Assembly (NCBI RefSeq): GCF_030908245.1
Contig: NZ_JAVFJJ010000025.1
Coordinates: 1 to 32,977, forward strand
Reading direction: 5' to 3'
From: Sinomonas sp. ASV322
Lineage (GTDB): Bacteria; Actinomycetota; Actinomycetes; Actinomycetales; Micrococcaceae
DNA length: 32,977 nucleotides
Below the pieces are notes generated by a model. That model had not been told where the DNA came from, searched no databases, and saw only the letters and a program-made list of their open reading frames with translations. The position numbers were made by a program, and so were the translations under genes. How positions within the stretch are numbered: position 1 is the stretch's first letter; each line of letters starts with the position of its first letter. This document shows positions 1 to 32,977 of this stretch, one piece after another.

Positions 1-89
1 ACACGCGCACCCGACCCCCCAGGGGGCCCGGACGCACCGCAACCCAGACATCCCACCCCCACCACAAAACCGGGGGCAGCGGAGAACAG
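1..89 (+). other. 23S-5S intergenic spacer
   Basis: C-rich sequence with no coding signal directly upstream of the 5S rRNA gene. By the normal 16S-23S-5S order this is the spacer behind a 23S gene lying outside the window. The 23S itself is not visible, so this is an inference from position. Confidence 0.6.
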
Positions 90-208
90 GTTACGGCGGC
101 CATAGCGTGGGGGAAACGCCCGGACCCATCCCGAACCCGGAAGCTAAGCCCCACAGCGCCGATGGTACTGCACCCGCCAGGGTGTGGGAGAGTAGGACAC
201 CGCCGGAC
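90..208 (+). rRNA. rrf: 5S ribosomal RNA
   Basis: The sequence matches the actinobacterial 5S consensus from memory: a 5' end starting GTTACGGCGG, the internal CATAGCGTGGGGGAAACGCC and CCGAACCCGGAAGCTAAG blocks, the GATGGTACTGCACC block, and a 3' end CCGCCGGAC that pairs with the 5' end to close helix I. Length is about 119 nt, as expected. The exact ends may be off by one or two bases. A strong terminator hairpin follows about 12 nt later. Confidence 0.95.
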
Positions 209-219
209 AACACCACCCG

Positions 220-245
220 AGGGCCCCACAACGACGTGGGGCCCT
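220..245 (+). terminator. rRNA operon terminator hairpin
   Basis: Perfect 10-bp GC-rich stem (AGGGCCCCAC / GTGGGGCCCT) with a 6-nt loop immediately after the 5S gene. There is no long T tract, which is common for actinobacterial intrinsic terminators. Its place at the end of the rRNA operon supports the call. Confidence 0.8.
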
Positions 246-590
246 CACCCACTTAACCACGCACTTCAAGAACTCCTGGAGGCAGTGTCGGATCCGGGCG
301 GTCGTGTTCGTAGCAGGGGTGAGGCCACCCACAGGGTGGCGGCGCCCGCACCTATGAGCTGTTCGCCGGCTCCTGGGGGCAGCGATCGAGTCTCGAGTCG
401 ACTCGAAGGGCGTCATGATCCACGCCTACCGGCCGGCCGGGCGTCCGCGGTACGCAACGCCCTGAAGTCCCCGATCACCGATCAGTGGATCGAGGTCCAG
501 CGCAGCGCCCGAGGACACGCGGTCAGCGCGGAGCCTGCCGTTCCGCGCGGACTGTGCGGCTAGAGGCGGCTGGAGGATTCGCGTGAGGCG
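246..590. other. Gene-free stretch between rRNA operon and TetR gene
   Basis: No convincing gene is seen. Open frames here are arginine/proline-rich shadows with no ribosome binding site and no recognisable family. One short hairpin (GCCACCC-aca-GGGTGGC, 324-340) could be a secondary terminator. The stretch may hold decayed coding sequence, but no frame shows a recognisable remnant. Confidence 0.5.
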
Positions 591-1148
591 TCAGCCGGCC
601 GAACGCAGCTGCGTCACGAACTGCTGAGCCACGGAGTCCAAAGGGGCGGTGCTCCTCTGGGCTCGGCACATCACTACGGCACCTTCGCTGACGGCGATGA
701 GCGTGGTCGCGTACGTCTTGGCCGCCTCCCGGGAGAGGCCTCCGTGTTCGAAGAGATCCGCGAGCCGCCTCTGCCACACGTCGAACGTGTGGGCCGACCG
801 GTCGAGGAGTTCCGGCGAGTCGGCGGCGACTGTCACGGCCAAGACCGAGCAGCCAGAACGGTATTGGGTGCGGACCAGCAGTTCGCGCCAGGAAGCAAAA
901 AAGCGTTCGGCCACGTCTGCCGGCGGACGGCCGTCGAACCCGTCGAGCTGTTCGAGGGAGCGCCGGCCCGCCAATTCGACCGCCGCGGTGATCAGCTCGT
1001 CCTTCCCGCCAGGGAAGTGGTGGTAGACCGAGCCGCGCGGTGCGTTAGCCAGCTCCAGAATGTCCGCGAGGGACGCCCCCTGCAGCCCCCTCGTCGCCAG
1101 CAGGCGAACCGCTGCGGCGATCATCCGATCCTTGGTGCCCTTGGCCAT
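591..1148 (-). CDS. TetR/AcrR family transcriptional regulator
   Basis: A 185-residue protein with a classic TetR N-terminal helix-turn-helix at about residues 8-55 (TKDRMIAAAVRLLATRGLQ, then the GVSVYHHF-like APRGSVYHHFPGGKDEL motif). The C-terminal half resembles the LmrA/YxaF-type ligand domain (a WRELLVRTQYRSGCSVLAV segment). It should repress its own promoter and perhaps neighbouring genes; the ligand is unknown. The ATG at 1148 has GGGAG close upstream on the minus strand. A -10-like TATGAT sits inside a small palindrome 24-40 nt upstream. The tautomerase gene lies 107 nt upstream in the same direction and is a possible target or operon partner. Family assignment is secure; function is not known. 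Confidence 0.88.
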   Translation of the reverse strand: MAKGTKDRMIAAAVRLLATRGLQGASLADILELANAPRGSVYHHFPGGKDELITAAVELAGRRSLEQLDGFDGRPPADVAERFFASWRELLVRTQYRSGCSVLAVTVAADSPELLDRSAHTFDVWQRRLADLFEHGGLSREAAKTYATTLIAVSEGAVVMCRAQRSTAPLDSVAQQFVTQLRSAG

Positions 1149-1171
1149 TGCTCCCAGCTCCCGACAGCGTT

Positions 1172-1188
1172 CTATGCACCAATCATAG
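1172..1188 (-). promoter_or_regulatory. Probable TetR promoter with overlapping operator
   Basis: On the minus strand a -10-like TATGAT (1187-1182) lies inside an inverted repeat CTATG-n7-CATAG (1172-1188). This places transcription start near 1175, about 27 nt before the TetR start codon. No good -35 is seen. A short palindrome over the -10 fits autoregulation by the TetR product, but this is inference. Confidence 0.4.
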
Positions 1189-1255
1189 TTTCCAGATCGG
1201 GGCCGATTTGCCGCTCACTCCTTGACGGCCGCGGGTGACTGGGAAGCCCGCCTTG

Positions 1256-1687
1256 TCAGTTGCCCTGGAGCTTGGCGATCTCGGCCCGCGCCGCGGCCAC
1301 GAGCTCCGCATTAAGGTGTGCGTGCCCCCACAGGCCCCATCCGCCTTCGGGCGCTTCGGTGAGCAGGACCCAGGTGCGCTCGCTCAAGGCGGCGTCGGCG
1401 GCGGCGGCCGCGACGAGGTCAGTGAGCTGGCGGACGACGGCGAGCTGCTTTTCGCGATCGAGGGCGCCCGAATTGGTGAGCACCTGAACGCGCACGTAAT
1501 TGCTCTCGCCGTCGACGTTCGCGATCGCCCCGGCTGGCAGCTCGTGCACGAAAGCCGCGGTGTTCGACCGGAACATGGGGATGTTCGGCACCTTCTCGAT
1601 CTCCATGAGCGTCGCGGCCGCGTCCCGGGCGAGCTTGGCGGTGTCGGCGAAGGTTCCGGCGGTTGCGTAGATGTCGATCATAGGCAT
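1256..1687 (-). CDS. Tautomerase superfamily protein
   Basis: A 143-residue protein that begins MPMIDIYA. After removal of Met it exposes the N-terminal proline that is the catalytic base of the tautomerase (4-oxalocrotonate tautomerase/MIF) superfamily. The length fits the longer, fused-subunit members of about 130-150 residues (as in MSAD or cis-CaaD) rather than the 60-residue 4-OT. The substrate cannot be told from sequence. The ATG at 1687 is preceded by AGGAG at good spacing on the minus strand. It reads towards the TetR gene 107 nt downstream, so the two may form an operon or a regulator-target pair. It is divergent from the zinc finger gene at 1792. Confidence 0.75.
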   Translation of the reverse strand: MPMIDIYATAGTFADTAKLARDAAATLMEIEKVPNIPMFRSNTAAFVHELPAGAIANVDGESNYVRVQVLTNSGALDREKQLAVVRQLTDLVAAAAADAALSERTWVLLTEAPEGGWGLWGHAHLNAELVAAARAEIAKLQGN

Positions 1688-1779
1688 GGCGAGTCTCCTG
1701 TCAGCGGACTATGCCGATCGTCACAGTTCGTGCGACAGCGTACAGCGAGGATGGCCTGTTGGGAATATGACGGACGGCA

Positions 1780-1785
1780 TAAAGT
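1780..1785 (+). promoter_or_regulatory. -10 element of a likely leaderless transcript
   Basis: TAAAGT fits the actinobacterial TAnnnT -10 pattern and ends 6 nt before the ATG at 1792. There is no Shine-Dalgarno sequence in front of that ATG. The expected start of transcription therefore falls on or next to the A of the start codon, giving a leaderless mRNA. The -35 (TTGGGA, 1759-1764) is poorly spaced at 15 nt. Confidence 0.4.
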
Positions 1786-1791
1786 GTGTCC

Positions 1792-2175
1792 ATGGTCGAC
1801 TGGATCGAAGACCCGATGGCTGGCGCGGGCTTGGCCGCCGGGACGCTGCCGGAGCCTTCGGGCTCAGGGTGCGTCGAATGCGATGAGGCCGGCGGTTGGT
1901 GGTTCCATCTGCGTCGATGCGTCAACTGCGGGCATGTCGGATGCTGCGACGACTCCCTCGCCCGCCATGCCCGCCGCCATTTCGAAGCCACCGGGCACCG
2001 GTACATCCAAAGCTTCGAGCCCGGCGAGGACTGGTTCTGGGACTACCTCGACGAGCGGGCGGTGCACGGGCCGCTGCTTCCGCCGCCGCGGCACCATCCC
2101 ACCGCGCAGCCCGCGCCAGGGCCCGAGGGCCGCGTCCCGTCCGACTGGCGGAAACAGCTCGCCAGCTCGCGATGA
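1792..2175 (+). CDS. UBP-type zinc finger domain protein
   Basis: A 127-residue protein with the zinc-ligand pattern of the ZnF-UBP fold: C27-x2-C30, C43-x2-C46, C51/C52, and histidines H59, H63 and H69. A CxxCGHVGCC core and an aromatic-rich GEDWFWDYLD segment follow. In eukaryotes this fold binds the C-terminal glycines of ubiquitin; in actinobacteria small stand-alone versions are common and of unknown role. The ATG at 1792 is preferred over GTG 1786 because no ribosome binding site exists and a -10 element places transcription start at the ATG. The C-terminal 35 residues are proline-rich and probably disordered. A stem-loop follows the stop codon. Confidence 0.8.
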   Translation: MVDWIEDPMAGAGLAAGTLPEPSGSGCVECDEAGGWWFHLRRCVNCGHVGCCDDSLARHARRHFEATGHRYIQSFEPGEDWFWDYLDERAVHGPLLPPPRHHPTAQPAPGPEGRVPSDWRKQLASSR

Positions 2176-2197
2176 GTGCCGGCCCGGACACAAGGAT

Positions 2198-2235
2198 GCC
2201 CCGGAGCGACGATTGGGGGGTGCGCGCTCCGGGGC
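2198..2235 (+). terminator. Hairpin terminator after the zinc finger gene
   Basis: Perfect 11-bp inverted repeat (GCCCCGGAGCG / CGCTCCGGGGC) with a 16-nt loop, 22 nt after the stop codon, followed by GGTCTT. It probably ends the zinc finger transcript. The rest of the interval to 2403 holds small hairpins (AGGCCT repeats and GGGAG-cta-CCTCCC) but no gene. Confidence 0.6.
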
Positions 2236-2403
2236 GGTCTTGGGAGGCCTTCAGGCCTGCGCACAAGCTTAGAGAGAGGGCGCCCGATTGGCCAGCACAT
2301 TCTGTCAAGAATTTGGGAGCTACCTCCCGGGGGCGTCGGCGCGCGCGGCCTCGTTGGCGGCGAAGCCTTGTCGGCGCGCTCCGGCGCGTGCTCGGATAGG
2401 CAC

Positions 2404-3543
2404 ATGGAAACCCCTGCGTATCTCTTGGCCATCGGCACCAAGAAGGGCCTGTGGCTTGCCACGAGCACCGACCGTCGCTCGTGGAACGTCTCACAACCGC
2501 ATTTCCTCATGCAGGAGATCCCGTCGATCGGGATCGACACGCGTGGCAACCGGACCCGACTTCTCGTCGGCGTCCGCTCCGAGCACTTCGGCCCGACCGT
2601 CGTGCACTCGGACGATCTCGGCTCGTCTTGGAACGAGCCGGACCGCGCGTCGATTGCGTTCGACGAAGGCGACGGCGCCGCCGTCGAACGCATCTGGCAG
2701 ATCCTCCCGGACGTCCCGGATCGTCCCGGCGTCGTCTGGGCGGGCGCGCAGCCCATCTCTGTGTGGAAGTCGACCGACAGCGGTGAGAGCTTCGAGCTCA
2801 ACCGCGGGCTCTGGGAGCACCCCGACAAGAGCGAATGGGGAGCCGGCTATGGCGGCGCGGCCGCGCATTCGATCGTGCCGGATCCACGGGATCCGGGGCT
2901 CGTGCACATCGCCATGAGCACGGGTGGCGTGTACCGCTCCCGGGACGGCGGGGCGAACTGGGAGCGGGCGAGCAAGGGCATCTCGGCATACTTCCTTCCG
3001 GACCCCGAGCCCGAGATCGGCCAGTGCGTGCACAAGATCGCGGCGGACGCGGACGGCCGCCTCTACGCGCAGAACCACCGCGGCGTGTTCCGGAGCGACA
3101 ATCAAGGCGAGCAGTGGGTCTCGATCGCCGAGGGCCTGCCCGCCGACTTCGGCTTCGTCATGCTCACGCATCCGCGGCGCAGCGGCACCGCGTGGGTCAT
3201 CCCGCTCGTCTCGGACTACGAGCGCATCGCCCCGGGCGGTCACCTTGCGGTGCATCGCACGGACGACGCCGGCGAGACGTGGCGGGCGTTCGACGGCGGT
3301 CTGCCTGCGGTCGATTTCAACACCGTGCTCCGCGATGCCGCGTGCGTCGACGCGAGCGACCCCGTGGGCGTCTACTTCGGGACGCGCGGCGGGACGGTGT
3401 TCGCGAGCTCGGACGAGGGGGAGTCGTTCGTCGAGGTCGCGACGGGCCTTCCGGACGTTCTGTGTGTGCGCGCCGCGGTGCTCGACGGCGGACTCACGCC
3501 AAGGGGGGCGGCCGCCGAGGCGGAGCGGACGACGGCGGGCTGA
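2404..3543 (+). CDS. Asp-box (BNR) repeat beta-propeller protein, sialidase-like fold
   Basis: A 379-residue protein with at least six Asp-box/BNR motifs spread along it (SDDLGSSW, STDSGESF, SRDGGANW, SDNQGEQW, TDDAGETW, SSDEGESF), the hallmark of sialidase/VPS10-like beta-propellers. No signal peptide is seen (METPAYLLAIGTKKGLW), so it should be cytosolic. Sialidase activity cannot be assumed, because Asp-boxes are structural. The ATG at 2404 is chosen because the propeller begins there; the upstream extension of the frame is non-propeller, GC-biased sequence. The ribosome binding site is weak. The MoaD-like gene starts 3 nt after its stop, implying co-translation. The pairing suggests a joint role, which is unknown. 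Confidence 0.8.
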   Translation: METPAYLLAIGTKKGLWLATSTDRRSWNVSQPHFLMQEIPSIGIDTRGNRTRLLVGVRSEHFGPTVVHSDDLGSSWNEPDRASIAFDEGDGAAVERIWQILPDVPDRPGVVWAGAQPISVWKSTDSGESFELNRGLWEHPDKSEWGAGYGGAAAHSIVPDPRDPGLVHIAMSTGGVYRSRDGGANWERASKGISAYFLPDPEPEIGQCVHKIAADADGRLYAQNHRGVFRSDNQGEQWVSIAEGLPADFGFVMLTHPRRSGTAWVIPLVSDYERIAPGGHLAVHRTDDAGETWRAFDGGLPAVDFNTVLRDAACVDASDPVGVYFGTRGGTVFASSDEGESFVEVATGLPDVLCVRAAVLDGGLTPRGAAAEAERTTAG

Positions 3544-3546
3544 CGC

Positions 3547-3831
3547 ATGGCTGCGAATGTGAGCGTCGTGCTGCCGCAGATCCTCGCGGATGTCGCGGGC
3601 GGGCGCACGGAGTTCTCCCTGACGGGAGTGGACTCCGTACGCGCCGTCCTCGACAGCTTGGCCGGCCCGTATCCGATCCTCGCGCGGAGGCTCCGGGATG
3701 AGACCGGCCGGCTTCGGCGCTACGTGAACGTCTACGTGGACGGGGAGGACGTGCGGCGCCGAGAGGGTCTCGACACCGCAGTGGCGGACGGGCAGGAAGT
3801 CATCGTCATCCAGTCCGTTGCGGGCGGCTGA
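3547..3831 (+). CDS. MoaD/ThiS-like ubiquitin-fold protein
   Basis: A 94-residue protein with the beta-grasp pattern of MoaD/ThiS and the C-terminal di-glycine (SVAGG) that becomes adenylated and thiocarboxylated in sulfur carriers, or conjugated in archaeal SAMP-type modifiers. The YVNVYVDGEDVR segment and the final VIVIQSVAGG are typical of MoaD-like carriers. No molybdopterin, thiamine, E1-like or JAMM protease gene is nearby. The only partner visible is the Asp-box protein 3 nt upstream. It could be a dedicated sulfur carrier or a protein modifier; sequence alone does not decide. Confidence 0.85.
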   Translation: MAANVSVVLPQILADVAGGRTEFSLTGVDSVRAVLDSLAGPYPILARRLRDETGRLRRYVNVYVDGEDVRRREGLDTAVADGQEVIVIQSVAGG

Positions 3832-3849
3832 ATCGGCGCGTGGGCGGGT

Positions 3850-4092
3850 CTAAGCCACGAGGTCCCGGCCCTTGAACGTGACATCCGCTTGGACCTGCCA
3901 GAGCGAGAAGTCTTCCTCTTGGATCGCGCGGCGGTAGTGGGTGTCCTCGTCCCGAATCCAGACGAGGCCGATGCCTGGCGCGGTGTCGTAGACGGTCCCC
4001 CGGAGGACAGTGACGCCGCTGCGGGCCTCGATGAGGTCCCCGCGGCGGAGTTCGCTGAGCTTCCGGATGCGGCGGTGGGTCTCGCTGGTCAT
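3850..4092 (-). CDS. Small conserved-looking hypothetical protein
   Basis: An 80-residue protein with a good ribosome binding site (GAAGGAG, 5 nt before the ATG at 4092 on the minus strand). It is rich in short beta-strand-like segments (DLIEARSGVTVLRGTVYDTAPGIG), which suggests a small SH3/KOW-like barrel. It has no membrane segment and no cysteines. It is convergent with the MoaD-like gene with 18 nt between them. No function can be assigned. Confidence 0.6.
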   Translation of the reverse strand: MTSETHRRIRKLSELRRGDLIEARSGVTVLRGTVYDTAPGIGLVWIRDEDTHYRRAIQEEDFSLWQVQADVTFKGRDLVA

Positions 4093-4248
4093 CGGTGCTC
4101 CTTCATGCGTCAGTGGTGTTCCGACCTCACCCAGTCTTCTCCGCCCCTGTTACCAGTCGGTTTCGTTCGCATGAGGGAGCGGTAAGGAGTGCGCGGCGAC
4201 GGCGTTTCCGCAGGTCGGTTGAGTAATCCACGTCACAACCGGCTCCCG

Positions 4249-4317
4249 TTACACCACGCGAAGGTCCGACACGCCGCGCCCGGTGTAAACAACTTATAAA
4301 GTTGGCATTCACAATGC
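4249..4317. promoter_or_regulatory. Cluster of palindromes in a 360-nt intergenic region
   Basis: Within the gene-free interval 4093-4452 lie two directly abutting perfect palindromes: CAACTT-ata-AAGTTG (4290-4304) and GCATT-cac-AATGC (4305-4317). An outer inverted repeat TTACACC / GGTGTAA (4249-4255 and 4282-4288) sits just before them. The first palindrome holds a TATAAA that could be a -10 on the plus strand for the DUF1508 gene, giving a leader of about 145 nt. The binding protein is unknown. Nothing else is seen in the interval. Confidence 0.4.
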
Positions 4318-4452
4318 GCAAAATTCTCATTCGGGGCCGGAGTACCCGTCGGTAAGGGTTTCGCCGCCCCGTTTGCCCCTGTAGCGTCGAAGGACGTCGG
4401 CACGATCTGCCGGCCCAACAAAATCCACACGGTCGGCAAAGGGGCATACACG

Positions 4453-4641
4453 GTGGCAGCACGATTCGAAGTCCTCAAGGATGGGGCCCGCCTCTACCGA
4501 GTCCAGCTCCGTTCGGCCGAAGGCGCGGTCATCGCGGTCGCGCAGGGTCTTCAGTCCCTCGACGCCGTCAAGCGCGTCATCGCCGCCGTACGCGAGTGCG
4601 CGTCCATGGGCCTCGTCGTGGATCTCACCAAGACCGTGTGA
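4453..4641 (+). CDS. DUF1508 (YegP-type) small protein
   Basis: A 62-residue protein starting at GTG 4453 with AAAGGGG about 9 nt upstream. The FEVLKDGARLYRVQLRSAEGAVIAVAQG segment followed by a helix fits the single DUF1508/YegP repeat: a small alpha/beta fold with no known enzymatic activity. It is normal length for a one-repeat member. It lies upstream of the GAF regulator, separated by a palindrome and an independent promoter-like region, so co-transcription is uncertain. Confidence 0.7.
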   Translation: MAARFEVLKDGARLYRVQLRSAEGAVIAVAQGLQSLDAVKRVIAAVRECASMGLVVDLTKTV

Positions 4642-4655
4642 CCCGTTCAGAGCTG

Positions 4656-4676
4656 GGTTGCAACGTCGGTGCAACC
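4656..4676 (+). promoter_or_regulatory. Inverted repeat upstream of the GAF regulator
   Basis: Perfect 7-bp arms GGTTGCA / TGCAACC with a 7-nt spacer. A TAnnnT -10 (TACACT, 4708-4713) lies downstream, so the repeat would be centred about 54 bp before the likely transcription start near 4720. That is an activator-type position. The downstream AcoR-like regulator is the obvious candidate ligand protein; this is inference. Confidence 0.45.
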
Positions 4677-4747
4677 TTTGGCCCCGATGGCCCGCGAGGG
4701 TGACGCGTACACTGTGGTGCACGGCACACATAAGGGAGTGGGTGGAC

Positions 4748-5959
4748 GTGCGGGCAGAGCAGCTCACGGCCGCGAGGCGAGGATCGCGGCGCGCTGTGGT
4801 TGAAGACTCCTGGCGGCGGTCGTTCGAGGCACACCCGCGTCGCGAGGATGCGGCCGTTACGAGCGTGCTCGCCGCGGACGAATTGCGCGGCTATCGTGAC
4901 GCCCACCGCCTCGCGGCCGTCACGCCGCTCATCCGGGAACTCCTGGTCCAGCCCGCGGCGGAGGCGGGGACCGTCGTGGCGATCGGAGACGAGGCCGGAC
5001 GGCTCCTCTGGATCGACGGCGACCCCGCCGTCCGCCGACGCGCCGAAGGCATGGCGTTCCTCGAGGGCGCCGACTGGTCCGAGGCGAGCATGGGGACGAG
5101 CGCGCCCGGCACCGCGCTCGCGACCGACGCACCCGTCCAGATCGCCGGCGCCGAGCACTTCAGCCCGCTCGTCGAGGCCTTCTCCTGCACGGCCGTTCCG
5201 ATCCGGGACCCCCTCTCGCGCGAGCCGATCGGCGTCGTCGACATCACGGGCGGCGACGAAGCCGTCTCCGGGTACGCCCTCCCGCTCGTCCGTGCGGCCG
5301 TCACCGCCGCCGAGGAGCGTCTCCGCGCGCTCGCGGTCGCATCCCGCCCACGCCGCCGCGCGCCTTCGTCCGCGGGGCCCGGGGTGCTTTCCGTCACGGG
5401 CCGCGACCACGGCGTGCTGCGCTGCGGCGACCGGACGCTGAGCCTCTCGATGCGGCATTCCGAAATCCTCGTGCTCCTCGCGAGCAATCCGCGCGGCCTC
5501 ACCGCCGAGGAACTTGCCGACCGGCTCTACGAGCAGGCCGTCCCGGCCGTGACCCTTCGGGCCGAGCTCGTCCGTCTGCGCAAGGTGCTCGACGCGTTCG
5601 GCGCGGGCGTGCGGCTCGAATCGCGGCCGTATCGGGTCGAGGGGCTCGAGGTCGACTCGATGCATGCTCTCGCGCAGCTTGAGCGCGGCTCACACCGCCT
5701 GGCGCTCAATGCCTACGGTGGCCAGATCCTGCCGCGTTCCGACGCGCCCGCGATCGCCGAACTGCGCGACGAGCTCTCCGCGACGCTGCGCGAGGCCGTC
5801 GTCGGGAGCGCGGGAGTCGACGTCCTCATGAGCTACCTGCAGCTTCCCGAGGCAGAGAACGACGCCGAAGCCTGGCAGACCGCGCTGCGCCTCCTTCCGC
5901 CGCGCTCGCCGAGGCGGGCCGCCGTCGTCGCCCATCTCGAACGGCTCCTCATCGCCTGA
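4748..5959 (+). CDS. GAF domain (AcoR-type) transcriptional regulator
   Basis: A 403-residue protein. Residues 15-195 match the N-terminal sensory region of AcoR-like regulators: SWRRS near residue 21, the W-SEASMGTSAPGTALATDAPVQ block near 110-130, AEHFSP, and SCTAVPIRDPLSREPIGVVDITG near 146-168. The C-terminal half (about 210-300) has a winged-helix-like region. The sigma-54 AAA+ domain of true AcoR is absent, as in actinobacterial members, which often sit beside aldehyde or alcohol dehydrogenase genes. None is in this window. GTG 4748 is chosen because GGGAG lies 9 nt upstream; an in-frame GTG at 4742 is too close to it. A palindrome and -10 element lie in front. Confidence 0.78.
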   Translation: MRAEQLTAARRGSRRAVVEDSWRRSFEAHPRREDAAVTSVLAADELRGYRDAHRLAAVTPLIRELLVQPAAEAGTVVAIGDEAGRLLWIDGDPAVRRRAEGMAFLEGADWSEASMGTSAPGTALATDAPVQIAGAEHFSPLVEAFSCTAVPIRDPLSREPIGVVDITGGDEAVSGYALPLVRAAVTAAEERLRALAVASRPRRRAPSSAGPGVLSVTGRDHGVLRCGDRTLSLSMRHSEILVLLASNPRGLTAEELADRLYEQAVPAVTLRAELVRLRKVLDAFGAGVRLESRPYRVEGLEVDSMHALAQLERGSHRLALNAYGGQILPRSDAPAIAELRDELSATLREAVVGSAGVDVLMSYLQLPEAENDAEAWQTALRLLPPRSPRRAAVVAHLERLLIA

Positions 5960-5980
5960 TCGCGCCCCTGCCGGCGCGCG

Positions 5981-6259
5981 CTACTCGAAGCGCACGGCGT
6001 TCCACTCGAGGATGCGCGGCTCGGCCAGCCCTTCGGCGACGAACGGGTCGTCCGCGATGAAGCGCTCGGCGTCCTCGCGCGACGTGAAGATCCCCATCGA
6101 GCTCACGGAGGGGTCGGGGGTCTGGAACGCCCCGAGCGCGACGAGCCCCCCGCCGCCGGCGCGGAACGCCTCGTAGAAGGCCTTGTGCCGGGGGAACACC
6201 TCGAGGGCGCGCGAACGGTCGACGCCCTCGCGCAGGCTGTACATGACAACGAATTCCAT
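5981..6259 (-). CDS. YciI family protein
   Basis: A 92-residue protein with the YciI/YCII pattern: MEFVVMYSLREG at the N terminus, R-x-x-HKAFYEAFRAGG, G-x-F-x-x-PD, and the FTSREDAERFIADDPFVAEGL block. The fold is a ferredoxin-like alpha+beta dimer; enzymatic roles are mostly unknown. ATG 6259 has AGGAT upstream on the minus strand. It is convergent with the GAF regulator (21 nt apart) and divergent from the ArsR-hyc operon. Confidence 0.8.
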   Translation of the reverse strand: MEFVVMYSLREGVDRSRALEVFPRHKAFYEAFRAGGGGLVALGAFQTPDPSVSSMGIFTSREDAERFIADDPFVAEGLAEPRILEWNAVRFE

Positions 6260-6310
6260 GGTCGGATCCTACGCGGGGCGGCGGCGAGTCCTTGGGCTTC
6301 TGTGACTTGC

Positions 6311-6316
6311 TAAAGT
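6311..6316 (+). promoter_or_regulatory. Probable -10 of the ArsR-hyc operon
   Basis: TAAAGT fits TAnnnT and lies in the only AT-rich patch of the divergent intergenic region. It gives an expected start near 6323 and a leader of about 25 nt carrying AAGGAGG. No good -35 is visible at 17 nt. No copy of the DosR-type GGGACT...AGTCCC box was seen here. Confidence 0.35.
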
Positions 6317-6348
6317 GTGAAATTGCGATTGTCCTCAAGGAGGTGGGC

Positions 6349-6687
6349 GTGACGAGACCGCTGTACCAGGTCAAGGCCGAGTTCTTCAGGACACTGGGGC
6401 ATCCGGCGAGAATCCGAGTCCTCGAACTGCTGTCTGTGCGGGAGCATGCCGTGGCCGAGATGCTTCCCGAGGTCGGCATCGAGCCGGCCAACCTTTCGCA
6501 GCATCTTGCGGTGCTCCGCCGCGCGGGCCTTGTCGCCACGCGCAAAGAGGGCTCGTCGGTCTACTACTCGGTCACAAGCCCCGACGTCGCCGAGCTCATG
6601 CGCGTGGCAAGGCTGATCCTCACGAGCGTTCTCACGGGGCAGGCGGAGCTTCTCGATGACCTGCGCGCCCCGGTCGCGGGGGCGTGA
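6349..6687 (+). CDS. ArsR-family regulator, Rv0081-like
   Basis: A 112-residue winged-helix protein: LYQVKAEFFRTLGHPARIRVLELL (helices 1-2), EPANLSQHLAVLRRAGLV (recognition helix) and EGSSVYYSV (wing). It contains no cysteine at all, and the metal-site ELCVC motif of classical ArsR is replaced by REHAVAEM, so it is not a thiol/metal sensor of the usual type. By memory it aligns closely with M. tuberculosis Rv0081, the hypoxia-network regulator that heads the Rv0081-Rv0087 cluster. GTG 6349 with AAGGAGG upstream is chosen over an upstream ATG at 6292. The next gene starts within about 8 nt of its stop. It likely regulates the operon it leads. Confidence 0.87.
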   Translation: MTRPLYQVKAEFFRTLGHPARIRVLELLSVREHAVAEMLPEVGIEPANLSQHLAVLRRAGLVATRKEGSSVYYSVTSPDVAELMRVARLILTSVLTGQAELLDDLRAPVAGA

Positions 6688-6694
6688 GATTGCC

Positions 6695-7180
6695 GTGCTG
6701 AAGCTATGGCGACGAATCCGTCGGATCGGCCGGATCGCGGAGCCCGCTCCGGAGCAGCCGGTCGCGGACCCGGCTGCGGTCGCGGCAGGGCTGGGTGGCT
6801 CGATCCAGATCCGGCATGTCGATGCGGGATCGTGCAACGCGTGCGAGATCGAGGTTGCGGCCGCGTTCGGCGCGGTGTACGACGCCGAACGCTACGGCGC
6901 CCGCCACGTTGCCTCGCCGCGGCACGCCGATGCCCTTATGGTCACGGGGCCCGTGACGCGCAACATGGTGGTGCCGCTGCGCCGTACGTACGAAGCGGTC
7001 CCGGCGCCGAAGCTTGTCGTGGCCGTCGGCGACTGCGCCCGTAACTGCGGGGTCTTCGCGAAGGCCTACGGCGTCGCGGGGGCGGTCGGGGACTTCGTCC
7101 CGGTCGACGTGGAGGTGGCCGGCTGCCCGCCGCGTCCCGAGGCGATCGTGGACGCGGTGAGGAAGCTCACCGGCCGATGA
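6695..7180 (+). CDS. NuoB/HycG-like Fe-S subunit (Rv0082-like)
   Basis: A 161-residue protein of the NuoB/small hydrogenase subunit family. The four cysteines that hold the proximal [4Fe-4S] cluster (N2 in complex I) are all present: C47-x2-C50 (GSCNACEIE), C114 (VGDCARNCG) and C144 (AGCPPRP). It therefore should pass electrons next to the large subunit. GTG 6695 is chosen because it follows the ArsR stop. An in-frame ATG at 6656 overlaps the ArsR gene and would add 13 residues. Its stop overlaps the next start (ATGA). It is soluble and expected to dock on HycE and HycD at the membrane. The short N-terminal arm (VLKLWRRIRRIGRI) is basic and amphipathic. Confidence 0.9.
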   Translation: MLKLWRRIRRIGRIAEPAPEQPVADPAAVAAGLGGSIQIRHVDAGSCNACEIEVAAAFGAVYDAERYGARHVASPRHADALMVTGPVTRNMVVPLRRTYEAVPAPKLVVAVGDCARNCGVFAKAYGVAGAVGDFVPVDVEVAGCPPRPEAIVDAVRKLTGR

Positions 7181-9204
7181 ACCTCGTTGCCGTGGGGCTC
7201 GCCGTCGCCACCGCTGCCGGCGTCGTGACGGCGGTGCTCGCCGTCGTCGTCCCCTCTCGCTTCCACGCCGCCGTCTCGGGAATCGGCACGGCCCTCGTGG
7301 GCGCGGCCGGGGCCGCAGCGGGGGCCGCCGCCGTGCTCGGCCAGCCGTTCGCGCTGTCGCTGCCGTGGGTGCTGCCGCTCTTCGGGGTCTCCCTCGAGGC
7401 GGATCCCCTCGGCGGGCTGTTCGTCGCCGTCGCGGGCGGCGCGGCCGCGACGGCGGGCGTGTACGGGATCCGGCCCGCGCGACGGGACAGCGGGGTGCGC
7501 GCCACGAGCGTCGTCATGCCCCTCTTTGCGTTCTCGCTCCTCCTCGTCCCCGTGGCGTCCGGGGTGGGTTCGTTCCTCGCGCTCTGGGAGCTCATGGCCC
7601 TCACGTCGCTCGTGCTCGTGCTCACGGGCCGCCGCCGCGCGGAGGCTGTCGAGGCGGGCCGCTGGTACGCGGTGATGACGCACCTCGGGCTCGTCGCGAT
7701 CATGATCGGGCTCATGATCCTCGTGGCCCACGCAGGCGGCGACTCCTTCGCCGCGCTGCGCGCCGCGGCCGGGAGCGTCCCACCCGCCATTGCGGGCACG
7801 GTGTTCGTGCTCGCGGTCCTGGGCTTCGGCTCGAAGTCGGGAATCCTGCCCCTGCACGCGTGGATGTCCCGCGCCTATTCGGCAGCCCCCGGCCACGCCG
7901 CGGTCCTCATGTCCGCCGCCATGGCGAACCTCGGGGTATACGGGATCGTGCGGGTCGGCTTCGACTTCCTCGACGGCGCCCGGTCCGACACGGCGCGCTG
8001 GTGGTGGATCGGCGCCCTCCTCCTCGGTGCCGCATCCGCCGTCTACGGGATCCTGCAAGCCGCGATGAGCTCGGACCTGCTGCGCCTGCTGAGCTTCTCC
8101 TCGACGGAGAACATGGGGCTCATCCTCGCGGGCGTCGGGGCCGCTGGGCTGTTCGCGTCGTCCGGGAGCGGTGCCCTCGCCGGCCTGGCCCTCGTCGCGG
8201 CGCTCCTCCACACGCTCAACCATTCGGCGTTCAAGGCGCTCCTGTTCCAGGCTGCGGGATCCACGGTCGAGGCGACCGGAAGCCGGGACCTCGATGAGCT
8301 GGGCGGCCTGCGGCCCAGAATGCCGGGGACGACGGCGGCATTCGGCTGGGGTGCCCTGGCTGCCTCGGCGCTGCCTCCGGGCACGGCGTTCGTCTCGGAG
8401 TGGCTGCTCATCCAGGCCCTCATCCATGGGCTCGGGGCCTCCGGCGTGGCGAGCTCCGTCGTCCTGCCCGTCGCGGTGGGCGCGGTCGCGCTCACGGCCG
8501 GCCTCTCGGTGGCCACGTTCGTCAAGGCCTTCGGGGTCGGGTTCCTCGCGAGGCCTCGCAGTGACGCCGCGAGCCAGGCGACCGAGGCCCCCGCGACGGC
8601 GCTCGTGGCGATGGGCCTCACGGGCGCGGCGTGCGCGATCCTCGCCGTCCTCCCCTCCCTCGTGCTTCCGGGGCTCGGGCGCGTCGCCGGCTCGCTGACC
8701 GGCGCCGCGGGGACGACGGTCGACGGCGCCGTGACCCTCGAGCTCTCGGGCGTCGCCGGATCGCTCTCGCCGCTCGTCGTCGGCGTCGGCCTCCTCGTCG
8801 CCGTCGTGCTCGCGGCCGGAGCCGTCCGGGCGCTGGCCGTCCGCCGCGCCCGGCGCGCCGCGAGGCTGTGGGACTGCGGCGCGGGTCCGCTCACGCCCCG
8901 CATGGAGTACACCGCGACCTCGTTCGCCGAACCGCTCCAGCGCGTGTTCGACAACGTCGTCGCCCCCGAAACCGGCGTTGACGTGACTCATCCCGAGGAG
9001 TCCAACTACCTCGTGGAGCTCGTCGAGTACCGGCGGACGGTGCCCGACCGCATCGAGCGCCGCCTCTACCGCCCGGTCCTCGCGCTCGTCTCGGCGTGGG
9101 GGAGCGTCGGACGCCGGCTCGCGAGCGGGAGCATCCACCAGTACCTCGCGTACGGCTTCTTCGTGCTCATCGGCCTGCTCGTGGCGCTCGCGGTGACCCG
9201 GTGA
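7177..9204 (+). CDS. HyfB/HycC-like proton antiporter subunit (Rv0083-like)
   Basis: A 675-residue multi-pass membrane protein of the NuoL/NuoM/MrpA antiporter family. The key charged residues of the ion path are kept: E138 in the WELMALTSLVLV helix and K220 in the GFGSKSGILPLHAWM helix, plus the LHTLNHSAFKALLF segment with its histidine and lysine. The C-terminal extension (RLWDCGAGPLTPRMEYTATSFAEP, then a final helix) is the type found in HyfB/HycC. It is expected to translocate H+ or Na+ in the complex. It overlaps the previous and next genes by 4 nt each (ATGA, GTGA), so subunits are translationally coupled. Confidence 0.92.
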   Translation: MNLVAVGLAVATAAGVVTAVLAVVVPSRFHAAVSGIGTALVGAAGAAAGAAAVLGQPFALSLPWVLPLFGVSLEADPLGGLFVAVAGGAAATAGVYGIRPARRDSGVRATSVVMPLFAFSLLLVPVASGVGSFLALWELMALTSLVLVLTGRRRAEAVEAGRWYAVMTHLGLVAIMIGLMILVAHAGGDSFAALRAAAGSVPPAIAGTVFVLAVLGFGSKSGILPLHAWMSRAYSAAPGHAAVLMSAAMANLGVYGIVRVGFDFLDGARSDTARWWWIGALLLGAASAVYGILQAAMSSDLLRLLSFSSTENMGLILAGVGAAGLFASSGSGALAGLALVAALLHTLNHSAFKALLFQAAGSTVEATGSRDLDELGGLRPRMPGTTAAFGWGALAASALPPGTAFVSEWLLIQALIHGLGASGVASSVVLPVAVGAVALTAGLSVATFVKAFGVGFLARPRSDAASQATEAPATALVAMGLTGAACAILAVLPSLVLPGLGRVAGSLTGAAGTTVDGAVTLELSGVAGSLSPLVVGVGLLVAVVLAAGAVRALAVRRARRAARLWDCGAGPLTPRMEYTATSFAEPLQRVFDNVVAPETGVDVTHPEESNYLVELVEYRRTVPDRIERRLYRPVLALVSAWGSVGRRLASGSIHQYLAYGFFVLIGLLVALAVTR

Positions 9205-10157
9205 GCGCGCTCGGCATCGTCGGCGGCGTGCTTCAGGCCGCGCTCGTCGTCGCGGGTTCGCCGCTTCTCGTCGGATGGATGCGGCAGATCAGGGCCCGGC
9301 TCGAGGGGCGCGTCGGCGCCGGCGTCGTCCAGCCGTGGCGGGACCTGCGCAAGCTCTTCCGAAAGGAGGCGATCGCCCCGGCCGGAACGAGCGAGGTCTT
9401 CAGATTCACTCCGCTCGTGCTCGTCGGGTCGACCCTCGTTGTAGCCGCGGCGATCCCCTTCGTCACGGACGCGTCGGCCCTCGGCCCCGGAGCCGACCTC
9501 TTCGCCGTCGTCGCCCTCCTGGCCATGGGGACGGCGACGCTCGCGCTCGCGGGCCTCGACACGGGGACGGCCTTCGGGGGCATGGGCGCGAGCCGGGCGA
9601 CGACGATCATCGCCCTCGTCGAGCCCAGCCTCCTCATGGCGATCTTCGCCCTGTCCGTCCCGGTCGGGTCCACGAACCTCGCCTCGATCGTCCACTCGGC
9701 CCTCCGCAATCCGGCGCAGGTGCTCTCGCCCGCGAGCCTCCTCGCGGCCGTGGCCCTGCTCATGGTCACCGTCGCGGAGACGGGCCGGCTTCCCGTCGAC
9801 AACCCCTCGACCCATCTCGAGCTCACGATGATCCACGAGGCCATGGTCCTCGAGTACTCGGGGCCGGACCTCGCGCTCGTCGAGCTGTCTGCATCCATGC
9901 GGCTCAGTGTGTTCCTCGGCCTGCTCGCGAGCCTTTTCGCACCATGGGGCATCGCGACGTCGCTCGACCCCGTGCCGCTCGGCGTCGGCGTCGTCGTGTT
10001 CGCGGCCAAGGTCCTCGTGCTCGGCACGGCGGTGGCCGTGGGCGAGGTGTTCGTCGCGAAGCTGCGCCTCTTCCGGGTTCCCGAGCTTTTGGCGGGATCC
10101 TTCCTGCTCGGGCTGCTTGCGGTCGCGGCATCGTTCTTCCTGTCGAGGCAGCCATGA
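9201..10157 (+). CDS. hycD: HycD/NuoH-like membrane subunit (Rv0084-like)
   Basis: A 318-residue membrane protein of the NuoH/HycD/HyfC family. Diagnostic motifs are the amphipathic loop with RLEGRVGAGVVQPWRDLRKLFRKE (about 33-56) and ETGRLPVDNPSTHLELTMIHEAMVLEYSG (about 193-221), whose acidic and basic residues line the quinone-side or proton channel in relatives. It anchors the soluble HycE/NuoB module to the membrane arm. The start is the GTG at 9201, overlapping the previous stop as GTGA. The length matches family members of about 310-320 residues. Confidence 0.93.
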   Translation: MSALGIVGGVLQAALVVAGSPLLVGWMRQIRARLEGRVGAGVVQPWRDLRKLFRKEAIAPAGTSEVFRFTPLVLVGSTLVVAAAIPFVTDASALGPGADLFAVVALLAMGTATLALAGLDTGTAFGGMGASRATTIIALVEPSLLMAIFALSVPVGSTNLASIVHSALRNPAQVLSPASLLAAVALLMVTVAETGRLPVDNPSTHLELTMIHEAMVLEYSGPDLALVELSASMRLSVFLGLLASLFAPWGIATSLDPVPLGVGVVVFAAKVLVLGTAVAVGEVFVAKLRLFRVPELLAGSFLLGLLAVAASFFLSRQP

Positions 10158-10816
10158 GCGAGGCCCTGTACGTCCAGCTGCTCGACCTCGCGGGCGGAGC
10201 GCTGCTCCTGACCGCCGTCGTGATCCTCTGGCGCCGAAAGCTCACGGCGATCGTGCGGGTCTTCGCCGTGCAGGGGTTCGCGCTCTCGCTGCTCGTCGCC
10301 GTCCTGGCCGCCCACGAGAACGACCCCACGCTCGGCGGGATCGCCGTCGGCCTCCTCGTGCTGCGCGCGGGCGTCCTGCCCTGGCTCCTCCGCCGCGCCC
10401 TCGCGGCCGCGGGGGAGGAGCAGCACGAGACACGTCCGCTCGTGAACGTCGCGGCCTCGCTCCTCGCGGCGGCCGTCCTCGTGCTCATCGCCTACGCCGT
10501 CTCGCAGCCCCTCGTGGAGCTCTTCCCCTCGGCGGCGAGCACCGCGATCCCCGTCGGCATGGCCGTGGTGCTCATCGGCTTCTTCGCGCTCGTCACGCGC
10601 CGCCATGCCCTCTCCCAGCTCGTCGGGTTCCTGCTCATGGACAACGGCATCACGGCGGTGGGCTTCCTCGCGACGACCGGGGTGGCCTTCGTCGTCGAGC
10701 TTGGCATCTCGCTCGACGTCCTCATGGCGGTGCTCGTGCTCTACGTCCTCGCGAGCCGCATGCGCGAGGCCTTCGGCACGACCGATCTGGACGACCTCCG
10801 GGAGCTCCACGACTGA
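10154..10816 (+). CDS. hycP: HycP/HyfE-like membrane subunit (Rv0085-like)
   Basis: A 220-residue hydrophobic protein with about six predicted membrane helices. It matches the HyfE/HycP family: a NuoK-like C-terminal part (GFLLMDNGITAVGFLATTG, then VELGISLDVLMAVLVLYVLASRMREAFG) and the closing DLDDLRELHD. The equivalent M. tuberculosis protein is, as I recall, also 220 residues. NuoK-like subunits carry buried glutamates for proton transfer; E in VVELGI and D in LLMDNG are candidates. It starts in an ATGA overlap with hycD and ends in a TGATG overlap with hycQ. Confidence 0.88.
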   Translation: MSEALYVQLLDLAGGALLLTAVVILWRRKLTAIVRVFAVQGFALSLLVAVLAAHENDPTLGGIAVGLLVLRAGVLPWLLRRALAAAGEEQHETRPLVNVAASLLAAAVLVLIAYAVSQPLVELFPSAASTAIPVGMAVVLIGFFALVTRRHALSQLVGFLLMDNGITAVGFLATTGVAFVVELGISLDVLMAVLVLYVLASRMREAFGTTDLDDLRELHD

Positions 10817-12414
10817 TGAACGACGTGATCCTGCTCGTACCTGTCCTCGCGCCGCTCGCCGGCGCCGTTGTCTACGTGGCCTTCGGCTGGCGGCCGGCGA
10901 CGTCATGGGCCGCTGCCGTGAGCGCGGCCCTCGTGCTGGCCTCCGGCGCCGTCCTCGCGGCGGACGTGCTGCAGCACGGCGCGCGGACCGGCCTCTTCGG
11001 ACTCGTCCGCGTCGACGCGCTCGCTGCCTTCATGCTCGTCGTGGTGGGCGCCGTCGCGCTCCTCGCGGCGGGAGCGACGCCGTCGTGGCTCCGCGGCGAG
11101 ATCGCCGCGGGACGGGCCGAGCCCCGTACCGCGACCCGCCACAGCCTGCTCGTGCAGCTGTTCCTCGCGGCCATGGCGTGGGCCGTGATGGCCGCCAACG
11201 TGGGGATGGTGTGGGTGTCGATCGAGGCCACGACGATCGTGACGGCGTTCCTCGTCGGGCAGCGGCGGAGCCGGGCGGCGGTCGAGGCGGCGTGGAAGTA
11301 CGTCGTGATCTGCTCGACAGGCATTGCCGTCGCGCTCCTGGGCATCCTCCTGCTCGACGCCGCCGCGAGCCACGTTCCCGGCCATGTTGGGCTCGACTGG
11401 GTGGAGCTCGTGTCCGCGGCCCCGCATCTCGACCCCGGGGTGACCCGCATCGCCGTCGCCCTCATGGTCGTCGGGTTCGGCACGAAGGCAGGCCTCGCCC
11501 CGCTGCACTCGTGGCTGCCCGACGCCCACGGCCAGGCGCCAGCCCCGGTCTCGGCCCTCATGTCCGGGGTGCTGCTCGCGGTCGCCTTCTCGGTGGTTCT
11601 CCGGGTCAAGGCGATCTCCGACGCCGCGCTTGGCCTCGGCTTCGCCCGGACCCTGCTCGTCGCGATTGCGCTCGCGACGCTCGCAGTCTCCGCTTCGCTC
11701 ATGATCCGGCAGCGGGACTACAAGCGCATGCTCGCGTATTCGAGCATGGAACACCTCGGGATCATCGCGTTCGGCGCCGCCGCGGGCGGGCCGCTCGCGA
11801 CGGCCGCGGTCCTCCTGCACGTCCTCGGGCACGGACTGGTCAAGGGCGTCCTCTTCCTGGGCGCCGGCCAGATCCTGCACGCGACCGGGTCCAGCCGCAT
11901 CGACGCCGTCCGGGACCTCGTGGGACGCGTGCCCGTGTTGGCAGGCTGCGTCGGGGTCGGGGTGCTCGCCCTGATCGGGTTCCCGCCGTTCTCGGTCTTC
12001 GCGAGCGAGCTGGGCATCGTGCGGGCGGGCTTCGGCGCTGGGCTTGGGTGGGCCACTGCGCTCGCGCTCGTTCTCGTCCTGGTCATCGCAGCGGCCCTCG
12101 TGGTCCATACGAGCCGCATGCTGTTTGCACGCCCCGGCGCGGCGGCGGAGCCCGCCGACGAGCCCAGCGCGGCCAGTCCGACCAGCCCTGACAGCCCCGG
12201 CCTCCCGGCCGCGCCTGACAGCCCGGCCAGCCCTGCCAGCCCCGGCCTCACGACCAGCCCTGCCAGCCCCACCGCGGAACCCGCCCTCCCGCGTCGGCGC
12301 GCGGCCATGCCGCTCCTCCTCGGCCTCCTCGCGTGCTCCGCGCTGGGCGTGACCGCGGGCCCCCTCGCCGCCGTCCTCGATGCCGCCGCCCAGAGTCTGA
12401 CGGGAGCGCCATGA
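10816..12414 (+). CDS. hycQ: HycQ/HyfF-like antiporter subunit (Rv0086-like)
   Basis: A 532-residue second antiporter-type membrane subunit. Ion-path residues are E137 (VSIEATTIVTAFLVG) and K224 (GFGTKAGLAPLHSWLPDAHGQAP); the FGTKAGLAPLHSWLPDAHG block is diagnostic of HyfF/HycQ. Later helices carry H-x-x-GHGLVKGVLF. Between the penultimate and last membrane helices (about 441-494) there is a Ser-Pro-rich low-complexity linker with repeated SPASP/PDSPGLP units, which I do not know from the family and which looks like a local tandem-repeat expansion. The start overlaps the hycP stop by one base; the stop overlaps the hycE start (ATGA). Confidence 0.92.
   Translation: MNDVILLVPVLAPLAGAVVYVAFGWRPATSWAAAVSAALVLASGAVLAADVLQHGARTGLFGLVRVDALAAFMLVVVGAVALLAAGATPSWLRGEIAAGRAEPRTATRHSLLVQLFLAAMAWAVMAANVGMVWVSIEATTIVTAFLVGQRRSRAAVEAAWKYVVICSTGIAVALLGILLLDAAASHVPGHVGLDWVELVSAAPHLDPGVTRIAVALMVVGFGTKAGLAPLHSWLPDAHGQAPAPVSALMSGVLLAVAFSVVLRVKAISDAALGLGFARTLLVAIALATLAVSASLMIRQRDYKRMLAYSSMEHLGIIAFGAAAGGPLATAAVLLHVLGHGLVKGVLFLGAGQILHATGSSRIDAVRDLVGRVPVLAGCVGVGVLALIGFPPFSVFASELGIVRAGFGAGLGWATALALVLVLVIAAALVVHTSRMLFARPGAAAEPADEPSAASPTSPDSPGLPAAPDSPASPASPGLTTSPASPTAEPALPRRRAAMPLLLGLLACSALGVTAGPLAAVLDAAAQSLTGAP
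12136..12297 (+). repeat. In-frame Ser-Pro minisatellite in hycQ
   Basis: Degenerate repeats built from agccctgacagccccggcc-like units, in frame, encode the linker of HycQ residues 441-494 (AASPTSPDSPGLPAAPDSPASPASPG and following). The flanking membrane helices are intact, so the tract is tolerated in a loop. Confidence 0.7.
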
Positions 12415-13985
12415 ACCCCGAGCACACCCCCGAACCGGCCTCTGCCGAGCCGCAGCCCGGCGAGCCCATCGGGTACCGCCGCACCGGCGTCGTCGTCGGG
12501 CCGGAGCAGCTCGCGGGCCAGGCCGCGGGCCTCCTCGGCGAGGGCTACCGCGTCGCGCTCGTCGCCGGGCACGACGACGGCCCGGCCGGTGGGCTGCGCG
12601 CCGTCTACCTCTTCACCGCTCCGGGACCGGACCGCCGCGTCGAGCTGTCCGTGCACCTGGACCGCGACCGCCCCCTCGTGCCCAGCCTCGCGGGCGTCTC
12701 GTTCACGGCAGGGCGTTTCGAGCGCGAGATGCGCGATCTCTACGGGATCGTCCCCGACGGGCATCCGCTTCCGCGGCGAATGGTCCTGCACGCGCACTGG
12801 CCGAAGGGCTGGTACCCGATGCGCAGCGATTCGGGGGATCCCTCGGAGTTTCCCGTCGTCGCAGACCCGTACCCGTTCCGCACGGTCGAGGGCCCCGGGG
12901 TCTACGAGATCCCGGTGGGCCCAGTGCACGCCGGCATGATCGAGCCGGGCCATTTCCGGTTCTCGGTCGTGGGCGAGACGGTGCTCAACCTCAAGGCCAG
13001 GCTCTGGTTCGTGCATCGTGGCATCGAGAAGCTGTTCGAGGGGCTCCCGCCGCACGACGGCGTTGAACTCGCTGAGCGCGTGAGCGGGGACACCGCCGTC
13101 GGGCACACGATCGCGTATTGCACCGCCGTCGAGGACGCTCTCGGCATGCCGGTGCGGACTGAGGACCGCCTCCTCCGCGCGCTCCTCCTCGAGCTCGAGC
13201 GCATCCACAATCACGTCGCCGACCTCGGAGCCCTGTGCAACGACGTGGGCTACGCGATCCTGAACGCCCACGCCCAGCGTCTCCGCGAGCGGCTGCTCCG
13301 GCTCAACGACCGCTTGACGGGGCATCGCCTCCTGCGCGGGGGAGTCCACCCGGGCGGCGCGATGGTCCGTGAGCTCCCCGACGTGGACGAGCTCGCAGCC
13401 ATCGGCGAGGACGCCGCGGAGATCGCGGGCCTTGCGCTCGGGCAGAGCATCGTCGTCGACCGTTTCACGGGCACGGCGGTGCTCACGAACGAGCAGGCGC
13501 GGGACCTCGGCACCCTCGGCTATGTCGCCCGGGCCAGCGGGCTCGACGTCGACGCGCGCCACGGGCACCCCGTCCCCGGGGTGGTCCTTCCGCGAACCCA
13601 GCACGCGCATACCGGCGGGGACGTGCTCGCGCGCTTCAGCGTGCGCGCCGAGGAGGTCGCCGCGTCCGTTCAGTTCGCCATCGAATCAGTGCGCGCCCTT
13701 GACGGGCACCTCGGGGCGCCCGGGCGCCCGCTCCCGGCCGCTGTGCTTGTGCCTTCGGGGACGCGCTCCGGCGTGGGCATCGTCGAGGGATGGCGCGGCA
13801 CGATCGTGCATCGTGTCGAGATTGCGCCCGACGACGGCGGGGCGCGCACCTCGCGCGTCAAGATCGTGGATCCGAGCTTCATGAACTGGCCCGCCCTGCC
13901 GGTGGCCATGGCAGACACGATCGTCCCGGACTTCCCCCTCGCCAACAAGAGCTTCAACCTCTCCTACGCGGGAAACGACCTGTAG
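12411..13985 (+). CDS. hycE: HycE-like large subunit without Ni ligands (Rv0087-like)
   Basis: A 524-residue fusion of a NuoC-like domain (about 20-140, with AGRFEREMRDLYGI and the RMVLHAHWP segment) and a NuoD/hydrogenase large-subunit domain (about 165-524), the arrangement of HycE/HyfG. Group 4 [NiFe] hydrogenases bind nickel through RVCGICG near the start of this domain and DPCxxC near the C terminus. Here the first reads ERVSGDTAVGH (Ser225, Thr228) and the second DPSFMNW (Ser489, Asn492), so all four ligands are gone. It cannot hold a normal NiFe centre. No C-terminal maturation site is needed; the protein ends SFNLSYAGNDL. ATG 12411 overlaps the hycQ stop. Confidence 0.93.
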   Translation: MNPEHTPEPASAEPQPGEPIGYRRTGVVVGPEQLAGQAAGLLGEGYRVALVAGHDDGPAGGLRAVYLFTAPGPDRRVELSVHLDRDRPLVPSLAGVSFTAGRFEREMRDLYGIVPDGHPLPRRMVLHAHWPKGWYPMRSDSGDPSEFPVVADPYPFRTVEGPGVYEIPVGPVHAGMIEPGHFRFSVVGETVLNLKARLWFVHRGIEKLFEGLPPHDGVELAERVSGDTAVGHTIAYCTAVEDALGMPVRTEDRLLRALLLELERIHNHVADLGALCNDVGYAILNAHAQRLRERLLRLNDRLTGHRLLRGGVHPGGAMVRELPDVDELAAIGEDAAEIAGLALGQSIVVDRFTGTAVLTNEQARDLGTLGYVARASGLDVDARHGHPVPGVVLPRTQHAHTGGDVLARFSVRAEEVAASVQFAIESVRALDGHLGAPGRPLPAAVLVPSGTRSGVGIVEGWRGTIVHRVEIAPDDGGARTSRVKIVDPSFMNWPALPVAMADTIVPDFPLANKSFNLSYAGNDL

Positions 13986-14001
13986 GACTGGGAGTGCTTG
14001 C

Positions 14002-14045
14002 CTGCCCATCCATTCTCTGACTATGGTCAGAGAATGGATGGGCAG
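14002..14045 (+). promoter_or_regulatory. Perfect 20+20 bp palindrome over a leaderless promoter and start codon
   Basis: Arms at 14002-14021 and 14026-14045 are perfect reverse complements (outer ends CTGCCCATCC / GGATGGGCAG) around a 4-nt centre TATG. The centre begins a -10-like TATGGT (14022-14027), with TTGCCT (13998-14003) as a possible -35 at 18 nt. Transcription start is then expected at about 14034, the A of the MarR-GNAT ATG, which lies inside the right arm. No Shine-Dalgarno precedes that ATG. It reads best as an autoregulatory operator, but could also be an RNA hairpin ending the hyc operon. Confidence 0.6.
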
Positions 14046-14918
14046 ATCGAGGCGGTTCGGCGGTTCAATCGGGTCATCACTCAGCGCGTCGGCGCGCTCC
14101 AGGACGCGTATCTCTCGCGAGAGCGTTCGCTGGGGCTTTCGAGGATCCTGTGGGAGATCGGTCCCGAAGGTGCGGAAATCCGTGTGCTGCGCGCGCGGCT
14201 CGGCTTGGATTCCGGCTACGTGAGCCGTCAGCTCCGTGTCCTGGAATCGCAGGGACTCGCCGTCAGCGACGCCGGCGATCGAGATGGGCGAGTCAGAACT
14301 GTCAGGCTCACGGCCGCTGGCCTCGCCGAGCGTGCGCTGCTGGATCGTTCCTCCGACGAACTCGCGGCGTCGATGCTCGAGCCGCTCACGGCGGCACAGC
14401 GGGAACGATTGGTTGCGGCGATGGCAGAGGTCGAGAAGCTGGTCATCGCCTCTCTCGTGCGCGTCGAGATCACTGATCCGCGCAGTCCTGACGCGCGCTA
14501 TTGCCTGCGGTCCTACTTCGACGAGTTGGGCCGTCGCTTCGATGCGGGCTTCGATCCGTCCCGGAGCATCTCCGCGAGCGACGACGAGATGACGCTCCCT
14601 GATGGGCTGCTGTTGGTCGCAACGCTCTCGGGCTCGCCCGTGGGGTGCGGCGCCCTCAAACTCCACGCCGAAACGCGGATCGCCGAGGTCAAGCGCATGT
14701 GGGTGTCCCCGGGCGTCCGCGGACTCGGTCTGGGGCGGCGGCTGCTTGAATGCCTTGCGGGGGAAGCATCGTCGCGGGGAATGCGGACGCTGCGGCTGGA
14801 GACGAACCAAGCCCTCGCCGAGGCACGTCGGCTCTACGAGACGGCTGGTTTCGTGGAGGTCAGCGCCTTCAATGACGACCCGTATGCGCACCACTGGTTC
14901 GAACGCGCCTTGCCCTGA
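14034..14918 (+). CDS. MarR-type regulator fused to a GNAT acetyltransferase
   Basis: A 294-residue two-domain protein. Residues about 5-140 are a MarR winged helix (RRFNRVITQRVGALQDAYL, then LGLDSGYVSRQLRVLESQGLAV and the DGRVRTVRLTAAG wing). Residues about 150-294 are a GNAT domain (SGSPVGCGALKL, EVKRMWVSPGVRGLGLGRRLLECL with the acetyl-CoA loop R-G-L-G-L-G-R, and ALAEARRLYETAGFVEV). Such fusions are known in actinobacteria and usually act as regulators or small-molecule/protein acetyltransferases; the substrate here is unknown. ATG 14034 is preferred (start of the MarR helix, leaderless promoter). It follows the hyc operon by 48 nt but appears separately expressed. Confidence 0.85.
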   Translation: MDGQIEAVRRFNRVITQRVGALQDAYLSRERSLGLSRILWEIGPEGAEIRVLRARLGLDSGYVSRQLRVLESQGLAVSDAGDRDGRVRTVRLTAAGLAERALLDRSSDELAASMLEPLTAAQRERLVAAMAEVEKLVIASLVRVEITDPRSPDARYCLRSYFDELGRRFDAGFDPSRSISASDDEMTLPDGLLLVATLSGSPVGCGALKLHAETRIAEVKRMWVSPGVRGLGLGRRLLECLAGEASSRGMRTLRLETNQALAEARRLYETAGFVEVSAFNDDPYAHHWFERALP

Positions 14919-14952
14919 GGCCGACGGCGGAGCCCGCCTCCCGCCGTCGGCC
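14919..14952 (+). terminator. Terminator hairpin after MarR-GNAT gene
   Basis: Perfect 12-bp stem (GGCCGACGGCGG / CCGCCGTCGGCC) with a 10-nt loop starting at the base after the stop codon, followed by GCTGCTTCTC. It is a strong candidate intrinsic terminator without a full T tract. Confidence 0.75.
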
Positions 14953-14965
14953 GCTGCTTCTCGCA

Positions 14966-15009
14966 GGGTTGGGCGGGACGTGGCCACGGGTTGGGCGAGA
15001 GGTGGCCGC
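14966..15009 (+). repeat. 22-bp tandem duplication in an intergenic region
   Basis: Two adjacent 22-bp copies (14966-14987 and 14988-15009), both beginning GGGTTGGGCG and ending GTGGCC plus two bases, differ at only three positions. They lie between a terminator and the VOC gene. No protein motif is evident. The rest of this 204-nt interval shows no gene. Confidence 0.65.
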
Positions 15010-15122
15010 GGGTGCCCGGGGAAAGCGATCCTTCCGGACTCTGGTGTTCTGTCGGTCCCCGAACGTAGGCTCCGAGTGAGTCGGAGATCCCGGCGTTACC
15101 AATCGAGCAGGAGGGAACCACT

Positions 15123-15557
15123 ATGCCCACGATTCTGAATCCGTACATCAGCTTCAAGGACAACGCCCGCGAGGCGATGGAGTTCTACCAGTCGGTGCTC
15201 GGCGGCGAGCTGACCGTCTCCACGTTCGACGATCTTCAGGCCGCGCAGGATCCGGCCGAGGGCTCGCTCGTCATGCACTCGCAGCTGAACTCTCCGAGCG
15301 GCCTGACCCTCATGGGGTCCGACACGCCGTCCCGCATGGAGTACCAGCCCGGCACGAACTTCTCGATCTCCCTGAGCGGCGACGACGAGGCCGAGCTCCG
15401 TGGCTACTGGGACAAGCTCACCGACGGCGCGACGGTCACCATGCCGCTTGAAAAGGCGATCTGGGGCGACACGTTCGGCATGCTCGTCGACAAGTTCGGC
15501 GTTGCGTGGCTCGTCAACATCACGGGCCAGCCGGCTGAGGGCGCACCTCAGGCCTGA
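15123..15557 (+). CDS. VOC superfamily (PhnB/YjdN-like) protein
   Basis: A 144-residue protein beginning PTILNPYISFKDNAREAMEFYQSVLGGEL, the signature of the PhnB/YjdN (3-demethylubiquinone methyltransferase-like) branch of the vicinal-oxygen-chelate fold. Later WDKLTDGATVTMPLEKAIWGDTFGMLVDKFGVAWLVNI completes the family pattern. These are small dimers whose enzymatic role is usually unproven; in E. coli the phnB product is not essential for phosphonate use. AGGAGGG sits well placed before ATG 15123. It is convergent with the XRE gene, 14 nt apart. Confidence 0.88.
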   Translation: MPTILNPYISFKDNAREAMEFYQSVLGGELTVSTFDDLQAAQDPAEGSLVMHSQLNSPSGLTLMGSDTPSRMEYQPGTNFSISLSGDDEAELRGYWDKLTDGATVTMPLEKAIWGDTFGMLVDKFGVAWLVNITGQPAEGAPQA

Positions 15558-15571
15558 CCTGGCGCGAAGGC

Positions 15572-16021
15572 TCACTCGGCGTCGTGGGCCTCCCGCGACT
15601 GCCGGGTGAGTGTCTCGTCGATGATGTCCCTGATCTCCCGCAGCGTCTCGGGGGAGAGGTCGCTCGTCAGGGTTCGCGCGGCGAAGCTCCGGACCTCCGC
15701 TTCGCGCATGGCGCGGAGCAGGTCGAGCTGCGCGGCCACGCGTTCCGGCGTCTTGGCGTCCGCGTCGGTGAGGAACGCCGCAGGGACCCCGAAGAAGTCG
15801 GCGAGGGCCTCAAGGAGGTTCGTGTCCGGCGTCATCGGGCCCGTTCCGGCCCGCATGTAGTGCCACCGCTGCCGTGAGATGTGAAGGCCGCGATCCTCGA
15901 CGGCCTTCTTGATGTCCGGAAATGTGTAGCGTTGACCGCCTTCGGCTTCGACGACATCCAAGAGCGTGTTGAGACGCTCTGCCAGGATGAGTTCGGGCCT
16001 CTGGGGCGACTGGTCAGGCAT
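15572..16021 (-). CDS. EspR-like XRE transcriptional regulator
   Basis: A 149-residue protein whose layout resembles mycobacterial EspR: an N-terminal LAERLNTLLDVV helix, an HTH of the XRE type (YTFPDIKKAVEDRGLHISRQRWHYMRAG, about 32-60), NLLEALADFFGVPAAFLTD (68-85), and a C-terminal dimerisation helix region (VAAQLDLLRAMREAEVRSFAARTL, 95-119). It would bind DNA as a dimer. ATG 16021 has GGAGGGAG upstream. Its first 8 nt overlap the end of the membrane protein gene, so it is translationally coupled as the last gene of a three-gene minus-strand operon. The role in this operon is probably autoregulation. Confidence 0.8.
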   Translation of the reverse strand: MPDQSPQRPELILAERLNTLLDVVEAEGGQRYTFPDIKKAVEDRGLHISRQRWHYMRAGTGPMTPDTNLLEALADFFGVPAAFLTDADAKTPERVAAQLDLLRAMREAEVRSFAARTLTSDLSPETLREIRDIIDETLTRQSREAHDAE

Positions 16022-17000
16022 AGAGTGCTCCCTCCGACTTCTTGACAAGCTTTGAATCCGACGAATTCAGCAGAGTTCCCCCGGCAGCGAGGTCGCTGTC
16101 CAAGATCTCCACGAGAGCCCGGTGCAGCCGCGCCCGGGGATTCCTGCTGATCACTCCCTTGAGAGGTATGGACACCGAGTCTATGACGACGTTTGCGAGC
16201 ACCGTTCGCCGCCACAGCCGGTGCAGGCGCAGGAGGCGGTAGCGCTCGTACACCTGCCACGCGGTCACGCGGCCCGACATGGCGGGCAACATGAGGCCGA
16301 AGGCGATGAACAGGGCGGCGAGGGCCTGAAGGGCGTCAAACGTGCTCTGCAAGAGGGACTCATAGTCAAGACCGACGTAGGTCAGGACGATGACCTGCCG
16401 CACGAGCTTCGCGGCGAGGGCCACGACCGCGATGCCGCAGCCGACCGCGACAGCCCCGAACCCCACCCGGAAGAGCGCCGAAGTCATGCGCGGGAGGTAC
16501 TTCACGCATACGAGCGCGACTTCGGTCGAGGCGGCGATCATGTAGACGCACATCGTTGCCATGAAGACGAAGACGCCGACGTCGCTCTGCGAGGCGGGGT
16601 CGACCGAGACATGGTCTGGCGAGAGCGAGGCCGTGACGGCCCCGGCGATCGCCGCGCAGCCGAACGCGACGCAGTAGACGGTGATGGCCGCCGTCGTCTG
16701 CAGGAGGCCGCGCCGCAGCACGGGCTCCTGCTTGTCCGCGGCCACGACCGCCTTGACGATCGCCGAGCGGAAGAGGCCGAACGCGAGCATGATGAGCGTC
16801 CCGCTCAGGAGGCTCGAGATGCCGGCGAAGCCCACGGCGGCGTCGATGGCGCGCGAGACCGCGGGATGGTTGACCGTCGCGGCGAGGGCCGCGGGGAGAG
16901 CCACGAAGAACACGAGGTCTCCGCGATGCCGCAGGCACGGGCCCAAGCGCGAGAGCACGAGGAGCCACACGGCGAGGATCGAGGCCACGAGAACGGTCAT
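16014..17000 (-). CDS. Multi-pass membrane protein, MAB_1171c-like
   Basis: A 328-residue protein with about seven hydrophobic segments in its first 245 residues, followed by a basic cytosolic tail (WQVYERYRLLRLHRLWRRTVLANV...RNPRARLHRALVEILDSDL). This arrangement resembles the MAB_1171c-type putative transporters often found beside ImmA-like proteases and XRE regulators in actinobacteria; the assignment is from memory of that context. No transport motif is visible. Its ATG overlaps the protease stop (ATGA) and its end overlaps the regulator start, so all three proteins are made together. Likely a membrane partner, effector or substrate of the system. Confidence 0.7.
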   Translation of the reverse strand: MTVLVASILAVWLLVLSRLGPCLRHRGDLVFFVALPAALAATVNHPAVSRAIDAAVGFAGISSLLSGTLIMLAFGLFRSAIVKAVVAADKQEPVLRRGLLQTTAAITVYCVAFGCAAIAGAVTASLSPDHVSVDPASQSDVGVFVFMATMCVYMIAASTEVALVCVKYLPRMTSALFRVGFGAVAVGCGIAVVALAAKLVRQVIVLTYVGLDYESLLQSTFDALQALAALFIAFGLMLPAMSGRVTAWQVYERYRLLRLHRLWRRTVLANVVIDSVSIPLKGVISRNPRARLHRALVEILDSDLAAGGTLLNSSDSKLVKKSEGALYA

Positions 17001-17482
17001 CCGAAGACTCCGCGGAAGTTGAGCGGTTCGACGCGCCCGGCGAGCCGGGTGCGGGCCAAGGCATCCGCGAAGAGGTCGGCGAGCGATTCGGCGACGATCT
17101 CAGGCTCGCTCTGCCGCTGGCAGCGGGCGAGGCAGCGGCTCACCATGCTCGGGTTCAGATCCGGCAGGAGCGACGCGAGATGCGATTCGTCGCCCATGAG
17201 GCGTTCGTGATCGAGCACCATGTGCGCGAATTCGTGGAGGATGATCTGCTCGCGATACAGGGGCGAGGCGGTATCGGCGTGGAGGACGAGGTCCGCGTCC
17301 GGGAGGGAGAACCAGAGCCCGGAGATCTTGTCCCGCCCGAGCCTTTCGACCGGGCGGATGATGATTTCCTTGCCGCGGTCCTCTTCGAGAAGATTCCGGA
17401 GAGACTCGAGAGTGAGTTCTTCCGGGACGTCGAGAGCGCGGAACGCAGCAGCGGCCTGACCCCGCAGCTCCTCCATGTCCAT
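16997..17482 (-). CDS. ImmA/IrrE-type zinc metalloprotease
   Basis: A 161-residue protein with the zinc-protease motif HEFAH at residues 83-87 in the context YREQIILHEFAHMVLDHE, and a downstream acidic helix EPEIVAESLADLFADAL (127-143) that can give the third ligand. This is the core of ImmA/IrrE (M78) peptidases, which in phage and mobile elements cleave a partner XRE repressor after a signal. Here an XRE gene lies two genes downstream in the same operon, so a protease-repressor pair is plausible. ATG 17482 has AAGGA 8 nt upstream. There is no signal peptide; the protein is cytosolic. Confidence 0.83.
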   Translation of the reverse strand: MDMEELRGQAAAAFRALDVPEELTLESLRNLLEEDRGKEIIIRPVERLGRDKISGLWFSLPDADLVLHADTASPLYREQIILHEFAHMVLDHERLMGDESHLASLLPDLNPSMVSRCLARCQRQSEPEIVAESLADLFADALARTRLAGRVEPLNFRGVFG

Positions 17483-17520
17483 GACGCCGTCCTTGGGTTT
17501 CGCCGGTGGACTTCCTGCCT

Positions 17521-17567
17521 AGGATATCAGGCATTTAGACATGTCAATTTGTTGAACATTTGACATG
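17521..17567 (-). promoter_or_regulatory. Operator and promoter of the protease-membrane-XRE operon
   Basis: In a markedly AT-rich island, inverted arms CATGTCAA (17540-17547) and TTGACATG (17560-17567) flank a 12-nt spacer that itself holds the small palindrome TGTT-g-AACA (17550-17558). On the minus strand the left arm gives a TTGACA -35, followed 15 nt later by TATCCT. Repressor binding would block the promoter. The EspR-like XRE protein is the likely binder (inference). Confidence 0.5.
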
Positions 17568-17601
17568 GATATTCCGCGGGATTTCGGGGGTTGGATAGGG
17601 A

Positions 17602-17631
17602 TAGACAGTCACAAACGTTGCTAAGTAGAGT
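17602..17631 (+). promoter_or_regulatory. Possible promoter of the secreted Gly/Gln-rich protein gene
   Basis: TAGACA (17602-17607) and TAGAGT (17626-17631) are 18 nt apart, the latter fitting TAnnnT. Expected start is near 17638, giving a leader of about 49 nt before GTG 17687. Moderate support only. Confidence 0.3.
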
Positions 17632-17686
17632 TCTCGCTTGACGGCTGTTCGGCCGTTTGGACTTCGCGCGCACTCAAGGCTGAACA

Positions 17687-18424
17687 GTGATCAAACGGTT
17701 GTGGCAGTTCCCGGCTGTCATCGGTGGCACTGCCGTGCTCACCTTCTGCGGAGTGAGCGCCCTTCAGGCGAGCATCAACGGCCCCCTGCATTCATACGGC
17801 GTCGCGGTCGAGGCTGCGCGGTCGAGCGCCTCGGCGAGTGCCGCAATCGTCGCGCTCGCGGCTGCGACCCCGTCGGTCCGCCCGAACGACGACGGCGCCG
17901 CGGCACCTCAGGGACTGCAGGCCGCCATGGCGACCCAGACGTCCGCTGCGTGTACGGGGGCCGGGTGCGTCCCCGCCGTCGACGGTCGGCCCCAGCCTGC
18001 GCCGAGCCCCGCAGAAGCCGACGGCGCGCGGCCCCAAGGCGCCAACCGTGGCGACGCTGCTGCGGCCGCGGCGGCAGGCTCGGGCCAGCAGGGCGACGAC
18101 GACCAGTCCGGCGCGGGGCAGGGCACGCCGCCGGGACAGCAGCAGGCGGGCAACTCGGGACGCGGGGCTGCTGCGTACGCTCCGGGCCACTCGGCGGCAG
18201 GTGCGCGCGGCGGCGGCCAGGGCGGCTCACAGGGCGGTGGCCAGCAGGGAAGCGGGGTGCTCGGCGGAGTCGGCACGCTCGCGAATTCCGCCGTCGGGGC
18301 CACGACGGACGCCACGAGCACGCTCGCGCGAGAGGTGAGCCAATGGCTCGGCCTCCCGAAGTCGCTCGTCACGGCGCCGTCCGGGATCGCCGCGAAGGCG
18401 CACGGGAACGGCAACGGCCACTAG
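17687..18424 (+). CDS. Secreted or membrane-anchored Gly/Gln/Ala-rich protein
   Basis: A 245-residue protein starting at GTG 17687 (AAGG about 8 nt upstream). It opens with a Sec-type signal or anchor: basic MIKRLWQF, then a hydrophobic stretch (AVIGGTAVLTFCGVSALQA). The rest is low complexity: Ala/Pro-rich (70-120), then Gly/Gln/Ser-rich (130-190, GGGQGGSQGGGQQGSG), and a short more ordered tail with ATSTLAREVSQWLGLPKSL. Two cysteines (SAACTGAGC) could form a disulfide. No family is recognised. It probably acts in the cell envelope as a flexible spacer or surface protein. Confidence 0.6.
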   Translation: MIKRLWQFPAVIGGTAVLTFCGVSALQASINGPLHSYGVAVEAARSSASASAAIVALAAATPSVRPNDDGAAAPQGLQAAMATQTSAACTGAGCVPAVDGRPQPAPSPAEADGARPQGANRGDAAAAAAAGSGQQGDDDQSGAGQGTPPGQQQAGNSGRGAAAYAPGHSAAGARGGGQGGSQGGGQQGSGVLGGVGTLANSAVGATTDATSTLAREVSQWLGLPKSLVTAPSGIAAKAHGNGNGH

Positions 18425-18584
18425 CCGGACCCGCGCAGTCAGGTAGAGGGGCCCGGTGAAGTCCGGCCGTTCCCGCCTCTTCCGCTGGTCGGTGGCGCGG
18501 CGTAGCGTGTGACTCGGTCTCGGGAGTGTCAACCATCCCGCGGGTGTTTCGGCCCCCGCTACCCTCCACGAGGAGGAGGCGAAA

Positions 18585-19037
18585 ATGCCAATCGTCGATG
18601 AGAGCATCGTGATCCCGGCGCCGCCTGAGGCAGTCTTCGACTACCTCGACGACCCCGCCAACATCACGTCGTTCCAAGCAACCGTCATGAGCGCTGAACT
18701 CGAAGGCGAGGGCCCGGTCAGCGTCGGGTCCCGGGTCAAAGGCACGAGCAAGGTTCTCGGCCGGACCTTCGACTGGAGCGCCGAGGTCACCGAGCACGAC
18801 CGGCCTCGCCGGTGGGCCAGCAAGACCGTCGAAGGGAAAATCCCGTTCACCCTCGTCTACACGTGTGAGGCCGAGGACGAGGGAACCCGCCTCCGGTACC
18901 ACCTCGAGGCCCCTGCCGGCCTCGGCGGGGTGTTCGGCCGCCTCGCCGACGCGCTCGTCAACAAGGCCTACACCCGCCAGGTCCGCGCGGATCTCGCGAC
19001 GCTCGCCGAGATCCTCACCGAGCACGGCGACGGGTAG
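18585..19037 (+). CDS. SRPBCC family (polyketide cyclase/dehydrase-like) protein
   Basis: A 150-residue helix-grip-fold protein: IVDESIVIPAPPEAVFDYLDDPANITSFQ at the N terminus, VGSRVKGTSKVLGRTFDWSAEVTEHDRPRRWASKTV in the middle strands, and a long C-terminal helix from RLADALVNKAYTRQVRADLATLAEIL. These Bet v1-like proteins bind hydrophobic ligands; the ligand here is unknown. An excellent ribosome binding site (GAGGAGGAGG) precedes ATG 18585. It is convergent with fliW, 21 nt apart, and not obviously linked to motility. Confidence 0.85.
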   Translation: MPIVDESIVIPAPPEAVFDYLDDPANITSFQATVMSAELEGEGPVSVGSRVKGTSKVLGRTFDWSAEVTEHDRPRRWASKTVEGKIPFTLVYTCEAEDEGTRLRYHLEAPAGLGGVFGRLADALVNKAYTRQVRADLATLAEILTEHGDG

Positions 19038-19058
19038 CCAGACCTCCGACGGCCAGCG

Positions 19059-19430
19059 CTAGATGCCGAGTGTCGCGCGGAGCGGCCACCCCTGATCGTC
19101 CAGGATCGCCTGGATCCCGCGGTTGGATGCCTCGTTGATCACGAGCGGGGCCATGAGATTGACCGTGGTTCCCCTGGCGCCGGGGGTGGCGACGACGAGG
19201 ATGCGCGCGCCCGTGGCGTCCTCGAGGCCGACGGCGCGGCACGGGGCCGCAATCTCTGGGGCGTAGTCGGGAACATAGACGGCCGCGTCGACGGCGAAGA
19301 GGCGTACGTCCGGCCTCTCCGCGGGACGCAGGCTGAAGAGCCCGGCCGCCCCTTCGACGGCGACGAGCGAGTACTCGGTGTAGGGGGCGAGGCCCGGCAG
19401 GGGCTCGACGAGCGTGAGGGGCGCGCTCAT
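19059..19430 (-). CDS. fliW: Flagellar assembly factor FliW
   Basis: A 123-residue protein fitting FliW: LTLVEPLPGLAPYTEYSLVAVEGAAGLFSLRP and ARILVVATPGARGTTVNLMAPLVINEASNRGIQAIL, where the NLMAPLVIN block is diagnostic. FliW binds flagellin and, when free, antagonises the translational repressor CsrA, coupling flagellin synthesis to secretion. A csrA gene normally lies next to fliW; none is present within this window. ATG 19430 overlaps the flgL stop (ATGA). It is the last gene of flgN-flgK-flgL-fliW. Confidence 0.9.
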   Translation of the reverse strand: MSAPLTLVEPLPGLAPYTEYSLVAVEGAAGLFSLRPAERPDVRLFAVDAAVYVPDYAPEIAAPCRAVGLEDATGARILVVATPGARGTTVNLMAPLVINEASNRGIQAILDDQGWPLRATLGI

Positions 19431-20311
19431 TTGAGGAAGTCCATGAGGCTCGGGGGCAGGGTGCGGGCCGTGACCGCGAGGGCGGCCTGATACGCGGTCT
19501 GCTGCAGCTGCAGGTCGAGGGCCGCCTTCCCGAGGTCCACGTCCTCGATGCCCGAGCGCTGTGCCTCGAGCGCTGTCTGCTGTGTCATGAGATCCGATCC
19601 TGCCCGCTCGAGCTGCGCGAGGCGAGTCCCGACGTCGGCGCGCCCGCTCACGACGGCGCGGAAGCCGCCGTCGAGCGCTTGAAGCCGCGACGTCGGATCG
19701 CCGCCGCCGCGCAGATCCGCGGCGATGCCGTCGAGCACCGAGAAGACCGACGCCGCGCCCGTCCCGAACACCGCCGCGCCGTCGGCGTCCACCCGTACGG
19801 ACCGATCCGGCCCGAGCCTGCGCTGCACGGATCCGCCGGGGGCGCCGTTGAACACGGGCGGGGCGCCGTCCGTGAACGCCGCCGGCGCGTCCGGCGTTCC
19901 CGCGAAGACGTTCCGGCCGAGGTACTGCGTATTCGCGGCCGCGAGGAGGTCCTTGCGCACGGCGTCGACCTGGTCCGCGAGGGCGTTCTTCCCGTCCTGA
20001 TTCAAGGCACCGTTGCCGCCCTGGACTGCGAGGTCGCGGGCCCGGCGCAGGAGCGCGGTCGCGCCGCCGAGGGCCGAGTCGAGCGTCGTGAGCCAGGCCG
20101 TGCCGTTGTCGATGTTCCGCTTGTACTGCGCCGCCGCCGCGATCTCCCCGTGCACGCGCAGCGCATCCGCGGTGCCGAGGGGATCGTCGGACGGGCGCGC
20201 GATCCGGCTGCCCGAGCTCGCCCGCTCCTGCGCGGCCGCGAGCCGCGCCTGTCCCGCGCCGAGGCTGCGCTCGGCCGCCATCATCATGGTCTGATTGGTC
20301 ACGCGGAGCAT
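19427..20311 (-). CDS. flgL: Flagellar hook-filament junction protein FlgL (HAP3)
   Basis: A 294-residue member of the flagellin-like FlgL family. The N-terminal coiled coil has MLRVTNQTMMMAAERSLGAGQARLAAAQERASSG and SRIARPSDDPLGTADALRVHGEIAAA (the RPSDDP motif). The C-terminal coiled coil has TQQTALEAQRSGIEDVDLGKAALDLQLQQTAYQAALAVTARTLPPSLMDFL. It links FlgK to the flagellin filament. It lies one base downstream of flgK and overlaps fliW, so the genes are co-translated. Length is normal for FlgL. Confidence 0.95.
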   Translation of the reverse strand: MLRVTNQTMMMAAERSLGAGQARLAAAQERASSGSRIARPSDDPLGTADALRVHGEIAAAAQYKRNIDNGTAWLTTLDSALGGATALLRRARDLAVQGGNGALNQDGKNALADQVDAVRKDLLAAANTQYLGRNVFAGTPDAPAAFTDGAPPVFNGAPGGSVQRRLGPDRSVRVDADGAAVFGTGAASVFSVLDGIAADLRGGGDPTSRLQALDGGFRAVVSGRADVGTRLAQLERAGSDLMTQQTALEAQRSGIEDVDLGKAALDLQLQQTAYQAALAVTARTLPPSLMDFLK

Positions 20312-20312
20312 G

Positions 20313-21734
20313 TCAGAGTCCTACCGTTCCCGTGTGGTTGATGAGGGTATCGAGAGCCTGGTCGATCGCGCTCATGACGCGGGCCGCGGCCTGATAGGCG
20401 TGCTGCCCCGCGACGAGGCCAAGGTTCTCCTCATCGAGGCTCACGGATGCGCTTGACGCTTGGGCTGTCTTCGCGGTCGACGCCGCCGTGGACGAGAGGG
20501 CTTCCCCCTGCTGGGCGGCCTTCGACGAGCTCCCGAGAGCGGTGACAAACGTAGCCCAGCCGCTGTCCGGGGAGCCGTTGGAGGCACCGAGCTGGGCGAT
20601 GGCGTCCGCCGTCGTCCCGTCGTAGGCGCCGGCCCCTGCGGCGGCTGCCGCGACGCCGCTCGCGTCCGCCGGCACGACGGAGAGGCCCTCGGCCGGCGGG
20701 AGGCTTGGGTCGAGGGCGAAGAACGCAAGACCCGTGGCGCCGCCGGTCGTCCGGCCCGACGTGTGGACCGCATTGACGGCGGCCGCGAGGGACGTCGCGA
20801 GCGCGTTGTAGCCGGCGGCGGCCTCGGCGATCGGCCCGCCTGTGCCGTGGCCGTCCGCGGGGGCGAGGACCGAGAGGGCCCCGGCGAGCGAGCCGCCGTC
20901 GAGGCTCGCGGGAACGGACGGCCGGTCCGCCCAGACGAGAGAGGGCCCGGGGGACGTGCCCATTGTCGCGGCTCCCGCGAGCCCGATGGCGCGCGCGGCG
21001 TCGCCGTCGACGAGCGCGTTCCCGCCGACGAGCACCGTGACCGTCCCGTCCGCCTGCTCGCGCACGGTGCCGCCCGCGAGCGAGGCGACCGTCTCGGTGA
21101 GGCGGCTCCGCGCGTCCACGAGCTCGTTCGCGGTGCCTCCCGCCGCGAGGGCCGACCGGATTCGCACGTTGAGCGCGGCGATCTGCCGGGCGGCGTCGTT
21201 GACGGTCGTCACCATCGTCGCGGCGTCGGCGCGGGTCGCCGACCACTGCCCCGCGAGGGTCGCGTAGCCGCCCGAGAGCCTCGCCGCGAGCTGCTTGCCG
21301 CTATCGATGAGGACCGACGCCGGTGCCGGCTCGCCGGGCTGATTGGCCACGTCGTGCCACGCGGCCCAGAACGAATGGAGCTGGGCCGAGACGCCGCTGC
21401 TCCCCGGCTCTTGGAGGGCGGACTCGATGCCCTGATACGCGGCCGAACGCTGCGCCGCATAGCCCGCCGCCGCCGTCGTACTGCGCACGCTCGCGTCGAG
21501 CAAGGCGTTCCCGAGGCGCTCGATGCGCTGCACCGCGACGCCCTCGCCCACGCGGGGGCCCGCGGCCGATGAGAGGCCCGCGGGCCCGGCGGGCCCGAGC
21601 GCCGCCTGGTCGACGCGCTGCCGCGTGTAGCCGTCCGTCCCCGCGTTCGCGACGTTCTGCCCTGCCACGTCGAGTGCCTGCTGGGCGGCGACGAGGCCGC
21701 TGTACGCCGTCGAGAGGGCGCCGAATGTGCTCAT
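20313..21734 (-). CDS. flgK: Flagellar hook-associated protein FlgK (HAP1)
   Basis: A 473-residue FlgK. The N terminus STFGALSTAYSGLVAAQQALDVAGQNVANAGTDGYTRQRV carries the rod/hook family motif (QNVANAGTDGYTRQRV), and the C terminus SVSLDEENLGLVAGQHAYQAAARVMSAIDQALDTLIN is the matching coiled-coil segment. The middle is alanine-rich and variable, as in other family members. It caps the hook before filament growth and is exported with the FlgN chaperone, encoded just upstream. ATG 21734 has GAAGGA 5 nt upstream. Confidence 0.96.
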   Translation of the reverse strand: MSTFGALSTAYSGLVAAQQALDVAGQNVANAGTDGYTRQRVDQAALGPAGPAGLSSAAGPRVGEGVAVQRIERLGNALLDASVRSTTAAAGYAAQRSAAYQGIESALQEPGSSGVSAQLHSFWAAWHDVANQPGEPAPASVLIDSGKQLAARLSGGYATLAGQWSATRADAATMVTTVNDAARQIAALNVRIRSALAAGGTANELVDARSRLTETVASLAGGTVREQADGTVTVLVGGNALVDGDAARAIGLAGAATMGTSPGPSLVWADRPSVPASLDGGSLAGALSVLAPADGHGTGGPIAEAAAGYNALATSLAAAVNAVHTSGRTTGGATGLAFFALDPSLPPAEGLSVVPADASGVAAAAAGAGAYDGTTADAIAQLGASNGSPDSGWATFVTALGSSSKAAQQGEALSSTAASTAKTAQASSASVSLDEENLGLVAGQHAYQAAARVMSAIDQALDTLINHTGTVGL

Positions 21735-21747
21735 GGAGGTCCTTCGT

Positions 21748-22230
21748 TCAGAGGTCCCGGTCGACGAGGCGCGCGCTGTTCGCGCTCGCGGCCCGTCCCC
21801 GCGCGTCGTACGTCTTCGCGGCCGGCTGCCCGTCGGCGAGGGTCTCCTGCGCCGAGCGCGACGCCGCCCGCAGGAACTGGGCGTTCGCGTCGCGGAGCTG
21901 CCGGATCGCCGTCGTCTGCTCGGTTATCGCTGTGAGGTGGGCCGCAAGGATGTCGCCCCACGGGCCGTCCGGGGCGCCCGCCGCGAGCTCCCGGAGTGTC
22001 GCCGCTTCCGGTAGTCCCCATTCGCGGGCGACGACGGCGGCCGTCACCGCGCGCGCGAGGCCCGCCGCGCCGAGGCGTTCGAGGACCTGCTCGACCTCGC
22101 GCGTCGCGTGCGAGAGCCATCTGGTCTTGCCCGCCGTGAGGAGGAGCTGCTCCTCCTCGAGCTTGAAGGTCAGCAGGTCCAGCAGTTCGCGCTCGTGCCA
22201 GAGCTGCGCCGAGAGGTCCTGGATCGCCAT
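21748..22230 (-). CDS. flgN: FlgN-type flagellar export chaperone
   Basis: A 160-residue, largely helical protein in the position expected for FlgN, just before flgK and flgL whose products it would escort. The N-terminal helix (LSAQLWHERELLDLLTFKLEEEQLLLTAGKTRWL) has the FlgN pattern of a short W-x-x-R/E-L-L helix followed by EEQ-LL. ATG 22230 is chosen because homology begins here. GGGGAG lies 11 nt upstream on the minus strand, slightly long spacing. Its upstream leader holds degenerate pentamer repeats and a sigma-28-like -10 element about 100 nt away. Confidence 0.78.
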   Translation of the reverse strand: MAIQDLSAQLWHERELLDLLTFKLEEEQLLLTAGKTRWLSHATREVEQVLERLGAAGLARAVTAAVVAREWGLPEAATLRELAAGAPDGPWGDILAAHLTAITEQTTAIRQLRDANAQFLRAASRSAQETLADGQPAAKTYDARGRAASANSARLVDRDL

Positions 22231-22256
22231 TCCGTGGCCAACTCCCCGTCCATGAG

Positions 22257-22324
22257 GCTGTGCTGTGCTGCCGTGGTGTGCCGCGCTGGGCTGTGCTGCG
22301 CTGTGTTGTGCTACGCGCTGTGTG
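22257..22324. repeat. Degenerate pentamer repeat tract in flgN leader
   Basis: About 68 nt of tandem, imperfect 5-bp units of the type TGTGC/TGCGC/GCTGT on the plus strand (GCACA/AGCGC on the flgN sense strand). It lies between a sigma-28-like -10 and the flgN start, so it would form most of the mRNA leader. No coding role is visible. Confidence 0.6.
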
Positions 22325-22331
22325 ACTCGCA

Positions 22332-22339
22332 CTATCGGC
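22332..22339 (-). promoter_or_regulatory. Sigma-28-like -10 element for flgN-flgK-flgL-fliW
   Basis: On the minus strand the sequence reads GCCGATAG, one base from the sigma-28/WhiG consensus GCCGATAA. A weak -35-like TTAC ends 15 nt upstream. Transcription would start about 95 nt before the flgN start codon. The matched element before fliC makes a shared flagellar sigma factor likely. Confidence 0.5.
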
Positions 22340-22393
22340 TGGGGCGGCGGATCGGTAAGGGGGTCCGCGGTCTGGGGCAGCGTGTGCGATCCC

Positions 22394-23332
22394 TCATCGC
22401 TCGAGCTGCGGCGTGAGCCCGAAGTCGCGGAAGACGTCGTCGTCCTGGAAGACCGACAGCCGGCGAATCCCTTCGGGCGACATCGTGAAGACCTGGAGCG
22501 TATGGAGTCGATAGCCGTCCTCTCGCGCAACGTACGCGGCGAAGGCGGGCTGTCCATTGGCCCCGACGGGCTCAAGGCGCCAATCGTTGCCGTTGACCTC
22601 GAATACCCAGTCCATGAAGGTGGCGTAGTTCTCCCGGCCGGTGAACCAGTTCAGCATGGGCGGCATTTCCATGAGCACGTCGTGGGCGAGCAGCCGCTTG
22701 ATTCCCTCGACGTCAGCTGCCATGAATGCGCTCATGTAGCGCTCGAGGCACGCGCGCTGTTCTGACCTGTCCGGCTCGCTCACCTGAGCGGGGTCGATCT
22801 TGGTCACGGTTGCCCGCGCGCGGCGCAGCGAACTGTTGACCGAGGTGACGGTGCTGCCGATGATGTCCGCGGTCTCGGCGGCCGAGAAGTCGAGGACATC
22901 GCGAAGTATCAGCGCCGCGCGCTGACGCGCGGACAGGTGTTGAAGTGCCGCGACGAAGGCGAGCCGCACGGTTCCGCGATCGATCCCGACCGTGCGCGCA
23001 TCGGGGATCGGCTGCAGCCACGCATGCTCACCGCGCACGAACGGCGCGCGCGGATCCGTTTCCGCGACGAACCCGGCGGGCAGCGGTCGGCGGCTCCTGG
23101 TCTCGAGCGCGGTGAGGCATGCGTTGGTGGCGATGCGGTACATCCAGGTTCGCAGCGAGCTGCGCGTCTCGTCGTACCGCTCGCGGGCCCGCCAGGCGCG
23201 AAGGTAGGTCTCCTGAACGACGTCCTCGGCGTCGCACACGGAGCCCAGCATCCGATAGCAGTGCGCGACAAGCTCACTGCGGTACGGCGCGATCCGCAAT
23301 TCGAAGCTCGCATGGTCCTGAACTCTGGTCAC
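22394..23332 (-). CDS. ECF sigma factor with C-terminal SnoaL-like domain (SigG/SigX5-type)
   Basis: A 312-residue extracytoplasmic-function sigma factor. Region 2 spans about 12-80 (CYRMLGSVCDAEDVVQETYLRAWRARERYD, RTWMYRIATNACL), a WLQPIPD linker follows at 105-111, region 4 spans about 120-175 (ALQHLSARQRAALILRDVLDFSAAETADIIGSTVTSVNSSLRRAR), and a SnoaL-like domain fills 195-300. In this group the C-terminal domain takes the place of a separate anti-sigma factor. The start is GTG 23332 with AAGGGG upstream. It lies 39 nt after a SnoaL-like gene in the same direction. Its position between two flagellar operons is notable, but a motility role is unproven. Confidence 0.88.
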   Translation of the reverse strand: MTRVQDHASFELRIAPYRSELVAHCYRMLGSVCDAEDVVQETYLRAWRARERYDETRSSLRTWMYRIATNACLTALETRSRRPLPAGFVAETDPRAPFVRGEHAWLQPIPDARTVGIDRGTVRLAFVAALQHLSARQRAALILRDVLDFSAAETADIIGSTVTSVNSSLRRARATVTKIDPAQVSEPDRSEQRACLERYMSAFMAADVEGIKRLLAHDVLMEMPPMLNWFTGRENYATFMDWVFEVNGNDWRLEPVGANGQPAFAAYVAREDGYRLHTLQVFTMSPEGIRRLSVFQDDDVFRDFGLTPQLER

Positions 23333-23371
23333 CGCGTTCCGCCCCTTCTTGCGCCGCCCGGATCGGCCCGA

Positions 23372-23773
23372 TCAGCCCCGCACCTGGGAGGGGCTGTTGT
23401 GATAGGCGGCTATCATCCAACGGCCGTCGCGCTTTTCAAAGACCCAGGTCGCGTTGACCTTGCGCTCGGCGGGCACCTCAGCCTCGCCGGGGAACAGGAT
23501 GCCGGCTTCGCTCACGGCGATTGCCGCGTCCCGCCCGACGAAGCGCAGGCTGACTCGCTGGTCGACACTCGTGCTGCCCTTGAGCGGGCCCGCGAACCCG
23601 GCCGCCATCGAGTCGCGGATCGCCTCACGGCTGCCGCGCACCGAGCCGGGCAGGATAGCGGTGGCGTCCTCGGTGTAGAGCGCCACGAAACGGTCGGCGT
23701 CGTTCGCCTCCCACCCCTTGTACGTTTCTGCGAGCAAGGCGTCGATCGCGATCTCGTCATTCTTGCGGTCCAT
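23372..23773 (-). CDS. SnoaL-like (SgcJ/EcaC, DUF4440-type) protein
   Basis: A 133-residue NTF2-fold protein: AIDALLAETYKGWEANDADRFVALYTEDATAILPGSVRGSREAIRDSMAAGF at the N terminus, and ERKVNATWVFEKRDGRWMIAAYHNSPSQV at the C terminus, typical of SgcJ/EcaC-type proteins. The catalytic role is unknown. ATG 23773 has GAAGGAG at good spacing on the minus strand; the longer open frame upstream has no start support. It precedes the ECF sigma gene, whose own C-terminal domain has the same general fold, so the pair may sense a common ligand. A GGCGGG/CCCGCC hairpin (23790-23813) sits in its leader. Confidence 0.8.
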   Translation of the reverse strand: MDRKNDEIAIDALLAETYKGWEANDADRFVALYTEDATAILPGSVRGSREAIRDSMAAGFAGPLKGSTSVDQRVSLRFVGRDAAIAVSEAGILFPGEAEVPAERKVNATWVFEKRDGRWMIAAYHNSPSQVRG

Positions 23774-23863
23774 GACTGTCTCCTTCGTCGGCGGGCCGGA
23801 TTTCGAACCCGCCATATGTACCGCGCGGGGAGCCGAAACTCGCCGGGTGCCCAGAACTTTCTC

Positions 23864-23890
23864 TAACGCGCGGGCCGCGTGTGCCGATAA
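23864..23890 (+). promoter_or_regulatory. Sigma-28 (FliA/WhiG-type) promoter of fliC
   Basis: TAAC (23864-23867), a 15-nt spacer, then a perfect GCCGATAA (23883-23890). This matches the sigma-28 family consensus TAAA-N15-GCCGATAA in sequence and spacing. Expected start is near 23897, leaving a leader of about 60 nt before the fliC ATG. Confidence 0.85.
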
Positions 23891-23894
23891 GTGA

Positions 23895-23918
23895 CCGTGA
23901 GGGCCCACGGACGGGCCC
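23895..23918 (+). promoter_or_regulatory. Alternative hairpins at the 5' end of the fliC mRNA
   Basis: Two mutually exclusive stems overlap: CCGTG-agggcc-CACGG (23895-23910) and GGGCCC-acggac-GGGCCC (23901-23918). They lie at or just after the predicted start of transcription. A 5' stem could stabilise the flagellin mRNA or switch with a binding protein; CsrA is a candidate, but no csrA is in view. Confidence 0.35.
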
Positions 23919-23957
23919 GGAGCACTACCCCACATCTAGTTCACGGAGGAATGAGTC

Positions 23958-25115
23958 ATGGCACTCACCATCAACACCAACCTCTCGGCCATGCAGGCCT
24001 ACCTCAACCTCAGCAAGACGTCCAACGACATGTCGATCTCGATGGGCAAGCTCTCGAGCGGTCTTCGGATCAACACGGCAGCCGACGACGCCGCGGGCCT
24101 CTCAATCTCGGAGGGCCTCAAGTCCCAGGTCAACGGCTTCAACATCGCCGCCCGCAACGGTCAGGACGGCATCAGCCTGATCCAGACCGCCGACGGCGCG
24201 CTCGGCGAGGTCCACTCGATCCTCCAGCGCATGCGTGATCTTGCGGTCCAGGCCGGAAACGACTCGAACAACACGGCATCGCGTTCCGCCATTTCGTCGG
24301 AAGCCACGAACCTCGTGAGCGAGCTCGGCCGCATCTCGGGCGCGACGAACTTCAACGGGATCAAGCTCCTCAACGGCTCCGCGACCAACCTGAACTTCCA
24401 GATCGGTTCGGACGGCAGCACGAACAGCCAGATCGGCCTCAACCTCGCGAACGCCAACGTAAGCAACATCGCCTCCGCCCTCGGCGTCGGCAACACGGGT
24501 GCCACGTTTGCCCTGACCGACGCGGGCGCGGCGACCGTCGCCGGCGCGCAGAAGTTCACCGTGACCGACGGCACGACGACGAGCGCCGTGACCGTCACGC
24601 TGGGTGCGGCCGGCACGTACAAGACGGCGGCGGACGTCGCCAACGCCCTCAACGCCGACTCCGGCTTCGCCAGCAAGATGGTGGCGACCGTGGTTCGGGA
24701 CGCCACTGGTGCGGCCACCGGCCTCAACATCAAGGCGATCTCGGGCGGAAAGGTGGATCCCACGGTTGCTCCGGGCACGGGCTTCGCGGCCGGCGCCGCG
24801 GGGGCGACCGGGGCCCTCGACTTCACGTCGGCGTCCGGCGCGCAGGCTGCCATCACGCTCATCGACGCGCAGATCGCGACCGTTTCGGGCGCCCGCGCGA
24901 TGCTCGGTGCTGCGCAGAACCGCCTCACGCACGCGATCAACATCGCGAACGTTTCCTCGCAGAACCTGACGGCGGCCAACTCGCACATCACCGACACGGA
25001 CATGGCCCAGGAGATGGTCGCCTACACAAAGGACAGCATCCTCTCGCAGGCCGGCACGGCGATGCTCGCGCAGGCCAACCAGTCCAGCCAGAGCATCCTC
25101 AAGCTCCTCGGCTGA
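23958..25115 (+). CDS. fliC: Flagellin (filament protein)
   Basis: A 385-residue flagellin. The N-terminal D0/D1 region (ALTINTNLSAMQAYLNLSKTSNDM, SSGLRINTAADDAAGLSISEGLKSQVNGFNIAARNGQDGISLIQTADGAL) and C-terminal D1/D0 region (ARAMLGAAQNRLTHAINIANVSSQNLTAANSHITDTDMAQEMVAYTKDSIL...ANQSSQSILKLLG) are fully conserved. The middle (about 165-290) is a short variable surface domain of Gly/Ala/Thr-rich beta type with a flagellin-hook-IN-like segment. GGAGG lies upstream of ATG 23958. It is expressed from a sigma-28 promoter and ended by a strong hairpin at 25160-25203. Confidence 0.98.
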   Translation: MALTINTNLSAMQAYLNLSKTSNDMSISMGKLSSGLRINTAADDAAGLSISEGLKSQVNGFNIAARNGQDGISLIQTADGALGEVHSILQRMRDLAVQAGNDSNNTASRSAISSEATNLVSELGRISGATNFNGIKLLNGSATNLNFQIGSDGSTNSQIGLNLANANVSNIASALGVGNTGATFALTDAGAATVAGAQKFTVTDGTTTSAVTVTLGAAGTYKTAADVANALNADSGFASKMVATVVRDATGAATGLNIKAISGGKVDPTVAPGTGFAAGAAGATGALDFTSASGAQAAITLIDAQIATVSGARAMLGAAQNRLTHAINIANVSSQNLTAANSHITDTDMAQEMVAYTKDSILSQAGTAMLAQANQSSQSILKLLG

Positions 25116-25131
25116 GCCAAGCTCCTCGGCT
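25101..25131 (+). repeat. Tandem duplication of the fliC 3' end
   Basis: AAGCTCCTCGGCT occurs at 25101-25113 and again at 25119-25131, an 18-bp in-frame period. The first copy ends in the true TGA stop, the second in TAA. Read-through of TGA would append A-K-L-L-G and then stop. Confidence 0.85.
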
Positions 25132-25159
25132 AAGCACTGGGTCCGGCAACGGAACCACC

Positions 25160-25203
25160 GCCGCCGGCGGCCAAGGGGCACCGACCCGTTGGCCGCCGTC
25201 GGC
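25160..25203 (+). terminator. fliC terminator hairpin
   Basis: A 15-bp stem with a single mismatch (25160-25174, GCCGCCGGCGGCCAA, with 25189-25203) and a 14-nt loop, followed by CTCTCCTC. It separates the very highly expressed fliC from fliD. Confidence 0.8.
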
Positions 25204-25282
25204 CTCTCCTCTGGATGGGCAGGCCTGGACGGGCTGGCCCTGACGGGCACCCAGCAGGCGACGCGACCTAAGGAGCACGCAC

Positions 25283-26704
25283 GTGGCTATCTCGATCAAC
25301 GGGCTCGGCAGCGGGCTCGACCTCACCTCGATCATCAACTCGCTCATGGCCGTCGAGGCCCTGCCGCAGCAGCAGCTCCGGCAGACGCAGGCCACCGATC
25401 AGGGCGTCATCGGCGTCCTCCAGACGCTCAACGGCAAGGCCTCCGCGCTCAGCGCCCTTGCGGCCAAGTCCTCCGCACCCGGTGCGCTCAACCTGTTCAC
25501 GGCGACGACGAGCAGCAGCGCGGTAACCGCAACGGCGGGTTCGACGGCCACCGCGGGCACGTTCAGCCTCACGTTCAACCAGCTCGCCCAGACCCAGGTC
25601 GACGTGACCGCCTCGATGAGCGCGTGGCCCACCGACTCGACGGGGGCGCCGGCGGCTCTGACCCTCGTGGACTCCACGGGCAAGCAGACCCAGGTGACGC
25701 CCGCGAGCACGTCGCTCGACGACGTCGTGAGCGCGATCAACGCGGCCGGTGGTCCGGCCAAGGCCTTGAAAGTCGCGGCAGGGACGGATGCGAGCGGGAA
25801 CCCGCTCTATCGGCTCCAGCTGACGGCGACCAAGTCCGGGGCCGCGGGGGCGTTCAAGGTCTACCAGGGCACGGCGGCCCAGGTGACCGGGGGCACCGCG
25901 ACGGACCTCATGACCAAGCCGGGCGCCGCCGTCGTCACCGCGGCCCAGGACGCGTCGGCGACCCTCTACGCGGGGACCGCGGCGGCGCAGACCATCACGT
26001 CCTCGACGAACGCGTTCACGAACATCGTGTCGGGGGTCAACGTCACGGCGGCAACCGGCGCGGTGGGCGGCAGCGTCACCGTCACGGTCGCCGCGGACAG
26101 CGCCGGAATCACCAAGCAGGCGAGCGATCTCGTCTCCGCCGTGAACGACCTGCTGAGCAACATCTCGAGCAACACGAAGGTCACGACCTCGATCAGCCCC
26201 ACGGGCGGATCGAGCGCCTCGGGCGGCGTCTTCACGGGGGATTCCACCATCAACGGCCTTGCCGACTCGATCACGAACGCCCTCTACCTGCCGACGAGCA
26301 ATGGGCACTCGCCGTCGGACCTCGGAATCAGCATCCAGCAGGACGGCAGCTTCACGTTCGACTCCTCGAAGTTCAGCGCCGCACTCGCCGCGGACCCCGC
26401 GGGAACCGAATCGACGCTGCAGGAGATTGCGGGCCGCGTCGCGACCGCGGCGAAGAACGCCTCCGACCCTGTCTCCGGATCGATCACCGCGCTTGTCTCG
26501 GGCAGGCAGTCCGAGGTGGCCGACCTCGCCAGCCAGATCAGCGACTGGGACGCGCGCCTCGCGGAGCGCAAGGCCGCCCTGACGGCCCTCTACACCGCGA
26601 TGGACACGTCCCTCGGCGCGCTCAAGTCGCAGCAGTCATGGCTCACGAGCCAGATCGCCGGGCTCCCCGGGGCGCCGTCGCCATCAACCTCGAGTTCGAA
26701 GTGA
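25283..26704 (+). CDS. fliD: Flagellar filament cap protein FliD (HAP2)
   Basis: A 473-residue FliD. The N-terminal domain opens AISINGLGSGLDLTSIINSLMAVEALPQQQLRQTQ, the diagnostic FliD_N motif. The C-terminal domain has GGVFTGDSTINGLADSITNALY, LGISIQQDGSFTFDSSKFSAALAADP and a final coiled coil (SGRQSEVADLASQISDWDARLAERKAALTALYTAMDTSLGALKSQQSWLTSQI). It sits at the filament tip and folds incoming flagellin. GTG 25283 has AAGGAG 8 nt upstream. fliS follows 10 nt after its stop. No sigma-28 element was found in its own upstream region. Confidence 0.96.
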   Translation: MAISINGLGSGLDLTSIINSLMAVEALPQQQLRQTQATDQGVIGVLQTLNGKASALSALAAKSSAPGALNLFTATTSSSAVTATAGSTATAGTFSLTFNQLAQTQVDVTASMSAWPTDSTGAPAALTLVDSTGKQTQVTPASTSLDDVVSAINAAGGPAKALKVAAGTDASGNPLYRLQLTATKSGAAGAFKVYQGTAAQVTGGTATDLMTKPGAAVVTAAQDASATLYAGTAAAQTITSSTNAFTNIVSGVNVTAATGAVGGSVTVTVAADSAGITKQASDLVSAVNDLLSNISSNTKVTTSISPTGGSSASGGVFTGDSTINGLADSITNALYLPTSNGHSPSDLGISIQQDGSFTFDSSKFSAALAADPAGTESTLQEIAGRVATAAKNASDPVSGSITALVSGRQSEVADLASQISDWDARLAERKAALTALYTAMDTSLGALKSQQSWLTSQIAGLPGAPSPSTSSSK

Positions 26705-26714
26705 GGATGCAACC

Positions 26715-27134
26715 GTGACCCTCCCGGCAACCCGCGCTCGCCAGCAGTACAGCCGCGACGCGATCCTCTCGGCCAGCCCAATCCGGCTCCTGACGATGCT
26801 CTACGACCGGCTCCTCCTCGACCTCCGGCGCGCCGAGGCCGCGCAGGAGTCGGGCGAGTGGCTCACTGCGAGCGACAACCTCCTCCACGCGCAGGACATC
26901 GTCGCCGAGCTCACCGCGACGCTCAGGCCGGGCGCGTGGGACGGCGCGGATCGGCTGCGCGGCATCTACGACTATGTGCGGACGGCCCTCGTTCACGCCA
27001 ACATCCACCGGGACGTCGCGCGGACCCGCGAGGCGGCGGCGCTGCTCGAGCCGCTTCGGCAGGCATGGCACGCGGCCGCGGCGTCGCTGCCCGCGGAGCC
27101 CGTTGCAGGCCTCGGAGGCGTTGCCGTTGGCTGA
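26715..27134 (+). CDS. fliS: Flagellin export chaperone FliS
   Basis: A 139-residue helical protein with the FliS signature QQYSRDAILSASPIRLLTMLYDRLLLDLRRAEAA near the N terminus, and the later WDGADRLRGIYDYVRTALVHANIHRD segment (FliS usually has L-x-x-x-Y-x-Y-x-x-x-x-L-x-x-A-N). It binds the flagellin C terminus in the cytosol and prevents premature polymerisation. The start is GTG 26715 with GAGGA upstream. It overlaps the next small gene by 8 nt. Confidence 0.93.
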   Translation: MTLPATRARQQYSRDAILSASPIRLLTMLYDRLLLDLRRAEAAQESGEWLTASDNLLHAQDIVAELTATLRPGAWDGADRLRGIYDYVRTALVHANIHRDVARTREAAALLEPLRQAWHAAAASLPAEPVAGLGGVAVG

Positions 27135-27516
27135 GCCGTGGGAGAACGTGCTCGGGCGGCTCGAGGCCGATCTCGACGCGGTGGACCGGCACCTTGCCGC
27201 CGCGGGAGGGCCGGGCGCGGGAAGGCCGGGCGCGGGAGAGTCGGCCGCCGCGGGAGGGCCGGGCGCGGGATGGCCCGCCGCCGGACGGCCAGCCGCCGCG
27301 GGAGAGTCGGCCGCCGCGGGGTGGGCGCCGCCGTCGTCCGTGGGGCCGATCCCAGAGCGGCTCGTCGGGCGCGCGCTCGCGGTGCAGGAGCGGCAGGGGA
27401 CGCTCGCCGCCCGTCTCGCCGAGGCGAAGGACGACGCCGCGCGGCACCTCGCTGCGGTGAGTTCCGTGCCGCTCGGGCGGCGTGAGGGCGCCCTGTACCT
27501 CGACGTCGAGGGGTGA
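27127..27516 (+). CDS. Small flagellar-locus protein of unknown function
   Basis: A 129-residue protein starting at TTG 27127, with GGAGG 8 nt upstream inside the fliS end; an in-frame TTG at 27121 is less well spaced. An N-terminal helix (WENVLGRLEADLDAVDRHLAA) and a C-terminal helix (RLVGRALAVQERQGTLAARLAEAKDDAARHLAAV) are separated by a Gly/Pro/Ala-rich repeat linker (26-66). Position directly after fliS, size and helical nature suggest a FliT-like chaperone or export accessory protein; this is inference from context. The MFS gene converges on it with only 2 nt between stop codons. Confidence 0.65.
   Translation: MAEPWENVLGRLEADLDAVDRHLAAAGGPGAGRPGAGESAAAGGPGAGWPAAGRPAAAGESAAAGWAPPSSVGPIPERLVGRALAVQERQGTLAARLAEAKDDAARHLAAVSSVPLGRREGALYLDVEG
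27202..27324 (+). repeat. In-frame GC-rich minisatellite
   Basis: Degenerate 15-bp units of the GGGCCGGGCGCGGGA type encode repeated GPGAG, GRPAAAG and GESAAAG in residues 26-66 of the gene after fliS. One longer element, encoding GESAAAG, occurs twice almost unchanged. Confidence 0.7.
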
Positions 27517-27518
27517 CC

Positions 27519-28901
27519 TTAGCGGTGTCCCGCCGCGCTCCGGCCCGGTTGTAACTTCCCAATCACTCGCACCGCGGCGCGTCGCGGCGAGACATGGTGT
27601 TCGCGCCGGAAGAAGCGGGCCGGAGCGCGGCGGGCCGGAGCGCGCCGCCAAATGCGGGCCCGCGCCCCCCGCCTGAGGCGGCGATCGATGAGCGAGGCAA
27701 CGGCACTGGCCGCCGTGAGCACGACCGCGAGCGTGAGGGCCGCGTGCGGCGCAGTCGCCGTGATCGTGCCCGCGAGGGCGGTTCCAGCCGATCCCGCGGT
27801 GATCTTGAGGGCGCCAACCCACACGAAGACCTGAGCCCTTGCCTCCGCGGGCGAGTATTCGCTGCGCGCCGCGAGGGTCGATGCGAAGAAGCACGAATTG
27901 AGGATTCCCGCGGCGGCGTAGGCGGCCACGGCGAAGGCGAAGCCTGGCGCGAGGGCCGCGGCGGCGAGGGCTGCCGCGACGCACAGGGCGAGGCGGGTCG
28001 TGAGCTCGTCCGCCTGGCCGCGGAGAGGCCAGATCATGACGGCGGCCGAGCCCGCGAGGCTTCCCAGACCGTACGCGGCCGTGAGCGCGGCCGCGGCGGC
28101 CGGCACGACGTGGAGCAGGCCCGTGGATGCGACCGCTGTCACGGGCAGCGCCGCGACGGAGAGGGCGACGACGACGGTCAGGTAGAGCGTCCGGCGCAGC
28201 GGGCCCGAGCGGAGCATGAGCCCGAGGGTCGTGCCGGGGCGCGGGACGTCGGCCGCTTCCGCCGCGGGCGCCCCGTATGGCAGGAGGCGCACGAGGGCGG
28301 CGGCGACGGCGGTCCCGGCCGCGAGGATAAGGCCGGCGACGGCGGCGTTGGCCCAGGCAGCGGAGACCGCGACCACGGTGGGCCCGATCGTGCCCCCGAT
28401 CCCGTAGGTCGCGACGTCCCAGCCCTGTGCGCGCCGCTGGCTCACGCGGTCCGGCCCCGCGATGGCCGGGAGCCGGCTGCTGATTCCGCCTGTCAGGAGC
28501 GGGCCGACGACGCCGGACGCGACGAGCGGGACCGCCGTCACGCCGGGCCACACGACGGGGTAGAGCAGCACGGCCGCCGCGAGCGTGGCCCCGTGGACCA
28601 GGCACGCCGCGGCGATGACGGACCGGCCGTCGCGGGCCGTGTCGAGCCTCCGCGCGACGAACGGTCCGAGCAGGTGCGGCGCCGTGATGGACGCGCCGAG
28701 GAGCCCCGCGAGCCATCCGGGCGAGCCGCTTGAGGCGGCGAGGAGGACGACGGCGACGACCGCCCCGCCGTCGGCCGTCCTGGCGAGTGTCGCGGCGGCG
28801 ACGTATCGCGCGAGCCCGCCGGTCCCGGCCCCGCGCGTGGGCTCCGACTCGGCTTCTGCTGTGGGCCTTTGCGGGTGGCGTCTCGGCGAGGGCGGTCTCA
28901 T
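27519..28901 (-). CDS. MFS transporter
   Basis: A 460-residue membrane protein with about twelve hydrophobic segments and the major-facilitator layout, including a loop with ARRLDTARDGRSV between helices 2 and 3 and a central basic/acidic loop (RLLPYGAPAAEAADVPRPGTT). The substrate is unknown. Its arginine-rich C-terminal tail (from RRLRRGARARIW, about 55 residues) looks like unselected sequence read into the intergenic space. ATG 28901 is preferred over an in-frame TTG at 28916; neither has a good ribosome binding site, so translation is probably coupled to the lyase gene that ends 24 nt upstream. Confidence 0.8.
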   Translation of the reverse strand: MRPPSPRRHPQRPTAEAESEPTRGAGTGGLARYVAAATLARTADGGAVVAVVLLAASSGSPGWLAGLLGASITAPHLLGPFVARRLDTARDGRSVIAAACLVHGATLAAAVLLYPVVWPGVTAVPLVASGVVGPLLTGGISSRLPAIAGPDRVSQRRAQGWDVATYGIGGTIGPTVVAVSAAWANAAVAGLILAAGTAVAAALVRLLPYGAPAAEAADVPRPGTTLGLMLRSGPLRRTLYLTVVVALSVAALPVTAVASTGLLHVVPAAAAALTAAYGLGSLAGSAAVMIWPLRGQADELTTRLALCVAAALAAAALAPGFAFAVAAYAAAGILNSCFFASTLAARSEYSPAEARAQVFVWVGALKITAGSAGTALAGTITATAPHAALTLAVVLTAASAVASLIDRRLRRGARARIWRRAPARRAPARFFRREHHVSPRRAAVRVIGKLQPGRSAAGHR

Positions 28902-28925
28902 CGGGTGCCGTCTCAAGGCGCGCCG

Positions 28926-29813
28926 TCACGGCTGGAGGCCGGTCGCGAGCAGCGCAGCTTCGACGTCTGCGCGGGCGCCCGCGTCGAGGCCGAGGAGCGG
29001 GCGCGGGAGCCAGGGGCGTTCGGCGAGGCCGAGGAGTTCCGCGATCGCGGCGACGACCCGGAGGCTTCCGTGCGTCCTGAACAGGTTCCAGAGCGGGTCG
29101 AGGCGGGCGGACAGCGCAAGGGCGGCGTCGCGGTCGCCCGCTTTCGCGGCGTCCACGATCGCCATCGCCGCGAGCGGGAAGACGCCGGCGAGGACCGAGT
29201 ACCACGCGTCGAAGCCGTCTGCGAGGGCCTCAGCCGCGGCCCAGTCGCCGCTGATGCCGATCGAGAATCCGTTGGGCAGGACGGCCCGGAGCTCGGCGGC
29301 GCGGGCGGCCGCCGTGCCCGCCGGGGTCGGCGGGTTCTTGACGGCGGCGACGTGCGGGAGCTCGGCAAGGCGCGCGTAGAGCCGCTCGGTGAAGGCGAAG
29401 CCCGTCGTTCCGGGGTTGTCGTAGATGACAATCGGCACGGAGGCGGCCGCGGAGAGGTCGGCGTAGAGGCCGAACACCTCGTCGTCGCGGAGCTGGTGAT
29501 ACGAGACGGGCGCGACGAGGAGGGCCGAGGCGCCGGCCGCCTGAGCGTCGTCGGCGTAGAGGAGGACGTCGCTCGTGCGGAGGGCGCCCACGCCGGCGAC
29601 GACGGGGACGCCGCCGGCCGCGTCGACCGCGGCGGTGAGGGCCGCGCGTCGTTCGTCTCGGCTCAGGTACGGATACACGCCCGTCGAGCCGAGGACGCCC
29701 AGTGACCCGACGCCCGCCGCGGCGAGCCGCGAGACGAGGGCGGCGAGGGCGTCGTCGTCGACCGTGTCGTCCGCGAGGGGGGTCAGGGGGAAGGCGCACA
29801 GGCCGTCGAACAT
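28926..29813 (-). CDS. Dihydrodipicolinate synthase/N-acetylneuraminate lyase family protein
   Basis: A 295-residue (beta/alpha)8 class I aldolase. The catalytic residues of the family are visible: Schiff-base lysine K159 (HVAAVKNPP) and tyrosine Y131 in VIYDNPGTTG. The substrate-binding loop GSTGVYPYL (42-50) replaces the GTTGE of true DapA, so it is probably not lysine biosynthetic DapA. It may act on a 2-oxo acid or its aldol product. ATG 29813 (MFDGLCAFPL) fits the family N terminus; ATG 29828 is possible. It is divergent from the MocR regulator and followed by an MFS transporter, suggesting a small uptake-catabolism unit. Confidence 0.82.
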   Translation of the reverse strand: MFDGLCAFPLTPLADDTVDDDALAALVSRLAAAGVGSLGVLGSTGVYPYLSRDERRAALTAAVDAAGGVPVVAGVGALRTSDVLLYADDAQAAGASALLVAPVSYHQLRDDEVFGLYADLSAAASVPIVIYDNPGTTGFAFTERLYARLAELPHVAAVKNPPTPAGTAAARAAELRAVLPNGFSIGISGDWAAAEALADGFDAWYSVLAGVFPLAAMAIVDAAKAGDRDAALALSARLDPLWNLFRTHGSLRVVAAIAELLGLAERPWLPRPLLGLDAGARADVEAALLATGLQP

Positions 29814-29830
29814 GCTTCCTCGTTTCATCG

Positions 29831-29846
29831 GGCCGCGATCGCGGCC
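29831..29846. promoter_or_regulatory. Perfect 16-bp palindrome in the lyase gene leader
   Basis: GGCCGCGATCGCGGCC is a perfect palindrome just upstream of the lyase start region on the minus strand, immediately after GGAGG. In RNA it could fold or, as DNA, bind a dimer. It might move the GGAGG closer to ATG 29828; this is speculative. Confidence 0.4.
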
Positions 29847-29872
29847 TCCGAGGATCCATGCTGTCAACGGGA

Positions 29873-29893
29873 TTGGATCTAGCATAGGTCCAA
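29873..29893. promoter_or_regulatory. Putative MocR operator over overlapping divergent -10 elements
   Basis: TTGGATC (29873-29879) and GGTCCAA (29887-29893) form an inverted repeat, 6 of 7 bp, around the spacer TAGCATA. The spacer gives TAGCAT on the plus strand (towards the MocR gene) and TATGCT on the minus strand (towards the lyase gene), both fitting TAnnnT. Bound regulator would block both directions. A further GGACCAAG just before the MocR ATG resembles a half-site. Confidence 0.55.
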
Positions 29894-29918
29894 GAATCGC
29901 CACTCTGAGAGGACCAAG

Positions 29919-31559
29919 ATGGCCGAGGCTGAACTGCCGATCGTGCTCGATCCTGCGAGCCGCGTGCCCCTCGCGGCCCAGCTCGCGGCGCGGCTCCGGG
30001 GCTCGATCCTCGACGGGACACTGCGGGCCGAGGACACGCTCCCGTCGTCGCGCCGGCTCGCGGACCAGCTCGGGGTCTCGCGGGGCGTCGTCGTGCGCGC
30101 GTTCGAGCAGCTCGCGGGCGAGGGCTACCTCGACGCTCAGGGTGCTGGCGGGACCCGCGTCGCGGTCCGGCCCGACCTGGGCGGGGCCCGGGAACCCTCG
30201 CCTGGGCCGAGGCCCGCCGAGCAGCAGGCGCCCGTGATCGACCTGAGCCCCGGCCGCCCGTCAGCGGCCGCCTTCCGGAATCCCGAGTGGCGCGCGGCCT
30301 GGCGCATGGCCGTCGCGGAATCGGACTGGTCGAGCCTCCCGCCCCCGCTCGGCACGCCGGCGTTCCGTGCCGCCATCGCGAAGCACCTCGCGACGTCGAG
30401 GGGCGTCGCCGCCGACCCCGACGATGTCATCGTGACGGCCGGAACGAGCGACGCGCTCCAGCTCGTCGTCGCCGCGCTGCGCCGCCGCTCTCCCGCGCCA
30501 CGGGTCCTCGTCGAGGACCCCGGCTACCCGACGGGACGCCGGGTCCTCGCCGCGTCGGGCGCCGCCGTCGAGACGATCCCCGTCGGGCCCGACGGCGCGA
30601 CCGTTTCGGGCCTGCGTGCCCTTCCGGCGCCGCCAGACGCCATCCTCGTCACGCCGAGCCACCAATACCCTCTCGGCGGCCGCATGCCGGTGAGCGAGCG
30701 GCTCGGCCTGCTCGCGTGGGCGGCCGAGCACGGCGTCCTCGTCCTCGAGGACGATTACGACAGCGAGTTCCGCCACACGCGCATGCCGCTCCCCGCCGTC
30801 GCATCGCTGCCCTCCGTGGCGGATGTCGTGCTCATCGGCACCTTCTCGAAAGTCCTCAGCCCGTGGCTGCGCTGCGGCTACCTCGTGGTGCGCGGCGAGC
30901 CGGGTGAGTGGCTCAAGGAGACGCGCCGGGCGCTCGACACCCCCGTCTCCGGAACCATGCAGGCCGCCCTCGCGCTTTTCCTCGAGGGGGGAGGGCTCGC
31001 GCGCCACGTGATGCGTGCTCGCCGCGAGTACGCGCACCGGCGCGGGCTCCTGCTCGAACGGCTCGGGCGGCGCGACGACGTCGAGCTCTCCGCGGTCGAC
31101 GGCGGCCTTCACGCCGTCCTTCGGCTCGCCGACGGCGTCAGCGCGGCCGGCGTCGCCGAGGAGGCGCTTCAGGCGGGCGTCCAGGTGGCGCTCCTGGCCG
31201 CGTACCACGCTGGGTGGGCTCCTGCTGGGCTGGCGTCGGTTGGCTTGGGGGTCATTGGCTCGGCGTCTGTTGGCTCGGCGTCCGCGGGGGCCGCCTACGT
31301 TGGCTCGGCGTCCGCGGGGGCCGCCTACGTTGGCTCGGCGTCCGCGCGGGGAGCCTACATTGGCTCGGCGTCCGCGCGGGGAGCCTTCGTTGACCCGGCG
31401 TCCGTGGGGGGAGCCTTCGTTGACCCGGCGGCGATTGGCTCCGCGTCCGTTGGCTCGGGGGCGGCCAACGGGCTCGTGATCGGCTACGGCGCGCCGACGG
31501 ACCTCGAGCTCGCGCGCGCCCTCGACATCCTCGCGGGGATCCTGGACCGGAGGCGGTGA
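29919..31559 (+). CDS. MocR-type regulator (GntR wHTH plus aminotransferase-like domain)
   Basis: A 546-residue MocR-family protein. Residues 10-82 form a GntR winged helix (AAQLAARLRGSILDGTLRAEDTLPSSRRLADQLGVSRGVVVRAFEQL). From about 108 onward it is a fold-type I aminotransferase-like domain with EDPGYPTGR (199-207), VTPSHQYPLGGRMP (244-257), LEDDYDSEFR (276-285) and the PLP lysine K311 in GTFSKVLSP. Typical members have about 450-490 residues; the excess is a decapeptide repeat block at 441-514 set between two normal C-terminal segments. GAGGA precedes ATG 29919. It is divergent from the lyase-transporter pair, its likely target. Confidence 0.9.
   Translation: MAEAELPIVLDPASRVPLAAQLAARLRGSILDGTLRAEDTLPSSRRLADQLGVSRGVVVRAFEQLAGEGYLDAQGAGGTRVAVRPDLGGAREPSPGPRPAEQQAPVIDLSPGRPSAAAFRNPEWRAAWRMAVAESDWSSLPPPLGTPAFRAAIAKHLATSRGVAADPDDVIVTAGTSDALQLVVAALRRRSPAPRVLVEDPGYPTGRRVLAASGAAVETIPVGPDGATVSGLRALPAPPDAILVTPSHQYPLGGRMPVSERLGLLAWAAEHGVLVLEDDYDSEFRHTRMPLPAVASLPSVADVVLIGTFSKVLSPWLRCGYLVVRGEPGEWLKETRRALDTPVSGTMQAALALFLEGGGLARHVMRARREYAHRRGLLLERLGRRDDVELSAVDGGLHAVLRLADGVSAAGVAEEALQAGVQVALLAAYHAGWAPAGLASVGLGVIGSASVGSASAGAAYVGSASAGAAYVGSASARGAYIGSASARGAFVDPASVGGAFVDPAAIGSASVGSGAANGLVIGYGAPTDLELARALDILAGILDRRR
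31239..31460 (+). repeat. 30-bp in-frame minisatellite in the MocR-type gene
   Basis: Tandem 30-bp units (TTGGCTCGGCGTCCGCGGGG plus ten bases) encode six decapeptides of the form VGSASAGAAY, VGSASARGAY, IGSASARGAF and VDPASVGGAF over residues 451-510, with partial units on each side. Two central copies are identical at the DNA level, so expansion looks recent. Confidence 0.9.
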
Positions 31560-31607
31560 CAGGCGAAGCCTCGTTAGATTGTCGGACCCCTCGGGGAGAC
31601 TGATTCC

Positions 31608-32977
31608 ATGGTCGTTGAGGAGGTCCTGAACCCAGCCCACGGGGACACCGGGGGCTGGGACATCACGGGCTGGCTTCCTTTCGGCCGGGATCCGCTGTGC
31701 CCGGGGGGCGGGGACTCGCTGGGCTCGGCGGGGTGGGACTTCCATGGGGACGCCCTGGCGCGGGTCGTGGTGCCCCCAGCCGTGGACCCGTCGGTCTTCG
31801 AGGCCTTCGACGGGCTGGGCGCCGAGGCCTGCGAGATCGAGGCCCTGTGGGAGGCGGCGCTTCCGGCGAGGGCGCTCATGGCTCGGGCGCGGGCCGAACG
31901 GGCCGAGGAGCTCGTCGCGGAGCTGGAGCGCATCGATGCGGCGCAGGCGCGGCTCGAGGCGCGCAAGGCGATCACCCTCGCAGCGCTCGCCGCCGCCGTG
32001 GGAGGGTCCTCGGAGAACCCTGCCCACCGGCTGGACGCCCCCGCCGTGGCCGCGTCGGAGCTGGCCGCGGCCCTGCGGATCTCCCAGCGCACGGCCTCCG
32101 CCGCCGTCGCCGAGGCCCTCACCATCACGAACCGCCCCTGGGCGCCGGTGCTCGAGGGCATGTTGTCCGGTGCCCTGCCCCGCCGGCGTGCCGCCGCGAT
32201 CCTGGACGCCGCCGTGCCCGTCCCCGTGGAACGGCTCGAATTGTTCGCCTCCGAGGCGGTGGCCATCGCCAGCCCGCCCGACCCGGAGGCCATTCCCACC
32301 CAGGGGGCACTCAGGCGCCGCTTGCGCCGCCTGGCCGAGAAGCACGCCGAGGAGCCGCTGGAGGTCCGGAAGGAGCGGGCGGGCGCCCACCGGCGGGTCG
32401 AGCTCGAGCCGGACCAGGACGGGATGTGCTGGCTGAGCGCCTACCTGCCGCTCGAGGTCGGGGCCGCGATCGACACCCGGCTGCAGGCCATCGCCCGGTC
32501 CCTGCAGAGCCCCGAGGAGGAGCGCACAGTCAACCAGCTGCGGGCCGACGCCCTCGCGGACCTCCTCACCGGCCACGGCCATTCCCCGCTCGGAGGGGTG
32601 CGCACCGAGCTGATCGTCACCGTCCCGGCCCGCACCCTCGCACGTGGGGCCGCCCCACCGGGGGAGGACGCGCCGGGGGAGGACACACCGGGGGAGGACG
32701 CACCGGGGGAGGACGCCCCGGGGGAGATTGTCGGCTACGGGCCGATCGACGCCGACGCGGTCAGGCTCCTCGCCGCCGAGGCCGCGACGTGGTCCCGGCT
32801 CTACGTCGAGCCGGGCACCGGCACGCCGCTCGCCCTCGGCAGGCGGCGCTACACGCCCACCCCCGCGATGCGCCGCTTCCTCGGGGCCCGCGACCGGACC
32901 TGCCGGTTCCCCGGCTGCGACAAGCCGGCGGCCGCGACGGAAGCTGACCACACCCGGGAATGGTCCGACGGCGGCGC
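31608..32977 (+). CDS. DUF222 (13E12 repeat) HNH endonuclease, 3' end outside window
   Basis: The frame opens at ATG 31608 (GGGGAG about 10 nt upstream) and is still open at the window end: 456 residues are visible. The DUF222 region is recognisable (ELVAELERIDAAQARLEARKAITLAALAAAV, RISQRTASAAVAEALTITNRPW, CWLSAYLPLEVGAAIDTRLQAIA, TVNQLRADALADLL). The start of the HNH domain follows: RRFLGARDRTCRFPGCDKPAAATEADHTREWSDGG, with the zinc cysteines C-x4-C and the first DH pair. The family is multi-copy in many actinobacteria and its role is unclear, although mobile-element-like behaviour is suspected. A PGEDA repeat lies at 351-374. Confidence 0.9.
   Translation, partial: MVVEEVLNPAHGDTGGWDITGWLPFGRDPLCPGGGDSLGSAGWDFHGDALARVVVPPAVDPSVFEAFDGLGAEACEIEALWEAALPARALMARARAERAEELVAELERIDAAQARLEARKAITLAALAAAVGGSSENPAHRLDAPAVAASELAAALRISQRTASAAVAEALTITNRPWAPVLEGMLSGALPRRRAAAILDAAVPVPVERLELFASEAVAIASPPDPEAIPTQGALRRRLRRLAEKHAEEPLEVRKERAGAHRRVELEPDQDGMCWLSAYLPLEVGAAIDTRLQAIARSLQSPEEERTVNQLRADALADLLTGHGHSPLGGVRTELIVTVPARTLARGAAPPGEDAPGEDTPGEDAPGEDAPGEIVGYGPIDADAVRLLAAEAATWSRLYVEPGTGTPLALGRRRYTPTPAMRRFLGARDRTCRFPGCDKPAAATEADHTREWSDGG
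32658..32729 (+). repeat. 15-bp in-frame tandem repeat in the HNH gene
   Basis: Four full 15-bp units of the CCGGGGGAGGACGC type and one partial unit encode PGEDA-PGEDT-PGEDA-PGEDA-PGE in an acidic linker between DUF222 segments. Units differ only at third codon positions and at one alanine/threonine codon. Confidence 0.9.

Follow-up and report, generated by a model that had tools for sequence, protein, structure and literature searches.

Energy-converting hydrogenase-related (Ehr) complexes, which have their place close to the point where hydrogenases and complex I diverge, occur in Nitrospira, ammonia-oxidising archaea, mycobacteria, proteobacteria and CPR bacteria. Marreiros 2013 and Batista 2013 are said to be the founding papers on these complexes. 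Ehr features were compared from excerpts of PMC6349859, PMC10284858, PMC12342949, PMC7304191, PMC10432482 and PMC7894505, in which the described complexes resemble the locus analysed here in their subunit types, in the loss of the four nickel cysteines and in their antiporter-like subunits. The 'formate hydrogenlyase' locus Rv0081-Rv0087 of M. tuberculosis consists of a regulator, two oxidoreductase genes and hycDPQE, the latter name denoting Rv0084-Rv0087, which Rv0081-Rv0083 precede (excerpt of PMC5484546). Our locus lies in a window, the whole stretch of DNA that was analysed, of 32,977 nucleotides from Sinomonas sp. ASV322. Seven overlapping genes on its plus strand (6349-13985) form a complete set of six subunits together with an ArsR regulator:

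6349..6687, plus strand: ArsR/SmtB-type regulator, 112 amino acids, without cysteine (Pfam HTH_5, 5e-10; NCBIfam HTH_metalloreg)
6349, plus strand: GTG start of the ArsR gene, with AGGAGG upstream
6656..7180, plus strand: small subunit, NuoB/HycG-like (Pfam Oxidored_q6, 8e-29; aligned with HycG and 87 relatives)
7177..9204, plus strand: HyfB-like antiporter-type subunit, 675 amino acids (NCBIfam hydrogenase 4 subunit B, 5e-153, under the curated cut-off)
9201..10157, plus strand: HycD/NuoH-like subunit, 318 amino acids, GTG start (Pfam NADHdh, 4e-40)
10154..10816, plus strand: HyfE/HycP-like subunit, 220 amino acids (NCBIfam hydrogenase 4 membrane subunit, 3e-25, under the curated cut-off)
10816..12414, plus strand: HyfF/HycQ-like antiporter-type subunit, 532 amino acids (NCBIfam hydrogenase 4 subunit F, 1.5e-99, under the curated cut-off)
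12411..13985, plus strand: large subunit, fused NuoC/NuoD type, HycE-like, 524 amino acids (Pfam Complex1_30kDa, Complex1_49kDa and NiFeSe_Hases)
13083..13094, plus strand: L1 site, codons 225-228, SGDT in place of the hydrogenase CxxC
13962..13973, plus strand: L2 site, codons 518-521, SYAG in place of the hydrogenase CxxC

An ORF check and the Pfam and NCBIfam matches bore out the gene families assigned in the first-pass annotation, and the residues it quoted (S225/T228, S489/N492, E138/K220 of the HyfB-like and E137/K224 of the HyfF-like subunit) exist under these numbers. The true start of the small subunit is probably the GTG at 6695. Among solved structures, the large subunit matches HycE of E. 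coli formate hydrogenlyase (FHL) best (7z0s, 1.5e-59, versus 3e-27 for MBH and 2e-24 for Nqo4). The gene order ArsR-S-B-D-E-F-L recurs in five mycobacterial loci (L042, L043, L047, L048, L049), in each of which gene picking missed one gene; because this crude procedure chose antisense frames in places, it undercounts subunits. The proposed identity with the Rv0081-Rv0087 order thus holds for the mycobacterial type of arrangement, the match to M. tuberculosis itself coming from the description excerpted from PMC5484546. Large subunits of these five loci and of L070 are 59-63% identical to that of the window. Compared with described Ehr complexes, the window has the small-subunit gene first and not last, ArsR in front and no HycF-like subunit that we could find, and it sits in a mainly actinobacterial branch.

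The alignment with HycE that had been suggested as a check returned no cysteine at any of the four nickel-ligand columns. C241 and C244 of HycE correspond to S225 and T228 (ERVSGDT), where the first ligand pair had been located, whereas C531 and C534 (SLDPCYSC) align with S518 and G521 in the C-terminal NKSFNLSYAGNDL of the large subunit; the absence of all four ligands was thus correctly recognised, and the placement of the second pair at S489/N492 (DPSFMN) was wrong. Cysteines are missing from all four columns in 77 of 80 aligned rows and present at all four in the other three (L086, L089, L090), the rows being the window and 79 of 80 named loci, themselves the 80 best-scoring among 580 confirmed relatives. 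L067, which belongs to the 77, ends before L2, and one of the two scan patterns used for collecting relatives includes S518, which biases the count. Given these 77 rows, we conclude that the absence of nickel ligands is not chance. In a search of the phylum with the whole large subunit, the 29 loci scoring best among 143 genomes with a match comprised 16 without nickel cysteines (L005 ends within L2), 12 with four and one with three.

The mycobacterial annotation would make the complex a working formate hydrogenlyase or hydrogenase, a reading that can draw on the annotation history (excerpt of PMC5484546) and on the greater abundance of Ehr proteins with formate in Geobacter (excerpt of PMC7894505). 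We rejected this identity and consider it hardly conceivable, as the nickel ligands are absent and HypD had no match in the window genome (97.9% complete), the same search being positive in four of 14 control genomes, E. coli included. Moreover, a C-terminal tail past L2 is missing from all 80 rows, the window included, no HycB-like match was found in 100 related loci or the window, and according to an excerpt of PMC12342949 the expression of Ehr in N. moscoviensis does not rise with H2. Even the all-cysteine cousins are uncertain as hydrogenases, because HypD had no match in two genomes that encode large subunits with all four cysteines, namely G784 and the single-contig, 99% complete G078.

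In the tree, starred branches group the window only with rows lacking nickel ligands (10, 18 and 43 rows); Nitrospira moscoviensis falls into the same larger group, in which deeper branches are weak (82-85). This position, the nickel-free large subunit and an operon that also encodes a small, a NuoH-like and antiporter-like subunits confirm the earlier assignment to Ehr, of which the window operon is an ordinary, sporadically held member: the large subunit was found in none of 14 other genomes of the genus, and the MarR-GNAT gene flanking the operon is likewise missing from them. The suggestion that this strain offers a tractable model is weakened by that distribution and by plasmid-borne relatives in Cupriavidus and Rhizobium, which are more tractable hosts.

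The former [NiFe] pocket retains the proton path for which the roles of HycE positions are described in an excerpt of PMC9474812. Among rows without nickel ligands, the counterparts of HycE E193 (E178, 68 of 77), H284 (H268, 76 of 76), R395 (R374, 74 of 77, with K in three), E437 (E415, 77 of 77) and R478 (R462, 77 of 77) are kept, and D529 is replaced by asparagine (N516, 75 of 76). The column of the complex I quinone histidine holds isoleucine in all 77 rows (I177), conservation from I177 to F182 being partly biased by the scan pattern used to gather relatives, and that of the quinone tyrosine holds leucine in 73 of 77 (L220). New in this analysis is that the ex-[NiFe] pocket has the FHL proton path and neither nickel nor complex I quinone ligands. 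The columns also bear on the idea that Ehr is a short, quinone-reducing complex I passing electrons from ferredoxin or flavodoxin to menaquinone via a single cluster. The small and large subunits are indeed homologous to the quinone module and ferredoxin-linked genes adjoin some Ehr operons, but with both quinone residues replaced, and with Ehr of Daviesbacteria and Levybacteria lacking Fe-S ligands in the small subunit, we regard this as unlikely.

As claimed in the first-pass annotation, the antiporter-type residues are kept. E138 and K220 of the HyfB-like subunit are conserved in 62 of 62 aligned relatives each, as are E137 (58 of 58) and K224 (59 of 59) of the HyfF-like subunit; K353 and E408 of the former and K343 of the latter are conserved as well, and the HycD/NuoH-like subunit has 19 charged columns conserved in at least 45 of 47-49 sequences. 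From the subunits, the lost nickel and quinone ligands and the retained Fe-S, proton-path and antiporter residues, all evident in the sequence, we infer a cluster, an electron flow with its acceptor and direction, and pumping. Our leading reading, which we hold as close to an even call, is that the window encodes a one-cluster, nickel-free, ion-translocating Ehr oxidoreductase. The operon would specify a six-subunit Ehr complex that is related to formate hydrogenlyase and complex I and free of nickel. To judge from conserved residues, its ion path would be formed by the NuoH-like and both antiporter-like subunits. The small subunit, with cysteines C60, C63, C127 and C157 (numbered from 6656), would bind one [4Fe-4S] cluster at the N2/proximal position, while the pocket would no longer bind metal and would keep the hydrogenase proton-transfer chain. 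Since the searches gave no HycF- or HycB-like wire, a soluble one-electron carrier would most likely dock directly on the small subunit; the cluster would hand electrons to a putative acceptor within the former [NiFe] pocket, with linked protonation changes that would drive H+ or Na+ movement via the membrane arm.

Candidate partners for such an oxidoreductase were sought in the genome and among neighbouring genes. The window genome (97.9% complete) gave no match to NuoF (PF01512), no second NuoD-like or NuoB-like protein and no 2-oxoacid:ferredoxin oxidoreductase above cut-off (POR_N, 23.2 bits versus 27). In three Nitrospirota loci (L081-L083), genes resembling 2-oxoacid:ferredoxin oxidoreductases, named by eye, lie just upstream of Ehr, the gene of L081 being PF02552 by Pfam, which hints at a ferredoxin-type carrier. 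POR_N had no match in three of three Cryobacterium genomes or in the genomes of L067 and L103; together with the sub-cut-off score here, this means that the hint cannot be transferred to the window, and the oxidoreductase was dropped as a general Ehr partner. The tblastn search with E. coli HycF that found no such subunit at the window missed ferredoxin-like domains fused in L133-L135, and a divergent separate ferredoxin gene could escape it. A locally encoded partner was also rejected: across the window and 80 named loci, no neighbour cluster beyond the six subunits and ArsR occurs in more than eight loci, except one in 12 (c7) that in our judgement represents antisense frames of subunit genes. 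L093, where no large-subunit frame was picked, was left out of the neighbour set. Formate dehydrogenase had no match in 33 loci, in a weak test whose query was the stretch of E. coli FdhF preceding the in-frame stop. In 47 of 103 related loci, a good many of which are incomplete, the large subunit has an ArsR-like gene within 9 kb. Cysteine-based metal sensing by ArsR has no general support, 25 of 48 ArsR-like proteins, the window's included, being free of cysteine.

The first-pass annotation tacitly assumed a redox partner and reaction, which is not secure for the Ehr family, as several lineages also lack the Fe-S cysteines. All four are intact in 75 of 88 small subunits aligned with HycG, the window among them. 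T-C-D-D replaces C-C-C-C in nine genomes among the loci read. A search of the class to which G749 belongs (281 genomes) gave six matches, of which five, read by eye, were T-C-D-D (three), S-C-D-D (one) or T-E-D-D (one), and as two of the five had already been counted, 12 genomes have this or nearly this state. Eight T-C-D-D loci contain S, B, D, E, F and L and no HycF-like match, and a further one, L170, is cut short. Other broken states are A-C-A-S in L067 and C-C-C-S/N in three Cryobacterium isolates. As read from these alignments, the Fe-S ligands disappeared on more than one occasion while the Ehr operon stayed intact, and electron flow is for this reason arguably not the core function of Ehr; with several branches lacking them, it is doubtful that [4Fe-4S] ligands define the family. 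A literature search, with the founding papers and He 2011 outside its scope and sources seen in excerpt, returned no report of Fe-S loss in EhrS.

Ehr could instead be at heart a non-redox, proton-coupled, ligand-gated ion machine built from a dead hydrogenase, which we consider possible, if on the improbable side. Here the ex-[NiFe] pocket would serve as a buried, proton-coupled site for a ligand or substrate and would gate or drive the antiporter subunits, and the cluster, where kept, would be structural or a redox sensor. Loss would have been stepwise, with the ferredoxin arm and nickel going first and the last cluster later in several lineages (Cys to Thr/Asp), while pocket, proton path and antiporters stayed under selection; the window would be a member still with a cluster. 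Consistent with this, the T-C-D-D loci L087, L101 and L103 keep the membrane-subunit charges with few exceptions (HyfE-like: two columns in two of the loci; HyfF-like: one column each in L101 and L103), and the pocket is nearly unchanged in five T-C-D-D loci (R374 to K in four, G521 to A in one). The T-C-D-D protein is the only NuoB-like match (E<=1e-4) in G749, G750 and G751, all of them small or draft genomes without a stated completeness, and G751 gave no HypD or POR_N match. As controls, 20 NuoB proteins of complex I were taken from the same class, and all 20 keep CC and GCPP. Over 15 pairs of T-C-D-D small subunits, dN/dS was 0.06-0.23 (0.11 for the closest pair), with dS near saturation in most. 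Fe-S ligands are broken in 17 of 87 rows without nickel ligands and in none of the 11, HycE among them, that have three or four nickel cysteines, a small contrast among related rows. L131/L132 (CCPS), which account for two of the 17 through L011 and L013, have a nearby cysteine that may replace the third ligand, and alignment is less sure for L167 and L168, the latter fused to a ferredoxin-like domain. Against a non-redox machine, 81 of 98 rows of known state, window and HycE included, keep all four cysteines, so that selection maintains the cluster in the greater part of the set, and clades without it may have changed function. By sequence, the T-C-D-D relatives would have no redox cofactor, whereas the window has its four Fe-S cysteines. 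The idea is open to test through the T-C-D-D genomes and through the relatives that more tractable hosts carry on plasmids.

Among known systems, E. coli formate hydrogenlyase-1 (Hyc, 7z0s) shares homologues of HycE, HycG and HycD and the proton-path residues with the window, which differs in having no nickel ligands, no HycB or HycF that we found, and two antiporter-type subunits plus a HyfE-like one. The latter is the arrangement of Hyf. Respiratory complex I has homologues of the same NuoB, NuoC/D, NuoH and antiporter subunits; in contrast to it, the window genome has no NuoF, the quinone His/Tyr pair is absent, and the small subunit is of the CxxC type instead of having adjacent cysteines. 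Mrp contains an antiporter-like subunit in a complex that performs no redox chemistry, and neither Mrp nor DAB2 is known to have a NuoB/NuoD-like module. DAB2, according to an excerpt of PMC13144422, also places an antiporter-like subunit in a complex doing no redox chemistry and is a precedent for using such membrane subunits in this way. Comparison of the window with its Ehr relatives suggests that the complex may in some lineages function without any electron-carrying metal centre. Should members without any redox ligand prove functional, a NuoB/NuoD module can drive the membrane arm of complex I without electrons; the coupling step would then be set apart from redox chemistry, a question of long standing for complex I.

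In agreement with the first-pass annotation, the operon at 6349-13985 consists of seven overlapping genes for an ArsR-type regulator and six subunits of an energy-converting hydrogenase-related (Ehr) complex:

6349-13985 (+): the operon
first gene (+): ArsR-type regulator
second gene (+), probable start GTG 6695: NuoB/HycG-like small subunit
inner genes (+): HyfB-, HycD-, HyfE- and HyfF-like membrane subunits
last gene (+): large subunit of the fused NuoC/D type, 524 residues

GTG 6695 lies directly 3' of the ArsR stop codon. Since the membrane subunits score under the curated cut-offs of their NCBIfam families, they are hydrogenase-4-like rather than Hyf proper. In the sections consulted, published work already covers the Ehr family, its absent nickel ligands and its unassigned function (PMC6349859, PMC10284858, PMC12342949, PMC10432482, PMC7304191) as well as the mycobacterial locus (PMC5484546, citing He 2011). 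The operon is thus a further Ehr member, and it matters for what the family comparison opens.

The closest solved relative of the large subunit by sequence is E. coli HycE from formate hydrogenlyase (7z0s, E = 1.5e-59). Alignment places S225, T228, S518 and G521 at the columns of the HycE nickel ligands C241, C244, C531 and C534, leaving no cysteine at any of them. The replacement proposed earlier for the first pair (S225/T228) therefore stands, while S489/N492, then taken as the second pair, belong to a separate stretch, the true pair being S518/G521. The protein stops at the column of HycE R537, which we take to be the end of mature HycE, and residues past this column were found in none of 80 aligned rows (the window and 79 named loci). 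Cysteine is absent from all ligand columns in 77 of these rows and present at all four in 3, in a set biased at the second site because one scan pattern includes S518. A whole-protein phylum search matched 143 genomes, and its 29 best-scoring loci have none (16), all four (12) or three (1) of the cysteines. Genomes G078 (a single contig, 99% complete) and G784 encode all-cysteine large subunits without a tail (L030 and L089, respectively) and gave no match for HypD.

An unexpected result of the comparison is that some Ehr complexes have lost Fe-S ligands of their small subunit. C60, C63, C127 and C157 are all present in the window, and four cysteines are kept in 75 of 88 small subunits, the window counted; five loci (L087, L101, L103, L120, L121) have T-C-D-D instead. 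When 299 genomes of G239's class were searched, T-C-D-D turned up in at least six genomes among the 30 loci listed, two of them counted earlier. The class of G749 (281 genomes) gave six matches, by eye T-C-D-D (three), S-C-D-D (one) and T-E-D-D (one); two of these five readable matches were already counted, and the sixth, its state not read, was left out. Altogether, T-C-D-D or nearly so occurs in at least 12 distinct genomes. Three or four of the four cysteines are replaced, mostly as T-C-D-D, in L087, L101, L103, L120, L121, L171-L173 and L178-L182, with the rest of the operon intact where checked, and the same Thr/Asp replacements occur in small subunits of Actinomycetota and CPR bacteria. 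The parts of the literature searched, which did not extend to the founding Ehr papers, contain no mention of such a loss.

All six subunit genes are there in L087, L101, L103, L120, L121 and L171-L173 (the contig of L172 ends within the large subunit; L170 ends within the HyfB-like gene), and none of these eight loci yielded a HycF-like gene. In G749, G750 and G751, for which completeness is not stated, the Fe-S-less protein is the sole NuoB-like match (E <= 1e-4). L087, L101 and L103 share with the window 19 of 19 charged residues of the NuoH-like subunit and, with few changes, those of the antiporter-type subunits; the HyfE-like subunit of L087 and L101 departs at two of three listed charged columns. 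Values of dN/dS were 0.06-0.23 for small subunits (15 pairs) and 0.10-0.20 for large subunits (6 pairs). For the majority of these pairs dS approaches saturation; one close pair gave 0.108 at dS 0.27.

Further cases were also found. L067, a Microbacteriaceae MAG, has A-C-A-S and three Cryobacterium isolates (L060, L061, L071) have C-C-C-S/N, as though a renewed loss of the cluster were under way in this mainly actinobacterial branch. L072 reads PCCC and L135 CCCN; less certain are L131/L132 (CCPS, with a neighbouring cysteine present), L167 (DIDD) and L168 (DEDS, with a fused ferredoxin-like domain). L167 carries at about 1-14500 a tandem pair of Ehr-type gene sets; the Fe-S ligands are intact in one set and broken in the other. 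Complex I NuoB proteins of the G239 class served as a control, three of them encoded in genomes that also have a T-C-D-D small subunit. Adjacent cysteines and GCPP were present in 20/20; 18 meet a stricter middle-cysteine pattern, and four cysteines can still be counted in each of the remaining two.

A quick tree was built for 120 large subunits, 22 of them without an Fe-S state. On it, states with at most two cysteines require three changes and any broken state five; states were set by hand for both L167 copies, L168, L169, L171, L173-L177 and HycE. Broken ligands occur in 17 of 87 rows without nickel ligands versus none of the 11, HycE among them, that have at least three nickel cysteines. 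This contrast is only suggestive, as numbers are small, rows related and some branches long, and the 17 include the two doubtful CCPS rows. In a first tree, the rows that have the full set of nickel cysteines were nested among rows without them, with at least two changes and weak deeper nodes (83).

Relatives without Fe-S ligands speak for the main rival explanation, that Ehr is a non-redox machine. A precedent would be DAB2, in which, according to the sections consulted, CO2 hydration is tied to an antiporter-type subunit and redox chemistry is absent (PMC13144422). We regard this as possible, if rather doubtful. For the window complex, we lean, with close to even confidence, towards an ion-translocating oxidoreductase that has a single cluster, no nickel and a soluble donor.

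Across the window and 80 named loci, no neighbouring gene other than the six subunits and ArsR was shared by more than 8 loci, one antisense artefact excepted. In 47/103 loci an ArsR-like gene is located no more than 9 kb from the large subunit. Of 100 loci, 12 have a HycF-like ferredoxin gene or domain behind the large subunit, and the three named loci with a complete set of nickel cysteines are among these 12; none was found in the window. In Nitrospirota (L081-L083, about 1-3600), genes resembling 2-oxoacid:ferredoxin oxidoreductases by eye, together with PF02552-type proteins, for which L081 gave a Pfam match, stand directly upstream of Ehr, and L080 has a PF02552-like fragment. This hint at a ferredoxin donor is inapplicable to the window genome, in which POR_N gave a sub-cut-off match only. 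In most of the Pseudonocardiaceae L033, L034, L035, L039 and L107 the operon is followed by genes that, by eye, encode an ArsR, a CBS-domain-like protein and a PEP carboxykinase-like protein. A zinc-ribbon YjdM gene lies ~1-2.5 kb upstream of the Ehr operon on a Rhodococcus (L174) and a Burkholderia (L176) plasmid.

The window genome gave no match for HypD or NuoF and no second NuoD- or NuoB-like protein; HypD is likewise unmatched in 24 of 51 genomes carrying Ehr or all-cysteine cousins. The large subunit was found in 0/14 same-genus genomes and, its own genome apart, in 3/97 relatives (E <= 1e-30), all of the same order; the closest named relatives (Trebonia, Kutzneria, Pseudonocardia) are ~70% identical. 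Relatives occur on 66 plasmid records, 21 typed conjugative; four records examined lack cysteine in the displayed first-site and C-terminal second-site stretches and retain all four Fe-S cysteines. This patchy occurrence, with plasmid-borne copies, fits sporadic gain by horizontal transfer. A MarR-GNAT fusion (13998-14918) adjoins the operon and is also absent from the 14 other genomes of the genus, indicating an accessory region larger than the operon. Elsewhere in the window are:

2401-3831: BNR-repeat protein and, directly after it, a small ThiS/MoaD-like protein, possibly a functional pair
19430-26701: flagellar genes including FlgK and FliD
19430-20311 (-) and 23958-25112 (+): two flagellins
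22397-23332 (-): sigma-70-type factor with a SnoaL-like domain, in the flagellar region

Judged from the alignments, the pocket of the large subunit is strongly conserved, though of neither hydrogenase nor canonical quinone type. Proton transfer in HycE involves E193, H284, R395, E437, R478 and D529, according to the part of PMC9474812 consulted. Among nickel-free rows, the corresponding residues are E178 (68/77), H268 (76/76), R374 (74/77, K in three), E415 (77/77) and R462 (77/77), and the C-terminal NKSFN.SY.GNDL is strongly conserved, subject to the same scan-pattern bias at S518. The window protein thus resembles HycE at five proton-path positions and differs at D529, where N516 stands (75/76 nickel-free rows), whereas from complex I it differs at both quinone columns, with I177 in place of the His (77/77) and L220 in place of the Tyr (73/77).
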